Notes: generated by a model not told the origin, from the sequence alone. Counted from the stretch's first letter, positions 1 to 64,000 are shown. The stretch: DNA of 64,000 bases from an uncultured Gammaproteobacteria bacterium (GCA_958295485.1 OY282354.1:1674001-1738000), one strand, 5' to 3'. A program made the numbers and translations.

Positions 1-1
1 G

Positions 2-418
2 GCAGAGACCAACCGCGCGCCGTTCGATGTCGCCGAAGGCGAATCTGAAATCGTCGCGGGGTTTCACGTCGAGTACGGCGGCATGGCATTCTCCATTTTC
101 TTTATGGCGGAATACGCCAACATGATATTGATTTCCGTCCTGACGGCGGTCCTGTTCTGTGGCGGCTGGCTGTCCCCCTTTCAGGGCTTGCCGCTGATTG
201 GCGCCATACCCTATATCAGTGAGCCGAGCATATTATGGCTGTTAATTAAAACCTCGGTATTTTTATTCTTGTTTCTATGGTTCAGGGCGACCTTTCCCCG
301 TTATAGGTACGACCAGATCATGCGCTTGGGTTGGAAGGTGTTTTTACCTATTACCATTGTCTGGATCGTTGTCATAGCCGGCATGGTGGTTGCCCGAGTC
401 CCCCCCTGGTTCAGTTGA
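2..418 (+). CDS. nuoH: NADH:quinone oxidoreductase subunit H, 3' part only
   Basis: NuoH is the membrane subunit of complex I that sits at the junction with the peripheral arm and helps form the quinone chamber. Only the last 138 codons lie in the window; the gene enters open from the left edge. The visible part starts with the family signature [20 protein letters not shown] and then FFMAEYANM, both typical of NuoH, followed by hydrophobic helices and a TGA stop. A methionine at 83 is internal and is not a start. It is followed 153 bp later by nuoI, in the normal nuo order. Confidence 0.97.
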
Positions 419-571
419 ATGCCATGAGCACGCGCCGCAAAAAAATAAACCGACTGGATTTCACCCTCGCAGGGGCAAGCCCTCGCGCCGGCCCTGAGCA
501 ATGCCGGCGCGCGCCAACGGAGGGGGGATATTCCTGTCCCCTGGTTGCCCCTGCGGGTCGGAGATAAGCCA

Positions 572-1060
572 ATGCAAAAAATAAAAGATTATTTTCAGAG
601 TCTCTTGCTGTGGGAATTGCTGAAAGGACTGCGCCTGACGGGACGCTACCTGTTCAAGCGCAAAATTACCGTGCAATATCCTGAGGAGAAGACCCCCCAA
701 TCATATCGTTTTCGGGGGCTGCATGCGCTTCGCCGTTATCCGAACGGCGAAGAGCGCTGTATCGCGTGCAAATTATGCGAGGCGGTTTGTCCGGCCGTGG
801 CCATTACCATTGAATCGGAAGAGCGGGATGACGGCACGCGCAGGACTACCCGCTACGATATAGATTTAACAAAGTGTATTTTTTGCGGGTTTTGTGAAGA
901 ATCATGCCCGGTGGATTCCATTGTCGAAACGCGCATATACGAATATCACGGCGAAAAACGCGGCGACCTGCTGATGACGAAACAAAAATTACTGGAAGTA
1001 GGGGACATGGCGGAAGACCAGATTGCAGAAGACCGGGCAAGGGAAGCCATGTACAGGTGA
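572..1060 (+). CDS. nuoI: NADH:quinone oxidoreductase subunit I (two 4Fe-4S ferredoxin)
   Basis: NuoI carries clusters N6a and N6b, which pass electrons from the peripheral arm of complex I towards N2 and quinone. The 162-residue product has the two expected motifs, [12 protein letters not shown] near residue 60 and [12 protein letters not shown] near residue 99, each with three closely spaced cysteines plus a distal CP. The ATG at 572 is chosen because a GGAG precedes it by about 8 bases and the protein then begins [10 protein letters not shown], matching family length. An upstream in-frame ATG at 545 would add nine unlikely residues. Confidence 0.97.
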
Positions 1061-1080
1061 GCGCCATAATGACGCCCCCC

Positions 1081-1166
1081 TGTGGTTGCCCCTGTATCGG
1101 GTGGTAGCGATGTATCGTAAGGGCAATCCCCATGGTTGCCCTGTATCAGGTGATGGCGATATATCA
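1081..1166 (+). repeat. Imperfect direct repeat between nuoI and nuoJ
   Basis: Two copies of a roughly 37-base segment (about 1081-1117 and 1131-1166) share GGTTGCCC-CTGTATC-GGTG-T-GCGAT-TATC with a few substitutions. They fill most of the 185-bp gap between nuoI and nuoJ, which is unusually long for this operon. The motif GTGGTTGCCC also occurs near 61420. The role is unknown; this looks like a local duplication of a dispersed element. Confidence 0.5.
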
Positions 1167-1245
1167 TTTTGGCAGGCGCGGGGTCTGTCTTTACGGGGGT
1201 GGTTATGTTGAACAGGAACGAAAAACGAAAAACTGGAAACTGAAA

Positions 1246-1914
1246 ATGTTGGAGCAGGTTGTTTTTTACATTTTTGGGGCGGTGTTGGTGACCTCGGCCG
1301 GCATGGTGGTCACGGTGCGCAACCCGGTCCACGCCGCGCTTTTCCTGGTGCTGGCATTCTTTTGCAGCGCGGCCATCTGGTTGCTACTGCAAGCGGAGTT
1401 CCTGGCTATCGTATTGGTGCTGGTTTACGTCGGCGCCGTGATGGTGTTGTTCCTGTTCGTAGTGATGATGCTGAATATCAACCTGGCCCCGCTGCGGGAA
1501 GGTTTTGCCGGGTTTTTACCCGTCGGCTTGTTCGTCGCCGCCTTGATGTTGACTGCCATGGGATTGATTGTCAGCTCCGACCACGTTTTGCCGGGGCTAC
1601 CCCCGGCGGCGGCTCAACCCCCGATCGATGCCGCTAATACCGAACTGTTAGGCAAGACCTTGTTTACTGAATATCTTTATCCCTTCGAAATCGCCGGCGC
1701 CATCCTGCTGGTCGCCATTATCGCTGCGATCAGTCTGACCATGCGTAAACCGGCGGCGCAACGCACGCCAAAACCGGAGAAGCAGGTTGTTGTCAAGCGC
1801 GATACGCGGGTGCGTCTCGTCAACATGGAGTCCGCAAGTCCCCCTGAGAAGGGGGATTCAGGGGGTTTAAGTCAGAGGTCGCAAGGGGGGAAACAGGGAG
1901 ACAACAGTGATTGA
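1246..1914 (+). CDS. nuoJ: NADH:quinone oxidoreductase subunit J
   Basis: Membrane subunit of complex I with five predicted helices. The ATG at 1246 ([15 protein letters not shown]) is preferred over the ATG at 1132 because the 38 residues in between are hydrophilic and unlike the family. Conserved features include the helix [20 protein letters not shown] with its pi-bulge-type glycine region. At 222 residues it is longer than the roughly 165-200 usual for the family. The extra tail (ending in [10 protein letters not shown] and beyond) is low-complexity and partly encoded by a dispersed GC-rich element at 1833-1868. Its 3' end overlaps nuoK by 8 bp. Confidence 0.95.
1833..1868. repeat. Dispersed GC-rich element inside the 3' end of nuoJ
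   Basis: The sequence AGTCCCCCTGAGAAGGGGG followed by ATTCAGGGGG has the form C-run, TGA, A-AGGGG, ATTC, G-run. Closely related copies occur at about 19102-19122, 54166-54201, 54731-54762 and 54798-54830, with degenerate copies near 45440-45500. It is semi-palindromic (CCCCCT...AGGGGG) and could fold as a hairpin. Here it is read through and supplies codons for the NuoJ tail. Confidence 0.7.
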
Positions 1915-2212
1915 GCTTACCGAAGTCCTGGTCTTAGCCGCGTTGCTCTTCTGTATCAGTGTGGCGGGCATTTTCATCAACAGGAAAAACGTCATCATTT
2001 TATTGATGTGTATCGAGCTGATGTTGCTGTCAGTCAACTTGAACTTCATTGCGTTTTCCCATTTTGCAGGTGACATCCACGGCCAGGTATTCGTCTTTTT
2101 TATCCTGACGGTCGCCGCCGCCGAGGCTGCCATCGGCCTGGCGATATTAGTCGTCCTGTTTCGTAATCGAAATACCATCAACGTGGCCGACCTCGACAGT
2201 ATGCGGGGATAA
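1907..2212 (+). CDS. nuoK: NADH:quinone oxidoreductase subunit K
   Basis: Small antiporter-like (MrpC-type) membrane subunit of complex I, 101 residues with three transmembrane helices. Helix 2 contains the buried acidic residue in [13 protein letters not shown], and helix 3 contains [13 protein letters not shown] with the second conserved glutamate used in proton translocation. The start is GTG at 1907 and overlaps the nuoJ stop by 8 bp, suggesting translational coupling. The stop is followed after two bases by the nuoL start. Confidence 0.97.
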
Positions 2213-2214
2213 AC

Positions 2215-4188
2215 ATGGCCGCCTACATGGAAAATATTTATCTCGCCATCGTCTTATCGCCTTTAATCGGGGCGCTCATCGCCGGTCTGTTTGGTCGCTT
2301 CATCGGCAGGAGAGGGGCGCATTGGATAACGATAATCGGCGTTGGTATTTCCGCAATGCTTTCCCTGGTTGCCTATAAGCATCTCATGTTTGATGGCGGT
2401 GAAGTGTATAACGCCGCAGTCTATACCTGGCTGACGACGGGCGGTTACAGTTTTGAAGTGGGTTTCCTGATCGATCGGCTATCCGTGACCATGATGGTGG
2501 TCGTCAGTTTTGTTTCCTGGATGATCCATATTTATACCATCGGTTATATGCGTGATGATCCGGGCTACCAGCGCTTTTTCAGTTATATTTCCCTGTTCAC
2601 CTTCGCCATGTTGACCTTGGTCATGTCGAACAACTTCATGCAGCTGTTTTTCGGCTGGGAAGCGGTTGGATTGGTCTCTTATCTGTTAATCGGCTTCTGG
2701 TTCAAGCGGGAGTCCGCCATCTTCGCAAGCCTGAAAGCCTTTATCGTGAACCGGGTTGGTGATTTCGGTTTCCTGATCGGGGTTGCCGCTGTCCTGATGT
2801 ATTTCAATTCGCTGGATTATATGGAAGTATTCAGCCAGGCCGAGGCGGTTGCCGGCTTGACCCTGAGTCCCATCCCGGGCTATGAATGGTCAGTGATGAC
2901 CCTTATCTGTATCTGCCTGTTTATCGGCGCCATGGGGAAATCCGCCCAGTTTCCCCTGCACGTGTGGTTGCCCGATTCCATGGAAGGCCCGACACCCATT
3001 TCCGCGCTAATTCACGCGGCGACGATGGTAACGGCCGGTATTTTCATGGTGGCGCGCATGTCGCCCTTATATGAACTGTCCGAGGTTGCCCTCAGTTTTA
3101 TTTTACTGGTTGGCGCGGTAACGGCGTTCTTCATGGGGCTTTTGGGGCTTGTTCAGAACGACATCAAGCGGGTTGTCGCCTACTCGACCTTGTCACAGTT
3201 GGGCTATATGACGGTGGCGCTCGGCGCCTCCGCCTATTCAGTGGCGATCTTTCACCTGGTTACTCATGCCTTTTTCAAGGCGTTGCTTTTCCTGGCGGCC
3301 GGTTCCGTGATTATTGCGTTACACCATGAACAGGACATGCGCAAGATGGGCGGATTGTATCGTTATATGCCTGTCACCTGGTTCACAGGCTTGATCGGTT
3401 CACTCGCCTTGATCGGTTTTCCGTTTACATCCGGTTTTTATTCAAAGGATTCCATTATCGAAGCAGTCCATCATTCACAGCTGCCTGGTTCAGGCATCGC
3501 CTATATCGCCGTGTTGCTGGGTGTATTTATCACGGCGCTTTATTCATTCCGAATGTTTTTCCTGACGTTCCATGGTGAAGAACGAATAACCCGGCATACC
3601 TGGGAGAATTTGAAAGAATCGCCGGCGGTTGTCACTGTGCCATTGGCGGTCCTGGCAATCCCGTCCCTGGTTATCGGCGCCGTGTTGGTCGGTCCCATGG
3701 TCTTTGGCGATTACTACATGGATGCCCTGCGCGTGTCCGCCAGTCATGCGGAAGGGCTGAACGAAATGGCTTCACGCTATACGGGCGTGATGGGTTTTAC
3801 CTTGAACGCATTTACCCACGCGCCGGTCTGGCTGGCCTTTGCCGGCGTTTTTACCGCGTGGTTATTTTACATCAGGTTTCCACATTGGCCGGCCAGGATT
3901 GTCGGCTCGTTTGGATTGCTGTATCAATTCCTCGTTAAAAAATATTATTTTGATGAGGTCTACCAGGCTGTTTTCGCCGGTGGCGCGCGGGGCGCGGGTA
4001 AATTACTTTGGCAACAGGGAGACGTGCAGGTAATAGATGGGGTATTGGTGAATGGGACCGCTCGCGTAATTCGTTGGTCTTCGGGCGTAATAAGGACGTT
4101 GCAGTCCGGTTACCTGTATCACTATGCCTTTGCCATGATTATCGGTTTGCTGTTGCTCCTGGCTGTTTTTGTCCATCAGGTTTTTTGA
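2215..4188 (+). CDS. nuoL: NADH:quinone oxidoreductase subunit L
   Basis: Largest antiporter-like proton-pumping subunit of complex I, 657 residues, slightly longer than the E. coli protein. Family landmarks include the N-terminal segment with FFSYISLFTFAMLTLVMSNN, then FFGWEAVGLVSYLLIGFW, the glutamate/lysine pump centre, and HAATMVTAGIFMVARM with its conserved histidine. The long amphipathic C-terminal region (HL helix and final TM, about residues 520-657) is present. An alternative start lies at ATG 2227. It is packed directly behind nuoK with a 2-bp gap. Confidence 0.97.
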   Translation: MAAYMENIYLAIVLSPLIGALIAGLFGRFIGRRGAHWITIIGVGISAMLSLVAYKHLMFDGGEVYNAAVYTWLTTGGYSFEVGFLIDRLSVTMMVVVSFVSWMIHIYTIGYMRDDPGYQRFFSYISLFTFAMLTLVMSNNFMQLFFGWEAVGLVSYLLIGFWFKRESAIFASLKAFIVNRVGDFGFLIGVAAVLMYFNSLDYMEVFSQAEAVAGLTLSPIPGYEWSVMTLICICLFIGAMGKSAQFPLHVWLPDSMEGPTPISALIHAATMVTAGIFMVARMSPLYELSEVALSFILLVGAVTAFFMGLLGLVQNDIKRVVAYSTLSQLGYMTVALGASAYSVAIFHLVTHAFFKALLFLAAGSVIIALHHEQDMRKMGGLYRYMPVTWFTGLIGSLALIGFPFTSGFYSKDSIIEAVHHSQLPGSGIAYIAVLLGVFITALYSFRMFFLTFHGEERITRHTWENLKESPAVVTVPLAVLAIPSLVIGAVLVGPMVFGDYYMDALRVSASHAEGLNEMASRYTGVMGFTLNAFTHAPVWLAFAGVFTAWLFYIRFPHWPARIVGSFGLLYQFLVKKYYFDEVYQAVFAGGARGAGKLLWQQGDVQVIDGVLVNGTARVIRWSSGVIRTLQSGYLYHYAFAMIIGLLLLLAVFVHQVF

Positions 4189-4198
4189 AGACGGGGCA

Positions 4199-5731
4199 AT
4201 GGGTCAAACTTTACCAATCCTGAGTTTATTGATCTGGGCGCCCATATTGGGCGGCCTGTTTATTTTATATATCGGAGACAGACAAAAGCAGGCAGTCAAA
4301 TTATTTTCATTGGCCGTATCCGTACTGGTCTTTTTATCGTCAACCTTGTTATACCTTCGGTTCGATACTTCAACCTACCTGATGCAGTTCGTGGAACATG
4401 CCGTGTGGATTGAGACATTCGGCATAAATTATCACCTGGGCGTCGATGGCATTTCGGTTCCCCTGATCTTGTTGACGACGTTTACGACCGTCCTGGTCAT
4501 TATTGCCGGCTGGGAGGTGATAGAAACCAGGCTCTCCCAATACATGGCGTCTTTTCTTATCCTGGAAGGATTGATGAACGGGGTATTCGCCTCCCTGGAC
4601 GCCATCCTGTTTTATTTTTTCTGGGAAGCCATGTTGATACCCATGTTCCTGATCATCGGCGTCTGGGGTGGCCCGAGGCGCGTCTATGCGACGATCAAGT
4701 TTTTTCTCTATACCTTCCTGGGTTCGGTATTCATGCTGGTAGCCTTGTTGTACCTGTATTCGAAAATGGGGAGTTTTTATATATTGGACCTGCACATGTT
4801 GCCGTTATCACTCACCGCGCAAAAATGGCTGTTTATCGCCTTCCTGCTCGCCTTTGCCGTGAAAGTTCCCATGTGGCCCGTGCATACCTGGTTGCCGGAT
4901 GCCCACGTCGAGGCGCCTACGGGCGGCTCTGTAGTCCTGGCGGCGATCCTGTTGAAGATGGGGGGGTACGGGTTCCTCCGCTTCAGTTTGCCCATAGCGC
5001 CGGATGCCAGCGCCGCCCTGGCGGGTTTCATGATCGTATTGTCGTTGATCGCCATTGTCTATATCGGCTTTGTCGCCCTGGTGCAGCAGGACATGAAAAA
5101 GTTGATTGCCTACTCGTCTGTTTCCCACATGGGATTTGTCACCTTGGGATTTTTTGTCGTGTTTTTCATCATGGGCCCGGCGCGCTCAATCCCGGCAGGG
5201 TCAATTGACAGCGTCGTGATGGGATTGGAAGGCGGCATGATGCAGATGATATCCCACGGGTTTATCTCGGCAGCCTTATTCCTGTGCGTCGGCGTGATGT
5301 ACGACCGGATCCACAGCCGGGAAATCGCCGATTACGGCGGCGTGGCGAATACCATGCCGGTGTTTGCGTCTTTCCTGATGTTGTTTGCCATGGCCAATGC
5401 CGGCTTGCCCGGCACCTCCGGGTTTGTCGGTGAATTTCTGGTCATCCTGAGCAGTTTTCAGGCCAATATCTGGATTGCCGTTTTAGCGGCGACGACATTG
5501 ATTTTGGGCGCGGCCTATACCTTGTGGATGTATAAACGGGTGATATTCGGCGAGGTAGCCAATGAACGCGTGGCTGGACTTGAAGATATTTCCCTGCGCG
5601 AAGCTTCGTTTTTATCCCTGCTTGCCATCGCCGTGTTGCTCTTGGGCATCTGGCCGGCGCCGTTGTTCGAAATCATGGACGCCACGATCAATCATTTGGT
5701 TGAACATATTTCACAACCTAAAACCGGATAA
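4199..5731 (+). CDS. nuoM: NADH:quinone oxidoreductase subunit M
   Basis: Antiporter-like proton-pumping subunit of complex I, 510 residues. Recognisable blocks are YHLGVDGISVPLILLTTF, FYFFWEAMLIPMFLIIGVWG and VHTWLPDAHVEAPTGGSVVL, with the conserved glutamate, lysine and histidine of the pump. The start is set at ATG 4199 (MGQTLPILS), ten bases after the nuoL stop; an in-frame ATG at 4169 would overlap nuoL and adds an atypical N-terminus. Its last codons (after EHISQPKTG) form the left part of the 128-bp tandem duplication that continues into nuoN. Confidence 0.97.
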   Translation: MGQTLPILSLLIWAPILGGLFILYIGDRQKQAVKLFSLAVSVLVFLSSTLLYLRFDTSTYLMQFVEHAVWIETFGINYHLGVDGISVPLILLTTFTTVLVIIAGWEVIETRLSQYMASFLILEGLMNGVFASLDAILFYFFWEAMLIPMFLIIGVWGGPRRVYATIKFFLYTFLGSVFMLVALLYLYSKMGSFYILDLHMLPLSLTAQKWLFIAFLLAFAVKVPMWPVHTWLPDAHVEAPTGGSVVLAAILLKMGGYGFLRFSLPIAPDASAALAGFMIVLSLIAIVYIGFVALVQQDMKKLIAYSSVSHMGFVTLGFFVVFFIMGPARSIPAGSIDSVVMGLEGGMMQMISHGFISAALFLCVGVMYDRIHSREIADYGGVANTMPVFASFLMLFAMANAGLPGTSGFVGEFLVILSSFQANIWIAVLAATTLILGAAYTLWMYKRVIFGEVANERVAGLEDISLREASFLSLLAIAVLLLGIWPAPLFEIMDATINHLVEHISQPKTG

Positions 5732-5733
5732 TC

Positions 5734-5859
5734 ATGTCTATCACTGCTGAAATCGTATTTCTTATCCCGGAACTGGCGCTGTTGACATTAGCTTGCCTGA
5801 TATTGGTTTGTGACGCCTTTTCAACTGGTTGGACATATTTCAAACCTGAAACCGGATAA
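5734..5859 (+). pseudogene. Truncated nuoN duplicate 1 (41-codon mini-ORF)
   Basis: Starts exactly like nuoN (MSITAEIVFLIPELALL) and keeps 31 nuoN codons. It then runs into a copy of the nuoM tail read in another frame (ending TYFKPETG) and a TAA stop. It lies 2 bp behind the nuoM stop and 2 bp before the next copy. If translated it would give a single hydrophobic helix. It is most simply a by-product of tandem duplication, but it keeps an intact start and the same upstream sequence as nuoN. Confidence 0.75.
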
Positions 5860-5861
5860 TC

Positions 5862-5987
5862 ATGTCTATCACTGCTGAAATCGTATTTCTTGTCCCGGAA
5901 TTGACGCTGTTGATATTAGCTTGCCTGATATTGGTTTGTGACGCCTTTTCAACTGGTTGGACATATTTCAAACCTGAAACCGGATAA
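5862..5987 (+). pseudogene. Truncated nuoN duplicate 2 (41-codon mini-ORF)
   Basis: Second tandem copy of the nuoN 5' end fused to the nuoM tail, again 41 codons and TAA. It begins MSITAEIVFLVPELTLL and ends TYFKPETG. The stop is followed after two bases by the true nuoN start. The same junction (ACCGGATAATCATG) precedes all three ATGs, so any ribosome loading signal is shared. Both duplicates remained open to the same codon despite point differences, which may mean they are recent or mildly tolerated. Confidence 0.75.
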
Positions 5988-5989
5988 TC

Positions 5990-7438
5990 ATGTCTATCAC
6001 TGCTGAAATCGTATTTCTTGTCCCGGAACTGGCGCTGTTGATATTAGCTTGCCTGATATTGGTTTGTGACGCCTTTTCAACTGATCCGGGCAAATTACTG
6101 ACCTATCGGCTGGCCCAGTTTTCCCTGGTTGCGGTGTTGCTTCTCGTGGTTTACCTGTACCCGGATGATGCCGTTTCGGTGTTCCACCAACACTTCATAT
6201 CAGACCCGCTGAGCGCCGTGCTCAAAGTGACCATCTGTGCCGTGTCCATTATCGTGTTCTCCTATTCATACGATTACTTTGAAGAACGCGACACGTTGCA
6301 AGGCGAATATTTCGTGCTTGGATTATTTGCCGTATTAGGCATGTTGATCATGGCATCGGCGTATAGCATGTTAACGGTGTACCTGGGCCTGGAACTGATG
6401 TCGTTGTCTTTATATGCCATGGTGGCGATGCACAAAGGCTCCGGAACCGCATCCGAGGCAGCCATAAAATATTTCGTCCTGGGCGCCTTGGCGTCCGGCA
6501 TATTGTTGTACGGCATTTCGATCCTGTACGGCGCCTCAGGCACGCTGGTATTGCCGGAGCTCGCCGCGCACGTCTCCGCGCGGACTGAAACCGACGTGCT
6601 GTTAGTTTTCGGACTTGTCTTCGTGGTTGTGGGTATCGCGTTCAAGCTGGGCGCCGTTCCTTTTCATATGTGGATACCGGACGTGTACGAAGGCTCGCCC
6701 ACGGCGGTGACCCTGTTTTTGGCTACGGCGCCCAAGGTGGCCGCCTTTGCAATGGCGGTTCGTTTGCTGGTTGACGGTATGGAACCCCTGCATATCGATT
6801 GGCAGGGGATGCTTATTATCCTGTCGGTGCTGTCCATGGCTGCGGGAAATATTATCGCCATATCCCAAACCAACATCAAACGCATGCTGGCTTACTCCAC
6901 CATCGCCCATGCCGGCTTCTTGATACTCGGCATTTTGCCCGGTATGCGGCTGGACGTGGGTTATGGCTATGCCGGCGCGCTGTTTTACGTGATCGTCTAT
7001 GCCATTATGAGCCTGGGCGCCTTTGGCGTCGTCATCCTGTTGGGCCGCAAAGACCATGAATCCGACAGGCTGGAAGACTTCAAGGGACTCGCCGAGCGCA
7101 GTCCCTGGTTTGCCTTCATCATGTTGCTGCTCATGTTCTCGCTGGCCGGCGTCCCCCCGTTCGCCGGGTTCTGGGCCAAGTGGTTCGTCATCAAGGAAGT
7201 CGTTGCAATCGGCCATATCTGGTTGGCTGCATCAGCCGTCATCTTCTCCGTGATCGGCGCTTACTATTATCTGCGCATAGTCAAATTGATGTACTTCGAT
7301 CAACCGGAACACATGACCGAAATCAAGGCGAGCAGACAGATGCGAATGGCGCTAAGCCTCAATGGGCTGGCCTTGCTGATACTGGGTTTTATTCCGGGCA
7401 AACTCATGGACATCTGCACAAGCGTCTTGGGATTTTAA
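5990..7438 (+). CDS. nuoN: NADH:quinone oxidoreductase subunit N
   Basis: Third antiporter-like subunit of complex I, 482 residues, matching the family. Motifs include YLGLELMSLSLYAMVAM with the conserved glutamate, FKLGAVPFHMWIPDVYEGSP, and the C-terminal block SLAGVPPFAGFWAKWFVIK. The start is the ATG of the third 128-bp repeat copy, the only one followed by the whole gene. The last 18 codons (GFIPGKLMDIC to the stop) are repeated downstream in a 131-bp array, so both ends of this gene have been tandemly duplicated. Confidence 0.97.
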   Translation: MSITAEIVFLVPELALLILACLILVCDAFSTDPGKLLTYRLAQFSLVAVLLLVVYLYPDDAVSVFHQHFISDPLSAVLKVTICAVSIIVFSYSYDYFEERDTLQGEYFVLGLFAVLGMLIMASAYSMLTVYLGLELMSLSLYAMVAMHKGSGTASEAAIKYFVLGALASGILLYGISILYGASGTLVLPELAAHVSARTETDVLLVFGLVFVVVGIAFKLGAVPFHMWIPDVYEGSPTAVTLFLATAPKVAAFAMAVRLLVDGMEPLHIDWQGMLIILSVLSMAAGNIIAISQTNIKRMLAYSTIAHAGFLILGILPGMRLDVGYGYAGALFYVIVYAIMSLGAFGVVILLGRKDHESDRLEDFKGLAERSPWFAFIMLLLMFSLAGVPPFAGFWAKWFVIKEVVAIGHIWLAASAVIFSVIGAYYYLRIVKLMYFDQPEHMTEIKASRQMRMALSLNGLALLILGFIPGKLMDICTSVLGF

Positions 7439-8094
7439 CCCCTTACGGCATGGTTAACCCGGACAGGTGAATGCGGATGCTGACAAGTTCCAACAGGCTG
7501 AGCGCGTTGGCGCAGGGTTTTATTCCGGGCGAACCCATGGACATCTGCACAAGCGTCTTGGGATTTTAACCCCTTACGGCATGGTTAACCCGGACAGGTG
7601 AATGTGGATGCTGACAAGTTCCAACAGGCTGAGCGCGTTGGCGCAGGGTTTTATTCCGGGCAAACTCATACGCGTTTGCGCGAGAGCGCCGGGATTTTAA
7701 CCCCTTACGGCATGGTTAACCCGGACAGGTGAATGTGGATGCTGACAAGTTCCAACAGGCTGAGCGCGTTGGCGCAGGGTTTTATTCCGGGCAAACTCAT
7801 ACGCGTTTGCGCGAGAGCGCCGGGATTTTAACCCCTTACGGCATGGTTAACCCGGACAGGTGAATGTGGATGCTGACAAGTTCCAACAGGCTGGGCGCGT
7901 TGGCGCAGCGTTTTATTCCGGGCGAACCCATACGCGTTTGCGCGAGAGCGCCGGGATTTTAACTCATTACGGCATGGTTAACCCGGACAGGTGAATGCGG
8001 ATGCTGACAAGTTCCAACAGGCTGAGCGCGTTGGCGCAGGGTTTTATTCCGGGCAAACTCATACGCGTTTGCGCGAGAGCGCCGGGATTTTAAT
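7384..8094. repeat. 131-bp tandem repeat (about 5.5 copies) built on the nuoN 3' end
   Basis: The block GGGTTTTATTCCGGGC recurs (with minor changes) at 7384, 7515, 7646, 7777, 7908 and 8039, an exact 131-bp spacing each time. Each unit holds the last codons of nuoN, the stop TTTTAA, then ACCCCTTACGGCATGGTTAA and a stretch ending GAGCGCGTTGGCGCAG. From copy 3 onward the coding part reads GKLIRVCARAPGF instead of GKLMDICTSVLGF, so the copies fall into two subtypes. The array fills the whole gap between nuoN and the DUF2818 gene. Confidence 0.95.
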
Positions 8095-8103
8095 TCGTTC
8101 TTG

Positions 8104-8421
8104 ATGTCCTCAGGCAATCTCATCTGGTTGTTGATTATCGTCACCATCATCCTCGCCAATGTACCCTGGTTTTATGAACGTTTCCTGCTGTTCATCAAAC
8201 CGGACAAAAAACAGGCCTGGATGTGTCTGGTTGAGTGGTTGATCCTGTATTTCCTGGCGGGATTCCTGGCTTTGGGCGCAGAAAAAAAAATGCAGGGGGA
8301 AACCCACGCGCAGGACTGGGAATTTTACGCGGTGACGTTTTTTTTATTTATCGTCTTTACCTTCCCCGGTTTTATCTACCGCTATCAATTACGCCGCTAC
8401 CTGAAACCTGACGCGCAATGA
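8104..8421 (+). CDS. DUF2818 family membrane protein, nuo-associated
   Basis: 105 residues with three predicted transmembrane helices (about residues 5-20, 40-56 and 70-92) and a charged central loop. The sequence NVPWFYERFLLF near the N-terminus and the position directly after nuoN match the DUF2818 family. That family is known from nuo operons of beta- and some gammaproteobacteria and has no established function. An assembly or accessory role for complex I is an inference from context. ATG 8104 is chosen over TTG 8101. Confidence 0.8.
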   Translation: MSSGNLIWLLIIVTIILANVPWFYERFLLFIKPDKKQAWMCLVEWLILYFLAGFLALGAEKKMQGETHAQDWEFYAVTFFLFIVFTFPGFIYRYQLRRYLKPDAQ

Positions 8422-8427
8422 CGTTCC

Positions 8428-8682
8428 CTGGCCGGACCGGCATCCGTCCAGGTAAAACAGCTCGCCATAGCGGGATAAGTATCAATCAGCATGAGAGCGC
8501 TGGCCGGACCGGTATCCGTCCAGGCAAAACAGCTTGCCATAGCGGGATAAGTATCAATCAGTATGAGAGCGCTGGCCGGACCGGTATCCGTCCAGGTAAA
8601 ACAGCTTGCCATAGCGGGATAAGTATCAATCAGTATGAGAGCGCTGGCCGGACCGGTATCCGTCCAGGTAAAACACCTCAGC
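8428..8682. repeat. 72-bp tandem repeat (about 3.5 copies) between DUF2818 and psd
   Basis: The block CTGGCCGGACCGG starts at 8428, 8500, 8572 and 8644, an exact 72-bp period. A unit runs CTGGCCGGACCGGTATCCGTCCAGG through ATAGCGGGATAAG to CATGAGAGCG. Inside each unit CTGGCCGGAC...GTCCAG forms an inverted repeat. Because 72 is a multiple of three, reading frames stay open on both strands, but these are artefacts. The array lies between two convergent genes, so it may contribute to bidirectional termination. Confidence 0.93.
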
Positions 8683-9553
8683 CATTGCCCGTTGATTCCG
8701 TGCTGGTGGCTATTTGTTGTCCCATGGCTACCCATTTACCGGCAACACAACCACTGTCCCACCTGATTTTATCCCGCTGCGTGAGCACGATCACCGTTGA
8801 ACCCATATTGAACCGCCCGACCTCATCCCCCCGTGAAAAATCAATGTTGCCGGAAGCGTCGTCATATCGCCACTTGTGAGTTTCACGATTGCGGGCCGGC
8901 GTAATTTGTCCATGCCAGACCGTTTCCATGGAACCGACGAACATCGCGCCTACGAATATAACTGAAAACATGCCGATTTGTGACCTGAAGGTGGTGACAA
9001 CACGGTCATTTCGGGCAAATAATTTATCGATTTTATTCGTCGTCGCCTCGGATACGGAAAATAACCTGCCCGGGATGTAAGCCATGCTTTGTAATTCCCC
9101 ATCTATGGGTATATGTATCCGATGATAATCCCCGGGGGAGAGATACAAGGTGATGAAGTTGCCGTTTTGGTAATACCGGATGTGCTCCCTGTCACCGTCT
9201 AATAATTCCTCGAGCGAATATGTTTTCCCTTTCACCTGGAAAATCCGGTTATCCTCAATCGTACCTGCTGCACTTATGGTGGCGTCAACGGGAGAGGTGA
9301 GGCCGCCGTCTATTGAGGCTATAGGCCGGACACCGGGTTTCAACCCCCGGGTAAAAAAATCATTAAAGGACAAAAATTCATCCGGGGAAGAGGGCGCCGC
9401 CAGACCCATGTCAACCTTATATCGACTTATGAACAACCGGATCAACATATTTTTCCAGGGACGCCATGAGCAGCGGGCTATCCTGTGCATCAACCCGGAA
9501 AGCAGGTGGTGGGGCAATACGTATTGTATCCCTATATTAATCAACGCCCACAT
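8678..9553 (-). CDS. psd: Phosphatidylserine decarboxylase
   Basis: Converts phosphatidylserine to phosphatidylethanolamine at the inner membrane using a pyruvoyl group formed by self-cleavage. The cleavage motif reads MGSTVIVL near the C-terminus (LGST in many homologues; the essential Gly-Ser is kept). Other family blocks are FNDFFTRGLKPGVRP, SPVDATIS and SPGDYHRIHIP. The length, about 291 residues, is normal for the bacterial family. Start taken at ATG 9553; a TTG two codons upstream is possible. The 3' end touches the 72-bp array. Confidence 0.95.
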   Translation of the reverse strand: MWALINIGIQYVLPHHLLSGLMHRIARCSWRPWKNMLIRLFISRYKVDMGLAAPSSPDEFLSFNDFFTRGLKPGVRPIASIDGGLTSPVDATISAAGTIEDNRIFQVKGKTYSLEELLDGDREHIRYYQNGNFITLYLSPGDYHRIHIPIDGELQSMAYIPGRLFSVSEATTNKIDKLFARNDRVVTTFRSQIGMFSVIFVGAMFVGSMETVWHGQITPARNRETHKWRYDDASGNIDFSRGDEVGRFNMGSTVIVLTQRDKIRWDSGCVAGKWVAMGQQIATSTESTGNG

Positions 9554-9580
9554 GTTCAACCCATAAATAAGAACCTATAA

Positions 9581-10163
9581 ATAAGGACACCCATAGATTA
9601 GGTTAGATGGAAAAAAGGATATAAATAAGAATACCCATTGTAAAGGATATAAATAAGGACACCCATAGATTGGGTTAGATGGAAATGGCTCTGGGATTTC
9701 TCCAGGAGAATGGTTTTCTCGCTTGATGATGACGTATTATCGCCCGACACAGCCGGTTTCAGCTTATTCAGGACGAGTGCAACCCGTCGCCGGGCAGCGC
9801 GGGTCAAATATAAATAAGGACACCCATAGATTAGGTTAGATGGAAATGGGTCTGGGATTTTTCCAGGAGAATGGTTTTCTCGCTTGATGATGACGTATTA
9901 TCGCCCGACACAGCCGGTTTCAGCTTATTCAGGACGAGTGCAACCCGTCGCCGGGCAGCGCGGGTCAAATATAAATAAGGACACTCATAGATTGGGTTAG
10001 ATGGAAATGGCTCTGGGATTTTTCCAGGAGAATGGTTTTCTCGCTTGATGGTGACGTACTGTTATTCTCTGTCCCTGAGAAGAAGCCCTGCTTTCGCCCG
10101 ACACAGCCGGTTTCAGCTTATTCAGGACGAGCGCAACCCGGCGCCGGACAGCGCGGGTCAAAG
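9581..10163. repeat. 161-bp tandem array with GGAC-headed REP-like motifs
   Basis: The motif ATAAATAAGGACACCCATAG recurs at about 9581 (alone), 9649, 9810 and 9971 (ACACTCATAG in the last); the last three are exactly 161 bp apart and head long repeat units that end CGCCGGGCAGCGCGGGTCAA. In two copies GGAC is followed by ACCCATAGATTGGGT or a one-base variant, a short hairpin (ACCCA/TGGGT), which is the layout of a REP element: tetranucleotide plus palindrome. The third unit carries a small insertion around 10053-10090. The array lies between psd and the RAYT transposase. Confidence 0.85.
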
Positions 10164-10193
10164 AGGTGAAGCTATCGGGGAACTATCAGGCAG

Positions 10194-11159
10194 CTAACGA
10201 CAACTCGCCGGGACAGGGACCTGCCAGAGCCATTGTTGGCCAATCGCCCGACAGTAGGTTTTGAGATGCGCCGTTGAGCCCAACGCTTTCTGCAGCCAGG
10301 GGCGGTGTGGCTGCATCGCCCGTTGCCAGCCTGCTGGCGTGATGCCGAGTTGGTCAATCAAGGGTGGATAAGCGGTCGGGATAGCGCCCCGCTTATCCTC
10401 ACGGAGGCGCTGTCCAGACCAGTCCAGCAATTGCAGATAGTCCTCAAAGTCAAACGGGAGCGTAGCGCTTATATCCGCCTCAGCTGCGGTCTCACGGGGC
10501 TGGAACGGCATTAACTCCGGGGCAGTCTGCGCCCGCCGGCGTTTGACCGAAGTATAATCAGATTGCGTCGGGGTGGAGCTCATCCCGGCCCGGACGGGGT
10601 TCAAGTCCACGTAGGCCAGGCACTGCAACACGGCAGCATCATCTAATAATGCCTGTGACTTGAAGCGGCCCTCCCAAAAGCGCCCCTTGCAGTCATCCTC
10701 GGCATTGGCGGCGCGGGCAATCTTCTCGTTCAGATAGCCCATGAAACGGCTGATGCTCGTCAGGATTTGGCGCATTCGGGCTATCTCTGTATCCACCTGC
10801 TCCAGCTCCGTCGCCGTCAGTACATCCCCCGCCTGAAACCGTTTCAGCAGGGGTCTGAGGGAATACAACTGTTGCCAACGCTCAAGCACCGCTGTTTGAG
10901 AGAGCGAGGCGGCCAACGCCAGGTTGACCCGGAGAACCACGTGGTAGTGATTGGACATGACGGCATAGCCGACGAGGTCGATACAGAAGGCTTGAGACAA
11001 GGCAAGGAGGCGCTGCTCGACCCAGCCGCGACGGTGTTCATAGCTGTTTCCGGTCAGCCGGTCGAACCCGCACAAGAAGGCGCGCCGGACACAGCGGGAG
11101 ATACAGTGATAGTAGGGGGTTTCATCCAGGCAGATTTGTCGGCGTCGTGCAATGGTCAT
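10194..11159 (-). CDS. REP-associated tyrosine transposase (RAYT, Y1/IS200-like)
   Basis: Single-strand DNA transposase of the HUH class. The 321-residue protein has the HUH-type motif in VMSNHYHVVLRVN (His-Tyr-His) and the RAYT blocks GRFWEGRFKSQALLD and YVDLNPVRAGM. The N-terminus begins MTIARRRQICLDETPYYHCI, the usual start of this family. RAYTs are single-copy, host-maintained enzymes linked to REP repeats. Here the gene is bracketed by inverted copies of the GGACACCCATAGATT motif. The frame is intact, so it may be active. Confidence 0.9.
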   Translation of the reverse strand: MTIARRRQICLDETPYYHCISRCVRRAFLCGFDRLTGNSYEHRRGWVEQRLLALSQAFCIDLVGYAVMSNHYHVVLRVNLALAASLSQTAVLERWQQLYSLRPLLKRFQAGDVLTATELEQVDTEIARMRQILTSISRFMGYLNEKIARAANAEDDCKGRFWEGRFKSQALLDDAAVLQCLAYVDLNPVRAGMSSTPTQSDYTSVKRRRAQTAPELMPFQPRETAAEADISATLPFDFEDYLQLLDWSGQRLREDKRGAIPTAYPPLIDQLGITPAGWQRAMQPHRPWLQKALGSTAHLKTYCRAIGQQWLWQVPVPASCR

Positions 11160-11217
11160 GGCTACCTCCTGTAGGGGTCAGGTCATCCTGTGCCGCCAAT
11201 GATACCAACATCCGACC

Positions 11218-11310
11218 GAATGTCAATTTATGGATGTCCTGAATCTGCTATCAATCTATGGGTGTCCTCTATTGCTGTTGCTGTCCCTCTCAATCTATGG
11301 GTGTCCTCTA
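11218..11310. repeat. REP-like motif copies on the 5' side of the RAYT gene
   Basis: Two clear copies of AATCTATGGGTGTCCT (about 11251 and 11294) and one diverged copy (TTTATGGATGTCCT near 11227) lie upstream of the transposase. They are in the opposite orientation to the GGACACCCATAGATT copies on the other side, so the gene is flanked by inverted motifs. The rest of the gap up to 11439 is AT-rich and probably holds the promoter of the ion transporter; no clear promoter boxes could be assigned. Confidence 0.8.
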
Positions 11311-11439
11311 TTGCAAAAATGTGGTTTTGATTTTCTAAACTTTAAAGATTATTTCCGATATAATTTGTAAGTCTTATGTCAATCCGTGGCTTGGCGCAGT
11401 TTATTTTTATATTTTTGTTTTGAGAATCAGGAACTTATA

Positions 11440-12870
11440 ATGATAATAAGAATTATTCTGGCGATTTTATCTACTTCTTTTTTCCCCGTAATGGTTATTG
11501 CCGCATCCGGGCACGAGGCGGCAACGACAATGGACGCTCCCCTGGAGTTTAATAATGCGATGTTAGTGTCGGCAATCATATTGGCCGTAACCTTCATTGG
11601 GATCTTTACCGAAATGCTGCATGGAATGGAACGGGTGAAAGTCGCCGCAGCGGGCGCCGTAATCATGGTGATTGCCGGGCAGATTTATGGTTTTTACTCG
11701 CCTGAACTTGCGGTAGAGGCCGTTGACTGGAACGTCGTTTTTCTATTAGGCGCCATGATGACCATTATCTCCATCATGATCCCGACTGGGGGATTTGACA
11801 TGCTGGCCTACAAGATTGCGAATTTCAGTAAAGGCCGGCTGTTTTTGCTACTGGCATTAACGGGCACCTGCGTGACGGTTTTATCGCTGTTACTGGATAA
11901 TGTCACTACGGTAGTCATTTTTGGGCCACTTATCATTCTTATCGCCCAGGCACAAAAAGTCAGTCCCATCCCTTATTTATTAGCCGCCGCATTACTGTCT
12001 AATACGGGTGGAGTCGCAACCCTGGTGGGAGACCCTCCCAATTTGATGATAGGTTCGGCGGCGAATATTTCTTTCAATGACTTTTTTATACACATGGGGC
12101 CGCCGGTCCTCATTGCCTTGATAGGCGTGCTTATATTATTAAAATACATTTTCAGGGAGGAACTGGCCGAGACGCCTGCTGACGTATCTGATTATTCGGT
12201 AGAAATTAAAAACAAGAAAGTATGGAATGCCTCTTTAATCATCCTCGGGCTCATGGTGTTTCTTTTCATGTTTCACCATCTACTGCACTGGGAACCCTGG
12301 TTTGTTGCGGCCATTGGCATGGCGGCGCTCAAATTCGCCTCCAAGGATATTGTTATGGAGAGAACTTTTGAAAGGGTGGAGGTCACCTTGCTGGTTTTTT
12401 TCATTGCATTGTTCATGCTGGTCGGCGGGGTTGAACACAGCCAGTTTCTCATGTACCTCGGCCAGTATATCACCCCGTTTGTGCAACATGACTTGCTGGT
12501 GGCGACGATCATATTGATGTGGGTGGCGGCAATCCTGTCCGCCGCCATTGACAATATCCCCTTCACGGCGGCGATTATCCCCATCATTCTGAGCATGGAA
12601 ACGGTGGGAATTAACGTTACCCCATTGTGGTGGGGATTGGCCATAGGCGCCGGCATGGGTGGAAACGGGACCCATATAGGCTCAACTGCAAACGTATTCA
12701 TCGTGACGATTTCAGAACGTTTGGCCCGCGCTGAAAATGATCCGAGCCTGCGTATCACCCCTGGATTATGGTTCAGGAAAGGCCTGCCGGTAATGTTATT
12801 GACCCTGATGTTATCGACGATCTTTTTTATTATTTTCTGGGACTTTTTATCAACGCCGCTTGGCGCATAA
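11440..12870 (+). CDS. NhaD/ArsB-type ion transporter (probable Na+/H+ antiporter)
   Basis: Polytopic inner-membrane transporter of the ion transporter superfamily, 476 residues with about 12 helices. Typical NhaD features are LSLLLDNVTTVVIFGP, NTGGVATLVGDPPNLMIG and AAIDNIPFTAAIIPI; the last two are paired re-entrant repeats. The first 21 residues look like a signal sequence (MIIRIILAILSTSFFPVMVIAA), as seen in some NhaD proteins. ATG 11440 is preceded by CAGGAAC; an upstream start at 11386 is less likely. Expected role: sodium extrusion or pH control. Other anions cannot be excluded. Confidence 0.85.
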   Translation: MIIRIILAILSTSFFPVMVIAASGHEAATTMDAPLEFNNAMLVSAIILAVTFIGIFTEMLHGMERVKVAAAGAVIMVIAGQIYGFYSPELAVEAVDWNVVFLLGAMMTIISIMIPTGGFDMLAYKIANFSKGRLFLLLALTGTCVTVLSLLLDNVTTVVIFGPLIILIAQAQKVSPIPYLLAAALLSNTGGVATLVGDPPNLMIGSAANISFNDFFIHMGPPVLIALIGVLILLKYIFREELAETPADVSDYSVEIKNKKVWNASLIILGLMVFLFMFHHLLHWEPWFVAAIGMAALKFASKDIVMERTFERVEVTLLVFFIALFMLVGGVEHSQFLMYLGQYITPFVQHDLLVATIILMWVAAILSAAIDNIPFTAAIIPIILSMETVGINVTPLWWGLAIGAGMGGNGTHIGSTANVFIVTISERLARAENDPSLRITPGLWFRKGLPVMLLTLMLSTIFFIIFWDFLSTPLGA

Positions 12871-12887
12871 AACTCACGATTTGTCTT

Positions 12888-13127
12888 TTATGGGCGCGTT
12901 TCTTCAAACCAGGGATCCAGTTCATCGGTCTTTAATTCTTCGATGGTATAGGCATTGAATGCCTGGTAAACCTTCCAATGGTAAATTTTTGTCTCTATAT
13001 CCAGCGCTTCCATAGCTTCGGCTTCACCCAGTCGGGCTTGGTATTTCTTTAATTGAGTTTCCGTATATTCACTGCATTTAACTATGAAATCGCTGATGAT
13101 TTTCTTCTTTTCCGCGGTACTGGTCAT
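12888..13127 (-). CDS. Small hypothetical protein, helical
   Basis: A 79-residue acidic protein, MTSTAEKKKIISDFIVKCSE..., predicted to be mainly helical and probably cytosolic. The ATG at 13127 is chosen because a run of G (CAGGGGGGAAACC) lies just upstream at ribosome-binding distance; an earlier start at 13175 lacks one. I do not recognise the family. It is convergent with the transporter gene and divergent from the Rieske oxygenase gene, so it is a single-gene unit. Confidence 0.6.
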   Translation of the reverse strand: MTSTAEKKKIISDFIVKCSEYTETQLKKYQARLGEAEAMEALDIETKIYHWKVYQAFNAYTIEELKTDELDPWFEETRP

Positions 13128-13312
13128 GGTTTCCCCCCTGTAAGAGTTTGGCTGTTCAAACGGTGAGAATAGCATAGCTTTGGGCAGCGGGAGCTCCGGT
13201 GTTCACTCCAGCTCCTTTTTGATTTTTGGAATGAATGAAGTACCATATTCAATGAGTAATCGATAGACTATCTACCTGCATACAGAATAAGAAATTTATC
13301 AGAGAGGGCGCC

Positions 13313-14557
13313 ATGACTGATTATGCTGCACAACCATTGCCTGATATCAGATTAACCGATCACCACCTTGATATCCTGGAACAGCTTGATGCGTCGAATG
13401 TTGAATTAGAGAAATGCATAAGCATGCCGCCGGCGGTCTATACCTCCGAGGACTGGTTTGAATTTGAGAAACGAGCGGTCTGGGATAGGGAATGGGTCTG
13501 TGTAGGTCATCACGGCACGATACCGAACCCGGGCGATTACGTGTCCATCACGATGAACGAAGACCCGCTCCTGGTGCAGCGGAAAGATGACGGCGGCGTG
13601 CGGGTCATGTCCGCTGTTTGCCAGCATCGCGGCCACGTGCTGGGCGAAGAAAAAGGCAATGCCAAGGTCTTTACGTGCCCCTTCCACGGCTGGTCCTATG
13701 ATGCAACGGGCAAGCTGGTCAGCGCCCCGGAGATGGATGCCCACGTCAGCTTGAAGGAATTGCAGCAGAAATATTGTCTGGCCACGTTGCGCACAGAGGT
13801 GTGGAACGGGTTTATCTTCGTCAATATGGACGGCAGGGCAAAACCGCTTGCGCCGCGCCTGAAACGCTTAGGCAAGGAAATTGAAAATCATAAGCTCGCG
13901 GAAATGGGGGGTATACCCACGGTGGATTGGGGTCCCAGCCCATGGAACTGGAAGTTTATGCATGAGAATGCCATCGAGCCCCATCATACCTGGTACTTGC
14001 ATAAGGGGCCTCACGATTTTGCCCCTTCCAGGTTGGCAACTTTTGCTGAATGGGACGATTTGGACGATGGCGCCATTTTTCATCCGACCGGGTTCCTGAA
14101 GCTGGATGGCAATTTTACCGCCGCCTTCAGTTGTTTGTTCCCGGTGATCGATGGATTGACTGAAAATGAACGCAAGCGGGTGATGTTTGCCTGCATCTTG
14201 CCCAACCTGTTCTTCGGTTGTGTGCCTGACGGCTGTTTTTATTATTGTATTCTGCCGCAAGGCGCCAACGCCATGACCATCCGGGTTGGTTTCGTCTATC
14301 CCAAATCGACCCTGCGGATGGATAATTTCGATATCATTTTTAAAACCGTCGTAACAGGTCTGGAAACATTGAACGATCAGGATACCGGCGCCAACACCAG
14401 CGTTCACCGGGGCCTTCGGTCACGTTTCGCGCCCCGGGGACGCTATGCGCCGAAAGAGGCGACCTTGCCGCAATTCAATCGCTGGTTGATAACCCGCTAC
14501 AAGGCCTATGCGGGCGAGCTTGAGAGGCAAAAGCAAAAGTCGAAACAGGCCGCTTAG
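13313..14557 (+). CDS. Rieske non-heme iron aromatic oxygenase, alpha subunit
   Basis: Catalytic subunit of a ring-hydroxylating or O-demethylating oxygenase, 414 residues. The Rieske 2Fe-2S domain shows CQHRGH near residue 102 and CPFHGW near residue 122. The catalytic domain has the mononuclear iron motif NAIEPHHTWYLHK around residues 221-233, with two histidines; the distal aspartate or glutamate was not pinpointed. No beta subunit, ferredoxin or reductase gene follows, so electron donors must be encoded elsewhere. It heads a tightly packed run of catabolic genes with a 14-bp gap to the next. The substrate is unknown; the context points to phenolic acids. Confidence 0.9.
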   Translation: MTDYAAQPLPDIRLTDHHLDILEQLDASNVELEKCISMPPAVYTSEDWFEFEKRAVWDREWVCVGHHGTIPNPGDYVSITMNEDPLLVQRKDDGGVRVMSAVCQHRGHVLGEEKGNAKVFTCPFHGWSYDATGKLVSAPEMDAHVSLKELQQKYCLATLRTEVWNGFIFVNMDGRAKPLAPRLKRLGKEIENHKLAEMGGIPTVDWGPSPWNWKFMHENAIEPHHTWYLHKGPHDFAPSRLATFAEWDDLDDGAIFHPTGFLKLDGNFTAAFSCLFPVIDGLTENERKRVMFACILPNLFFGCVPDGCFYYCILPQGANAMTIRVGFVYPKSTLRMDNFDIIFKTVVTGLETLNDQDTGANTSVHRGLRSRFAPRGRYAPKEATLPQFNRWLITRYKAYAGELERQKQKSKQAA

Positions 14558-14571
14558 TTGCACACATTGAC

Positions 14572-15315
14572 ATGAGCGACGAACTCCGGGAAATAAAAGG
14601 ATTGTTGGAGAAACTGGCTGCCAGGTTAGGCCATTTTGAAGATGTAGAAGCGATACAGCGATTGATTGTCACCTATGCGCGGGGCTGTGACCGCGGCAAT
14701 GATCCTGACGTTATCGCCCCCTGTTTTGCCGAAGACAGCGCCTGGGAGTGCAAGGGATTCGGGAAATACCATGGCCGGGAGAAACTGGCGAAAGGACTGC
14801 ACGGCATTGCCGGCGAGAAAATCTGGTGGTCGTTGCACTACATGATTTCCCCCCTCATCGATATCGCCCCTGATGGGCGGACGGCAACGGCATTCTGGTA
14901 CCTGTGGGAGTCGGCGACCGTGCCCAACCCGCACACCGATAAGGCGGAATCACATTGGATCGGCGGCACTTATGATTGCCAGTGCGTGAAACAGGATGGA
15001 CGGTGGCTTTTTCAATCCATGGAATTGAAACTGAACATGGTCAGCCCATACGAAGCGGGGTGGGTGAAGGCCAAATTTCCTGATGGCAGCCGTAATTCAC
15101 CTTACCTGATGAACCTGGAGAAGGGCGAATATCATTGGTGCGCCTGCGGCCGTTCCCGCAACCAACCGTTTTGTGACGGCTCCCACAAGGAAACAAAGCG
15201 CGTGCCGTTGGAATTTAAACTGGAAGAATTCCAGCACGTAGCCCTGTGTGGTTGCAAGTATTCTAAAACCAAACCCTGGTGTGACGGCTCACACTTGAAG
15301 CTCAATCTCGACTGA
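14572..15315 (+). CDS. SnoaL-like domain fused to two CDGSH iron-sulfur domains
   Basis: A 247-residue protein with an unusual architecture. Residues about 1-165 look like a SnoaL/NTF2-type fold, with VEAIQRLIVTYARGCDRGN and a helix-plus-sheet pattern as in small subunits or polyketide-cyclase-like proteins. Residues about 180-245 hold two CDGSH motifs, CACGRSRNQPFCDGSH and CGCKYSKTKPWCDGSH, each able to bind a 2Fe-2S cluster through three cysteines and one histidine. It sits between the Rieske oxygenase and a flavoprotein. A natural guess is that it serves as an oxygenase partner with its own electron-carrier tail. Confidence 0.8.
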   Translation: MSDELREIKGLLEKLAARLGHFEDVEAIQRLIVTYARGCDRGNDPDVIAPCFAEDSAWECKGFGKYHGREKLAKGLHGIAGEKIWWSLHYMISPLIDIAPDGRTATAFWYLWESATVPNPHTDKAESHWIGGTYDCQCVKQDGRWLFQSMELKLNMVSPYEAGWVKAKFPDGSRNSPYLMNLEKGEYHWCACGRSRNQPFCDGSHKETKRVPLEFKLEEFQHVALCGCKYSKTKPWCDGSHLKLNLD

Positions 15316-15325
15316 AACAACAACG

Positions 15326-16984
15326 ATGGTAACGAGAAGAAAGTTTTTAAAATCATCGTTCGCCGCCGCGGGAGTTCCTCTCGTCAGCCAGGCCGGGCAG
15401 GTACTGCCTGATGGCTCATCAACGGGCCCGGATGAGAAATTGCTGCCCGAGACATTGAGTCTGGCTGATTTTAATCAGGCTATCGCAGAATTGCGTCATG
15501 TTGTCGGCAAAAAGTGGGTTTTCACCGATGAAGAGCGTGAGCTGAGGACCTATCGGGACGTCTATGCAACGGTACCGGATGAAGCGCACATGCCATCCGC
15601 CGCGGTGGCGCCGAAAACCGTTGAAGAAATCCAGGCAATCCTGAAAATCGCCCGCAGCTATAAAATTCCGCTTTGGACCATTTCCACCGGCAAGAATTTT
15701 GCCTATGGCGGGCCGGCGCCGTTGAAACCCGGTAATTTCGTCCTCGATTTGAACCGCATGAAGCGCATCATCGAGGTCAATGAAGAGCATGGTTATGCGG
15801 TGGTTGAACCCGGCGTGAGTTATTTTGATTTGTATAACTATTTACAGGAACGCGGCAGCAAATTATGGATAGATCCCGCCGCGCCTGGTTGGGGCGGCGT
15901 ACTGGGCAATATGTCCGAGCACGGCGCCGGTTATACGCCCTACGGCGACCACCTGTTGATGAATTGCGGTATGCAGGTGGTGTTGGCGGACGGCACGGTG
16001 GTCGATACCGGTATGGGGTCCCTGTCGAACGCCGCCACCGCGAGTATGTACAAGTACGGTTGCGGCCCCTGGGTCGAAGGTATGTTCACCCAGTCCAATT
16101 TCGGCGTTATTACGAAAGCGGGCATCTGGCTGATGCCGGAACCGCCGGGCTACCGCCCTTACCTGGTTACCTTTCCCAGGGAGGAGGACCTCTACCAGAT
16201 CACGGAAATCGTCGGCCCCCTGAGACTCAATATGCTTATCCCCAACGCCGCGACCACGGTGGGTCTGATCTGGGAAGCGGCGCCCAGGGTCACAAGAAAG
16301 CAGTATTACAGCGGCAAGGGCCCAATGCCCATGAGCAACCGCCGGAAGATGGCGGACGACCTCGATATCGGCATGTGGAATTTTTATGGCGCTTTATATG
16401 GCCCTGAACCGATCATGGATAACAACTGGAAAGTATTGGAAGAAGCCTTTCGCAGCATCCCCGGCGCCAAGTTCTTCTTCGAAGGCGACCGGCCCGGCGA
16501 CCCGGCCTGGCGCTATCGGGTCAAGCTCATGCGCGGTGTGCCGAATATGACCGAGTTCAGCCTGATGAACTGGGTGGGCAGCGGCGCGCACATCGATTTT
16601 TCGCCGCGCTCCCCGGTCACCGGCGAGGATTCCATGAGACAGTTCACCTTGATCAGGGACCGCGCCCATGAGTACGGGTTCGATTACATCGGCGAGTTCC
16701 TGGTGGGGTGGCGGGAACTGCTGAATATCTTTCAGCTGGTCTTCGACCGCCTGAACGAGGATGAGCGACGCCGCGCCCACGAGTGCTTCGGCGTCATGGT
16801 CAACGATTTCGCCGAGCAGGGCTACGGCGAGTACCGCACCCACCTGGATTTCATGGATGAAGTCGCCGGAACTTACAACTGGAACGACGGGGCGCTGTGG
16901 AAGCTGCACCACCGGCTGAAACATGCGCTGGACCCGGATGGGATTTTATCGCCGGGTAAAAGCGGTATCTGGCCGGCTGCCTGA
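15326..16984 (+). CDS. Tat-exported VAO-family flavoprotein (4-cresol dehydrogenase-like)
   Basis: FAD-dependent oxidoreductase of the vanillyl-alcohol oxidase family, 552 residues. The N-terminus TRRKFLKSSFAAAG is a twin-arginine signal, so the enzyme is likely periplasmic. The FAD-binding half (about residues 85-270) includes PKTVEEIQAILKIARSYKIP, WTISTGKNFAYGG and AVVEPGVSYFDLYNYL. The C-terminal cap carries HIDFSPRSPVTGED. The next gene is a c-type cytochrome, the classic pairing of 4-cresol dehydrogenase and eugenol hydroxylase, which oxidise 4-alkylphenols and pass electrons to cytochrome c. Confidence 0.85.
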   Translation: MVTRRKFLKSSFAAAGVPLVSQAGQVLPDGSSTGPDEKLLPETLSLADFNQAIAELRHVVGKKWVFTDEERELRTYRDVYATVPDEAHMPSAAVAPKTVEEIQAILKIARSYKIPLWTISTGKNFAYGGPAPLKPGNFVLDLNRMKRIIEVNEEHGYAVVEPGVSYFDLYNYLQERGSKLWIDPAAPGWGGVLGNMSEHGAGYTPYGDHLLMNCGMQVVLADGTVVDTGMGSLSNAATASMYKYGCGPWVEGMFTQSNFGVITKAGIWLMPEPPGYRPYLVTFPREEDLYQITEIVGPLRLNMLIPNAATTVGLIWEAAPRVTRKQYYSGKGPMPMSNRRKMADDLDIGMWNFYGALYGPEPIMDNNWKVLEEAFRSIPGAKFFFEGDRPGDPAWRYRVKLMRGVPNMTEFSLMNWVGSGAHIDFSPRSPVTGEDSMRQFTLIRDRAHEYGFDYIGEFLVGWRELLNIFQLVFDRLNEDERRRAHECFGVMVNDFAEQGYGEYRTHLDFMDEVAGTYNWNDGALWKLHHRLKHALDPDGILSPGKSGIWPAA

Positions 16985-16987
16985 GTC

Positions 16988-17377
16988 ATGAAGCATTATT
17001 GCCATACATGCCTTCTGCCTCTACTGCTTTTACTGGCCGGCTGTGGGGATAAGCAGCCTGCCGACGCCGGCAAACCGGCGGGAGTTGTCGAACAGGCAAG
17101 CGTGGTCATGGCTGAAGAAGAGGGCAAGGAATTATTCGAACTGTACTGCATTGCCTGTCATGGCGCCGGCCCGGGCCATCCCGGAACCATGCGCCTGCAG
17201 GAAAGGCTGGGCGAGGAAAAAGCGGCCCTGCTCAACCGGGATGAATTACCGCCAGCGTATATCAAGACAGTAGTCAGGGAGGGTTTCAAATTGATGCCGC
17301 CGTTTCGCCCGACCGAAATTACCGACAGCCAGCTGGATGCGTTGACAGCTTATATAACGGCAGGAAAAGAAAGCTGA
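16988..17377 (+). CDS. c-type cytochrome lipoprotein, likely acceptor for the flavoprotein
   Basis: 129-residue protein with a lipoprotein signal peptide: hydrophobic LLPLLLLLAG followed by Cys near residue 19. One heme-binding motif, CIACH, lies in the segment FELYCIACHGAGPGHPG, and a probable axial methionine lies in KLMPPFRPTEI. It is the size of a single-domain class I cytochrome c. The gene starts 3 bp after the flavoprotein stop and its stop overlaps the UbiD start, so it is certainly co-translated. By analogy with PchC it should accept electrons from the VAO-family enzyme. Confidence 0.9.
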   Translation: MKHYCHTCLLPLLLLLAGCGDKQPADAGKPAGVVEQASVVMAEEEGKELFELYCIACHGAGPGHPGTMRLQERLGEEKAALLNRDELPPAYIKTVVREGFKLMPPFRPTEITDSQLDALTAYITAGKES

Positions 17378-18861
17378 TGGATGCGCAAACCGTCGACTTG
17401 TCCATCGAGGCCCGGGACGTAGCCGGACGTATCCATGATTTAAGGGATTATCTCGATTTATTGGCCGGGCACGGCCAATGTATCACCTGGCCTGAAGCCG
17501 TCATGCCTGAACCCGACATCCGGAAAATCGTCGTTGCGGCAAGTCGCGACGCCATGATGGGGCCGGCAATTCTGTTCGACAAGATCCGTGGTTACCCGGG
17601 TAAAAGACTCGTAGTGGGAGTGCACGGCAGCTTTTCCAATATCGCCTTGCTTCTCGGCCACCAAAAAGGCGCCGGCATCAAGGAATTATTTTACGAAATA
17701 ATCGGTCGTTGGCGTTCCGATTATCCCCTGATAGAAAGGGTGAAACCGGAAGACGCCGCCGTCAACGAGAACAGGGTTGAGTCCGGTATCAACCTGTACA
17801 ATTTGCTGCCGCTTTATCGTATCAATGACATGGATGGCGGATTTTACATCGCCAAGGCAAATATCGTCAGTCGCGACCCCCGGGACCCGGATGATTTCGA
17901 TAAACAAAATGTGGGGATCTACCGAATCCAGGTGCAAGGGCCAGACAGGTTCACCCTGCTGTCCGTGCCGTCCCACGACATGGCCCGGCAAATCCGCATG
18001 GCGGAAGAGGACGATGTCCCACTGAAGATCGCAGTAATGATTGGCAATCACCCGGCCATGGCCATGTTTGCGGCAACCCCCGTCAACTACGATGAATCGG
18101 AATTCGCCTATGCCTCACAGATGATGGGCAGCCCCATTCAATTAACGACATCCGGTAACGGCATGGACGTGCTTGCCGGGTCAGAGATGGTGATAGAAGC
18201 GCAATTAATGAATAACCAGCGTTGCCTGGAAGGGCCCTTCGGCGAATTTCCCGGCAGTTACAGCGGCATTCGACACGTGCCCCTGTTTGAAGTCACAGCC
18301 GTTTCCCACCGTACTGACCCCATCTTTGAAAGCATTTATATCGGCAAGGGCTGGACCGAACACGACACCTTGATCGGGCTGAATACCTGTGCGCCCATTT
18401 ATTCCCAGTTAAAAGAAAATTTTCCTGAGGTGGTCGCGGTCAATGCCTTATACCAGCATGGCCTGACCGGGATCATTTCAGTCAAGAACCGGTTTGCCGG
18501 TTTTGCCAAGTCAGTGGCCATGCGGGCCCTGGGGACTCCTCACGGTTTGATGTACCTGAAAAACCTTATCATGGTGGACGATGACGTCGATCCCTTTGAC
18601 CTCAATCAGGTGATGTGGGCCTTGTCTACCCGTACCCGCGCCAGCGATATTATCGTCATACCGAATATGCCCATGGTGCTCATTGACCCCGCGGCGGAAA
18701 TTCCCGGCAAGGGGCATCGCCTGATCATCGATGCAACCAGTTTCATGCCACCTGATCCAATCGGTGGCGATGCCAAGATCGTATCACCGCCAAGCGGGGA
18801 TGAGATAGACGATCTGGCGAAATATGTTCAACGTCTGCAAAGAGAGGCTGAAAACAAATGA
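17377..18861 (+). CDS. UbiD-family prFMN-dependent decarboxylase
   Basis: Probable non-oxidative (hydroxy)arylic acid decarboxylase or carboxylase, 494 residues, in the expected UbiD size range. The prFMN and metal-binding region is visible at KQNVGIYRIQVQGPDRF, and the catalytic Glu segment reads CLEGPFGEFPGSYSG. The cofactor needs UbiX, encoded by the gene at 29974. The tiny subunit D gene overlaps its end by 4 bp, as in vanillate and 4-hydroxybenzoate decarboxylase operons. Substrate unknown; a phenolic acid formed upstream in the same operon is likely. Confidence 0.9.
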   Translation: MDAQTVDLSIEARDVAGRIHDLRDYLDLLAGHGQCITWPEAVMPEPDIRKIVVAASRDAMMGPAILFDKIRGYPGKRLVVGVHGSFSNIALLLGHQKGAGIKELFYEIIGRWRSDYPLIERVKPEDAAVNENRVESGINLYNLLPLYRINDMDGGFYIAKANIVSRDPRDPDDFDKQNVGIYRIQVQGPDRFTLLSVPSHDMARQIRMAEEDDVPLKIAVMIGNHPAMAMFAATPVNYDESEFAYASQMMGSPIQLTTSGNGMDVLAGSEMVIEAQLMNNQRCLEGPFGEFPGSYSGIRHVPLFEVTAVSHRTDPIFESIYIGKGWTEHDTLIGLNTCAPIYSQLKENFPEVVAVNALYQHGLTGIISVKNRFAGFAKSVAMRALGTPHGLMYLKNLIMVDDDVDPFDLNQVMWALSTRTRASDIIVIPNMPMVLIDPAAEIPGKGHRLIIDATSFMPPDPIGGDAKIVSPPSGDEIDDLAKYVQRLQREAENK

Positions 18862-19088
18862 GTTGTCCCCGTTGCCGCTCATCCGAAGAACATCTTAGAA
18901 CCGAATATCAGGGCAGGGAAGGGGATGAGATCATTTGGACTGTTTATTATTGTAAACGCTGTTCATTTACCTGGCGTGACAGTGAACCGGCTGAATCCAT
19001 AGAGCATGGAAAACGGGAAGCCTCGTTTCGAGCGGACCCGGACCATCCTGAGAAATATAAACAGAATATTCCACCGGCGGCGGAATAG
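18858..19088 (+). CDS. Non-oxidative hydroxyarylic acid decarboxylase small subunit D
   Basis: 76-residue zinc-ribbon-like protein with paired cysteines CPRC near residue 3 and CKRC near residue 32, and the segment WTVYYCKRCSFTWRDSEP, a hallmark of subunit D (VdcD/ShdD-type) proteins. Subunit D accompanies UbiD-type decarboxylases of vanillate, 4-hydroxybenzoate and related acids. Its precise role is unclear. The gene overlaps the decarboxylase stop by ATGA, which strongly supports a functional pair. Confidence 0.88.
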   Translation: MSCPRCRSSEEHLRTEYQGREGDEIIWTVYYCKRCSFTWRDSEPAESIEHGKREASFRADPDHPEKYKQNIPPAAE

Positions 19089-19096
19089 GGGTAGTG

Positions 19097-19128
19097 CAAG
19101 TCCCCTTGATAAGGGGAGTCCTTTAATA
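19097..19128. repeat. Dispersed GC-rich element copy
   Basis: AAGTCCCCTTGATAAGGGGAGTC is a compact copy of the element also found in nuoJ, at the end of rlmB and after the CDGSH gene. Here CCCCTTGATAAGGGG forms a 6-bp stem (CCCCTT/AAGGGG) with a 3-base loop. It lies in the 72-bp gap between the decarboxylase subunit gene and the second flavoprotein. It is not followed by a T-run. Confidence 0.65.
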
Positions 19129-19160
19129 TGACGGCGGCAACGAGTGAAAAATAATTACGA

Positions 19161-20600
19161 ATGTCGAACAAAGTAATAACTGAACTGAAGAATAAACTGG
19201 GCGGCAAAGCCGTACTGGCCGATAAAGGCATTCCTGGCGGAGCTCCCTATGCGCGGTTTGGTAAAACGCCCATCGGCGTGGTCCTGCCCGAAGAAATCGA
19301 ACAGCTGAGAGCGGTATTATCCATCGCCGCGGAAAACAATGTTTCATTATGGGCGCTGCCCAACGCCGCCGGCAATGGCGGCATGGTCAATTCCCCGCCA
19401 GACAAGGACGTTTTGCTCATCGATCAGTCAAGGATGAACAGGATCGTGGAGGTCAATGCCAAGGGCGCCTATGCGTTGGTCGAGCCGGGCGTGAGTTATG
19501 AGCAATTAGCCAGGCGCTTGCAAGAAAATAAAACCGGCCTGTGGGTGGATTGTGACAGGAACGGGCTGAATTCCGTTGCCGGCAGCGTCACTGCCAGGGA
19601 GTTTGGTTATACCGCCTATGGGGATCATATGATGATGCAGTGTGGGATGGAGGTGATGTTGGCCGACGGCAGCCTGGTCAGGTTGGGCATGGGCGCCATG
19701 CCCGGGAGCAACACCTGGCAGCTGGCAAAATATGCCTATGGCCCCTACCTGGACGGTTTGTTTACCCAATCAAACTTTGGGGTCGTGACCAAGATGGGCG
19801 TGTGGTTAATGCCGGCGCCACCCGCTTATCAACCTTTCGCGGTAGCTTTGGAAAGCGCTGGCGATTTGGCCCGGGCCATTGAGATATTGCGTTCATTCAA
19901 GGTGAACGTGATCGTGCCCAATACCGTTGTCATCAGTAATCCCGCGCTGGATGCCAGTCCCTTCGCGGCGCGCGCGGATTATGCCGAAGGAAATAGTGTC
20001 GATATGGACAAGCTCAGGGCGGATTACGGTTTAGGCGCGTGGACCCTGTATGGCGCGCTGTACAACACGCCACCTAATGTGGGGGTGTTGTGGCCGATGG
20101 TAAAGGGCGCGTTTTCAGGCATCAAGACGGCGACAGTCATCGATTTAAAGGAGCAAAACCCTGGCCCGGTCCTGTCCAACAGGGAGAAGATGATGCGCGG
20201 CCAACCATCGACGGAGTTCAATAATATGGAAAACTGGAACGGACAAGGGCGCCTGTACGCCGGTTTTGTTTCTCCGATTAACGGCGAGCAGGTATTGAAG
20301 ATGGATAAGCTGGCCGCTGAGACAGTCCGTAGCAACGGGTTTGATTACCTGACTGAATACGCGGTTGGTTGGCGTTCCGTGATCCAGCGGGTTTATTTGA
20401 CTTATCAACGTTCCGATGAAGCCAGGGCCGTCGCCTGTCTCGACGCCTTGATCGATACCATGGCAAATAAGGGTTTTGGAGTGAGCCACATCAGCACGGG
20501 CCACCTGGACCGGGCATTGGCAAGCTATGATAACGATGGCATGGCCCAATTAAGAGCGAGAATTAAACAGGCCCTGGATCCGGGGAACCTCTTCGCCTGA
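19161..20600 (+). CDS. Second VAO-family flavoprotein, cytosolic form
   Basis: 479-residue paralogue of the Tat-exported flavoprotein upstream. It shares the order ALVEPGVSYEQLARRLQ, GYTAYGDHMMMQCGMEVMLA and GLFTQSNFGVVTKMGVWLMP with that protein but has no signal peptide. The region equivalent to WTISTGKNFAYGG reads WALPNAAGNGGMVNSP, and the PVTGED-type block reads FVSPINGEQ. It could act as a soluble oxidase or dehydrogenase of the VAO family on a related phenol. It follows the decarboxylase genes in the same direction. Confidence 0.85.
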   Translation: MSNKVITELKNKLGGKAVLADKGIPGGAPYARFGKTPIGVVLPEEIEQLRAVLSIAAENNVSLWALPNAAGNGGMVNSPPDKDVLLIDQSRMNRIVEVNAKGAYALVEPGVSYEQLARRLQENKTGLWVDCDRNGLNSVAGSVTAREFGYTAYGDHMMMQCGMEVMLADGSLVRLGMGAMPGSNTWQLAKYAYGPYLDGLFTQSNFGVVTKMGVWLMPAPPAYQPFAVALESAGDLARAIEILRSFKVNVIVPNTVVISNPALDASPFAARADYAEGNSVDMDKLRADYGLGAWTLYGALYNTPPNVGVLWPMVKGAFSGIKTATVIDLKEQNPGPVLSNREKMMRGQPSTEFNNMENWNGQGRLYAGFVSPINGEQVLKMDKLAAETVRSNGFDYLTEYAVGWRSVIQRVYLTYQRSDEARAVACLDALIDTMANKGFGVSHISTGHLDRALASYDNDGMAQLRARIKQALDPGNLFA

Positions 20601-20684
20601 TTATCAGGGAGCGCTACGTGTCCGCTGAAAAACCAAAACAGCGCAAACCCTCGCCCCCCCATCGGCATCAACCGGAGATAAACA

Positions 20685-21518
20685 ATGAAAGCGCGGGATT
20701 TACCTGGAGCGGAAAGTAAATACGTCGATGTTAACGGCGTCAATACACATTATTATGAAGCGGGATCCGGCGAGGCATTGGTACTCTTGCACGGTGGTGG
20801 CGCCGGCGCAGACAGTTTTGGTAATTGGCGTGGTTGCATGTCAACCTTCGCCGAGCGCTATCATGTCCATGCCATCGATATGATCGGGTTTGGTTTTACC
20901 GATAAACCCGACCCACAGAACTATTCCTATACCCAACAGGCCCGAAATGAGCACGTCATCGCCACAATCGAAGCGTTAGGGCTGTCCCCAGTGAATTTAA
21001 TCGGTAATTCCATGGGTGGCAGTACTTCCATGGGGGTTGCCGCAGAGCGCCCTGAGCTGGTGAACAAGCTGATACTGATGGGCAGCGCCGGCGTGCGTGC
21101 GCCGATTACCGATGAATTAAAATCAATAATGAATTATGACTATACGATAGAGGGCATGGTGAAGATCATCCGGGGATTGACCCACCCGGACTTTGAATTC
21201 GATAATGAGCTTGTCGATTATCGTCATGGATTATCGATACAGGAAGATACCAAACAGGCATATAACGCCATTATGGGCTGGATACGGGGTCGGGGGGGTC
21301 TGTATTATGAGGAGGAGTACATGTCCCGCATCACCCATAATACCCTGGTTGTGAACGGCAAATCGGATTTGGTCGTGCCGTTGAGCAGCGCCTTCAAACT
21401 TTTGGAGTTAATCAGGAATTCCCGGGGTTATATCATTCCCGGCTGTGGCCACTGGGCCATGATCGAAAAAGCGGAAGAGTTTGCTGATGTATCGCTGTCT
21501 TTCCTGAAGAGACTTTAA
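20685..21518 (+). CDS. Alpha/beta hydrolase, meta-cleavage-product hydrolase type
   Basis: 277-residue serine hydrolase. The oxyanion-hole motif reads LLHGGGAGADSFGNWRG, the nucleophile elbow GNSMGG (Ser near residue 110), the acid is in VVNGKSDLVVP and the histidine in GCGHWAMIEKAEEF. The HGGGAGA start and the overall pattern match C-C hydrolases that cleave ring-fission products of catechols (DmpD/BphD/HsaD group). No ring-cleavage dioxygenase gene is in the window, so the pathway link is inferred. The start ATG is preceded by CCGGAGATAAACA. Confidence 0.85.
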   Translation: MKARDLPGAESKYVDVNGVNTHYYEAGSGEALVLLHGGGAGADSFGNWRGCMSTFAERYHVHAIDMIGFGFTDKPDPQNYSYTQQARNEHVIATIEALGLSPVNLIGNSMGGSTSMGVAAERPELVNKLILMGSAGVRAPITDELKSIMNYDYTIEGMVKIIRGLTHPDFEFDNELVDYRHGLSIQEDTKQAYNAIMGWIRGRGGLYYEEEYMSRITHNTLVVNGKSDLVVPLSSAFKLLELIRNSRGYIIPGCGHWAMIEKAEEFADVSLSFLKRL

Positions 21519-21617
21519 CTCCCGGCCAAGTGGCCGGACAAGCAGCTTGTCTCAATTCATTGGCGCGAAGTATGCCGTCAATCCAACTTCGTCCAGGATT
21601 GAACTTCCTGTCCCTTA

Positions 21618-21893
21618 TCTATGGGTGTCCTGAACTTTTGATCTCCTCCTGAACTTTCTTATCTAATCTATGGGTGTCCTGAACTTTCCCACTTCCTCCT
21701 GAACTTTCTTATCTAATCTATGGGTGTCCTGAACTTTCTGAACTTTCCTATCTATGGGTGTCCTGAACTTTCCTTCCCAATCTATGGGTGTCCTGAACTT
21801 TCTGGGTGTCCTGAACTTTCTGCTTTATGGGTGTCCTGAACTTTCATGGGTGTCCTGAACTTTCTGTGAACTTTCTTCGCTGAACTTTCCCCC
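21618..21893 (+). repeat. Dense cluster of eight TGGGTGTCCTGAACTTT motifs
   Basis: The 17-mer TGGGTGTCCTGAACTTT occurs eight times between about 21622 and 21865, five times preceded by TCTA as TCTATGGGTGTCC. Spacing is irregular (from 20 to 50 bases), with shorter pieces such as CTCCTGAACTTTC in between. The core ATCTATGGGTGTCC is the reverse complement of the motif flanking the RAYT transposase 10 kb away. The cluster fills the gap between two convergent genes; no coding sequence is visible there. Confidence 0.9.
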
Positions 21894-21936
21894 AGAGCGG
21901 TAAAGACATATTTTGGTCTGCGGGCGCTTTCTGCGA

Positions 21937-23499
21937 TTACGAAGAAAGGATCGGAGGATGCCTGTCCAGGTTCCAACGACTGGCCTGTTCATAGGCATAG
22001 GCCATTTGCAGGGTCGCGAAATCTCCGTAGCGTTTGCCAATAATTTGCAATCCCATTGGCAATCCATTGGCGGCAAAGCCTGCCGGCACATTAACCACCG
22101 GACAGCCCGATAAGGTTCCCGGGATGACAACTTCCATCCAGCGATGGTAGGTATCCATACGCCGACCTGCGATTTCTTTTGGCCAATGGATGCTGGCGTT
22201 GAAAGGAAAAACCTGCGCAGTCGGCAGTACCAGATAATCATAAGTTGAAAAGGCCTTTTGCAGGGCGGCATACCACTTTCCCCGGGCCATCGAAGCCGCT
22301 GCAACCTGGTCGCCGGATATATTTTCGCCGCCTTCGATCTCCCAGATTAATTCGGGTTTCAGTAACGCACGCGTCTTCGGGTTTTGGTATAAAGGCAATG
22401 TCCTGGAACGGACCAGCCAATGCCGAAACGTCAGCCATGTCTGCCATAATTCTTCCATGGAATAATCCAGTGTTAGCTGATCAACTATGCAACCGTTGTC
22501 GCGAAAACCCTGCAAAGCTTTTTCACAGAGAGAAAGCAGGCCCTTTTCCATTGGCAGGTAAGAATTGAAATCACCCAGCCAGCCTATTTTTACATGTTTG
22601 AAATCCTTTGCCAGGGGGCGACTGAACTGTTGTGGATCCAGAGCCAGTGAGCTTGGTGAGCTGGGATGATAACCGGCCATGGTCGATAACAGCATTGCGG
22701 TATCCTGTACATTTCTGCCCATGGGGCCATTGCAAGGTAATTCCTCTATAAACGAATCGCTTAAGGGCACTACGCCCGGCGTCGGTCGAAAGCCTATGAC
22801 ATTGTTAAATGCAGCCGGATTACGCAATGACCCCATCAAGTCACTGCCGTCCGCAACCGGCAGCATCTGTAAAGCCAGCGCCGCGGCCGCGCCGCCACTA
22901 CTTCCGCCGGCTGAGCTACGTCCATCATAGGCATTAAGCGTCGGACCGAAAACAGGGTTGTAGGTATGGGAACCCAGGCCGAATTCCGGCACATTGGTTT
23001 TACCGATGATAATGGCGCCGGCTTTTTTGATGCGCGCTACATGAATTGAATCTCCACTGGCGACATTGTCCTTGAAAATCGGCGAGCCCCAGGTGGTTTT
23101 TAGTCCTTTGGCGTCCGCCAAGTCCTTTATTGCGATTGGAAAACCATGCATCCAACCCCTGTTGACCCCCTTCGATAATTCTCTGTCGCGTTGCATCGCC
23201 TGCAACATTAATGAATCAGTTTCCTGTAACGACACGATAGCATTGCAGGCAGGATTGATAAGCTCGATATGATCCAGGTAGGCTGACATCACCTCTTTAC
23301 AGGAAACTGCGCCTGTGCCAACTGCCCGGGAAAGTTGCGTCGCAGTCATGCTTGTAATATCGGTTTTATCCGTCATCTTCGCGCGGATCAGTGGGCCAGG
23401 TAAACTTGTCAACGCGGCGACAGCAGCAAGACCTGAACCAGCTTGTCGAATAAAACCGCGACGAGATATTTCTGCTCGTTTGTACATATTATTATTCAC
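21937..23499 (-). CDS. Amidase signature enzyme with Tat signal
   Basis: About 520 residues. The Ser-cisSer-Lys triad region is clear: PIAIKDLADAKGLKT holds the lysine, RSSAGGSSGGAAAALALQ the glycine-serine stretch, and DLMGSLRNPAAF the nucleophilic serine. The N-terminus SRRGFIRQAGSGLAAVAA is a twin-arginine signal, so export is likely. GTG 23499 is favoured because GGGAGC stands seven bases upstream; ATG 23487 is the alternative. It probably hydrolyses an amide substrate in the periplasm; the specificity cannot be read from sequence. Confidence 0.85.
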   Translation of the reverse strand: MNNNMYKRAEISRRGFIRQAGSGLAAVAALTSLPGPLIRAKMTDKTDITSMTATQLSRAVGTGAVSCKEVMSAYLDHIELINPACNAIVSLQETDSLMLQAMQRDRELSKGVNRGWMHGFPIAIKDLADAKGLKTTWGSPIFKDNVASGDSIHVARIKKAGAIIIGKTNVPEFGLGSHTYNPVFGPTLNAYDGRSSAGGSSGGAAAALALQMLPVADGSDLMGSLRNPAAFNNVIGFRPTPGVVPLSDSFIEELPCNGPMGRNVQDTAMLLSTMAGYHPSSPSSLALDPQQFSRPLAKDFKHVKIGWLGDFNSYLPMEKGLLSLCEKALQGFRDNGCIVDQLTLDYSMEELWQTWLTFRHWLVRSRTLPLYQNPKTRALLKPELIWEIEGGENISGDQVAAASMARGKWYAALQKAFSTYDYLVLPTAQVFPFNASIHWPKEIAGRRMDTYHRWMEVVIPGTLSGCPVVNVPAGFAANGLPMGLQIIGKRYGDFATLQMAYAYEQASRWNLDRHPPILSS

Positions 23500-23673
23500 G
23501 ACCTTGCTCCCACAGCCTGCCAATTACACACAAATTCTGATAAGGAGCGCCGAAATTCGATATCCTTCCTCCAGGTTAAAAGGTCAGCGCGCTGGTCCCA
23601 AAATGTTGTGAAAGGACTGTCGCTTAATCGCTGTGTGTCTTGGCGTTATTCAGAAGAACATCCGCTAAAGTTT

Positions 23674-24918
23674 TCACATGATGCGGTTGACGTCTGTGTT
23701 CGGAAAGAACTCGACGAAGATAAACCAGAATATGCGACTCTTTAATGTGTTCACCCTTTTCAGCTTCTTTCCGTCACCTGTGTCGCCAAAGACGTCAATA
23801 CTGCTGACTGCCTGTCCTTCAGGATTATAATAAGCCGTAACCACATCATATTCCCGGTTATAGTTGACAATTATATTCTTGCCGCCTATGACCACATTAA
23901 TCATGTTATCTCTTTCAATGATAAAATCTTTCGAGTAAGCGACATGATCGTCCTCAACGCTAATGGTGTAAACCAGCTCCTTCATCGGCAGGCGTTTATC
24001 CTTGAAATCGACGGTGGGAAAGGCCGGCTTATCATTTTTCACCCAATTCATGCCGACGCCCCAGAGCATCATTACGTGCCGCACCAGCCTGTCCCACAAT
24101 GCAATGACCGGGTTCTCGCTGAAACGAGGAATTTCATTAATGAAGACTTTGCCGTCCGGATAAAGCTTTTTAAATGAACTGAACGGCATGCGTATGGTTG
24201 GCCATTCTTTCATTTTGGTTTTGTTTTCATCCCGCTCCATGGCGCCCCAAAGCTGCTGGATCGGTTCGCCACTGTTTTTATCAAACAGTACCAGGTTGTT
24301 TTTCAGTTGGGTCATAACGGTCAGGTCCAGTTGCTGTTGATTTATTCTCGGACTGTATGCAATGCCCAGGTTCGTGAGACCGCAATAGGTCATGATGACG
24401 TCTTCACCGCCAATGGTATCGCCCTTTACCACGTGGGGTTGCAGCAGGTAATAATCTGAATAGGCGTAGGCGCCGTTATCGGTTTCCAGTACCAGGACAT
24501 TGATATCATCAACAGAGTCATAGGTATCCGGGCCGAAATGCGCCAAGTGCAAACTGCGTTGCATATAGTCCGGCGCTTTCTCTACAGAAACGAACTTGGC
24601 CTCGTGTTGTTGCGCCCTGAACATCCATTTCGGATTAATCAGGCCCGAGTAAGCGTTGAAGATAAATACAAAAACCAGGAATGCCAACAATGCGCCGGGG
24701 CACACACCCGGTTCGATAGTCCAGATGGTGAGCGCGATTATTAACGCTCCCGAAGATATTCCGGTGATCATGTACCGGTTGTACCAGATACGCATCGTGA
24801 ACTGACGCGTGGACTGCACGACCCACTGGCTGATATCCGCCAGGTCTTTAAAGAGGAAGAAAGCGCCTGTTTGGGCAATAACCATCATTACCCAGAATGC
24901 AAGTTTAGCCGTCATCAT
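23674..24918 (-). CDS. DUF3179-like membrane protein
   Basis: 414 residues. Three hydrophobic segments lie in the N-terminal 100 residues, followed by a long soluble domain. That domain contains DTIGGEDVIMTYCGLTNLGIAYSP, similar to the DUF3179 pattern in which a cysteine-glycine block follows a two-glycine turn. Later segments include KLYPDGKVFINE and YNREYDVVTAYYNPEG. Function is unknown for this family. The start ATG at 24918 has a good GGAG upstream. It faces the same way as the amidase and may share its transcript. Confidence 0.65.
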   Translation of the reverse strand: MMTAKLAFWVMMVIAQTGAFFLFKDLADISQWVVQSTRQFTMRIWYNRYMITGISSGALIIALTIWTIEPGVCPGALLAFLVFVFIFNAYSGLINPKWMFRAQQHEAKFVSVEKAPDYMQRSLHLAHFGPDTYDSVDDINVLVLETDNGAYAYSDYYLLQPHVVKGDTIGGEDVIMTYCGLTNLGIAYSPRINQQQLDLTVMTQLKNNLVLFDKNSGEPIQQLWGAMERDENKTKMKEWPTIRMPFSSFKKLYPDGKVFINEIPRFSENPVIALWDRLVRHVMMLWGVGMNWVKNDKPAFPTVDFKDKRLPMKELVYTISVEDDHVAYSKDFIIERDNMINVVIGGKNIIVNYNREYDVVTAYYNPEGQAVSSIDVFGDTGDGKKLKRVNTLKSRIFWFIFVEFFPNTDVNRIM

Positions 24919-25268
24919 GGACTACTCCTGTTTACTGGTTGTTGATAATCAAGCGCGCTACGCTAATCACCTGGTTTCAGGCAAATAGCTAAACAACAGG
25001 AATCAGGTCAGGCCTGTTATTCCTGCTTGCCGGCCTGGCGCGGTCTCTTGCTCCTGGTCGGCCTTTTCTGTAAAGCCATGAATCTCAGCGGATACGCTCA
25101 TGAAGCAATTACCATGCGTCTTTCAGATTTTTACTCTGACACAGAATGGCATGTACGTCACCTGTTAATGTGTTCCTGATATTAAAATGTATTTTAGTGG
25201 CATTTGAACCATTTCTGTACTACATTTATTAATACCCATGCTAACCTGTCCAGGGGGGAGGTAATTCA
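24919..25268. other. 350-bp divergent intergenic region
   Basis: Separates the DUF3179-like gene (minus strand) from the molybdopterin oxidoreductase (plus strand), so it must hold promoters for both. I see no gene, no RNA gene and no repeat in it. A possible promoter for the plus-strand gene is listed separately at 25204-25232. A strong ribosome-binding stretch AGGGGGGAGG lies at about 25252-25261, just before the plus-strand start. Confidence 0.6.
25204..25232 (+). promoter_or_regulatory. Candidate sigma-70 promoter of the molybdopterin oxidoreductase gene
   Basis: TTGAAC (25204-25209) and TATTAA (25227-25232) are separated by exactly 17 bases, giving 5/6 and 4/6 matches to the -35 and -10 consensus. 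Transcription would begin near 25239, leaving a leader of about 30 bases before ATG 25269. This is pattern matching only. Confidence 0.35.
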
Positions 25269-27404
25269 ATGTCTGCGCAATTAAAAGAAACTTACTATGG
25301 CGGCTGTCCGCACGATTGTCCCGATACCTGCTCGATGATTTTCGAAGTCGAAGACGGCAAACTTACCGGTGTCCGCGGCAACAAGGAACATCCCATGACC
25401 CGGGGTGGTTTGTGTGTGAAGCTCAAGGATTATGAAAAGCGCCATTATCATCCCGATCGTCTCCTCTATCCCTTGCGCCGAACAGGGCCCAAGGGCAGCA
25501 AACAATTTGAACGCATTGCCTGGGATGACGCGCTGGACGAAGTCGTCGCTCGTTGGAAGGCGATAATCGATGAATATGGTACCCAGGCGATCGTTCCGTA
25601 CAGTTACCTGGGTCACCAGGGACTGGTGCATGGCCTGAACGGTGGCGATGCCTTTTTTAACAAACTTGGCGCCACGGTTTGTGAGCGTACCTTTTGTGGC
25701 GAAGGGTCGGCAACGGCCTGGGTGTTGACCAATGGGCCCACCAGCGGCGTCGACCCGGAAAGTTTTGCTTATTCCAAGTACATTATTCTATGGGGTTGCA
25801 ACAGCGTCAGCACCAACCTGCATGCCTGGCATTTTGTCGAAGATGCCAGGAAGAAGGGGGCCAAGGTGATAGTGATTGATCCCTACAGGTCCCGCACCGC
25901 CAAACTGGCTGACTGGCATATAAGGGTTCGTCCCGGCACCGACGGCGCCTTGGCCATGGCAATGATCAATACCATTATCGAGGAAGGCCTGGTTGACCAG
26001 GATTACGTAGATAACTATACCGTCGGCTTTAAGGAACTGGCGGACAGGGCCAAGACGCGCACGCCGGAATGGGCGGCGGAGGTCACCGGCGCCAGTGCAG
26101 ATGATATACGCACCCTTGCCCGTGAATATGCCACAACTAATCCGGCTGCCATTCGTATTGGCGTTGCAGTGGAGAGGAACTGGGGTGGCGGTCAGGCCAT
26201 ACGCGCCATCAGTTGTCTGCCGTCCCTGACCGGCGCCTGGCGCGGGGTGGGAGGCGGTATTTATCAAATGACCTTCTGGGAACATCCCTACAAGCTGGAC
26301 GTGATATCGCGACCGGACTTTATTCCCCATGGAACGCGGGTCATCAATAACCTGCAGATCGGCCGGGCGCTTACCGGTGAAATTCCATTGGACCCGCCCA
26401 TCATGTCCATGATGTGCTGGAACTCCAACCCGGTTACCCAGGCGCCCGAAGGTGACAAGATCATCAAGGGCCTGGAACGGGAAGACCTGTTCATGGTATC
26501 AGCCGAGCACTTTATCTCTGACACGGCTGCCTACGCAGATATTGTTCTGCCGGCTGCCATGGGCGCGGAAATGGAAGATATCATCCTGTCCTGGGGTCAT
26601 AACTATTTAACCTATAATACCAAGTGTACCGACCTGCCGGGAGAAGTCTTGTCGAATAATGAGATCTTCAATCGATTGGCCGCACGCATGGGTTTTGAAG
26701 AAGACCGCTTTAAATGGTCTGATGCCGAATGTCTGGAAAACTTCGTTGACTGGGAGTCACCGGCCTGTGAAGGAATCGACTTGGACTACCTGCGTGAAGA
26801 GGGTTATGCCCGCATAAAGATTGGCAACCCGGATGAGCGGGCGCCGCATAAAGAAGGCAACTTCCCCACGCCATCGGGCAAGTGTGAATTTCTCTCGGAA
26901 ACCGCGTCTAACGGTAATTTTGTTATAGAGCCGTTCCGGCAGATGTATCAGGGCATGCAGCCTGGCAACAGTGAACCATTGGATACTTTGCCTGATTATG
27001 TGCCGTCAAAGGAAATGCCGGAGACCAACCCGGATTTGGCGAAGAAGTACCCCTTGAATATTATCGCTCCCAAGAGTCATGGTTTCCTGAATTCCTGTTA
27101 TGCCAACATGGATCACAAGATTAAGGGACAAGGTGAACAATTCGTCATGATCAGTGAAGATGACGCCAGCGCGCGTGGCATCAAGCATGGTGACCAGGTC
27201 CGGATTTTTAATGATCGCGGCGCCTTTGAGGTCTTGGCCCACGTGAGTGATGATGTCAATTCCGGCCTTTTAGTAAGCACGCTGGGTTACTGGCGGCAAT
27301 TGAACAAGGGTACATGCAATGTCGTATCATCCGCAGAATTTTCCGACATGGGTCATGCCCCCAGGGTATTTGACAGCCTGGTGCAAGTCGAGCTGGCGGC
27401 TTAA
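25269..27404 (+). CDS. Molybdopterin oxidoreductase, DMSO reductase family
   Basis: 711-residue catalytic subunit with bis-MGD cofactor. The N-terminal 4Fe-4S site reads CPHDCPDTCS (spacing C-x3-C-x3-C) with the fourth cysteine in RGGLCVKLKDYEKR. Later blocks include YIILWGCNSVSTNLHAWHF, KVIVIDPYRSRTAKLADWHI and the C-terminal DQVRIFNDRGAFEVLAHVSD. There is no Tat signal, so it is probably cytoplasmic. No ferredoxin-like or membrane subunit gene adjoins it. The substrate is unknown; its place between aromatic genes and ubiX suggests a hydroxylase or transhydroxylase role, but that is a guess. Confidence 0.85.
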   Translation: MSAQLKETYYGGCPHDCPDTCSMIFEVEDGKLTGVRGNKEHPMTRGGLCVKLKDYEKRHYHPDRLLYPLRRTGPKGSKQFERIAWDDALDEVVARWKAIIDEYGTQAIVPYSYLGHQGLVHGLNGGDAFFNKLGATVCERTFCGEGSATAWVLTNGPTSGVDPESFAYSKYIILWGCNSVSTNLHAWHFVEDARKKGAKVIVIDPYRSRTAKLADWHIRVRPGTDGALAMAMINTIIEEGLVDQDYVDNYTVGFKELADRAKTRTPEWAAEVTGASADDIRTLAREYATTNPAAIRIGVAVERNWGGGQAIRAISCLPSLTGAWRGVGGGIYQMTFWEHPYKLDVISRPDFIPHGTRVINNLQIGRALTGEIPLDPPIMSMMCWNSNPVTQAPEGDKIIKGLEREDLFMVSAEHFISDTAAYADIVLPAAMGAEMEDIILSWGHNYLTYNTKCTDLPGEVLSNNEIFNRLAARMGFEEDRFKWSDAECLENFVDWESPACEGIDLDYLREEGYARIKIGNPDERAPHKEGNFPTPSGKCEFLSETASNGNFVIEPFRQMYQGMQPGNSEPLDTLPDYVPSKEMPETNPDLAKKYPLNIIAPKSHGFLNSCYANMDHKIKGQGEQFVMISEDDASARGIKHGDQVRIFNDRGAFEVLAHVSDDVNSGLLVSTLGYWRQLNKGTCNVVSSAEFSDMGHAPRVFDSLVQVELAA

Positions 27405-27473
27405 GCAGAGATAAATGCATAAGCGCAGGGGCGTATGGCAATACGCTCCTGCGGCTGATGCGGCCAAAGATTC

Positions 27474-27949
27474 TTAGCTTTTTACGCCTTCCCAGCGTTT
27501 TACCATGCCTGAGTCAATATCGAATAAATCCAAAGCCCGGCCGATGGAAGCGTTAACCATATCATCGACGGTCTGCGGTCGATTATAAAATGCGGGAATG
27601 GGCGGGGCGATGATCGCCCCCAAAACTGAGGCATCATAGAGTAGTTTACAATGCCCGATATGCAGTGGCGTCTCACGGGGCATAATCACCAACCGCCGGC
27701 GTTCCTTCAGGACCACATCGGCAGCCCTCACCAGCAGGTTGTCGGCATAGGAGTTGGCAATCGCAGAGAGTGTCCGCATGGAACAGGGGGCGACAATCAT
27801 GCCGTCGGTCTTGAAAGAACCACTTGAGATATTCGCGGCAATATCTTTGATATTATGCACCACGTCGGCTTTTGCCTCGATGTCCGTCAGGGCATGTTCC
27901 GTTTCGATACCGACATTGAGCTTGGCCGCATTGGTCATGACCAGGTGGG
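27474..27949 (-). pseudogene. 5'-truncated copy of ubiX
   Basis: Encodes the C-terminal 154 or so residues of UbiX, from VMTNAAKLNVGIETEHAL to WEGVKS and TAA, but lacks the first 35-36 residues, which carry the flavin-binding GMSGASGLIYG segment. It is 99.4 percent identical (three mismatches in 471 bp) to the intact gene at 29974-30546. Homology ends sharply at 27949, where unrelated sequence begins. This end probably keeps the original downstream context, next to the molybdopterin enzyme gene. Confidence 0.9.
27479..27949. repeat. Left 471-bp direct repeat (ubiX sequence)
   Basis: Left arm of a direct repeat pair; the right arm is 29982-30452, with an exact offset of 2503 bp and no indels. 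By eye the three differences are at about 27642 (T against C), 27765 (A against C) and 27774 (C against T). The arms bracket a foreign-looking two-gene module. Confidence 0.95.
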
Positions 27950-28038
27950 TTCACCGGCAAACCGGCGTGAACGAGGCCGCTGTCAACCTGCCTGATGACT
28001 ACGATGCAGCAGATAAATTTCTTGATGGAGACAGTTGA
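27950..28038 (+). pseudogene. C-terminal remnant of an unknown gene upstream of the ATPase
   Basis: Immediately right of the ubiX repeat boundary, 28 codons read TGVNEAAVNLPDDYDAADK and on to a TGA that overlaps the ATPase start as TGATG. The acidic, natural-looking peptide and the coupled stop/start suggest the tail of a real gene whose body was lost when the segment joined the chromosome. I cannot name the family from so short a piece. It could also be chance reading frame. Confidence 0.5.
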
Positions 28039-29297
28039 TGATCACGTTGATTGAGGCGCTGAATTACCGCTGTTTGCGGTATGTGCAAAGACCCTTGAAA
28101 CCGTTTCATGTCCTGGTCGGACCTAATGCGTCGGGTAAGACAACTTTTTTGGACGTCATTGGTTTTTTGAGTGACTTGGTATCCGAGGGGTTGGACGCGG
28201 CCCTCTCGAAGCGCGCCTCGAATCCTCAGGAACTCCTCTTTCGGCGGCAAGGCGACAGGCTGGAATTGGCGCTTGAGGCGCGGGTCCCCGATGCGCTTCG
28301 CAGATTGACGTCAAAACCAGAGTTGGACACGGCAAGATACGAGGTGGCTATCGGCTTTGACGAAACACAGCGCCAGTTCGAGTTCAAGGCCGAGAGACTG
28401 CTATTGAAGAAGGCCAAGGTTTTGGAACCGCCGCAATACTCATTCTTCCCCATGCCTTGCAGCGCCCCGGATTCGTTGCTAACTCGTATACGTCAACGAG
28501 ACAACAAGGTCGTGGTCAACAAAGTGTTGGGCGGGAATGATAACTTCTACAGCGAAACCTACGGTCGTTCGGGAAAGGGCTGGGCGCCCTCGTTCAGGTT
28601 AGGCCCTCAAAAATCCGCCTTGGGCAACCTTCCGGCAGACGAAAAATCGCTTCCCGTGGCTACATGGTTTCGAGGCTATCTGACGATCGGAGTTCAGAAG
28701 TTCATGCTTAACAGCCCCGCGATCAAGCGCCCCAGTCCTCCAACCAGGGTTGCGGGCTTTTTGCCCGATGGGTCGAACCTTCCTTGGGTCGTCGCTCGTC
28801 TGCGGCAGGGAGACCGAGAACGGTACGACGCCTGGGTCGCGCACCTGCATACGGCGCTTCCCGACTTGGTGGACATTGCAACTTTCGAGCGCCCTGAGGA
28901 TAAGCACTGTTACATGATCTATGAGTATGCCGGTGGGTTGAAGGTACCGTCTTGGCTGGTTTCCGATGGCACACTCCGGCTTACGGCGCTTACCCTGCCC
29001 GCGTACCTGGCCAATCTTCAAGGCATCTACTTGGTAGAGGAACCGGAGAACGGGATTCACCCTGGGGCCGTGTCAACCGTGTATGATTCTCTCTCCTCGG
29101 TGTATGGGGCCCAGGTATTGTTGGCGACCCATTCGCCGGTGGTACTGAATGCAGCCGACAAGAATAATGTGCTCTGCTTTGCGAAAAGTGATGACGGTTC
29201 GACCGATATTGTTCTTGGTTCCGAACACCCCGCGCTTCAACAATGGCAGGGCGAAGCCGATCTTGGCATATTGCTCGCATCGGGGGTTTTGGGATGA
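28038..29297 (+). CDS. AAA-type (AAA_15/21, OLD/RecF-like) ATPase, likely defence-related
   Basis: 419-residue ATPase. Walker A is VGPNASGKTT near residue 32; the signature and Walker B region are SDGTLRLTALTLPAYLANL and IYLVEEPENGIHPGA; the switch histidine is in LLATHSPVVLN. This is the SMC/RecF-like architecture seen in many two-gene anti-phage systems where the ATPase senses and a nuclease-like partner acts. ATG 28038 is preceded by GGAGACAG. The stop overlaps the next gene by ATGA. Its codon choice (for example many CTC, TCG and AAG) differs from neighbouring genes. Confidence 0.85.
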   Translation: MITLIEALNYRCLRYVQRPLKPFHVLVGPNASGKTTFLDVIGFLSDLVSEGLDAALSKRASNPQELLFRRQGDRLELALEARVPDALRRLTSKPELDTARYEVAIGFDETQRQFEFKAERLLLKKAKVLEPPQYSFFPMPCSAPDSLLTRIRQRDNKVVVNKVLGGNDNFYSETYGRSGKGWAPSFRLGPQKSALGNLPADEKSLPVATWFRGYLTIGVQKFMLNSPAIKRPSPPTRVAGFLPDGSNLPWVVARLRQGDRERYDAWVAHLHTALPDLVDIATFERPEDKHCYMIYEYAGGLKVPSWLVSDGTLRLTALTLPAYLANLQGIYLVEEPENGIHPGAVSTVYDSLSSVYGAQVLLATHSPVVLNAADKNNVLCFAKSDDGSTDIVLGSEHPALQQWQGEADLGILLASGVLG

Positions 29298-29923
29298 ACA
29301 GGAAAGATCTTGTTGTTCTCGCCGCTGACAAAGATCTGGAATGCACACTGAAGGGGCTGTTTACGAGACCGCAGGCCTTGGGTATTCGGGCAATCAAAGC
29401 GGATATTTTTGTTCATCCGCAACATGACCCCGCCAGCGCACTGCGCGGCGTTGAGTTCCTGTCCGGTTTCTCGGAACAATATCACTATGGTCTGCTCATG
29501 TTCGATTATGAAGGAAGTGGAAGGGAGCAGAGTCAACCCGATGAGTTGCAAGAGATGATTAATAGGAAATTCGTCCACTCAGCATGGGGAGGGCGGGCCA
29601 AGGCAATTGTTTTGTCGCCGGAGCTCGAGGCCTGGGTCTGGAGCGGTTCCCCGCATGTTGACGCGGTGGCAGGGTGGAAAAACCGGCAGCCTGCGCTTCG
29701 CCCCTGGATGATCGAACAGGGCTGGCTTCAGGCGGATGAGGTCAAGCCTGAGCGTCCCAAAGAGGCGTTTCAGGCAGCTCTGCGCGAAGCGAAAATACCA
29801 CGCAGTTCATCCCTGTATCAGCAGATCGCTGAAAGGGTTTCCTTACGCCAATGCACGGATGAGTCGTTCCAGAAATTCAAGGACATCCTGGTTAACTGGT
29901 TTCCACAAGACAGTCCGTATTGA
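29294..29923 (+). CDS. Possible TOPRIM/DUF4276-like partner of the ATPase
   Basis: 209-residue protein coupled to the ATPase by a 4-bp ATGA overlap. Acidic positions that would suit a TOPRIM-like metal site are visible: LVVLAADKDLECTL at the start, YHYGLLMFDYEGSGRE in the middle, and VLSPELEAWVWSG, which recalls the E-x-W segment of DUF4276/RloB-type proteins. Assignment to a named family is uncertain. In related systems such a protein is the effector nuclease, held or released by the ATPase. That role here is inference. Confidence 0.6.
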   Translation: MNRKDLVVLAADKDLECTLKGLFTRPQALGIRAIKADIFVHPQHDPASALRGVEFLSGFSEQYHYGLLMFDYEGSGREQSQPDELQEMINRKFVHSAWGGRAKAIVLSPELEAWVWSGSPHVDAVAGWKNRQPALRPWMIEQGWLQADEVKPERPKEAFQAALREAKIPRSSSLYQQIAERVSLRQCTDESFQKFKDILVNWFPQDSPY

Positions 29924-29973
29924 GGAATGGCGCTTGGGGAATTTCGCGAGCGGTATAATGCTGTTTTTTTGTC

Positions 29974-30546
29974 TCAATCATTTTTTACGCCTTCCCAGCG
30001 TTTTACCATGCCTGAGTCAATATCGAATAAATCCAAAGCCCGGCCGATGGAAGCGTTAACCATATCATCGACGGTCTGCGGTCGATTATAAAATGCGGGA
30101 ATGGGCGGGGCGATGATCGCCCCCAAAACTGAGGCATCATAGAGCAGTTTACAATGCCCGATATGCAGTGGCGTCTCACGGGGCATAATCACCAACCGCC
30201 GGCGTTCCTTCAGGACCACATCGGCAGCCCTCACCAGCAGGTTGTCGGCATAGGAGTTGGCAATCGCCGAGAGTGTTCGCATGGAACAGGGGGCGACAAT
30301 CATGCCGTCGGTCTTGAAAGAACCACTTGAGATATTCGCGGCAATATCTTTGATATTATGCACCACGTCGGCTTTTGCCTCGATGTCCGTCAGGGCATGT
30401 TCCGTTTCGATACCGACATTGAGCTTGGCCGCATTGGTCATGACCAGGTGGGCTTCAATATCCGGTAGCTCCGCCAGCGCTTCAACCAGGCGGATACCGT
30501 AGATCAGGCCGCTGGCGCCGGACATGCCGATAATGATTCGTTTCAT
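29974..30546 (-). CDS. ubiX: Flavin prenyltransferase UbiX
   Basis: 190-residue enzyme that joins dimethylallyl phosphate to FMN to make prenylated FMN, the cofactor of UbiD-family enzymes. The N-terminus MKRIIIGMSGASGLIYGIRL is the FMN-binding motif; later blocks are APCSMRTLSAIANSYADNL and MPRETPLHIGHCKLLYDAS. It is complete. Its last residues (WEGVKND) differ from the truncated copy (WEGVKS) because the repeat ends just before the stop. Co-location with the UbiD-type decarboxylase 11 kb upstream fits a shared function. Confidence 0.96.
   Translation of the reverse strand: MKRIIIGMSGASGLIYGIRLVEALAELPDIEAHLVMTNAAKLNVGIETEHALTDIEAKADVVHNIKDIAANISSGSFKTDGMIVAPCSMRTLSAIANSYADNLLVRAADVVLKERRRLVIMPRETPLHIGHCKLLYDASVLGAIIAPPIPAFYNRPQTVDDMVNASIGRALDLFDIDSGMVKRWEGVKND
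29982..30452. repeat. Right 471-bp direct repeat (within intact ubiX)
   Basis: Right arm of the repeat pair bracketing the ATPase module. It is colinear with 27479-27949. Beyond 30452 the intact gene continues with its first 34 or so codons, which are absent from the left arm. Confidence 0.95.
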
Positions 30547-30564
30547 AAGATTATATTTCTGCTT

Positions 30565-30798
30565 TCAATAATGTTCAGGGTACGCGCAAACTTCAAGTAA
30601 ATCAATCAGGCGCAGTCGCCGGGTTGAGTTTTTCCCTTTCGGAACTCCACTCATCCGCAAAAAACCCGGCCGATAACCCCATATCGCCGGCTCTACCTCG
30701 CTGGCGAAGGCTTGCAGTAAATCCAAATGATGACTGTGTGAAAGAAAGATTAACGGCGAAGCGTTGATAATCGCCTTCTCAGCTACGGGCAAGTTCAT
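30565..30798 (-). pseudogene. Truncated PIN-domain toxin (DUF3368-like)
   Basis: Starts as a PIN-domain ribonuclease, VAEKAIINASPLIFLSHSHH, with the first catalytic Asp position occupied as NASPL in DUF3368 proteins, and continues LDLLQAFASEVEPAIWG. The remaining sequence does not match the fold, and the product is only 77 residues, about half of the family size, so the catalytic centre is incomplete. It overlaps the UPF0175 antitoxin gene by 20 bp, the usual arrangement of the pair. Probably inactive. Confidence 0.65.
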
Positions 30799-31030
30799 TG
30801 TCCAGGTCGTCGAAATCCACCATAAACGAATCCTTGCCCATTCTTGAGAGCGCCAGTAGAAAATCCGTGCGGTCCATTCCTGCTATCCTGGCCGCCCACT
30901 CCTGGGAGATACGCCCTTGCTGATACCAATGGGCTGAGGTAGCCAAGCGCAACTCTTTGTCCAGTTCGCCGGGGCTGCAATGCAGCACGGAATAAACCGT
31001 CTCCGGCAATTCCACATTGATTTGGATCAT
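30779..31030 (-). CDS. UPF0175 family antitoxin-like protein
   Basis: 83 residues with a helix-turn-helix-like layout: INVELPETVYSVLH, then ELRLATSAHWYQQGRISQEW and AARIAGMDRTDFLLALSRMG. This is the UPF0175 pattern, normally the antitoxin of a DUF3368 PIN toxin. ATG 31030 is used because GGACCTGG stands just upstream and the upstream extension is not family-like. Since the partner toxin is truncated, this gene is likely a leftover. Confidence 0.8.
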   Translation of the reverse strand: MIQINVELPETVYSVLHCSPGELDKELRLATSAHWYQQGRISQEWAARIAGMDRTDFLLALSRMGKDSFMVDFDDLDNELARS

Positions 31031-31163
31031 AGTCCAGGTCCTGCTATCTTCGAAAACACCGGGAAGTCCCCTGCCGTTAATGAATTTACGGAAGTTTATC
31101 ATTTTGTTGCCTTGAGGGGCAGGCGCCAAGTCCGGCCTTGACAGGCGGCCACCGGAGGCTATA

Positions 31164-32366
31164 TTGACGGGCATGTTAATTGATTCCCCGTTCAACCCCG
31201 GCAGCGGGCTGTCCCCTCCCTTCCTGGCCGGACGCAGCGAAGAGCAGATGTTGCTGAAGAACTATCTGCGGCGTCTCCAGTCCAACCGGGGCGCTCCGCA
31301 CGATGTTCTTGTGGTGGGGCCACGCGGCAATGGCAAAACCGTCCTGCTGGACTGGTTTGAAAATACGATCGGCACGGCGACAGCCGCAACGGGGTATGGC
31401 ATCGACGCGCTGTTTGTCACCCCGGAGCAGCTCGGCGAGCCGGCTGATCTATTGCGGAAATTGACTCCCGAGGACAAATTCAAGCCGGATGAGATCGGCT
31501 TTGACGTCAAGCTGATCAGGGCTACTTGGTCAACGGCCCGCACTGAGGCGTTCTTGGCTGACGCCCTGATTGCGCGTTGCCGCAAGCGGGCGCTGGTCTT
31601 GATGATAGATGAGGCGCACACCCTGGACCCTGAGGTCGGTCGAGCGCTGCTGAACGCCAGCCAGCACGCGCGCAGGAAGGGGCCGTTTCTGTTGGTCCTG
31701 GCCGGCACGCCCGGATTGCCGTCGCACCTGGATGCCATGGGAGCGACTTTTTGGGACCGAGGCAAACAGGTAGGTATAGGACTGCTGGACAAGGTCGGGG
31801 CTGAACAGGCCCTGACGAAACCGTTCGAGGATGAGGCCGGGATCACATTTGAGGCCGCCGCCCTGGACGAGGCATTGGGCGCGTCCCAGCATTACCCGTA
31901 TTTCCTGCAGCTGTGGGGTGACGCGTTGTGGGCCGCGGCGGCGACTAACGATGAGCGACAGGTCGACCCGGCCGTTGCCGGTCGCGTCACGGTTATCGGC
32001 ATGTCAGAGGTGGAGCAGGCCCAGCCTGAGTTTGAGCAGGAACAAGCCGTGTACTATGAGCAGCGGCGCCAACAGTTGGAAGATCAGGGTCTTCTGCCCG
32101 CGGCTGCGGCTGTAGGGCAGGCTTATGTCGGGCGCCATACTATAAGCGAGAACGAAGTGGACAAGGTTCTGACCGATGTCGCTGTGGTTTCGAGTCGTTG
32201 CCCCCGGGATTTCCGCCTCGTTCTACGCGATATGGGATACATCTGGAGCCCGCCCGGCGCAGAAGACAACTACGAACCCGGCATCCCGATCCTGATGAAT
32301 TACATCATGCGCAAGGTCAGGCTGTCCCCGGGCGACGGGCCGGCTGAAGGTCCCGCGCCTGCGTAA
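31164..32366 (+). CDS. AAA+ ATPase of unknown role
   Basis: 400-residue AAA+ protein with Walker A VVGPRGNGKTVLLDWFE near residue 50 and Walker B ALVLMIDEAHTLDPEV near residue 143, followed by sensor-like LVLAGTPGLPSHL. The C-terminal third is helical and ends in a proline/alanine-rich tail. It resembles the stand-alone ATP-binding proteins found in accessory islands. The TTG at 31164 has a well-placed GGAGG; ATG 31173 is an alternative. No partner gene is coupled to it. Function unknown. Confidence 0.75.
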   Translation: MTGMLIDSPFNPGSGLSPPFLAGRSEEQMLLKNYLRRLQSNRGAPHDVLVVGPRGNGKTVLLDWFENTIGTATAATGYGIDALFVTPEQLGEPADLLRKLTPEDKFKPDEIGFDVKLIRATWSTARTEAFLADALIARCRKRALVLMIDEAHTLDPEVGRALLNASQHARRKGPFLLVLAGTPGLPSHLDAMGATFWDRGKQVGIGLLDKVGAEQALTKPFEDEAGITFEAAALDEALGASQHYPYFLQLWGDALWAAAATNDERQVDPAVAGRVTVIGMSEVEQAQPEFEQEQAVYYEQRRQQLEDQGLLPAAAAVGQAYVGRHTISENEVDKVLTDVAVVSSRCPRDFRLVLRDMGYIWSPPGAEDNYEPGIPILMNYIMRKVRLSPGDGPAEGPAPA

Positions 32367-32601
32367 ACCATGCGGGTCCTCCGAGTGCGATTTTGAGGCG
32401 ACTACACAGGAGGACATCGGAAAGATTTGCCCTTTCGCCTTCTTGTTTTTCGGGGAGAGGTAGATATACCCCCTGATTTCCTGACAGTTCTATTCGGGAA
32501 CCGCAGGCCCAAACTGTTTTGTTGGGAACGTAACGTTTGATGATGCCATCAAGCAATCCGAGTTGTTCCTTGTCCGGATCGATGAGTTTTTCTTTGTTCA
32601 C
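32317..32601 (-). pseudogene. Degenerate MNT nucleotidyltransferase (antitoxin of HEPN pair)
   Basis: Begins like a minimal nucleotidyltransferase, with LDGIIKRYVPNKTVWACGSR where the family has the active-site G-S-R. The following aspartate pair (D-x-D) is missing and the sequence turns into unrelated LSGNQGVYLPLPEKQ. The frame then overlaps the 3' end of the AAA+ gene. It is coupled to the HEPN gene by a 4-bp overlap. The lost active site marks it as broken. Confidence 0.65.
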
Positions 32602-33020
32602 TCTTCCTGGGTCATTGTTTCATAAATTTCTGTGGCGTCATGGATAAAATCCTCAACCTTGTCCAAGGCCGCCATGGCTTTTTCTATGCTGCAATACTGA
32701 GCGGCGTCGTTTCTGATTTTGTTGTATTGAACAAGCCGTTTGTGCATTTCCTTGTCCAAGAGCAGGTTTTCATGGGCATTGCGGAAAAGTGGTATGGGTG
32801 AATTTTTTAATTCAACCAAACCATCTTGTTCTTTCAGGTATCTTTTTATATGTTTCCATAAAGAATCATAGCAAATTTCAAAACACTTTATGACGGAAAT
32901 TTTAACTGCCTTCTTGTTGACCTCCGATAAATCCTGCTCATCCAATGTTAAAAAAATCTCGTATTGTTCTTTCAATTCACCAAGCGATTTTTCCAGGTTT
33001 TTATAATCGGTTTTGTTCAT
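32598..33020 (-). CDS. HEPN-domain protein (HI0074-like nucleotidyltransferase substrate-binding)
   Basis: 140 residues, all-helical. It has the pattern of HI0074-type proteins: SLGELKEQYEIFLTLDEQDL, FEICYDSLWKHIKRYLKEQ and a late RNDAAQYCS segment (R-N-x-x-x-x around residue 110, in the position of the HEPN R-x4-6-H motif). HEPN/MNT pairs are a known toxin-antitoxin type in which MNT modifies HEPN. ATG 33020 has GGGAGG upstream. With its MNT partner degenerate, it is either inactive or tolerated. Confidence 0.75.
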   Translation of the reverse strand: MNKTDYKNLEKSLGELKEQYEIFLTLDEQDLSEVNKKAVKISVIKCFEICYDSLWKHIKRYLKEQDGLVELKNSPIPLFRNAHENLLLDKEMHKRLVQYNKIRNDAAQYCSIEKAMAALDKVEDFIHDATEIYETMTQEE

Positions 33021-33116
33021 TTGGGTTCCTCCCACTTCATTTTTTCCAGGTTTTCCAAAATCCGTTTGTTCAGTTATGTTTCGACTGTGAAGACACAGGG
33101 GTTTCTGCTTATCCCT

Positions 33117-34628
33117 TCAGGAACTTTCTCCCATCAGTTTCTTTATCGGTTTGGTAAAAAGCAACAAGAGCACGCCGGCGAAGACGGTGATTGAAATGAT
33201 TTGCAAATACAGGTTGGGCATATCGTGCAGGGATTCCGGGTCAAATCGACCCGCCACGAGTCCGGCTATGATATTGCCAAGCGCGCTGCCAAGAAACCAG
33301 ATCCCCATCATCTGACTGACAAAACGTTTAGGCGCCAGTTTGCTGATTGAACTCAAGCCTACCGGGCTCAGACATAGTTCGCCGGTGGTATGCAACAGGT
33401 AGGTAAAGAACAGCCAGGTCGGTAAAACCGAGTTCCCGGCAACCACAAACTTTGATGCCGCGAATATGACCAGAAAGCCGAGACCCAGCTGGATCAATCC
33501 GAAAGCAAATTTTGCCGGGATAGAGGGGTCCAGATTGCGCCGGCCGAGGTGCACCCAGAACGCCGCAAAAAATGGCGCGAGTATCAAGATAAACATCGGG
33601 TTAAGGCTCTGGAACCAGCCGGCGGGTATTTCAAAGCCGAATACCATCCGGTCCGTGTAGCGTTGCGCAAACAGGTTGAGAGAAGACCCGGCCTGTTCAA
33701 ATCCCGACCAGAATACGGCTTCGGCAATAACTAAAATGATAATGACGGCGACGCACTTCTTTTCTGTCAAACTGAGCTCGCCAAACGCGTACACGGCCAC
33801 GAAGTACAATGCAGCGATGGCGGCAATGATATACGTGGACACTTTCGCGAGTGACAAGGCATCGATCGTGATGGCGCCGGCCAGGCCCATGACCGTGATA
33901 AATGCCACCAGTCCAACGCCGATTCCCACCAGGAGCCAGCCGTATCTTGGCGGCGACTTGCTGCTGCCGTCCGGGCGCAGGTGATCGGGAAAACGCGCGG
34001 CGTCACCCAGGTGATGACGGGTAAGGCGAAACTGTATCAAACCGAACAACATGCCGATACCGGCTGCGGCAAAACCGTAGTGCCAGCCAAAACGATCACT
34101 TTCACCCAGCGTGCTGCATATGAGTGGCCCGAGCATGGCGCCCAGGTTTATTCCCATATAGAAGATCGTATAACCGGCGTCCAGGGAGGAACCGCGATCG
34201 GTATACAGTTCACCTACGATGGCGCTGATATTGGGTTTCAGCAGTCCGGTGCCCAGTACCACAAACAACAAACCAAGGTAAAAGGTCGGCAAGGCAGGGA
34301 TCGCCAGGGTGAAATGTCCGACCATGATGATCATTCCACCGTACCAGACGGCGCGCTGCGCGCCCAACAACCGATCGGCTATCCAGCCGCCCGGCAACGC
34401 GGCCACGTAGACCGCGGCCGTATATAAACCGTAAATAGCCGTGGCAGTCACGTCACTAAAGCCGAGACCGCCTTCAGTGATGGCCGCTGTCATAAACAGC
34501 ACCAGTAATGCGCGCATGCCGTAGTAACTGAAGCGTTCCCACATTTCAGTAAAAAACAGCGTATAAAGTCCACGTGGGTGGGTTCTGGATTTTGTCATCG
34601 GCTGGCTGGTGGAAGCGGAAGTTGACAT
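33117..34628 (-). CDS. POT family proton-dependent oligopeptide transporter
   Basis: About 503 residues, 12-14 transmembrane helices. The proton-coupling motif is EMWERFSYYGMRALL (E-x-x-E-R-F-x-Y-Y-G), and the second signature is GAMLGPLICS with FYMGINLG just before. It should import di- and tripeptides with protons. The start is set at ATG 34628 (MSTSASTSQ); ATG 34598 is also possible. A potential 40-codon gene ends 4 bp upstream of this start. Confidence 0.92.
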   Translation of the reverse strand: MSTSASTSQPMTKSRTHPRGLYTLFFTEMWERFSYYGMRALLVLFMTAAITEGGLGFSDVTATAIYGLYTAAVYVAALPGGWIADRLLGAQRAVWYGGMIIMVGHFTLAIPALPTFYLGLLFVVLGTGLLKPNISAIVGELYTDRGSSLDAGYTIFYMGINLGAMLGPLICSTLGESDRFGWHYGFAAAGIGMLFGLIQFRLTRHHLGDAARFPDHLRPDGSSKSPPRYGWLLVGIGVGLVAFITVMGLAGAITIDALSLAKVSTYIIAAIAALYFVAVYAFGELSLTEKKCVAVIIILVIAEAVFWSGFEQAGSSLNLFAQRYTDRMVFGFEIPAGWFQSLNPMFILILAPFFAAFWVHLGRRNLDPSIPAKFAFGLIQLGLGFLVIFAASKFVVAGNSVLPTWLFFTYLLHTTGELCLSPVGLSSISKLAPKRFVSQMMGIWFLGSALGNIIAGLVAGRFDPESLHDMPNLYLQIISITVFAGVLLLLFTKPIKKLMGESS

Positions 34629-34632
34629 GGGG

Positions 34633-34755
34633 TCAGATTCTATTGTCTTCAAGGATAATTTCTTCCGGCGCGGGATAAGGGTACAGTGGCGGGTCACCGG
34701 CCGGCGCGTGCTGTATGAACATGATGAATATAATGGGGAAAAGCAGTCGTTTCAT
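34633..34755 (-). CDS. Possible 40-residue secreted peptide upstream of the transporter
   Basis: Translates as MKRLLFPIIFIMFIQHAPAG, then DPPLYPYPAPEEIILEDNRI and TGA. The first 18 residues look like a cleavable signal peptide (KR, hydrophobic core, HAPA) and the rest is proline-rich and acidic. AGGGG lies about 7 bases before the ATG. The stop is 4 bp from the peptide transporter start, so the two could be co-translated. It is short, so chance cannot be excluded. Confidence 0.4.
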   Translation of the reverse strand: MKRLLFPIIFIMFIQHAPAGDPPLYPYPAPEEIILEDNRI

Positions 34756-34889
34756 GGGGGACCCCTGCGCGGATATTTATAATATTATTACCCTGATCAG
34801 AACTAAAATGAAATATTATCTCAGCGATAAAAAGACAAGCGAGGCCGAATCCGGCGCGGTTTATTATGGCGGCATACCAGCATAAACCC

Positions 34890-34954
34890 GGTAACTCATT
34901 GACAAAAAAGAACTTTCCATTAATGATCAGCGAATCGATGAGCTATGCGGGTTA
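34890..34954 (+). repeat. Copy of the miaA upstream/start segment
   Basis: GGTAACTCATTGACA and the following 31 bases match the segment before miaA at 42761-42806 with 8 mismatches in 46 positions and no indel. Similarity continues weakly through ATGCGGGTTA, which lines up with the miaA start ATGCCGGCTA. It lies about 50 bp before the NDH-SelD start. It contains TTGACA, which may serve as a -35 box, but no good -10 is seen at 17 bp. Confidence 0.6.
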
Positions 34955-34985
34955 ATATAAACATGGGGCTGATCTGGCCGGGCAT

Positions 34986-37253
34986 ATGAAGCGAAATCAC
35001 CTCCCGATATTAAAAGACCTGACGCTGGTCGGTGGCGGGCACGCCCACGTGACGGTATTGAAAAGGTTTGGTATGCAACCCATGCCGGGTGTACGCGTGA
35101 CGTTGATATGCCGGGACTTGCAAGCGCCTTATTCGGGCATGTTGCCGGGTTATATTGCCGGACACTATGCCTTCGATGAGTCCCATATCGACTTGGCGCC
35201 GTTATGCCGGTTTGCCGGCGCCCGGTTTTTCCATGATGAGGCAATCGGTCTGGATACGGCTGATAAAAGACTGATATGCAGGAATCGGCCGAGCGTAGCT
35301 TACGACCTGCTGTCAATCAACATCGGATCAGCGCCTAACACGTCCGGCGTCCCCGGCGCCGCCGACAACGTAACGCCGGTAAAACCCATCGACGGCTTTG
35401 TTGAAAATTGGCAGCGCGTGTGTGACCGGGTATTGCGCCACAAGGGTATCGTGCGGATTGGGGTCGTCGGGGCTGGCGCCGGTGGCGTCGAGCTTGTACT
35501 TGCGACCCAATATCGCCTGGAAAATTTGTTGACAAGCGAGGGCAGGGACAGCGCCAACCTCGAGTTTCATCTATTCACCGATGCGGCTGATGTCCTTGTT
35601 ACCCACAACCGGTTTGTTCGGGCCAAGTTCCGGCGCGCGCTCAAGGCGCGGGGAGTCAATATCCACGCGGGACATAAGGTGGTCGAAGTCCGGCCCGGTA
35701 GCCTGCAATGCGCCAATGGAGAGAACTTTGAACTGGATGAGATCCTGTGGGTGACCATGGCCGGAGCGCAAGCATGGGCGGCGGAGGCCGGGCTTGACGT
35801 TGATGAACAAGGCTTCATAAAAGTCAGCGATACCCTTGAATCGGTGTCACACGCAGGCATCTTCGCGGCCGGTGACATCGCCTGCGTGGTTAACCATCCG
35901 CGACCTAAATCCGGTGTATTCGCCGTGCGCCAGGGGCCGCCTTTGTCATTGAATCTCCGGCGCAAGTTGTTGGGTCGGCCTCTCAAACCCTTCTCCCCGC
36001 AAAAAGACTTCCTGAGCCTGATTTCCACCGGCGGTAAATACGCCGTTGCATCACGGTCCTGGTGGGCGCTGGAAGGTCGCTGGGTCTGGCTTTGGAAAGA
36101 CTGGATAGATCGCCGATTTATGCGCAAGTTCAACCGGCTTCCCGATATGGAGGAGGAAGCGCAACAAGATCTGCCGCGCGGTTTAGCCGATGAAAACGCG
36201 CTCAAGGAGCTATCGTCCATGGCTATGCGTTGTGGCGGTTGCGGCGCCAAGGTAGGCGCGACCGCGCTTGAAAACGCGCTGGCGGGACTTGCGCCGGTCT
36301 CCCGGGATGATGTATTGATCGGACTGCATGAGCCGGATGATGCCGCCGCGGTGAGTGTTCCTGACGGCAAGGTGATGGTGCACACAGTCGATGCTTTCCG
36401 GTCGTTTATTGATGATCCCTATGTATTCGGACAGGTGGCCGCAAATCACGCCCTGAGTGATTTATATGCCATGGGGGCAGAGCCCCAAACGGCCTTGTCT
36501 ATCGTGACCATTCCCTATGGCAATGAAAAAAAAGTTGAAGAATTGCTTGCGCAAATGCTGCAAGGCGCGCTCAAGGCGTTGAATGAAGCCGGCGCGGCGC
36601 TGGTTGGCGGCCATACCAGCGAAGGCGAGGAGTTGTCCCTGGGCTTTTCTGTGAACGGCCTGGTCGATCGGGATCAGATCCTGCGTAAAGGCGGCCTGGG
36701 CGCCGGCGATCAGCTCCTGTTGACCAAGGCCATCGGCACCGGCACCTTGTTTGCGGCCGATATGCGTCACAAGGCAAAAGGGCCTTGGGTCGCAGCCGCA
36801 TTGGAAAGCATGTTGCAATCAAACCGGGAAGCGGCCAACTGCCTGTTTGCGCATGGCGCGACCGCTTGCACGGATGTAACCGGTTTTGGTCTGCTGGGCC
36901 ACCTGGTTGAGATGATAAAATCTTCCCAGGTTGATGTTGAGATCGATCTCAGCGCCATTCCACTTCTGCCGGGCGCGGCGGAAACGGTGGCAAGCGGAAT
37001 ATTCAGCTCATTACAACCACAGAACCTGCGTTTGCGCCGCGCCATACGCGACGTTGAAACCGTATCGAAAGAGCCACGATACCCGTTGATATTCGATCCG
37101 CAAACCTCCGGTGGGTTACTTGCCGGCGTCCCCGGCGATCGTGCCCCGGCCTGTGTCGGGGAACTGCGCAACCTGGGTTATACCCGCACAGCGATTATCG
37201 GCAGGGCGCTACCGGAGAGCGACCGGTTGGAGTCGATAAGATTACTGCCATGA
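34986..37253 (+). CDS. selD: NADH dehydrogenase-like / selenide, water dikinase fusion
   Basis: 755-residue two-domain protein. Residues about 1-390 are an FAD-dependent pyridine nucleotide-disulfide oxidoreductase of NDH-2 type: DLTLVGGGHAHVTVLKRFG, RIGVVGAGAGGVEL and SHAGIFAAGDIACV. Residues about 412-755 are SelD: MRCGGCGAKVGATAL with cysteine rather than selenocysteine at the catalytic site, then VDAFRSFIDDPYVFGQ and DVTGFGLLGHL. SelD makes selenophosphate from selenide and ATP; the flavin domain may reduce selenium compounds for it. This fusion is known in other bacteria. Neighbours are senB, senA and selA. Confidence 0.95.
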   Translation: MKRNHLPILKDLTLVGGGHAHVTVLKRFGMQPMPGVRVTLICRDLQAPYSGMLPGYIAGHYAFDESHIDLAPLCRFAGARFFHDEAIGLDTADKRLICRNRPSVAYDLLSINIGSAPNTSGVPGAADNVTPVKPIDGFVENWQRVCDRVLRHKGIVRIGVVGAGAGGVELVLATQYRLENLLTSEGRDSANLEFHLFTDAADVLVTHNRFVRAKFRRALKARGVNIHAGHKVVEVRPGSLQCANGENFELDEILWVTMAGAQAWAAEAGLDVDEQGFIKVSDTLESVSHAGIFAAGDIACVVNHPRPKSGVFAVRQGPPLSLNLRRKLLGRPLKPFSPQKDFLSLISTGGKYAVASRSWWALEGRWVWLWKDWIDRRFMRKFNRLPDMEEEAQQDLPRGLADENALKELSSMAMRCGGCGAKVGATALENALAGLAPVSRDDVLIGLHEPDDAAAVSVPDGKVMVHTVDAFRSFIDDPYVFGQVAANHALSDLYAMGAEPQTALSIVTIPYGNEKKVEELLAQMLQGALKALNEAGAALVGGHTSEGEELSLGFSVNGLVDRDQILRKGGLGAGDQLLLTKAIGTGTLFAADMRHKAKGPWVAAALESMLQSNREAANCLFAHGATACTDVTGFGLLGHLVEMIKSSQVDVEIDLSAIPLLPGAAETVASGIFSSLQPQNLRLRRAIRDVETVSKEPRYPLIFDPQTSGGLLAGVPGDRAPACVGELRNLGYTRTAIIGRALPESDRLESIRLLP

Positions 37254-37280
37254 AGCCATTATGCCCGCACCCCCGGCTGG

Positions 37281-38231
37281 TTAAAGACTACCCAGTAAAT
37301 TTTTCCACGCTTCGGCCTCGCGTCCCGGAGTAAACAAGTATTTGCGTTTCGCCCCGTGCTTGCCAAGGCGTTGCAGAAAACTTCGATCAGTTTCCGCTTG
37401 CAGTAATAAAGCGCGTAACGCCCCGGTGTCTTTTACCGGATAATAACCGGGGTAATCCTCCCCGAGCAGGCCGACGTTGCCGTCAATTTCAGAGGCAATG
37501 ATGGGAACACCTGCAATCACGGCCTCTGAAATGACGTTGGCGCCGCCTTCCATGATCGAGCTGTGCGCCAACAAATGGGTCTTTACGAATTCCCGTCGTA
37601 CCCGCCAGGGGTCAACCTCGCCAAGCCAGTGATAACGGGGATTTGTCTCCATCTCCGCCCGCGCCTGTTCAGCCCATTCATCATTATGGGCTTTACCCAG
37701 GTGGATAACGCGAAGGCGGGACTCTTCCGGTAAGGTTCGAGCGGCACAGGCGGTCCTGAGCGGGTCTTTTTCCTCGCGTAAATGACCTGTCACACAGACG
37801 TCGAACGTGCGCATGGACGGACTGCGGCTACGGCTCAACGGCGATGCCGATTGATGGATCACGTGCAGTTTTTTCCGGAATTCTTTCGGGACCGCCTTGT
37901 GCGCCAGATCATGCAAACATACCAACGCGTCGGCCATTTCCATCGACCGCAGGGTTTCTGCCGGATGGCTGTGCTGGTAGCGGTAAATGTCCGTGCCGGT
38001 CAGGGCGACCACCAGGGGGCGACTGGGAAATCGTTGATGAAATCTTTCTATTGACGGAGCGCTTCGCCAGGCATGCAATGCCACCATCATATCGGCCGGC
38101 GTCCCTTCCCAGTCAGGTTTAATCGTTACTCCATGGCCGACCCCCCGCAACAATCGCGCCCAGCGTGCCGCCGTAAAGCGATTTCCGGTTTTCGATTGTT
38201 TTTTTCCAGGGGTAATTAGGATAATCTTCAT
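37281..38231 (-). CDS. senB: Selenosugar synthase SenB (GT4-type glycosyltransferase)
   Basis: 316-residue glycosyltransferase-like protein: MKIILITPGKKQSKTGNRFT at the start, then LVVALTGTDIYRYQ and the nucleotide-sugar site HSSIMEGGANVISEAVIAG. SenB joins selenophosphate-derived selenium to a UDP-sugar to make a selenosugar for selenoneine synthesis. The call rests on overall pattern plus adjacency to SenA and SelD. It is transcribed away from senA with only 25 bp between the two starts, so the promoters must overlap. Confidence 0.85.
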   Translation of the reverse strand: MKIILITPGKKQSKTGNRFTAARWARLLRGVGHGVTIKPDWEGTPADMMVALHAWRSAPSIERFHQRFPSRPLVVALTGTDIYRYQHSHPAETLRSMEMADALVCLHDLAHKAVPKEFRKKLHVIHQSASPLSRSRSPSMRTFDVCVTGHLREEKDPLRTACAARTLPEESRLRVIHLGKAHNDEWAEQARAEMETNPRYHWLGEVDPWRVRREFVKTHLLAHSSIMEGGANVISEAVIAGVPIIASEIDGNVGLLGEDYPGYYPVKDTGALRALLLQAETDRSFLQRLGKHGAKRKYLFTPGREAEAWKNLLGSL

Positions 38232-38256
38232 GCTTATACTTTAAGCAAGAATAATC

Positions 38257-39594
38257 ATGACGCAACCGGTGAATAGTCTTTATTTAAAGGAAATCATGGC
38301 GGATGCCCATAAAAGGACCCTGGAACTGGGCGCCGGCCTGGACGAAGAACAACTGATGGGGCCGAAATTGCCCATAGTCAATCCGTTACGCTGGGAAATC
38401 GGCCACGTTGCCTGGTTTCATGAAAAGTTCATCCTGCGGGACCTCTATGGCCGGGCGCCGCTGCTGGCGAACGGTGACGCCATCTATGATTCCATCGCCA
38501 TCCATCACGCTAAGCGCTGGGACCTGCCGCTATTGAGTATGCGGGAGACACTGAATTATGCAGGGAACGTCCTGGAGGACTGCTTGTCGCTGTTGCCGGA
38601 CGGCATGGCCAGTGAGGCGCAAAGTTACCTCTACCAGTTTTCCACTTACCATGAAGATATGCACACGGAGGCTTATACCTGGTCGCGTCAGACGCTGGCG
38701 TATCCAAAGCCCGTTTTCGATAGCGTACTCAGGCCGGCAGACGCCAATGCCGGGGCCTGGCCCGGGGATGCGGTCATTCCGGGCGGCGCGTTTTTTTCAG
38801 GGGCGCCTGAAAAGACGCCTTTCGTCTTCGATAACGAAAAATGGGCGCATGAAGTGGCTGTCGAACCGTTTTACATGGCAAAAGCGCCGGTGACCAACGC
38901 CGAGTTTATGAATTTCGTTAATGCCGGAGGTTATCGACGCCGGGAGTTCTGGAGTGACGAGGGCTGGTCCTGGCGGGCGCGGACAAATGCTGAGCATCCG
39001 GTATATTGGCTTGCCGGTGAGCGGGGAGGGTGGCGGCTCAGGCGATTTGATGGGACCGAGGACCTGCCGCTTTATCAACCCGTCATTCATGTGAACTGGC
39101 ATGAGGCCAATGCTTATTGTCGATGGGCAGGCCGGCGATTGCCGACAGAAGTGGAATGGGAAGCCGCTGCATTGGGCGAACCGACAGGGGATTGCAGCAA
39201 GCTAATTATGACATTACGCGCCTATCCATGGGGGGGGCGACCACCGGCGGCGCAACATGCGAATCTCGATGGGCGCGCGCTCGGGTGCGTTGATGTAGCT
39301 GCCTTGCCTGCGGGCGATAGCGCGTTTGCCTGCCGGCAAATGCTCGGTAACGTATGGGAATGGACATCGACGACGTTTGCCCCCTTTCCCGGATTTTCAC
39401 CGGATGCCTATAAGGAATATTCAGAGCCGCTGTTTTATGATACTAAAGTATTAAAAGGCGGGGCCTGGGCGACTCGAAGCCGTATGGTGACAGGCCGATA
39501 CCGTAATTTTTTCTCCCCGGACCGCCGCGACGTGATGGCAGGCTTCAGGACTTGCGCCCTCCACCAGGCGAGCCCGCCTTGCCGCGCTCATTGA
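38257..39594 (+). CDS. senA: Selenoneine synthase SenA (EgtB-like)
   Basis: 445-residue non-heme iron enzyme of the ergothioneine synthase family. The N-terminal DinB-like domain has the iron-binding triad YHEDMHTEAY (H-x3-H-x-E) near residue 130, with a further N-terminal histidine in IGHVAWFHEKF. The C-terminal formylglycine-generating-enzyme-like domain includes VIHVNWHEANAYCRWAG, LPTEVEWEAAA and MLGNVWEWTSTTF. With SenB and SelD next door it most likely forms the C-Se bond of selenoneine rather than the C-S bond of ergothioneine. Confidence 0.85.
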   Translation: MTQPVNSLYLKEIMADAHKRTLELGAGLDEEQLMGPKLPIVNPLRWEIGHVAWFHEKFILRDLYGRAPLLANGDAIYDSIAIHHAKRWDLPLLSMRETLNYAGNVLEDCLSLLPDGMASEAQSYLYQFSTYHEDMHTEAYTWSRQTLAYPKPVFDSVLRPADANAGAWPGDAVIPGGAFFSGAPEKTPFVFDNEKWAHEVAVEPFYMAKAPVTNAEFMNFVNAGGYRRREFWSDEGWSWRARTNAEHPVYWLAGERGGWRLRRFDGTEDLPLYQPVIHVNWHEANAYCRWAGRRLPTEVEWEAAALGEPTGDCSKLIMTLRAYPWGGRPPAAQHANLDGRALGCVDVAALPAGDSAFACRQMLGNVWEWTSTTFAPFPGFSPDAYKEYSEPLFYDTKVLKGGAWATRSRMVTGRYRNFFSPDRRDVMAGFRTCALHQASPPCRAH

Positions 39595-39749
39595 ACCCCT
39601 TAGGGATGATAACGAGACACGGCAGGCCTTGGCGGCGGAAGCGCCCGATGCCAGAATTTCCTGGCCCGTATTTCTCACCAGGCCACCGGGTCACTGCCGG
39701 GTTGTGGAAGTGAGCGCTATTTATATGAACTTTACGAATTAATTCAAGA

Positions 39750-41144
39750 ATGCGCAGCGATAAGCGACGCCTGAGAGACTTGCCTTCCGTTGATCGTGTA
39801 ATACGAGAGACGCCTCATCTTATTGAACGTTGGGGCGCTGAGCGCGTAACGGCCGTAATTCGCAATGAGCTTGAGCGCATCCGTCAAAATATGGCGCTGT
39901 CTGATATTATCGATAAGGCTTCATCTCTGAAACATGTCGTCTCCTTGGTTGAAGCCGAATTGGAAAATGACGCGACCGGCAGTCTGGTCAGTGTGTTCAA
40001 CCTGACCGGCACTGTTTTACATACCAACCTGGGCCGCGCGTCACTTCCCCGTGAAGCCCTGGCCGCGGTGCTGGCCATAGCGCAATCGCCATCTAACCTG
40101 GAATACGATTTGCAGACCGGTAAACGCGGTGATCGCGATCGCCACGTGGAGCGCATGATCTGCGCCCTCAGCGGGGTAGAGGCGGCGACAGTGGTGAACA
40201 ACAACGCCGCGGCGGTCTTGCTCGTCTTGAACACCCTTGCAAATAATGCCGAGGTACCCGTGTCCAGGGGCGAATTGGTTGAGATTGGAGGCTCCTTTCG
40301 CATACCCGAAATCATGCAAAGCTCAGGATGCGCCCTGATCGAGGTCGGGACGACCAATCGTACCCACTTGAAAGACTACGAAAACGTCATAAACGACAAT
40401 ACCGCCTTATTGATGAAAGTACATGCAAGTAATTATCAAATCAGGGGATTTACCCATGCCGTCGCCGAATCGGACTTGGCGGGATTAGCCCATCGCCATG
40501 GCTTGCCTTTTGTTATCGATTCAGGCAGCGGCAATTTGATTGATTTTTCCGATTTCGATTTGCCTGATGAACCCACCGTAGCGCAAGCGGTCAGGAATGG
40601 CGCCGATATTGTCACTTTCAGTGGGGATAAACTGCTCGGCGGACCCCAGTGTGGCGTTATCGCCGGTAAACAGGCGTTGATAACCAGGATAAAAAATAAT
40701 CCCCTGAAACGCGCTTTGCGCATTGACAAGATGGTTCTGGCTGCCCTGGTTGAAGTGCTCAAGCTCTATCAAAGCCCATCCCGATTAGCGATGAGACTAC
40801 CGACTCTTGAGGTTTTAACCCGACCGCTTGCCGAAATTCGCGCCCAGGCTGAGCGGGTTATGCCGCCGCTTGCAAAGGCATTGGCGCCGCGTTACAAGGT
40901 GACGCCGGCCGAATGTCACAGCCAGGTTGGCAGCGGGGCGTTGCCGGTCGAGACACTGCCCAGTTTCGGTTTCAGGATCAATGCGGCGGATAATTCGGAT
41001 CAAGGTCTCCGGCAACTGGCTGCGTCAATGCGCCGGTTACCCGTGCCGGTCATCGGCCGTATCAATAACGGCGCTTATTTCCTCGACCTTCGCTGTCTTG
41101 ATCGTGAAGGTGATTTTATTGCGCAGCTTGATCGGTTGGAATGA
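39750..41144 (+). CDS. selA: L-seryl-tRNA(Sec) selenium transferase
   Basis: 464-residue PLP enzyme that converts seryl-tRNA(Sec) to selenocysteyl-tRNA(Sec) using selenophosphate from SelD. Blocks seen: LPSVDRVIRETPHLIERWG at the start, NLTGTVLHTNLGRASLP, and the PLP lysine in VTFSGDKLLGGPQCGVIAGK. Length matches bacterial SelA. It shows that the organism makes selenocysteine; selB and tRNA-Sec are not in this window. It follows senA by 155 bp in the same direction. Confidence 0.96.
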   Translation: MRSDKRRLRDLPSVDRVIRETPHLIERWGAERVTAVIRNELERIRQNMALSDIIDKASSLKHVVSLVEAELENDATGSLVSVFNLTGTVLHTNLGRASLPREALAAVLAIAQSPSNLEYDLQTGKRGDRDRHVERMICALSGVEAATVVNNNAAAVLLVLNTLANNAEVPVSRGELVEIGGSFRIPEIMQSSGCALIEVGTTNRTHLKDYENVINDNTALLMKVHASNYQIRGFTHAVAESDLAGLAHRHGLPFVIDSGSGNLIDFSDFDLPDEPTVAQAVRNGADIVTFSGDKLLGGPQCGVIAGKQALITRIKNNPLKRALRIDKMVLAALVEVLKLYQSPSRLAMRLPTLEVLTRPLAEIRAQAERVMPPLAKALAPRYKVTPAECHSQVGSGALPVETLPSFGFRINAADNSDQGLRQLAASMRRLPVPVIGRINNGAYFLDLRCLDREGDFIAQLDRLE

Positions 41145-41185
41145 TTCTCCAAAGCGCCTTTTACCCTTCAATTCAACCGGCGCCG

Positions 41186-41232
41186 GCCCGCCCCAAACCC
41201 ACTTTCGACGAACAGCGGGAACTCCTGGCTTG
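41186..41232. repeat. Copy of a dispersed palindromic repeat after selA
   Basis: CGACGAACAGCGGGAAC here is the reverse complement of GTTCCCGCTGTTCGTCG at 62629. The two copies share at least 20 bases (TTTCGACGAACAGCGGGAAC) in opposite orientation, and both sit near CCCCAAACCCACT. At 62629 the element is bounded by GTTCCCGC and GCGGGAAC, making it palindromic. It lies between convergent genes here. Confidence 0.6.
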
Positions 41233-41235
41233 CCC

Positions 41236-41670
41236 CTAGGTACTTGCTTTCCTTATCTTCTTGCGGAACTGGCGGACTGCCACGAATTTGAGCAACAGCT
41301 TTTTCAGGAGGGAGGGCTGGCTGGAGTTTGCCGCAGAGACGTACTTGTTGATCCCCAGCTGCTCGCAGAGTTTTTCCGACGTGACAAGCATGGCTTCATC
41401 CGATGGGATGCCGATGGAATCGGCTATCCGCACCATTCGCTGGAAGTTTGATACTACCCCGGCGGTATCCACCATCGCTTCAGGCCCCATTTTCTCCACC
41501 AGCGCCCGGCGCGCTTCGGCGAAGGCCGCTGGGTCATCGCCCAGCCAGGTATCGGTGAATTGCAACAATTCTTCGGAATCCGCCACGCCCTTGATGTCGG
41601 TCCGGGTCGGGTCGGTAAGACCATCGAAGTCGATGGCTCCGCCTGATAACTCGACGCTCTCACGGAGCAT
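41236..41670 (-). CDS. Hypothetical protein downstream of AhpD-like gene
   Basis: 144 residues. A central segment reads AMVDTAGVVSNFQRMVRIAD, followed by SIGIPSDEAMLVTSEKLCEQ; this pattern recalls small proteins linked to carboxymuconolactone decarboxylase-like enzymes, where an aspartate is followed by a helix with VVSNFQRM. The C-terminus is basic (KKLLLKFVAVRQFRKKIRK). The gene follows the larger one on the same strand with an 18-bp gap. Start ATG 41670 or GTG 41673. Function unknown. Confidence 0.7.
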   Translation of the reverse strand: MLRESVELSGGAIDFDGLTDPTRTDIKGVADSEELLQFTDTWLGDDPAAFAEARRALVEKMGPEAMVDTAGVVSNFQRMVRIADSIGIPSDEAMLVTSEKLCEQLGINKYVSAANSSQPSLLKKLLLKFVAVRQFRKKIRKAST

Positions 41671-41688
41671 CACTACATGTGAGGCAGT

Positions 41689-42564
41689 TCAGTAAAAACA
41701 GCCGTTGAGCGCGGACACCCTTGCGGCCACGACCTCCGTTTGAATGCGGGATAAAGTCCCCTGGGGGGAGTGGGTGACGTTCCAGATTTCATCACTGTTG
41801 AGATAGTGCGATTTAAGCAGGTCCATCAAGGTGCGCACTTCGTCAGGCACAAGGCTGAGCGCGCGGATGACGTAGCCGGAGCGAGCTTGCCACAGGTCGG
41901 CCTCAGGCCCCTCATCGACTACGGGTGGGAGTATCGGCAGCCAGGCCCCATGATCCGAGACGTCGGCCGGCCGGTAGCCACTGGGTTCGCCGGGTTGCGG
42001 TTCCGGCAATTCATTCAGCGGGACATCGACCCCGCGACAGAATTCATCGATGGAAAAGACTGAAACTATCGTGCCGATGATCTCAACGTACTGCTCTTCG
42101 CTGAGTCCCTGCTGCATGATGCCGTCAAACCAGGTTTTGGTGAGACGCGCCGAGTCGGTGACCACGCGATGGACGACTTCAACCATCACGTCCGATAGTC
42201 CGGTTGCCGCATCGTGGGCGCCATCGACCTGGTAGGGCGACAGCGCTTCCTTGCGGCGCCGGCAGAGGTCGCATTGCCGCGCCCGGCGAACTTCATTAGC
42301 TACATTGACGCGTTCAGCGCCTGTCAACCAGTTGCCTGGCGCAGCCAGACGTTTCCAGTAACGATTATGGCTTGCGGCGAAATCCTCGCGGATCGGGTAT
42401 GCGGCGTCGCGGTAACTTATCTCGTTCATTAGTCGGAATATTCTCTCAAGAAACCCCTGATTAAGCCAAGGGCTCTGACCATACAGGGATATATCGCCAA
42501 AATCAATGCCAGGCGCAATATACGGATCAAGGACGCGAATAATTTTTACGGTATCTTTTGTCAA
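41689..42564 (-). CDS. AhpD/carboxymuconolactone-decarboxylase-like protein
   Basis: 291 residues, mostly helical. RRARQCDLCRRRKEAL contains a C-x-x-C pair, and GLSEEQYVEIIGTIVSVFSID is the helix typical of peroxidase-related AhpD-like enzymes (EQYVEIVG-type). The best start is TTG 42564, lacking a clear ribosome-binding site; no nearby ATG fits. It forms an operon with the smaller gene downstream. A thiol-based redox role is plausible given the C-x-x-C, and it adjoins the selenium genes, but a shared pathway is unproven. Confidence 0.7.
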   Translation of the reverse strand: MTKDTVKIIRVLDPYIAPGIDFGDISLYGQSPWLNQGFLERIFRLMNEISYRDAAYPIREDFAASHNRYWKRLAAPGNWLTGAERVNVANEVRRARQCDLCRRRKEALSPYQVDGAHDAATGLSDVMVEVVHRVVTDSARLTKTWFDGIMQQGLSEEQYVEIIGTIVSVFSIDEFCRGVDVPLNELPEPQPGEPSGYRPADVSDHGAWLPILPPVVDEGPEADLWQARSGYVIRALSLVPDEVRTLMDLLKSHYLNSDEIWNVTHSPQGTLSRIQTEVVAARVSALNGCFY

Positions 42565-42760
42565 TGAATGATTAATTGCCGGATGACCTTCGTATGTCCG
42601 GGTACTTCCATAATCTCCGCCTTGATATTCATAACCGTTTCGTTCCCAGGCGTTGGGTCATCACGGGTTAAAACCAGGTGCGTTTCCACAGCCGTTCGGA
42701 GTTTTTATCAACCCAAAGCGGAAAAGGGGATATTTCTACTAATGAAGTAGATATAATTAC

Positions 42761-42825
42761 GGTAACTCATTGACAGCAAGGAATTTTTCATTGATGACAA
42801 GCGAATTGGCAGGATATGCCGGCTA
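42761..42825 (+). repeat. miaA leader segment, partner copy of 34890-34954
   Basis: GGTAACTCATTGACA begins a 46-base segment matched upstream of the NDH-SelD gene (8 mismatches, no gaps). Here it runs into the miaA start at 42816. TTGACA (42770-42775) could be a -35 box; the hexamer 17 bases later, GATGAC, is a poor -10. Confidence 0.55.
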
Positions 42826-43763
42826 GACCCGTGATCTTTTTAATGGGGCCTACGGCCGGTGGTAAAACCTCCCTGGCGATCGAGCTTGCAGCGCATGTCC
42901 CGGCGGAGATTGTCAGTGTTGATTCGGCGATGGTATACCGGGGGATGGATATCGGCACGGCAAAACCGGCGCGGGAAATCACGGAAAAAGTTCCTCACCA
43001 TTTGATTGATATATGTGACCCCACCGAAGCGTATTCAGCCGGTAAATTTCGGCGGGATGCCATAACGGCCATAAATAAAATCCGGGAAAATAACCGGGTT
43101 CCGCTGCTGGTCGGCGGGACCGGTTTGTATTTTCGCTCCCTTGAGCAGGGGCTTTCGGATTTACCTTCCACCGACCCTGAAATACGTGCTCGCCTGTCGA
43201 AATTGTTGCTGGAGCGAGGTTCCGGGGCGCTGCATGAAGAATTAAATCGGGTTGATCCTGCCTCAGCCCGGCGCATTCACCCGAATGACTCACAGAGAAT
43301 TCAGCGCGCGCTGGAGGTGTATGAAATGACCAAAACACCACTTTCCGGCGTTTTTGCCAAAGGGCGTCTTGATCCGTTGCCATACGAATTGATCAAGCTG
43401 GCGCTTGTCCCATCCGACAGAAGTATTGCCCATGAACGGGTGAAGCGGCGTTTTATACAGATGTTGGACAGCGGCCTGGTGGATGAAGCGCGGGGTTTCT
43501 TTAACCGGGAAGACATGCACTCCGGGTTGACGTCGATGCGAATGGTGGGGTATCGGCAGGTATGGCGTTACCTTGAGGGTCAAATCACTTACCCGGAAAT
43601 GCAGGATCAAGCTGTTGCCGCAACGCGACAACTGGTAAAACGGCAGTTGACCTGGCTCAGGGCAGAAAAAAACGTAGCCTGGTTCGACAGCTTGAATCCT
43701 GGAGCTTTGCGCGAAATACTGAAATTTTTGGATAACCATCCCGCTTTTTCCGCCGATTTGTAA
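42816..43763 (+). CDS. miaA: tRNA dimethylallyltransferase
   Basis: Adds a dimethylallyl group to A37 of tRNAs reading UNN codons. 315 residues. P-loop FLMGPTAGGKTSLAIELA at the start, IVSVDSAMVYRGMDIGTAKP, then LLVGGTGLYFRSLEQGLSDL and the late YRQVWRYLEG. It opens the miaA-hfq-hflX-hflK-hflC block conserved in gamma- and betaproteobacteria. The start MPARPVIF is well placed for the family. Confidence 0.97.
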   Translation: MPARPVIFLMGPTAGGKTSLAIELAAHVPAEIVSVDSAMVYRGMDIGTAKPAREITEKVPHHLIDICDPTEAYSAGKFRRDAITAINKIRENNRVPLLVGGTGLYFRSLEQGLSDLPSTDPEIRARLSKLLLERGSGALHEELNRVDPASARRIHPNDSQRIQRALEVYEMTKTPLSGVFAKGRLDPLPYELIKLALVPSDRSIAHERVKRRFIQMLDSGLVDEARGFFNREDMHSGLTSMRMVGYRQVWRYLEGQITYPEMQDQAVAATRQLVKRQLTWLRAEKNVAWFDSLNPGALREILKFLDNHPAFSADL

Positions 43764-43784
43764 TATAATCAGGTAAGCGTTGCC

Positions 43785-43872
43785 TTGAGCCCTCTCCCTT
43801 GAGGGGGAGGGTTGGGGGGATGTCGGGCTTCCCCCCTCACCCTGACCTTCTTCCTCCGGGAGGGAAGGGAAT
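43785..43872. repeat. GC-rich dispersed palindrome between miaA and hfq
   Basis: CCCTCTCCCTTGAGGGGGAGGG folds as a hairpin (CCCTCTCCCTT/AGGGGGAGGG with a few mismatches) and is followed by GGGCTTCCCCCCTCACCCTGA and CCTCCGGGAGGGAAGGG. This CCCTCTCCC...GGGAGAGGG type of element is common between genes in many proteobacteria. It lacks a T-run, so termination is uncertain. Confidence 0.6.
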
Positions 43873-43907
43873 AATAATTAGAACAGATAACACAAAGAGA
43901 CGTTTTT

Positions 43908-44180
43908 ATGAGTAAGGGGCATATACTTCAGGACCCATTCCTTAATGCCTTGCGCAAGGAGCGGGTTCCGGTGTCGATTTACCTTGTAAACGGCATAAAA
44001 CTACAGGGTCAGATCGAATCTTTCGACCAATTTGTAATATTACTTAAAAACTCAGTGAATCAGCTGGTTTATAAACATGCGATTTCGACCATTGTACCTG
44101 CCAGGCACGTGAGACTTCCACGGGCGGAAGAAGAAAGTGGTGAATTCCAGGATTCCAGTAGTCCGGCAACCTCATATTGA
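43908..44180 (+). CDS. hfq: RNA chaperone Hfq
   Basis: 90-residue Sm-like hexameric RNA chaperone that pairs small RNAs with mRNAs. The Sm1 region reads [20 protein letters not shown] and the Sm2 region [12 protein letters not shown], both near-identical to well-studied Hfq. A short acidic/serine tail follows. Sits between miaA and hflX as usual. The leader contains AAGAGACG before the ATG. Confidence 0.98.
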
Positions 44181-44250
44181 TGGACTACCGGTTTTCAGTT
44201 TCAGGTTTCAGCTTGATACAGGTTTCCCCCTTTGTCCTGAAAACTGAAAA

Positions 44251-45399
44251 TTGACAAATATCTTGAATACGGCTTTCCCGGACAGGCACCAGGCTGTCCT
44301 TGTCCATATAAATTTCCGCAATCCACAATACAATGAAGAGTTGAATGAATTTATTCGACTTGCCGAATCTTCCGATCTTGTTCCCTTTGATACGATTACC
44401 GGGAACCGGGATAAACCCGCCGCAAAATTTTTTATCGGCTCAGGCAAAGTGGAAGAAATAAAACAATTAATCCGCAACAACAACGTTGATGTCGTGATAT
44501 TCAACCATGGTTTATCGCCGGCGCAGGAACGAAACCTGGAACGGGAAATAAATTGTCGGGTTCTTGACCGGGTTGGACTGATATTGGATATTTTCTCTCA
44601 GCGGGCAAGAACGTACGAAGGCAAACTGCAAGTTGAACTGGCGCAATTAAGGCACTTGTCTACGCGTCTGGTCAGGGGCTGGTCTCACCTGGAAAGACAA
44701 AAAGGGGGCATCGGTTTAAGGGGTCCCGGGGAAACCCAGTTGGAAACTGACCGGCGTTTAATCGGAAGACGGATTAAATCCATACGCGCGCGGCTCGAGA
44801 AGGTAAAAAGCCAAAGAGAACAAGGAAGAAGATTGCGAAAACGTAATAATGCTCCCGTCGTCTCATTGGTGGGCTATACTAATGCGGGTAAATCGACAAT
44901 ATTCAACCGGCTGACCGGCGCCGATGTTTATTGCGCCGATAAATTATTCGCTACCTTGGACCCGACTATCAGGAAGGCCAAATTGAGCGGTGATTTTTCA
45001 GTCTTGCTCAGTGATACGGTTGGTTTTATCCGCCATATCCCACATGACCTGGTGGAGTCTTTCCATGCGACGCTGGATGAGATAAAAGCCGCCGATTTGT
45101 TGTTGCACGTCATCGATATCAACGATGATCACCATATGTGCATCAGGGAGGTAGATAAGGTTATCGATGAGTTGGGGGCAAGGTCTATTCCGCAGATTCT
45201 GGTGTTTAATAAAATTGACCAGGCTGAGGGACAGTACCCTGGCGTCAGACAGGGGGCAGAAGACCGAAACGGGCTCAATGGCAGTACGCCGCGCAGCTGG
45301 ATTTCAGCTTCCACGGGCGAAGGGCTGACGGAACTGAAACAGCTTATCTGTGAACAGCTGGGGGACAGGTATCAGGCGCCGGATAGCAGGAGGGGGTAG
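44251..45399 (+). CDS. hflX: Ribosome-associated GTPase HflX
   Basis: 382 residues. The N-terminal nucleotide-binding and coiled-coil regions contain FFIGSGKVEEIKQLIRNN, ILDIFSQRARTYEGKLQVEL and GGIGLRGPGETQLETDRR. The GTPase domain has G1 GYTNAGKST, G3 DTVGFI and G4 NKID. HflX splits stalled ribosomes after stress. The likely start is TTG 44251 (or TTG 44263), as no ATG is available before the conserved HQAVLVHI segment. Confidence 0.96.
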   Translation: MTNILNTAFPDRHQAVLVHINFRNPQYNEELNEFIRLAESSDLVPFDTITGNRDKPAAKFFIGSGKVEEIKQLIRNNNVDVVIFNHGLSPAQERNLEREINCRVLDRVGLILDIFSQRARTYEGKLQVELAQLRHLSTRLVRGWSHLERQKGGIGLRGPGETQLETDRRLIGRRIKSIRARLEKVKSQREQGRRLRKRNNAPVVSLVGYTNAGKSTIFNRLTGADVYCADKLFATLDPTIRKAKLSGDFSVLLSDTVGFIRHIPHDLVESFHATLDEIKAADLLLHVIDINDDHHMCIREVDKVIDELGARSIPQILVFNKIDQAEGQYPGVRQGAEDRNGLNGSTPRSWISASTGEGLTELKQLICEQLGDRYQAPDSRRG

Positions 45400-45612
45400 G
45401 GGACAGTCAGGCCCGTGCGTCTGTCCCGGGAAATCTCCATGACAAGAGGGATTCAGGGCTGATGCCTGTTCCCTGTCTTCCTGACAAGGAAGGATTCAGG
45501 GAGAGGTTAGGGAATTGGTTCGGGTTATGTTAAAATATACGGGCTTTGATAGTTTACGATATGAGAAGGTCGGGTTTGTTTAATTAAAAACATGAGCTAT
45601 GAGGTGAATCGA

Positions 45613-46755
45613 ATGGGTTGGAATGAACCACCGGATAACAAGGGGAATGATCCCTGGGGCAATCGGGGCAGGGGCGAAGGCCCTCCTGACCTGGATGACA
45701 TCGTCCGTAAAATGCAGCAGGGCTTTGGCGGCTTGTTCGGGAAAAAATCGTCCGGCGCGGGGGACGATGGCAACCGTCGCCGCGGTTTTCCTTTTTCCTG
45801 GCTGATTGTAGTCATAGTCATAACCCTGTTGTTATTAATGGACATCACTTATTTAATCGATCAACAGGAGCGTGGCGTCGTCTTGCGGTTTGGCCGCTAT
45901 GAAAGGATCCTCCAACCGGGTTTGAATTTTGTTTTTCCAAGCATGATTGATAAGGTCATATCGGTTAATGTGGGCCAGGTGCGTTCTATTACTCACAAGG
46001 CTTCGATGTTGACCCAGGATGAAAATATCGTCGATGTCGAAGTAGCCGTTCAATGGCGGATTAATGATCCTGCGGATTTTATTTTTAATGTAAAAGAGCC
46101 GGCGCTGACGCTGCGACAGGTAACGGAAAGCGCGGTTCGCGCCGTCATAGGACAGAGCGAGTTGGATTATGTCCTTACTGAAGGCCGGAGCGAAATTGCG
46201 CAACAACAGCAACAGCTTATGCAGAAGATTTTAGTGGATGATTACAAGGCGGGCATCCTCATCGTTACCATTGAAATGCAACCGGCAAAACCCCCTGAGG
46301 ACGTCAAAGCCGCATTTGATGATGCCATCAAGGCAAGAGAAGATGAACAACGGCTGGTCAATGAAGCGGAGGCTTACCGGAATGATATTCTGCCGAGGGC
46401 CCGTGGCGGGGCCGCGCGCATCAGGGAAGAGGCCAATGCGTATAAAGCCTCGGTAACCGCAAGATCAGAAGGTGATGCGGCGCGTTTTGAACAGTTATTG
46501 GAGGAGTATGAACGGGCGCCTGAAATCACCCGTAAACGCCTCTACCTGGAATCGATAGAAGCAGTCATGGCCGGAACGAATAAAGTGCTTATCGATGCGG
46601 AAGGGGGTAACAGCTTGATGTACCTGCCGTTGGACAAGTTGATACAGTCCCGGCCATCATCTTCATCGTCCCTGTCGCGGGAGTCAAGGTCTGACGCCTC
46701 TGCCCCGGGGGACGCATCGGAGAGTATTAATAATAGAACGCGGGGGGTGCGATAA
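45613..46755 (+). CDS. hflK: FtsH protease modulator HflK
   Basis: 380-residue SPFH/prohibitin-domain protein anchored in the inner membrane. The N-terminus MGWNEPPDNKGNDPWGNRG is the typical glycine/asparagine-rich HflK head, then one TM helix (LIVVIVITLLLLMDITYLI), the SPFH domain with QQERGVVLRFGRYERILQPG, and a coiled coil. ATG 45613 is favoured over 45592 because GAGGTG sits six bases upstream and the protein then matches HflK starts. It partners HflC, 2 bp downstream. Confidence 0.95.
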   Translation: MGWNEPPDNKGNDPWGNRGRGEGPPDLDDIVRKMQQGFGGLFGKKSSGAGDDGNRRRGFPFSWLIVVIVITLLLLMDITYLIDQQERGVVLRFGRYERILQPGLNFVFPSMIDKVISVNVGQVRSITHKASMLTQDENIVDVEVAVQWRINDPADFIFNVKEPALTLRQVTESAVRAVIGQSELDYVLTEGRSEIAQQQQQLMQKILVDDYKAGILIVTIEMQPAKPPEDVKAAFDDAIKAREDEQRLVNEAEAYRNDILPRARGGAARIREEANAYKASVTARSEGDAARFEQLLEEYERAPEITRKRLYLESIEAVMAGTNKVLIDAEGGNSLMYLPLDKLIQSRPSSSSSLSRESRSDASAPGDASESINNRTRGVR

Positions 46756-46757
46756 TC

Positions 46758-47621
46758 ATGTTTCTGCGAATTTTTATTCTGATAGCCATTGCCGCAGTCG
46801 TTGCTTATTTTTCACTTTTCAGGGTGCAACAATACGAGCAGGCGGTGGTATTCAAGTTCAGGGAGATACATCGGTCTGATGATGAGCCCGGCTTGCATTT
46901 CATGCTTCCCGTTGTGAATACCGTCCAAAAGTTTGAAAAGCGCTTGCTGAACCTGGACCAGGAACCACAACGATTTTTAACCGTGGAAAAAAAGGACGTG
47001 ATCGTCGACTATTACGCAAAATGGTTTATCTCGGACGTTGAAAAGTTCTACGTGGCGACCCGTGGCGGTGATGTGCTCTACGCAACCGGACTGCTCGGAC
47101 AGAGAATCAATCGCGCCCTGCGTGACGAGTTCGGTAAACGCACGGTCCAGGAAGTGGTTGCCGGAGAACGCGGTGAAATACTGGATGTCGTTGAGACGAC
47201 TACCGACCAGTTGCGGGACGAATTAGGGATCACTGTAGTTGATGTCAGGACCAAGCGAATTGACCTGCCGGCGGAGGTCAGTAATTCGGTCTATGCCAGG
47301 ATGCGGGCCGAGAGGACCCGGGTAGCGAAGGATTTTCGGGCACGCGGTGAAGAAGCGGCAGAACGGATCAGGGCAAATGCCGATCGCGAACGGGAAATCA
47401 TTTTGGCTAATGCCTATCGCGATGCAGAAACGGTTCGTGGTGAAGGTGACGCCCAGGCAACCGAAATCTACGCGGCGGCATTTGGCAGAAACCAGGAATT
47501 TTATACGCTTTATCGCAGCTTGAATGCCTACCGGACAAGTTTTAGCAACAACAACGATATACTTTTGCTCGAACCGGACTCCGACTTTTTTAAATACTTT
47601 AACAGCCCCCAGGGGAAATGA
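46758..47621 (+). CDS. hflC: FtsH protease modulator HflC
   Basis: 287 residues: N-terminal TM helix IFILIAIAAVVAYFSLF, SPFH domain beginning QQYEQAVVFKFREIHRSDDE, and an Ala/Glu-rich coiled coil (RARGEEAAERIRANADRERE). HflKC cages FtsH in the membrane and tunes its proteolysis. The gene directly follows hflK. Confidence 0.96.
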   Translation: MFLRIFILIAIAAVVAYFSLFRVQQYEQAVVFKFREIHRSDDEPGLHFMLPVVNTVQKFEKRLLNLDQEPQRFLTVEKKDVIVDYYAKWFISDVEKFYVATRGGDVLYATGLLGQRINRALRDEFGKRTVQEVVAGERGEILDVVETTTDQLRDELGITVVDVRTKRIDLPAEVSNSVYARMRAERTRVAKDFRARGEEAAERIRANADREREIILANAYRDAETVRGEGDAQATEIYAAAFGRNQEFYTLYRSLNAYRTSFSNNNDILLLEPDSDFFKYFNSPQGK

Positions 47622-47692
47622 TTAATTCTGAATTATGGAATTATTGAGACAGGTTACTTGATTCATAATTCAGGCTTCATAATTCAGCGATT

Positions 47693-47878
47693 ATGTGGAC
47701 GGATTTACTGACCGCCGTCGCGCTGGTTTTCATCCTGGAAGGTATTTTACCTTTCCTTAATCCCGAGTGGATGAAACGGGTCTTTCTCGCGGCCTTGCAA
47801 ATGAACAACAGCAGCCTGAGGTTCATCGGCATAAGCAGTATGCTGTTTGGCGTGCTCTTATTATATGTAGTGCGCTGA
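47693..47878 (+). CDS. DUF2065 (YjeT-like) small membrane protein
   Basis: 61 residues, two TM helices: LLTAVALVFILEGILPFLNP and LRFIGISSMLFGVLLLYVV, with the family segment NPEWMKRVF between them. DUF2065 proteins are encoded next to hflC and hisZ or purA in many gammaproteobacteria; the function is unknown. It ends one base before the hisZ start. Confidence 0.9.
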   Translation: MWTDLLTAVALVFILEGILPFLNPEWMKRVFLAALQMNNSSLRFIGISSMLFGVLLLYVVR

Positions 47879-47879
47879 C

Positions 47880-49061
47880 ATGGTGATTAAAAACAAGTGG
47901 CTGCTGCCTGAAGGCATTGAAGAGGTATTGCCGCCACATGCCGCCGAACTCGAGGTCCTGTGCCGCCGGATAACAGATCAATTTTCTGCCTGGGGCTATG
48001 AGTTGGTCATGCCCCCGCTTATTGAATACCTGGATTCATTATTAACGGGTACCGGCGAGGACCTGGATATTCAGACATTCAAAGTCACCGATCAATTGAA
48101 TGGAAAATTGATGGGTATACGAGCTGACACGACGCCACAAGTCGCCCGCGTTGAGGCGCACAATCTCAAGCGTAGCGGTCCCAGTCGTTTATGTTATATC
48201 GGCACGGTTTTACATACGACGCCAGGTGAGCCGGGGGGCACGCGATCACTATTGCAAACAGGCGCTGAGCTTTATGGCCACCCGGGCCTCGAAAGTGATG
48301 CGGAAATCCTTTCTCTCATGTTGAAGACCTTGCAGCTGGCCGGCCTGAGAGATATACACGTGGACATAGGTCACCTGGGTATCATGCAGGGATTAATTGA
48401 ACCGCTGAAACTTGCTCCTGAGCAGAAAAACAGGGTTTTTCATTGCTTGCAGAGAAAAGCGATCGATGAATTATCAAAAATACTGGTGGAGTGGTCTATC
48501 GATTCCGACCATGCCAGGGCGTTGCTCAAGCTGATAGATATGGAGGGTGATGTAACCATATTGGATGAGATCAGGACAATCCTGAAGCCCTGTGGTGACC
48601 AGGTGTGCAAATACGTGGATGATTTGCAAAAAATTGCGGAGTTGACCGGGCGTCAGGTAAGAAATGCCCCTTTGTATTTTGACGTCACTGAACTCGGCTC
48701 TTATCACTATCATACGGGGATGACGTTTGTCGCATACGTGCCGGGTGAAAGCCAGGGAATAGCATTCGGCGGTCGCTATGATGGCATCGGGCAGGCTTTC
48801 GGCCGGTCACGACCGGCGACCGGTTTCAGCACGGATGCAAAGAAACTTTTTCAACTGACGCCACACTCATACAAACGGAAAAAAGGGATTTATGCGCCAA
48901 ATTCCGAAGTTCCGGGCTTATATGACTTTATTGAAAGATTAAGACGACAGGGTGAAATCGTTATATGTGATTTGCCCGGTCAGTCAGGTAGTCCGGGGGA
49001 CCTGGAATGCGACAGGGAAATAACGCTGAAAAGGGGAAAATGGCAGGTCAGGGAAATATAG
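47880..49061 (+). CDS. hisZ: ATP phosphoribosyltransferase regulatory subunit HisZ
   Basis: 393-residue histidyl-tRNA-synthetase-like protein that binds short-form HisG and makes it sensitive to histidine. Class II synthetase blocks are seen (TFKVTDQLNGKLMGIRADTT, GFSTDAKKLF) but there is no anticodon-binding domain, which distinguishes HisZ from HisS. Its presence implies the organism has the short HisG. It lies between the DUF2065 gene and purA, a conserved order. Confidence 0.93.
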   Translation: MVIKNKWLLPEGIEEVLPPHAAELEVLCRRITDQFSAWGYELVMPPLIEYLDSLLTGTGEDLDIQTFKVTDQLNGKLMGIRADTTPQVARVEAHNLKRSGPSRLCYIGTVLHTTPGEPGGTRSLLQTGAELYGHPGLESDAEILSLMLKTLQLAGLRDIHVDIGHLGIMQGLIEPLKLAPEQKNRVFHCLQRKAIDELSKILVEWSIDSDHARALLKLIDMEGDVTILDEIRTILKPCGDQVCKYVDDLQKIAELTGRQVRNAPLYFDVTELGSYHYHTGMTFVAYVPGESQGIAFGGRYDGIGQAFGRSRPATGFSTDAKKLFQLTPHSYKRKKGIYAPNSEVPGLYDFIERLRRQGEIVICDLPGQSGSPGDLECDREITLKRGKWQVREI

Positions 49062-49132
49062 CGGAAAAGAGGCGGAATGACGAAGTATTGTCCCGGGATA
49101 ACAGGGAAATCAACAGGGCTCGCGTCGATTGA

Positions 49133-50479
<1,347 letters not shown>

Positions 50480-50546
50480 CTGTGGCCATTGCATCATTGG
50501 GCGCCGCATCATCTAACGGAGATTAATTTCGGACTTCAAGTTATAA

Positions 50547-50633
50547 TGGTGCCGAGGAAAGGACTTGAACCTTCACGGGGTTACCCCCACTAACACCTGA
50601 AGCTAGCGCGTCTACCAATTCCGCCACCTCGGC
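50547..50633 (-). tRNA. tRNA-Leu (anticodon CAG)
   Basis: Read on the minus strand the sequence is GCCGAGGTGGCGGAATTGGT, then AGACGCGCTAGCTTCAGG and a long variable arm, ending TCCTTTCCTCGGCACCA. The acceptor arms GCCGAGG/CCTCGGC pair fully and CCA is encoded. The anticodon stem CTAGC/GTTAG encloses the 7-base loop TTCAGGT, giving anticodon CAG (reads CUG). The long variable arm (TGGGGGTAACCCCGT) identifies a class II tRNA. 87 bases. Confidence 0.97.
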
Positions 50634-50710
50634 TCCAGTTGAATGATAACCTGTAAAATCAGGATTGCCGGAGACGGCGGACTTTACCCGTAGCGATATG
50701 CCCTGTCAAC

Positions 50711-51220
50711 GTATACTTTTCTGAAAAATGAGAAATCTGGAAAAATAGAGAATATTGTGCTGTCAACCGAGAGGATTTACGGGCTGTTTTTCCGTTCCGC
50801 GCGAAGTCACTCCAAAACAGCCCGTAAATCCTCTCTTGGCCCGGTCAGCTTTCTGAGCATGATCCTGCCTTGGCAAACGTATACTTTTCTGAAAAATGGG
50901 AAATCTGGAGAAATAGAGAATATTGTGCTGTCAACCGAGAGGATTTACGGGCTGTTTTTCCGTTCCGCGCGAAGTCACTCCAAAACAGCCCGTAAACCCT
51001 CTCTTGGCTTGGTCAGCTTTCTGAGCATGATCTTGCCTTGGCAAACGTATACTTTTCCGAAAAATGGGAAATCTGGAGAAATAGAGAATATTGTGCTGTC
51101 AACCGAGAGGATTTACGGGCTGTTTTTCCGTTCCGCGCGAAGTCACTCCAAAACAGCCCGTAAATCCTCTCTTGGCCCGGTCAGCTTTCTGAGCATGATC
51201 TTGCCTTGGCAAACGCATAT
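50711..51220. repeat. 168-bp tandem array (3 copies plus start of a fourth) with perfect hairpins, before rnr
   Basis: Units start GTATACTTTTC at 50711, 50879 and 51047; the remnant at 51215 begins GCATATTTTC. Each unit contains a 22-bp inverted repeat: left arm GAGAGGATTTACGGGCTGTT(TT) at 50769-50790, right arm at 50814-50835, 23-base loop. The stem is perfect in copies 1 and 3; copy 2 has one mismatch (AAACCC for AAATCC). No T-run follows, so it is not a simple terminator. A repetitive reading frame runs through it but is not credible as a gene. Confidence 0.95.
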
Positions 51221-51270
51221 TTTCAAGGTGGCTGTTGCAGGCCAGCATTTACTTATACATATTTATATTC

Positions 51271-53391
51271 ATGATAAAAAAAACAGACAATAAACAATAC
51301 AAGGTAACGATCCCCTCGCGGGATGAAATTTTTGAATTCCTGGAACGCGCCAAGGCGCCATGCCAGTTAAGCGAAATAGCCGGCTCACTCGGTCTTGACA
51401 CTCCTGATGAGCGTACCGCGCTGAACAGGCGCCTTAAAGCCATGTTGAGGGACGGCCAGATTATACGCAACCGTCGCGCAGGATATGGCCTGTTGAACAA
51501 AATGGACCTGATAGCGGGACGGGTGATTGGCAACTCGGACGGTTACGGGTTTTTACGGCCGGATACCGGCGGTGATGACCTGTATTTATCGGTGAAACAA
51601 ATGCGCACCGTCTTGCACGGCGACCACGTCGTTGTGCGCGCCGCGGGATTTGACCGGCGCAACCGCCGGGAGGGGGTCATCGTCGAAGTGCTGGAACGGG
51701 TCAACCGGACGGTCGTCGGTCGCTTCTTCCTGGAGGATAACATCGGCTTTATCGTCCCGGATAATAAACGCCTCTGCCAGGATATACTGGTTCCATCGGC
51801 CCAAAGAAAAAAAGCAAAAACCGGTGACTACGTGGTTGCGGAAATCACGAAATATCCTGATACCCATACCCAGCCCGTTGGCAAAATCATCGAAGTCCTG
51901 GGCAAATCCAATTCTATCGACATGGCGACAGATATAGCGGTCCGCGCCTATGATATCCCCTGGCAATGGCCCGATGAAGTCGCTGGGGAACTGGCCAGGC
52001 TGAAGCAAAAACACAAGGGCAAAAACAGGAAAGACCTGAGAAAATTACCCCTGGTCACGATAGATGGGGCGGACGCCAGGGATTTTGATGACGCGGTATA
52101 TTGTGAGCGACAAGATTCCGAATGGCGGCTCTTGATCGCCATTGCCGATGTTTCACATTATGTAAAACCAGGCACGGCGCTGGATAAGGCCGCGCAGGAA
52201 CGGGGTAATTCGGTTTACTTTCCCAATCGGGTCGTGCCGATGTTGCCGGAACTGCTTTCCAATGACCTGTGTTCGCTTAAACCGAATGAAGACAGGCTGG
52301 CCATGGTGTGTGAACTGCGGGTTAACCGGGTGGGCCGGGTCAAACAACATACCCTGTATCCGGCTGTCATCAATTCCAGGGCCAGGCTGACCTATGATAG
52401 CGTTGCCGCCATCCTGGAAGATAATAAAGTCCATAAAAAGCATAAATCGATTGTTCCCCATATCAAGGACTTGCATAAACTTTATTCCATCATGCGCAAG
52501 CACAGGGAATCGAGCGGGGTCCTGGATTTTTCATCGACCGAAATCAAATTGAGTTTTGATAAACACGGCAGGATAGCCGATATAAATTCAGTCGAAAGAC
52601 ATGACGCCCATAGAATAATCGAGGAATTCATGCTGGCGGCGAATATCGCGGTCGCAGAATTTCTATTATCTAACGAGGCGCCGGCAGTCTTTCGAAACCA
52701 TGCTTCCCCAACCCAGGAAAAGGTGAATGATTTAAATCAATTCCTGGGTGACTTCGGCTTGCAGTTGGGGGGCGGTCTGGATCCCAAGACCAAGGACTAT
52801 GCAAAAATCCTGCGACTGGTCGAAAGCAGGGGCGACAAGCACTTGATCGAGACAGTGTTGCTGCGCAGCCTGCCCCTGGCCGTATACGAGGGCAGGAATA
52901 ACGGCCATTTCGGCCTGGCTTTCGACCACTATACGCACTTTACCTCGCCAATCCGCCGTTATCCCGACTTGCTGGTGCATCGCGCCATTCGGCGCGTCCT
53001 GGAAAAGGGCGGTCATTATTACAATAAAAATGATATGCACAATTACGGGGTACACTGCTCCATGACGGAACGTCGGGCGGAAGAGGCGACCCGGGACGTC
53101 GTGGCGAGGATGAAATGCGAGTTCATGTTGGACAAGGTCGGCAAGGTTTTCAATGGAATAGTATCCGGCGTGACGGGGTTCGGCTTGTTTGTCGAGTTGG
53201 ACGATATTTATGTCGAGGGGTTGATACACATTTCCGCATTGCCGGCCGATTATTATCATTTCGACCCCATTGCCCATTCCATATCCGGGGAAAGATCGGG
53301 CCGGAAATATTTTCTTGGCGATCGAATTAAGATAAGCGTAACCAAGGTCAATACCGACGAGAGAAAAATTGATTTCGATTACGTTGGATAA
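51271..53391 (+). CDS. rnr: Exoribonuclease R
   Basis: 706-residue 3'-5' exoribonuclease that can degrade structured RNA. Order of domains: N-terminal winged-helix segment (FLERAKAPCQLSEIAGSLGL), two cold-shock domains, the RNB catalytic domain with VTIDGADARDFDDAVYCE, and a C-terminal S1 domain (FNGIVSGVTGFGLFVELDD). The lysine-rich tail of the E. coli enzyme is missing; the protein ends at FDYVG. The ATG at 51271 (MIKKTDNKQYK) is more likely than TTG 51235. Confidence 0.96.
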   Translation: MIKKTDNKQYKVTIPSRDEIFEFLERAKAPCQLSEIAGSLGLDTPDERTALNRRLKAMLRDGQIIRNRRAGYGLLNKMDLIAGRVIGNSDGYGFLRPDTGGDDLYLSVKQMRTVLHGDHVVVRAAGFDRRNRREGVIVEVLERVNRTVVGRFFLEDNIGFIVPDNKRLCQDILVPSAQRKKAKTGDYVVAEITKYPDTHTQPVGKIIEVLGKSNSIDMATDIAVRAYDIPWQWPDEVAGELARLKQKHKGKNRKDLRKLPLVTIDGADARDFDDAVYCERQDSEWRLLIAIADVSHYVKPGTALDKAAQERGNSVYFPNRVVPMLPELLSNDLCSLKPNEDRLAMVCELRVNRVGRVKQHTLYPAVINSRARLTYDSVAAILEDNKVHKKHKSIVPHIKDLHKLYSIMRKHRESSGVLDFSSTEIKLSFDKHGRIADINSVERHDAHRIIEEFMLAANIAVAEFLLSNEAPAVFRNHASPTQEKVNDLNQFLGDFGLQLGGGLDPKTKDYAKILRLVESRGDKHLIETVLLRSLPLAVYEGRNNGHFGLAFDHYTHFTSPIRRYPDLLVHRAIRRVLEKGGHYYNKNDMHNYGVHCSMTERRAEEATRDVVARMKCEFMLDKVGKVFNGIVSGVTGFGLFVELDDIYVEGLIHISALPADYYHFDPIAHSISGERSGRKYFLGDRIKISVTKVNTDERKIDFDYVG

Positions 53392-54206
53392 TGTCGAACA
53401 GGAACATTGAAATAATATACGGTTATCACGCTGTCCGGCATGTCTTATCTCAGCGCCCCCATGACGTACTGGAAATATATATTGCACAGAATAAAAAGCA
53501 ATCAACGAGATTGGATGCCTTGCGCCAGACCTGTAAAACCGCTTTAATCTCGGTCCAACCCATCTCTCCTTTCAGGTTGGACAAATTAGCCCAGGCAACA
53601 AACCATCAAGGCATCGCGGCCAGGTGCAGGTCGGAGGGTAGGGCAGGAGGCGTGCAAAAACAGGTGACGATGGCCGCCTTGTGCGCTGAACGCCTGCACG
53701 ATTCTTCAGTCATATTGATGCTTGACGGCGTGCTGGACCCGCATAATCTGGGCGCCTGTATCAGGTCAGCCGATGCAGCCGGCGTCGATGCCGTCATCCT
53801 GCCCGGGAACAGGTCGGTCGGCGTGAATGCGACCGTAAAAAAGGTAGCGAGCGGGGCGGTGGAGACGACGAATATCATGACGGTCACAAACGTCGCTCGC
53901 GCCCTGAGGCAGCTTCGAGAGGCGGGTTGCTGGATAATCGGGACTGCCAGCGCTGCGGATGAGACGATTTATGAGGCTGAAATTACCTTTCCGGTCGTGC
54001 TGGTAATGGGTTCAGAAGACGGCGGCCTGCGGCAAAATACCCGCAAACACTGTGATCGGCTGGTGAAAATCCCAATGCACGGTTCGGTCGAGAGCCTGAA
54101 CATGTCGGTTGCGGCTGGCGTCTGTTTGTACGAAATCAGGAGACAGGCGACAGCAGGCTTCAAGCCGGCAGTTCCCTCGACAAGGGGAATTCAGGGGGTT
54201 GAGTAA
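53391..54206 (+). CDS. rlmB: 23S rRNA (Gm2251) 2'-O-methyltransferase
   Basis: 271-residue SpoU/TrmH-type methyltransferase. N-terminal substrate-binding domain (IIYGYHAVRHVLSQRPHDVL), then motif 1 LDGVLDPHNLGACIRSADAA, motif 2 VVLVMGSEDGGLR and motif 3 IPMHGSVESLNMSVAAGVCL. Its start overlaps the rnr stop by one base, the usual pairing. The final residues VPSTRGIQGVE are encoded by a dispersed GC-rich element, so the natural stop has been replaced. Confidence 0.96.
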   Translation: MSNRNIEIIYGYHAVRHVLSQRPHDVLEIYIAQNKKQSTRLDALRQTCKTALISVQPISPFRLDKLAQATNHQGIAARCRSEGRAGGVQKQVTMAALCAERLHDSSVILMLDGVLDPHNLGACIRSADAAGVDAVILPGNRSVGVNATVKKVASGAVETTNIMTVTNVARALRQLREAGCWIIGTASAADETIYEAEITFPVVLVMGSEDGGLRQNTRKHCDRLVKIPMHGSVESLNMSVAAGVCLYEIRRQATAGFKPAVPSTRGIQGVE

Positions 54207-54380
54207 ACCGGGGACCGCAGGGGCAGCCCCCCCGCCGTCGGCTACAACGACAATGCCGGGGGCAATCCAGCCGGAGTGAAACGGAGACCGCAGGGGCAGC
54301 CTCCCCGTCGGTTACAACGACAATGCCGGGGGCAATCCAGCCGGAGTGAACCGGAGACCGCAGGGGCAGCCCCCGCGCCT
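54166..54380. repeat. Dispersed element plus 70-73 bp tandem repeat after rlmB
   Basis: The element CCTCGACAAGGGGAATTCAG at about 54174 covers the end of rlmB. After it, GACCGCAGGGGCAGCC recurs at 54213, 54286 and 54356, spaced 73 and 70 bp, with GTCGG-TACAACGACAATGCC and CAATCCAGCCGGAGTGAA in each unit. No gene is visible in the repeats. Confidence 0.8.
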
Positions 54381-54486
54381 GCCCTTGTTTGACCACCGGT
54401 ACGTTAAAAAGACGGCTATTCAACTTGCCGAAATCCTGTTGTTGTGAGAATATTTCGCTACGAAAAACAGACGCTGGAGAAATATC

Positions 54487-54723
54487 ATGAGTCAGCCGGA
54501 ATGCCCGCAAAATGGTCCATACGGGGTGGAACTCGAGGCTGGGGTTTATTTCTGGTGTAGTTGCGGCCGCTCCGCCAAGCAACCTTTTTGCGACGGTTCC
54601 CACGCCGGCAGTGAATTTACCCCCGTGAAATTCGAGCTTGCCGAAACTGAATCCAAATGGTTGTGTGGCTGTAAACGTAGCGGCAATTCATTTCTCTGTG
54701 ACGGCAGCCACAAAAACATTTGA
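54487..54723 (+). CDS. Tandem CDGSH iron-sulfur domain protein
   Basis: 78 residues with two CDGSH motifs: FWCSCGRSAKQPFCDGSH and LCGCKRSGNSFLCDGSH, each a C-x-C...C-D-G-S-H 2Fe-2S site. This is the MitoNEET-type double-motif small protein of bacteria, role unknown but usually redox or cluster transfer. It resembles the C-terminal half of the SnoaL-CDGSH fusion at 14572. Its last codons (CDGSHKNI) are duplicated downstream in a repeat array. Confidence 0.88.
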   Translation: MSQPECPQNGPYGVELEAGVYFWCSCGRSAKQPFCDGSHAGSEFTPVKFELAETESKWLCGCKRSGNSFLCDGSHKNI

Positions 54724-54858
54724 GCGGGAAAGTCCCCCTGACAAGGAGAATTCCGGGGGTTCCTGTGACGGCAGCCACAAAAACGTTTGAGCGGAAAAGT
54801 CCCCTTGGCAAGGAGGATTCAGGGGGGTTCCTGTAACGACGGCCACAAAAACGCTTGA
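54697..54858. repeat. 67-68 bp tandem repeat combining the CDGSH gene 3' end and the dispersed element
   Basis: TGTGACGGCAGCCACAAAAA (encoding CDGSHKN) starts at 54697, recurs at 54764 and, as TGTAACGACGGCCACAAAAA, at 54832. Between copies stand two dispersed elements (AAGTCCCCCTGACAAGGAG at 54730 and AAGTCCCCTTGGCAAGGAGG at 54797). The unit is therefore gene tail plus element, repeated after the functional gene. Confidence 0.9.
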
Positions 54859-54913
54859 CCAGGTGACCCTTACCTTGTCACAGCGCTTCCTGCTTGCGTT
54901 GCGGCGCGATAAA

Positions 54914-56239
54914 TCACGCGCTTTCCCGGCTTTGCGCTTGTGGTGGAGAGTATCTGACCCCATCAGGCGAATATCTCAGTGGTCGAATATAGGGAAGCGC
55001 GCCATAGCGTCCGGAAAGATACGCCAGTTCAAGATTTTCGCGGCCTTTGCGTGGGCTGAAGTCCGTGAGCGAGTACAGCTCGGATGCTTGTTCCTTATTT
55101 TTTTCGAAGAAGTAAACTTGGTCTCTTCGCAATACCTCCTGGTTCAGGATTGACGTCTCGTGGGTAGTAAATATCAATTGGGCGTTTCTCGGATTCGTTT
55201 TATCACTGTGAAATAAACCAATCAGAGACCTGACCAGGTTGGGATGCAGGTTATCGTGCATTTCATCGATAAACAGTACGTTTCCACGAGCTAAGCTGTC
55301 AATCCAGGGGCCTGCGAAAGAAAAAAGCTTTTGGGTGCCGTCGGATTCCTCACTGAAGTCAAAAGCAACCAGATCGTTTTCCGGTGTCTTATGGATGATC
55401 TTAATATCAAGAGTGTTCTTGTCGCGCATTTCGTTCGATACCACGTCCCTGACTCCTTCGGGCATGTCATCCGGCAGTAACTTGGGATCAAACGGTTTTT
55501 CCTCTACAGAAATGTCTTCAATGCAGCTATCAGCGGCGTTCAGAAAATCCATGACTTGCTTTTTTTCAGGCTTATCACAAAGCGAAGCGCTGAATTCAGG
55601 ATTCAAACCACCGACGCCTATTACATGCAGTGTTTCCCTGAACCAGTCATAGATTGGTTGAAGCTGCCTGCTATTCAGTTGGACAGCGGTTGAAAGGAGC
55701 AAGGTGTCCTCACGCGTGGATTTCTGCCACACCTGTTTTTCACCAAGAAGCTTGTCTCCCATTTCCCAACGATATTCCGGCACGTCTGATTGAAGATTCA
55801 GGGAACGTTCAAACCAGCGTTGCGGCCGGCCTTTGGGGTAAGCGATCAGCCATTCTTCGTGGATACGCCGTGCAGTTGCCGCAAAACCGTACTGATACCG
55901 AACCTTGTCAAGCAGGAAAGTGATCTCGAATTCACTGGGTGCCTGTGCAGTTTCTTTGCTCAGACGAAACGGCGGGATGGATAGGGGGTGGCCTTGGCGC
56001 TTGCTGTTGGCGGACTCAAGAACGATACTCCGCATGCTTTCCAAAGCGCTCAGGAAGTTGGTTTTGCCACTCGCATTCGGACCATAAATTGCCGCTGAGC
56101 GCAGCAGTCTGAAATCGCCAGGACCTTGTGTGGTGAAGGTATTGGATTCGACTAACTCGTTGCCTTTAGCGGCAGCAAGACTGAAAACCTGCCAGTCTTT
56201 AATAGAACGGAAGTTGCGGACCCGAAATTCCAGCAACAT
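54914..56239 (-). CDS. RloA-like AAA_15 ATPase, orphan
   Basis: 441-residue ATPase. Start MLLEFRVRNFRSIKDWQVFS and Walker A AAIYGPNASGKTNFL near residue 52 are typical of RloA/AbiLi-type ATPases; Walker B reads VLFIDEMHDNLHP and the switch is FTTHETSIL. Such ATPases usually pair with RloB or another nuclease-like gene just downstream. None is present; the C-terminus runs past the usual GRYGALPYI end into an extra tail (ending SPPQAQSRESA). The partner was probably lost. Confidence 0.8.
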   Translation of the reverse strand: MLLEFRVRNFRSIKDWQVFSLAAAKGNELVESNTFTTQGPGDFRLLRSAAIYGPNASGKTNFLSALESMRSIVLESANSKRQGHPLSIPPFRLSKETAQAPSEFEITFLLDKVRYQYGFAATARRIHEEWLIAYPKGRPQRWFERSLNLQSDVPEYRWEMGDKLLGEKQVWQKSTREDTLLLSTAVQLNSRQLQPIYDWFRETLHVIGVGGLNPEFSASLCDKPEKKQVMDFLNAADSCIEDISVEEKPFDPKLLPDDMPEGVRDVVSNEMRDKNTLDIKIIHKTPENDLVAFDFSEESDGTQKLFSFAGPWIDSLARGNVLFIDEMHDNLHPNLVRSLIGLFHSDKTNPRNAQLIFTTHETSILNQEVLRRDQVYFFEKNKEQASELYSLTDFSPRKGRENLELAYLSGRYGALPYIRPLRYSPDGVRYSPPQAQSRESA

Positions 56240-56434
56240 GGCTCATACCCCTCTTGTATGTCTGTAATTAGAAAATTACTCCTAAAATTACCATTAAAAA
56301 GGGGAAAAGTCTATTTATTTATAAATTTTTGACATATTTTGTCAAAATTATAGGGTTATTAAGGATAACCGTTAAGATATATGTCTGATCTTGGAGAAAG
56401 TAAAGTTCGACTTCATCGATGGCTGATTTCGGCG

Positions 56435-56671
56435 TTATGAATCTCCGTCCAGTTCGGAAATGAACTCTTCATAGCTGTACGCAGCAGTTCCACTTTCTTC
56501 TCCATCCACTAACATTTGGCGAAGCGCCTGAATCTTGCTTTCCGTGTCTTCAAGGAGGCGCAGTCCGGCACGAACCACTTCACTTGCTGAACCGTAGCGC
56601 CCGCATTCAATCTGGTGTGTAATAAAGCCGTCAAAGTGCTCTCCGAGGGTAATACTTGTATTCTTAGCCAT
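56435..56671 (-). CDS. ParD-like type II antitoxin, orphan
   Basis: 78 residues of ribbon-helix-helix type: MAKNTSITLGEHFDGFITHQ, then RYGSASEVVRAGLRLLEDTE and a C-terminal helix IQALRQMLVDGEESG, a clear ParD pattern. ParD is normally followed by ParE; the 195 bp downstream holds no ParE-like frame. The start has GGTGATTT upstream. Likely a surviving antitoxin of a broken module. Confidence 0.85.
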   Translation of the reverse strand: MAKNTSITLGEHFDGFITHQIECGRYGSASEVVRAGLRLLEDTESKIQALRQMLVDGEESGTAAYSYEEFISELDGDS

Positions 56672-56750
56672 AAATCACCTGATAAATACCAGAAAATACC
56701 TAATTTCGGTACAAAGCTTATACAAAGTCAATGGTGTCCCAAGCGTAATT

Positions 56751-56790
56751 CTCTACACGGTGTGTAGAGAGTTTCTTGCTCAGGAAACTC
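56751..56790. other. Two abutting perfect inverted repeats upstream of parD-like gene
   Basis: CTCTACAC (56751-56758) pairs with GTGTAGAG (56762-56769) around a 3-base loop. Directly after it GAGTTTC (56769-56775) pairs with GAAACTC (56784-56790). They lie about 80-120 bp upstream of the ParD-like start. They could be an operator for the RHH antitoxin or the end of the transcript of the gene at 56899. Confidence 0.5.
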
Positions 56791-56898
56791 GAGGTAAAAC
56801 TGCTGAAAATTCTTTAGGTTGGCACAAGAAAGTCCTTGCCGAAAAATTTCTGTTTAGGTACTCAATTCACGAGCGTCAGGCGCGGTAAGATCTCGCAT

Positions 56899-57189
56899 TC
56901 ATACAAATTTACGCTCTGTCTCTTCGTCAATAAAAGGAATCTCCCTCCGGGACTTTCTATCACGGGGAATCTCCAGGTTGGAACCACGGGGCATGTTATC
57001 AATCAGCCACTGCCCCAGGGGTTTGCGCGCCGGCGCTTGTGTCCGCCATAGGCGCTCGGGTACCACGACGAAGGATTTCCTGACGCCAATACGTTGCGGC
57101 CCCTCTTCTTCGGCAAGACGGAAAATTTCGGACAACCTCGCTTTCGCTTCGGCGACCGTCCATACGCGGTCGGATTTGAAAATTGCCAT
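56899..57189 (-). CDS. Phd/YefM-like antitoxin, orphan
   Basis: 96 residues. N-terminus DRVWTVAEAKARLSEIFRLA and RIGVRKSFVVVPERLW form the Phd/YefM DNA-binding fold; the C-terminal part, which would wrap a toxin, is RGSNLEIPRDRKSRREIPF. No toxin gene follows (the next gene downstream is the ParD-like one). Start at ATG 57189; ATG 57195 is equally possible. Confidence 0.8.
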   Translation of the reverse strand: MAIFKSDRVWTVAEAKARLSEIFRLAEEEGPQRIGVRKSFVVVPERLWRTQAPARKPLGQWLIDNMPRGSNLEIPRDRKSRREIPFIDEETERKFV

Positions 57190-57333
57190 GTCCACGACTC
57201 CTCTCAGCAGGATGTAGCTACCCTATGGAGCTTCATAGTAACCGATTCAAGTAAAACCACAGGATTTTTCCATTGAAAGAGTATTAGCAAGTATAAGGAC
57301 AGGCAATCTTTCACTGCGCTTTATCAGCTATTC

Positions 57334-58341
57334 TTAAACATACCTTGGTATTCGACGATATTTATTAGCCATCCTTATATACTCGACTCGTGGACGCTGA
57401 TTTGTGTCGAAGGGAAGATGAATCTTTTTATCAAGGAATGAGCTAAATTGCTTAATCCCGCCATCCAGGTTGTTTACTTTCAATTCTTTCGTCTTTTCTT
57501 CATTCAATCTCATTGCATAAGTTTCATCAAGGTAGATCAAGCCGTTATCGTATGCTCTATGAAACGTTGGGGATAATGCCATTCCATTTGTCACGTGGTC
57601 GCTACTGTCATCTGATGATACCGGCAGGATATGAGCCGCGTCCACAAGTCGCAATTGGATTCTTGTGACCGCGCATCTATTGTCGTAAGCATTTAATACC
57701 AACTTCCTGAAATTGGCGTCACGCGAATATCTCTTGATATTTTCTACTATTCGCTGCCGGTTTGCGGTCAGGTTTGAAATATCCTGTTGAGGTATATCTT
57801 GTAACTTTACTGCTTTTGTAAGCATTTCCGTCAGGTTGGTTTCTGCGCCGTATAAGTGAAGCGACGCGGCATTGAGGCAATAATTCAGGAACTGATCCGG
57901 TCTTATTCCTATCGCTATTTCATTATTATCTTTTGTAATGAAAGATAACCCGTCCTGCAAAGCAGCGTGTATCGCAGAAATATCAATTTGCACAGATGGT
58001 GAACCTGCTGTAAATGTGCTGTGCTTTTCCAGGTCGAATCCGGTAAACACTTTTAAATCAGGATAGTAGCCCATCAGCGCGGTCAATCCATTCGGGTTTC
58101 CGGGTAGCGGTGAAGATACAGAGGTCATTTGTATCCTGTATTCGTCGGGCAAAGAGACGCGGCCACCATGGGTCAATGTCCAGATATATACCCAAAGACT
58201 GTATGTATTTCCCAGGTAGCTGATAATGAATTCTCGGGGATGTATGCCGACAGATTTTGAGACATAGGCAGCTGCTCCTCCGGACTGCTGAATGGCCTCT
58301 ATGATTTCATCTACTATCAAGCTGGGTTCAGCTGCCGGCAT
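57334..58341 (-). CDS. HNH endonuclease, probable type II restriction enzyme
   Basis: 335 residues. The C-terminal HNH domain reads NRCAVTRIQLRLVDAAHILP, then SSDHVTNGMALSPTFHRAYD and NGLIYLDETY, containing the expected His, Asn and His residues. The N-terminal 190 residues would hold target recognition. Its start overlaps the methyltransferase 3' end by 14 bp, the classic restriction-modification pairing, so it most likely cuts the sequence that the methyltransferase protects. Confidence 0.85.
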   Translation of the reverse strand: MPAAEPSLIVDEIIEAIQQSGGAAAYVSKSVGIHPREFIISYLGNTYSLWVYIWTLTHGGRVSLPDEYRIQMTSVSSPLPGNPNGLTALMGYYPDLKVFTGFDLEKHSTFTAGSPSVQIDISAIHAALQDGLSFITKDNNEIAIGIRPDQFLNYCLNAASLHLYGAETNLTEMLTKAVKLQDIPQQDISNLTANRQRIVENIKRYSRDANFRKLVLNAYDNRCAVTRIQLRLVDAAHILPVSSDDSSDHVTNGMALSPTFHRAYDNGLIYLDETYAMRLNEEKTKELKVNNLDGGIKQFSSFLDKKIHLPFDTNQRPRVEYIRMANKYRRIPRYV

Positions 58342-59338
58342 TTGTCTGTTCTTTTATTTTCTCAGGGCGTTGCCTGCCTCCATCTGAAGGCAAAGGGTTC
58401 TCATTATCGACGCCATTCCACAGGGCGGCGGGGTGCGAAAGGCTGTAAGCTGGTGTTTTTCTGCCTGTCTGTCTAACAGGAAATCGAAGTTTGCCGCCCT
58501 CAACATAGTCTTTTTCCGTTTCAACACATACCCAGTTACGCTTTAATTTTTCAGCAGCTTCTCCGGTAACACAAGAACCACCAAACGGATCGAGAACAAA
58601 GTCGCCTTTATCTGACAACATGCGAATGAAATATTCAGGGAGATCAACCGGATATCGGGCCGGGTGGGGTTTTATCCCGATTTCTTTACATTTGACTAAA
58701 TAGGATGAGTTGCTTTCGGTATTGGCAATGGCTATTAAGTTGGGGGGAATTGACGCGCCGTTATCCTTGGAGAATTTATTGCTAATATCATGTCCGCTTG
58801 GCCGCAGTTTAGCTTTATACCCATTTTTCAACAGCCCTTTCATCGAGTCGCTGTAAGGAACAAGTATTCTCCGATTGCTTGCCTTTGGCCAAGGCGTTTT
58901 TGACAGCCACCAAACACAATTGATCGCGTCTTTAACCCGAATGCGGCGTATATTAACCCACTCTGCGGGGGTAGGAAGTTTCGATGGGTTCCACCAAAAG
59001 AACTCCTGCGCTAAATGGAACTCATATTCACGACATAACATGATCATCAATTCATAATGATAAAGCGATCTTGTCGGTTGCCCGGCTATCCATGCGCCGC
59101 CAATGTCTATGACAAGGGAGCCATCGTCCTTTAAAATTCTCCTGAATTGCTCTGCGAATGGACGAAACCAATCTAAATATTCATGGGCATCAGCATTTCC
59201 ATAGTTTTTTTTCCTCACCAGCCCAAAAGGCGGTGAAGTCATAATCAGGTTTACTTCACCATCCTTCAAGGTAGGCATATACAGCAGTGAGTCGGCGTTA
59301 TATATGCTGCCGAATTTGGTTTCAAAAAATTTTTCCAT
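58328..59338 (-). CDS. DNA methyltransferase (TSPPF-type, N4-cytosine or N6-adenine)
   Basis: 336 residues. The catalytic motif IV comes first, LIMTSPPFGLVRKKNYG, and the SAM-binding motif I follows late, FVLDPFGGSCVTGEAAEKLK. This order marks the beta class of amino-methyltransferases, most of which with S/T-S-P-P modify N4-cytosine. The start ATG has AAGGA upstream. With the HNH enzyme it forms a complete-looking type II system; the recognition site is unknown. Confidence 0.9.
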   Translation of the reverse strand: MEKFFETKFGSIYNADSLLYMPTLKDGEVNLIMTSPPFGLVRKKNYGNADAHEYLDWFRPFAEQFRRILKDDGSLVIDIGGAWIAGQPTRSLYHYELMIMLCREYEFHLAQEFFWWNPSKLPTPAEWVNIRRIRVKDAINCVWWLSKTPWPKASNRRILVPYSDSMKGLLKNGYKAKLRPSGHDISNKFSKDNGASIPPNLIAIANTESNSSYLVKCKEIGIKPHPARYPVDLPEYFIRMLSDKGDFVLDPFGGSCVTGEAAEKLKRNWVCVETEKDYVEGGKLRFPVRQTGRKTPAYSLSHPAALWNGVDNENPLPSDGGRQRPEKIKEQTNAGS

Positions 59339-59539
59339 AATCCTTTACAATTCAATTAGTTAAACCAAAGAAAATAGAAGTTTTATCCGTGCCGGATTAT
59401 ACTCGAGATCCTTGTTGATTTCCACACTTGATCTTTTCCAACAGGGTATGACCCCATCATACATTTCCGGTGTCAATTTTGTGCAGGATCCGCTACATTG
59501 GTACTGTCAATCCCTGTAACGATGGTCATAAGTCGGGTA

Positions 59540-60628
59540 ATGCCTGAATCTACCAAGCGAGTTATAAAAGGCAGGGGCACGTCTTCCAAAGTTGACGGCA
59601 GGTTTCTTGACCACCGGCGTCATGCCGTGGACGACGGCTGGGCGCAGGAACCGGCCGATGAAAGCGTAGCCACTGAAATCTTTCGGGAGAAAGCCCGGAC
59701 GATTATCAGCCGTAATCAATCCCCGGATATCCCGTTTGAAACTTCAATCAATCCGTATCGGGGTTGCGAGCATGGTTGTGTTTATTGTTACGCCCGGCCT
59801 ACACATGCCTACCTGGACTTGTCGCCCGGCATTGATTTTGAGACAAAGATATTTGCAAAAACGAACGCGGTCGAATTACTGCGTGCCGAGCTGGGGAAGC
59901 CCCGTTACGTCTGTAAACCCATAGCGATGGGGACCAACACCGACCCCTACCAGCCGATTGAGCGAAAGCTGCGTATCACGAGAGACATTATTCAATTGCT
60001 GCACGATTGCCGGCATCCCTTATCCATCGTCACCAAGTCCTGGTTGATCGAGCGGGACATGGACTTGTTGCAACCCATGTCGGAAAAGGGGTTGTGCAGG
60101 GTATTCCTGTCCATCACGTCGCTTGACCATGAACTGGCGCGGCGGCTGGAACCCAGGGCTGCCGCGCCCGCCCGGCGTTTGCAGGCAATCAAGACCCTGG
60201 CCGGCGCTGGTATTCCCGTGGGGGTTTTGTTTGCCCCGGTTATTCCCTTTATCAATGATGCGGAAATGGAAACCGTGCTGGAACAGGCCGGGGAAGCCGG
60301 CGCGGATACGGCGGGATACGTCATGTTGCGCTTGCCGAACGAGGTGAAGCAACTGTTTCGCGAGTGGATGGAACTGCATGAACCGGGAAAAACCGAGCAT
60401 GTGTTCAGTATTATTCGTGACCTGAGAGCCGGCAGGGAAAATGATCCTGAATATTTTTCCCGGATGCGCGGCAAAGGCGTCTTCGCCGATTTGATCCGGG
60501 GTCGATTTCAGAATGCCTGCAAGAAGTTTCAGTTGAATAATAACAGGGGAGAATTAAACACCGGGATATTCAAACCGCCCGTGACCGCCGGCGCCCAGCA
60601 ATCCCTGTTTCCTATCTCCGCAGGATAG
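59540..60628 (+). CDS. PA0069-type radical SAM protein (SplB-like)
   Basis: About 362 residues. The radical SAM cluster motif is INPYRGCEHGCVYCYARPTH (C-x3-C-x2-C), followed by KPIAMGTNTDPYQPIERKL and SLDHELARRLEPRAAAP. This matches the PA0069 family, related to spore photoproduct lyase; its function in non-sporing bacteria is not settled. Start set at ATG 59540 (MPESTKRVIKGRG); ATG 59522 and GTG or TTG codons upstream are alternatives. Confidence 0.88.
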   Translation: MPESTKRVIKGRGTSSKVDGRFLDHRRHAVDDGWAQEPADESVATEIFREKARTIISRNQSPDIPFETSINPYRGCEHGCVYCYARPTHAYLDLSPGIDFETKIFAKTNAVELLRAELGKPRYVCKPIAMGTNTDPYQPIERKLRITRDIIQLLHDCRHPLSIVTKSWLIERDMDLLQPMSEKGLCRVFLSITSLDHELARRLEPRAAAPARRLQAIKTLAGAGIPVGVLFAPVIPFINDAEMETVLEQAGEAGADTAGYVMLRLPNEVKQLFREWMELHEPGKTEHVFSIIRDLRAGRENDPEYFSRMRGKGVFADLIRGRFQNACKKFQLNNNRGELNTGIFKPPVTAGAQQSLFPISAG

Positions 60629-61298
60629 CAATCCAGCGATAGAAATTGAGCAGGCTGGACAAGGAAGCCGAGACGTAAGTCAAGGCTGCCGCCGTCAATA
60701 TCCGGCGGGCTTCGGGCTCGACGCTTTCAGGTAAATAATTGCCCTGTATCAACAGGGGCAAGGCCTTGTTGAAGCTGGCGTCCCATTCAACCGGCAACGT
60801 CACGAGATGGAATATGACGGGCAGGAGCAGGATTAAAATACCGGAGGCGAACATGACAATCCCGACGATTGGCAATTTCACCAGCAAGGTTACGAAAGGG
60901 AAGCTGACGAGGATGATCGATGCTATTTTTTCAGTAAAGGCTACGTACCTGGCGAGGTTCCAGCGCAGGTAAAGCGGCTTGAACCCGGTGTGGTGCTGTA
61001 TGGCATGGCCGACTTCATGGGCGGCGATGACGACGGCAGTCAATGATTTCCGGTTATGGACGCCGGGGGACAAACAGACGGTCTTGTTTTCAGGATTGTA
61101 ATGATCACCGGCTTTTTCCGTTTCCTCGACGTTGAAACCGGCCAGTTTCAAGTGGTCAATCAAGTGCCGGGCAAGCTCCCCACCCGTTCCGGGCAATGTA
61201 TCTATGGCGGCGTCATATCGTTTGAATACGCGTTTCGTCCAGAACCGGGGACCCAGGATGAGTACTAACAACAGACAAAAACCTGCGCCTATCAACAT
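60612..61298 (-). CDS. YugP-like zinc metallopeptidase, membrane-bound
   Basis: 228 residues. The zinc site is AAHEVGHAIQHHTGF (HExxH) near residue 93. An N-terminal TM anchor and two further hydrophobic stretches (about residues 120-170) frame it. This matches the neutral zinc metallopeptidase family PF04298, of unknown substrate. It converges on the radical SAM gene with a 17-bp overlap. Confidence 0.9.
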   Translation of the reverse strand: MLIGAGFCLLLVLILGPRFWTKRVFKRYDAAIDTLPGTGGELARHLIDHLKLAGFNVEETEKAGDHYNPENKTVCLSPGVHNRKSLTAVVIAAHEVGHAIQHHTGFKPLYLRWNLARYVAFTEKIASIILVSFPFVTLLVKLPIVGIVMFASGILILLLPVIFHLVTLPVEWDASFNKALPLLIQGNYLPESVEPEARRILTAAALTYVSASLSSLLNFYRWIAILRR

Positions 61299-61511
61299 GG
61301 TTATCTACCTGTGGCGACCATAGGTTGGCGGTGGTATTTCAATAGCGGTGCAGCCGGGATGATACAATACGCTGTCCTGATTCAATACATATGATAGAAA
61401 TAACCCGGGGGCAGCCCCCGTGGTTGCCCGCAAACAGGGCCGGCGCGGGGCCGCCCTGTAGATGCAATGGAGCAACCCTTCTTTATTCTGACATCCGATA
61501 ATAATAACACT

Positions 61512-62612
61512 ATGGACCCTTTACAACGCTACCACCTGGATATTGACAAGAACCGGATCATACCTGATCCGTTCCAGTTATCGGTGGTTGAGCGCGCCCA
61601 GTCCTTATATGGTGAACTGGTTAATGCGGCTGCCGAAAAGAAAAGTTTCGCCAAGCGGTTTCTTGCGCGGGTTTCAGGGGAGAGAATACAACCTGTCAGG
61701 GGGCTGTATCTATGGGGGAGCGTCGGCAGTGGCAAGACTTATATCGTCGATGCCTTTTATGATTGTCTCCCCTTCGATAATAAACTGCGCGTTCATTTCC
61801 ACCGATACATGCAATGGGTGCACGCCGAATTAAAACAACTGAAAGACGTTGAGGAGCCGCTGCGGCGGGTTGCGGATAAACTGGCTGAAGACGTCAGTGT
61901 CATCTGTTTTGACGAATTTCACGTATCCGACATCACGGACGCCATGCTGTTGAGCGGCTTGTTTCATGCCTTGTTCAACCGGGGAGTGACCTTAGTGGCA
62001 ACCTCCAATGAACCTCCCGAGAAACTGTACTGGGACGGGTTGCAACGGGAAAGATTTCTGCCGGCAATCGAGCTGATCAAACAGCACACGCATATCGTGA
62101 ACCTGGACACCGGGGTTGATTACCGGTTGCGTTACCTGGACCAAGCGGAAATTTATCATTATCCCTTGGGCGTTGAAGGCCGGGAAAAACTGGCTGAAAG
62201 TTTTGAAAATATCGCCCCGGAAACCAGCCGGGCCGACTCGAGCATAGAAATTGAAGGCCGTGAAATCAAGGTAAAACGACTTGCTTCCGGCGTGGTCTGG
62301 TTTGATTTCCACCAGCTCTGTGACGGCCCGAGGGGGGCTGCCGACTACATTGAAATTGCCAGGCAGTTTCAAACGGTATTCATCGAAAACGTGCCGAAAA
62401 TGGATGATGCGGATAATGATCGGGCCAAACGGTTTATCACCATGGTGGATGAATACTATGACCGCAACGTCAAGTTGATTGTTACGGCGGAGGCCAGGCC
62501 CGAGGAATTATATGCCGGCAACCGCCTGGCAAAAGCATTTGAGCGCACTGTAAGCCGACTTGTCGAAATGCAATCCCGCGATTACCTGGGGAAGGCCCAT
62601 TTGCCTTCTTGA
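61512..62612 (+). CDS. zapE: Cell-division ATPase ZapE (AFG1-like)
   Basis: 366 residues of the AFG1/LACE1 P-loop family. Walker A GLYLWGSVGSGKTYIVDAF near residue 70 and Walker B VICFDEFHVSDITDAMLLS; later FERTVSRLVEMQSRDYL. ZapE binds FtsZ in E. coli and acts in constriction under low oxygen. ATG 61512 (MDPLQRYHLD) gives the typical family start; 61467 is less likely. Confidence 0.93.
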   Translation: MDPLQRYHLDIDKNRIIPDPFQLSVVERAQSLYGELVNAAAEKKSFAKRFLARVSGERIQPVRGLYLWGSVGSGKTYIVDAFYDCLPFDNKLRVHFHRYMQWVHAELKQLKDVEEPLRRVADKLAEDVSVICFDEFHVSDITDAMLLSGLFHALFNRGVTLVATSNEPPEKLYWDGLQRERFLPAIELIKQHTHIVNLDTGVDYRLRYLDQAEIYHYPLGVEGREKLAESFENIAPETSRADSSIEIEGREIKVKRLASGVVWFDFHQLCDGPRGAADYIEIARQFQTVFIENVPKMDDADNDRAKRFITMVDEYYDRNVKLIVTAEARPEELYAGNRLAKAFERTVSRLVEMQSRDYLGKAHLPS

Positions 62613-62628
62613 CAGGCGTTCCCGCTGT

Positions 62629-62679
62629 TCGTCGAAAACAGCTCCCCAAACCCACTGTTGGCGGGAACTGCCGCCTTCT
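62629..62679. repeat. Dispersed palindromic repeat after zapE
   Basis: Bounded by GTTCCCGC and GCGGGAAC, with GTTCGTCGAAAACAGC and CCCCAAACCCACT inside. The left 20 bases recur in reverse orientation after selA (41209-41228). Confidence 0.55.
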
Positions 62680-62776
62680 TGATATCGTTGTCGATTCAAC
62701 CTCGTTTTTTGTTATCATTCAAAATGTCCGCGTGTTTCACGGGTGGGGAAGCAATAACAAGACAGAGGAGTAGCCG

Positions 62777-64000
62777 ATGACAAACTATACAACAGAAGAT
62801 ATCCGAAATATTGCGATCACCGGTCACGGTGGTTCGGGGAAAACGACACTTGTTGAAGCGCTGTTGCACCGGGCCGGTGTGATTAACCAGGCGGGGTCGG
62901 TAGAGAAGGGCACGACAGTATGTGATTTCGACCCACAGGAGAAGGCGCATAAGCATTCATTGGACAGCGCCGTCTCAAGCATGGATTATCAAGGCGCCCA
63001 CTTTAATCTCATCGATACGCCGGGGTATCCCGATTTTGTTGGCCGCGCATTGGTAGTATTGCCGGCCGTGGAAACCTGCGCGGTGGTTGTCAATGCCCAA
63101 ACCGGTATCGAAATGATAACCAGCAAAATGATGGAGGTGGCCGGGGACCGGGGAATGAGTCGGCTTATCATCATTAACAAGATTGACGCTGAAGAGGTCG
63201 ACCTGGAGGGTCTCTTGTTACAGCTCAGGGAATCCTATGGCAATGAGTGTCTGCCGTTGAATTTGCCGGCCGCCGCCGGTACTGAAGTAGTGGATTGTTT
63301 TTTTCAGGCGAATGGCAAAGACACTGATTTCTCCTCCGTTGAGGAAACGCACACCAATATCGTCGATCAGGTTGTCGAGCTTGATGAGGATTTGATGGAA
63401 CAATACCTGGAACAGGGTGAGGACATCAAACCCGAACAGCTCCATGAGCCTTTTGAACAGGCGTTGCGTGAAGGTCATTTCATTCCGGTTTGTTTCGTCT
63501 CAGCGGAAACCGGGGCGGGCGCGGCGGAATTATTGGAGATTTTTGCCAGGTTGATGCCTAATCCTGATGAAGGCAATCCACCGCAGTTTTTCAGGGGTGA
63601 AGGCGATAACGCGGAACAAATAAAAATCCTTCCGGATTCCGATAAAAATATTCTCGCCCATGTATTTAAAGTCAATATCGACCCGTTTGTAGGTAAATTG
63701 GGTATTTTCAGGATACACCAGGGAACGATGACAAAAGATAGTCAATTATTCATCGGCGATGGCCGTAAACCGTTCAAGACAGGTCATTTACTGAAACTAC
63801 AGGGTAAGGCGCATACTGAAATCGATCGGGGCGTGCCCGGCGATATTTGCGCCGTCGCAAAGGTCGACGATATACGTTTTGATGCAGTCCTGCATGATTC
63901 CCATGATGAGGACCAGATTTATCTGGGTTCAATCGACATTCCGGCCCCTATGTATGGCTTGGCGATACAGGCGAAAAGCCGGGGTGATGAGCAAAAGATC
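62777..64000 (+). CDS. Elongation factor G-like GTPase, 5' part
   Basis: 408 codons run open to the right edge. The GTPase domain has G1 ITGHGGSGKTTLVEALLHRA, G3 FNLIDTPGYPDF and G4 IIINKID. It begins like EF-G2-type proteins (MTNYTTEDIRNIAITGHGG) rather than canonical EF-G, whose G1 is AHIDAGKTT. A strong AGAGGAG stands before the ATG. EF-G-like proteins of this kind are of uncertain role in translation. The remaining domains lie outside the window. Confidence 0.9.
   Translation, partial: MTNYTTEDIRNIAITGHGGSGKTTLVEALLHRAGVINQAGSVEKGTTVCDFDPQEKAHKHSLDSAVSSMDYQGAHFNLIDTPGYPDFVGRALVVLPAVETCAVVVNAQTGIEMITSKMMEVAGDRGMSRLIIINKIDAEEVDLEGLLLQLRESYGNECLPLNLPAAAGTEVVDCFFQANGKDTDFSSVEETHTNIVDQVVELDEDLMEQYLEQGEDIKPEQLHEPFEQALREGHFIPVCFVSAETGAGAAELLEIFARLMPNPDEGNPPQFFRGEGDNAEQIKILPDSDKNILAHVFKVNIDPFVGKLGIFRIHQGTMTKDSQLFIGDGRKPFKTGHLLKLQGKAHTEIDRGVPGDICAVAKVDDIRFDAVLHDSHDEDQIYLGSIDIPAPMYGLAIQAKSRGDEQKI

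What the first reader, a model, noticed from the sequence alone, without database searches (positions are those of the whole stretch)
13313..21518. Dense catabolic operon joining oxygenase, flavoproteins, cytochrome and UbiD
Overlaps and tiny gaps tie a Rieske oxygenase, SnoaL-CDGSH protein, VAO-family enzyme with cytochrome c, UbiD-type decarboxylase and subunit D; a second VAO paralogue and a C-C hydrolase follow. Combined, they could oxidise a 4-alkyl- or 4-hydroxyaryl compound in the periplasm, decarboxylate the acid with prFMN and open the product. I do not know a described pathway with this exact set.
Basis: partly seen in the sequence, partly recalled or inferred. Interest (0 to 1): 0.65.

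Follow-up and report, generated by a model that had tools for sequence, protein, structure and literature searches.

The report
Phenol-breakdown operon with unusual iron-sulfur partner
A marine bacterium carries a compact gene set that oxidises 4-hydroxy-aromatic compounds in the periplasm and strips off their acid group inside the cell; most of it is a recurring module already present on the Novosphingobium plasmid pNL1, but a Rieske oxygenase and a rare two-domain iron-sulfur protein of unknown role have been joined to it.

Summary
The operon is real and the order is conserved: Rieske oxygenase, SnoaL/tandem-CDGSH protein, flavoprotein VAO1, cytochrome c, UbiD-type VdcC, VdcD and second flavoprotein VAO2 recur, all or in part, in four same-genus genomes, in another genus of the family and, rearranged, in two more distant MAGs. 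The C-C hydrolase is not part of the conserved unit. The core (VAO1, cytochrome c, VdcC, VdcD, VAO2, UbiX) is not new: it lies on Novosphingobium plasmid pNL1, Paraburkholderia pBN2 and in Sphingomonadaceae and other gammaproteobacteria, usually with an aldehyde dehydrogenase. VAO1 keeps the 4-phenol residues, the FAD-linking His and the Ala-Pro flavin pair of dehydrogenases; VAO2 has lost nearly all of them and looks like a non-catalytic alpha-prime subunit. So: periplasmic flavocytochrome oxidation of a 4-hydroxybenzyl/vanillyl-type compound, then prFMN decarboxylation to a phenol. The variable part is the Rieske oxygenase plus a protein joining a SnoaL domain (Asp-His dyad) to two complete NEET [2Fe-2S] motifs, an architecture recovered at only 11 loci in a scan of about 85,000 species genomes. 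By-product: flavoproteins of this family that lie beside a cytochrome c carry their own Tat signal or sit beside a small Tat-signal protein, which suggests that protein is an export escort.

The parts
13313..14557 (+). Rieske oxygenase alpha subunit (ROX): Rieske Cys103/His105/Cys122/His125; mononuclear Fe ligands His225, His230, Asp357; Glu222 where most Rieske oxygenases have the bridging Asp
   Evidence: Pfam Rieske and Ring_hydroxyl_A; alignment of 11 homologues; CntA alignment
14572..15315 (+). SnoaL (NTF2-like) domain with invariant Asp40 and His89, fused to two complete CDGSH/NEET motifs (residues 190-205 and 226-241); no signal peptide seen
   Evidence: Pfam SnoaL_4 and zf-CDGSH; alignment A1; motif check; fold search
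15326..16984 (+). VAO1: catalytic 4-phenol flavoprotein with own Tat signal (TRRKFLKSSF); His for FAD linkage, Ala-Pro at flavin N5, Tyr-Arg phenolate pair, Tyr91 equivalent
   Evidence: Closest PDB: vanillyl-alcohol dehydrogenase 8S7P, 656 bits; residues
16988..17377 (+). c-type cytochrome with lipobox (LLAGC): electron acceptor of VAO1
   Evidence: Pfam Cytochrome_CBB3; adjacent in most VAO1 loci
17377..18861 (+). VdcC, UbiD-family prFMN hydroxyarylate decarboxylase
   Evidence: NCBIfam VdcC 660.7 bits, cut-off 650; closest PDB 7AE4 phenolic acid decarboxylase
18858..19088 (+). VdcD, small zinc-ribbon subunit D
   Evidence: NCBIfam VdcD above cut-off; overlaps VdcC by 4 bases
19161..20600 (+). 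VAO2: degenerate second flavoprotein (probable alpha-prime subunit), no signal peptide
   Evidence: Lacks the Tyr-Arg pair, active-site Tyr and N5 pair; FAD-linking His absent here; sits with VAO1 and cytochrome in clusters without UbiD
20685..21518 (+). meta-cleavage-product hydrolase (CarC/DxnB2-like); local neighbour, not conserved with the operon
   Evidence: PDB 1J1I 277 bits, 4LXG 255 bits; absent in L020, L021, L023, L033
29974..30546 (-). UbiX flavin prenyltransferase, intact copy (190 aa), supplier of prFMN
   Evidence: Pfam Flavoprotein 148 bits; UbiX next to VAO2 in L021
27474..27938 (-). Truncated UbiX duplicate without its first 36 residues, 99% identical DNA to the intact copy
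11386..12870 (+). CitMHS/ArsB-type transporter kept just upstream of the operon in the genus; possible uptake or efflux
25269..27404 (+). DMSO-reductase-family molybdoenzyme, kept near UbiX and VAO2 in L021; role unknown
   Evidence: a 51% homologue lies near VAO1-cytc-VAO2 in L116

Best explanation
It is a catabolic operon for 4-hydroxyaryl compounds with an oxidisable para side chain (4-hydroxybenzyl, vanillyl or 4-alkylphenol type). Inferred order: (1) VAO1, exported by Tat with VAO2 as a non-catalytic partner, withdraws a hydride to give a p-quinone methide that takes up water, and passes electrons to the lipoprotein cytochrome c, giving a 4-hydroxybenzaldehyde. (2) An aldehyde dehydrogenase encoded elsewhere makes the 4-hydroxybenzoate. 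(3) VdcC/VdcD with UbiX-made prFMN removes CO2, leaving phenol or guaiacol. (4) Ring hydroxylation or O-demethylation and ring cleavage follow; the Rieske oxygenase probably acts here, with the SnoaL/tandem-NEET protein as its dedicated partner (electron carrier, second enzyme, or both). Steps 1 and 3 rest on residues and family membership; steps 2 and 4 are inference. Nothing was shown biochemically.
For: VAO1 is closest to vanillyl-alcohol dehydrogenase, a reported enzyme on vanillyl alcohol, 4-hydroxybenzyl alcohol and eugenol that does not use O2 (PMC7617285), and keeps Tyr-Arg, Tyr91, His and the Ala-Pro pair. Cytochrome c is adjacent and VAO1 has a Tat signal. VdcC and VdcD pass curated cut-offs; UbiX is nearby. 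The same core recurs with an aldehyde dehydrogenase, the enzyme this route needs, on pNL1, pBN2 and in further loci. HpaB-type hydroxylases and a BphC-type dioxygenase adjoin the operon in L034 and L035, an HpaB follows it in L023, and this genome has HpaB beside catechol-type dioxygenases. ROX lies within 2 kb of SnoaL/CDGSH at 10 of 11 loci found; the eleventh is cut by its contig end.
Against: No aldehyde dehydrogenase lies in this operon; the best in the genome are about 35% identical to the pNL1 one. Vanillyl-alcohol dehydrogenase has Asp at the first N5 position where VAO1 has Ala, so substrate preference may differ. No characterised Rieske oxygenase is close (best about E 4e-32, Rieske half only). 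No reductase is encoded beside it. VAO2 could have another substrate rather than none. Co-transcription is inferred from spacing.
Confidence: 0.7

Rival explanations
1. The Rieske-bearing clusters are the guaiacyl version: vanillyl-type compounds go to vanillate, VdcCD gives guaiacol, and ROX is a guaiacol O-demethylase giving catechol, cleaved by the catechol-type dioxygenases elsewhere in the genome.
For: VdcC family includes vanillate decarboxylase; VAO1 is nearest to vanillyl-alcohol dehydrogenase; catechol-type dioxygenases are present; Rieske guaiacol O-demethylases are described (cited in PMC12607616).
Against: ROX was not compared with a known guaiacol O-demethylase (no sequence was available here); ROX carries Glu222 like carnitine monooxygenase; HpaB and BphC in L034/L035 would also handle a plain phenol.
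Confidence: 0.3
2. Plain p-cresol or 4-hydroxybenzyl route to phenol, with ROX and SnoaL/CDGSH serving a different, merely co-regulated substrate.
For: The core works without ROX on pNL1, pBN2 and in Sphingomonadaceae; ROX plus SnoaL/CDGSH also occurs as a separate pair without the core (L037, L038, L039).
Against: ROX and SnoaL/CDGSH lie with the core in several lineages, and L034/L035 keep the grouping after rearrangement; vanillyl-alcohol dehydrogenase is inactive on p-cresol (PMC7617285).
Confidence: 0.3
3. ROX and SnoaL/CDGSH act first: ROX oxygenates a precursor and the SnoaL domain (Asp-His dyad as in LinA and bile-acid 7-alpha-dehydratase) eliminates water, creating the 4-hydroxyaryl group that VAO1 and VdcC need.
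For: Invariant Asp40/His89 match the dyad spacing of LinA and BaiE as I recall it; top fold matches are LdpA, LinA and dehydratases.
Against: No Rieske dioxygenase plus SnoaL dehydratase pathway known to me; VAO1 is periplasmic, so the product would have to leave the cytoplasm again.
Confidence: 0.12
4. Chance neighbourhood of unrelated catabolic genes.
For: The hydrolase, amidase and DUF3179 genes nearby are indeed not conserved with the operon.
Against: Order kept across genera and overlapping reading frames.
Confidence: 0.02

Closest known systems
pNL1 cluster of Novosphingobium aromaticivorans (UbiX, Tat protein, VAO1, ALDH, VdcC, VdcD, VAO2, cyt c)
   Same: VAO1 58%, VdcC 70%, VAO2 42%, VdcD 40%, cytochrome c 45%, UbiX 48% identical, in one run
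   Different: No Rieske/SnoaL-CDGSH pair beside it; has an aldehyde dehydrogenase and a separate Tat-signal protein
Vanillyl-alcohol dehydrogenase of Marinicaulis flavus (8S7P, PMC7617285)
   Same: Same fold family, FAD-linking His, Pro at flavin N5, Tyr-Arg substrate pair
   Different: VAO1 has Ala instead of Asp150, a Tat signal, and operon partners
p-Cresol methylhydroxylase (PchF/PchC); two-flavoprotein form of Geobacter metallireducens
   Same: Flavoprotein plus cytochrome c, Ala-Pro at N5; Geobacter also has two flavoprotein isoforms, one without FAD (Geobacter detail recalled, not tested)
   Different: His rather than Tyr as likely FAD link; coupled to VdcCD
BpfAB of Sphingobium yanoikuyae DN12 (bisphenol F, PMC12724174)
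   Same: Flavoprotein plus cytochrome of this family, oxygen taken from water
   Different: Followed by a Baeyer-Villiger enzyme and hydrolase, not by decarboxylation
LdpA, LinA and bile-acid 7-alpha-dehydratase (SnoaL/NTF2 fold)
   Same: Fold of residues about 18-160; Asp-His pair at matching offset
   Different: None carries CDGSH domains or is paired with a Rieske oxygenase, as far as I know

Membership tests
VAO/PCMH 4-phenol oxidoreductases (VAO1) | Tyr-Arg phenolate pair and active-site Tyr | tested here: met
   YR at VAD 468/469 and Tyr at 91 in VAO1 and homologues
VAD clade | FAD-linking His, Asp150, Pro151 | tested here: not met
   His and Pro present, Asp replaced by Ala; works like, but is not filed as, VAD
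Oxidase-type 4-phenol enzymes (VAO, EUGO, EPO) | Asp/Glu-Leu pair at flavin N5 | tested here: not met
   Ala-Pro
VAO/PCMH 4-phenol oxidoreductases (VAO2) | Tyr-Arg pair and active-site Tyr | tested here: not met
   Ser-His and Gly in the window copy; Tyr-Arg pair absent in all ten VAO2 aligned
VdcC/VdcD hydroxyarylate decarboxylase | Curated model cut-offs for C and D, VdcC and VdcD adjacent | tested here: met
   660.7 vs 650 bits; 58.9 vs 30 bits
VdcC/VdcD hydroxyarylate decarboxylase | prFMN-dependent decarboxylation of vanillate or 4-hydroxybenzoate | not testable with these tools
   needs enzyme assay
Rieske non-heme oxygenase alpha subunit | CxH..CxxH Rieske motif, 2-His-1-carboxylate iron site | tested here: met
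Rieske non-heme oxygenase alpha subunit | dedicated reductase or ferredoxin in the operon | tested here: not met
   none among the operon genes
CDGSH/NEET protein | CxCx2(S/T)x3PxCDG(S/A/T)H | tested here: met
   two complete motifs
Rieske oxygenase beta subunit (for the SnoaL domain) | NTF2 fold closest to RO beta subunits | tested here: inconclusive
   none among the top rows shown, but absence there proves nothing; model pLDDT only 62

The most novel reading that the evidence does not exclude
The SnoaL/tandem-NEET protein is a new type of Rieske oxygenase partner: its two NEET [2Fe-2S] clusters feed electrons to the oxygenase in place of a ferredoxin, while its SnoaL domain acts on the oxygenase product, so that oxygenation and elimination are coupled in one complex.
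Probability: 0.2. Interest if true: 0.75.

Novelty: new variant of a known kind. Interest (0 to 1): 0.45.

Why it matters
It ties a widespread but unassigned plasmid-borne module (VAO1, degenerate VAO2, cytochrome c, VdcCD, UbiX) to a testable reaction order, points to a possible NEET-type electron partner for a Rieske oxygenase, and yields a simple rule for how 4-phenol flavocytochromes reach the periplasm that suggests a role for a common gene of unknown function in these operons. The carriers include a MAG from the sponge Mycale hentscheli.

Tried and rejected
Literature searches for CDGSH with Rieske or SnoaL, and for PchX with Tat, gave nothing relevant; no paper assigning a substrate to the pNL1-type module was found. 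Promoter and terminator scans did not exceed shuffles. I considered ring cleavage by the CarC-like hydrolase as part of the pathway and dropped it (absent from the other copies). I considered the SnoaL domain as a Rieske beta subunit: unsupported, not excluded. I considered that ROX replaces the aldehyde dehydrogenase, because the ROX/SnoaL-CDGSH loci examined lack one while most ROX-lacking core clusters have it; L113/L114 have an aldehyde dehydrogenase and unrelated Rieske genes together, L115 has unrelated Rieske genes and no aldehyde dehydrogenase, and the lineages are few, so this stays a hint. My first Tat scan seemed to give exceptions (L113, L115, L116); a closer look found the Tat protein in each.

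Full report
Observation. The eight genes are present at the stated coordinates with gaps of 14, 10, 3, -1, -4, 72 and 84 bases. Pfam and NCBIfam give Rieske + Ring_hydroxyl_A; SnoaL_4 + two CDGSH; FAD_binding_4 + FAD-oxidase_C; cytochrome c; UbiD (VdcC, 660.7 bits against a cut-off of 650); VdcD (58.9 against 30); FAD_binding_4; alpha/beta hydrolase. UbiX occurs twice near by: an intact copy at 29974-30546 and a truncated one at 27474-27938, 99% identical in DNA over 476 bases.

Conservation. In same-genus genomes the run CitMHS - hypothetical - ROX - SnoaL/CDGSH - VAO1 - cytc - VdcC - VdcD - VAO2 is kept (L020, L021, L023; L022 ends in VdcC at its contig end), with 86-89% identity for ROX, SnoaL/CDGSH, VAO1 and VdcC in the complete copies; in L021 UbiX and the molybdoenzyme follow directly. 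A different genus of the family (L033) has it with a second Rieske gene and a Tat-signal protein inserted. Two more distant MAGs (L034, Centralia soil; L035, labelled Deltaproteobacteria) have ROX, SnoaL/CDGSH, Tat protein, VAO1, cytc and VAO2 with VdcCD divergent, and HpaB and BphC-type genes next to VdcD. The hydrolase is in none of them. The scan of about 85,000 species genomes gave 11 SnoaL/CDGSH loci; ten have a Rieske gene within 2 kb and the eleventh is cut off 97 bases upstream by the contig end.

Core module. A protein search of plasmids led to pNL1 (L045), pBN2 (L046) and a Sphingobium fuliginis plasmid (L047), which hold VAO1, VAO2, VdcC, VdcD, cytc, UbiX and an aldehyde dehydrogenase but no SnoaL/CDGSH and no close ROX. 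A survey of Sphingomonadaceae and Gammaproteobacteria added the core in L105-L109 and L112, related clusters with VdcCD in L113-L115, and VAO1-cytc-VAO2 without UbiD in L110, L111 and L116. The last set suggests that VAO1, VAO2 and the cytochrome form one enzyme.

Flavoproteins. Numbering by vanillyl-alcohol dehydrogenase (VAD, 8S7P; residues in PMC7617285), VAO1 has His387, Tyr468-Arg469, Tyr91 and Ala-Pro at 150/151. Oxidases have Asp/Glu-Leu there and dehydrogenases Pro or Ile after a small residue, so VAO1 reads as a dehydrogenase. Its His plus Ala-Pro combination is in none of the seven characterised enzymes tabulated in that paper. VAO2 has Arg-Asn, Arg, Ser-His and Gly at those places; none of the ten VAO2 sequences aligned keeps the Tyr-Arg pair, while a His at 387 survives in two (L023, L035). 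I therefore read VAO2 as a non-catalytic partner, comparable to the FAD-free alpha-prime subunit that I recall for Geobacter PCMH (not tested here).

Export. VAO1 of this genus starts with a Tat signal (MVTRRKFLKSS). In L033-L035, pNL1, pBN2 and the S. fuliginis plasmid VAO1 has none, and a small protein with a Tat signal is encoded next to it. Further loci of this flavoprotein family fit: own Tat signal in L071, L080, L110, L111; Tat-signal neighbour in L055/L079, L056/L078, L058/L081, L059/L077, L061/L082, L066, L068, L069, L070, L072-L075, L105-L109, L112, L113, L115, L116. The two loci with the oxidase Asp-Leu pair, L067 and L076, have neither a cytochrome nor a Tat protein; L117, a lone variant with Leu-Lys instead of Tyr-Arg, also has neither. 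L114 was not resolved. This was a hand-made survey with a simple motif, not a formal statistic. It suggests that the small protein is a Tat escort and that this genus replaced it by a signal on VAO1.

Rieske unit. ROX has all Rieske and iron ligands; the bridging position is Glu222 in ROX and its close relatives, as in carnitine monooxygenase, and Asp in the paralogues paired with the second type of SnoaL/CDGSH protein. The SnoaL domain model is only moderately confident (pLDDT 62); top Foldseek matches are LdpA, LinA and dehydratases, and a VIA-align comparison gives Z 15-18 for many NTF2-fold chains, so the fold is clear but not the function. Asp40 and His89 are invariant in ten homologues and lie where the LinA and BaiE dyads fall by alignment offset (dyad residues recalled). 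Both NEET motifs are complete.

Downstream. This genome has HpaB-type hydroxylases beside three catechol-type intradiol dioxygenases at C1:1.08 Mb and, at C1:47-52 kb, another Rieske oxygenase with an extradiol-type dioxygenase and hydrolase. Aldehyde dehydrogenases exist but are only about 35% identical to the pNL1 one.

Verdict. The operon is ordinary in kind (phenolic side-chain oxidation plus prFMN decarboxylation) and known in outline from pNL1; the Rieske/SnoaL-NEET addition and the degenerate flavoprotein make it a new variant. Substrate and ROX reaction remain inferred. One related MAG comes from the sponge Mycale hentscheli (MH-Pat-SR, PMC7157528); sponge origin of the others was not verified.

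Noticed in passing
window 15326-16984; L033, L034, L035, L045, L069, L073, L074, L113, L115, L116 and others: 4-phenol flavoproteins next to a cytochrome c have either their own Tat signal or a small Tat-signal protein in the operon, never both in the loci seen; Asp-Leu oxidases have neither. Suggests a Tat escort role for that protein.
   Followed up: partly
window 27474-30546: A 476-base duplication of ubiX flanks an insertion carrying an AAA_21 ATPase (28035-29297; PADLOC HEC-01A/AriA/mad3-like) and a mad4-like protein (29243-29923): a candidate defence pair.
   Followed up: partly
window 34986-41144: Selenium cluster: SelD fused to a pyridine-nucleotide oxidoreductase, a glycosyltransferase (SenB-like position), selenoneine synthase SenA (478.9 bits, cut-off 420) and SelA.
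   Followed up: no
L037, L038, L039: A second SnoaL/CDGSH + Rieske pair (55-57% and about 40% identical), without the flavoprotein core, in relatives; bridging residue is Asp there and the second NEET motif reads CDATH or CDASH.
   Followed up: partly
L113, L114, L115: Other gammaproteobacteria have VAO1-cytc-VdcCD clusters with unrelated Rieske genes (about 30% identity) and a second VAO copy; in L113 and L115 that copy has Leu-Lys for the Tyr-Arg pair.
   Followed up: no
window 10194-11159: Weak match to REP-associated tyrosine transposase (37.9 bits, below cut-off 80).
   Followed up: no
window 54493-54717: A separate CDGSH-only gene in the same window (49% identical to the fused CDGSH part).
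   Followed up: no
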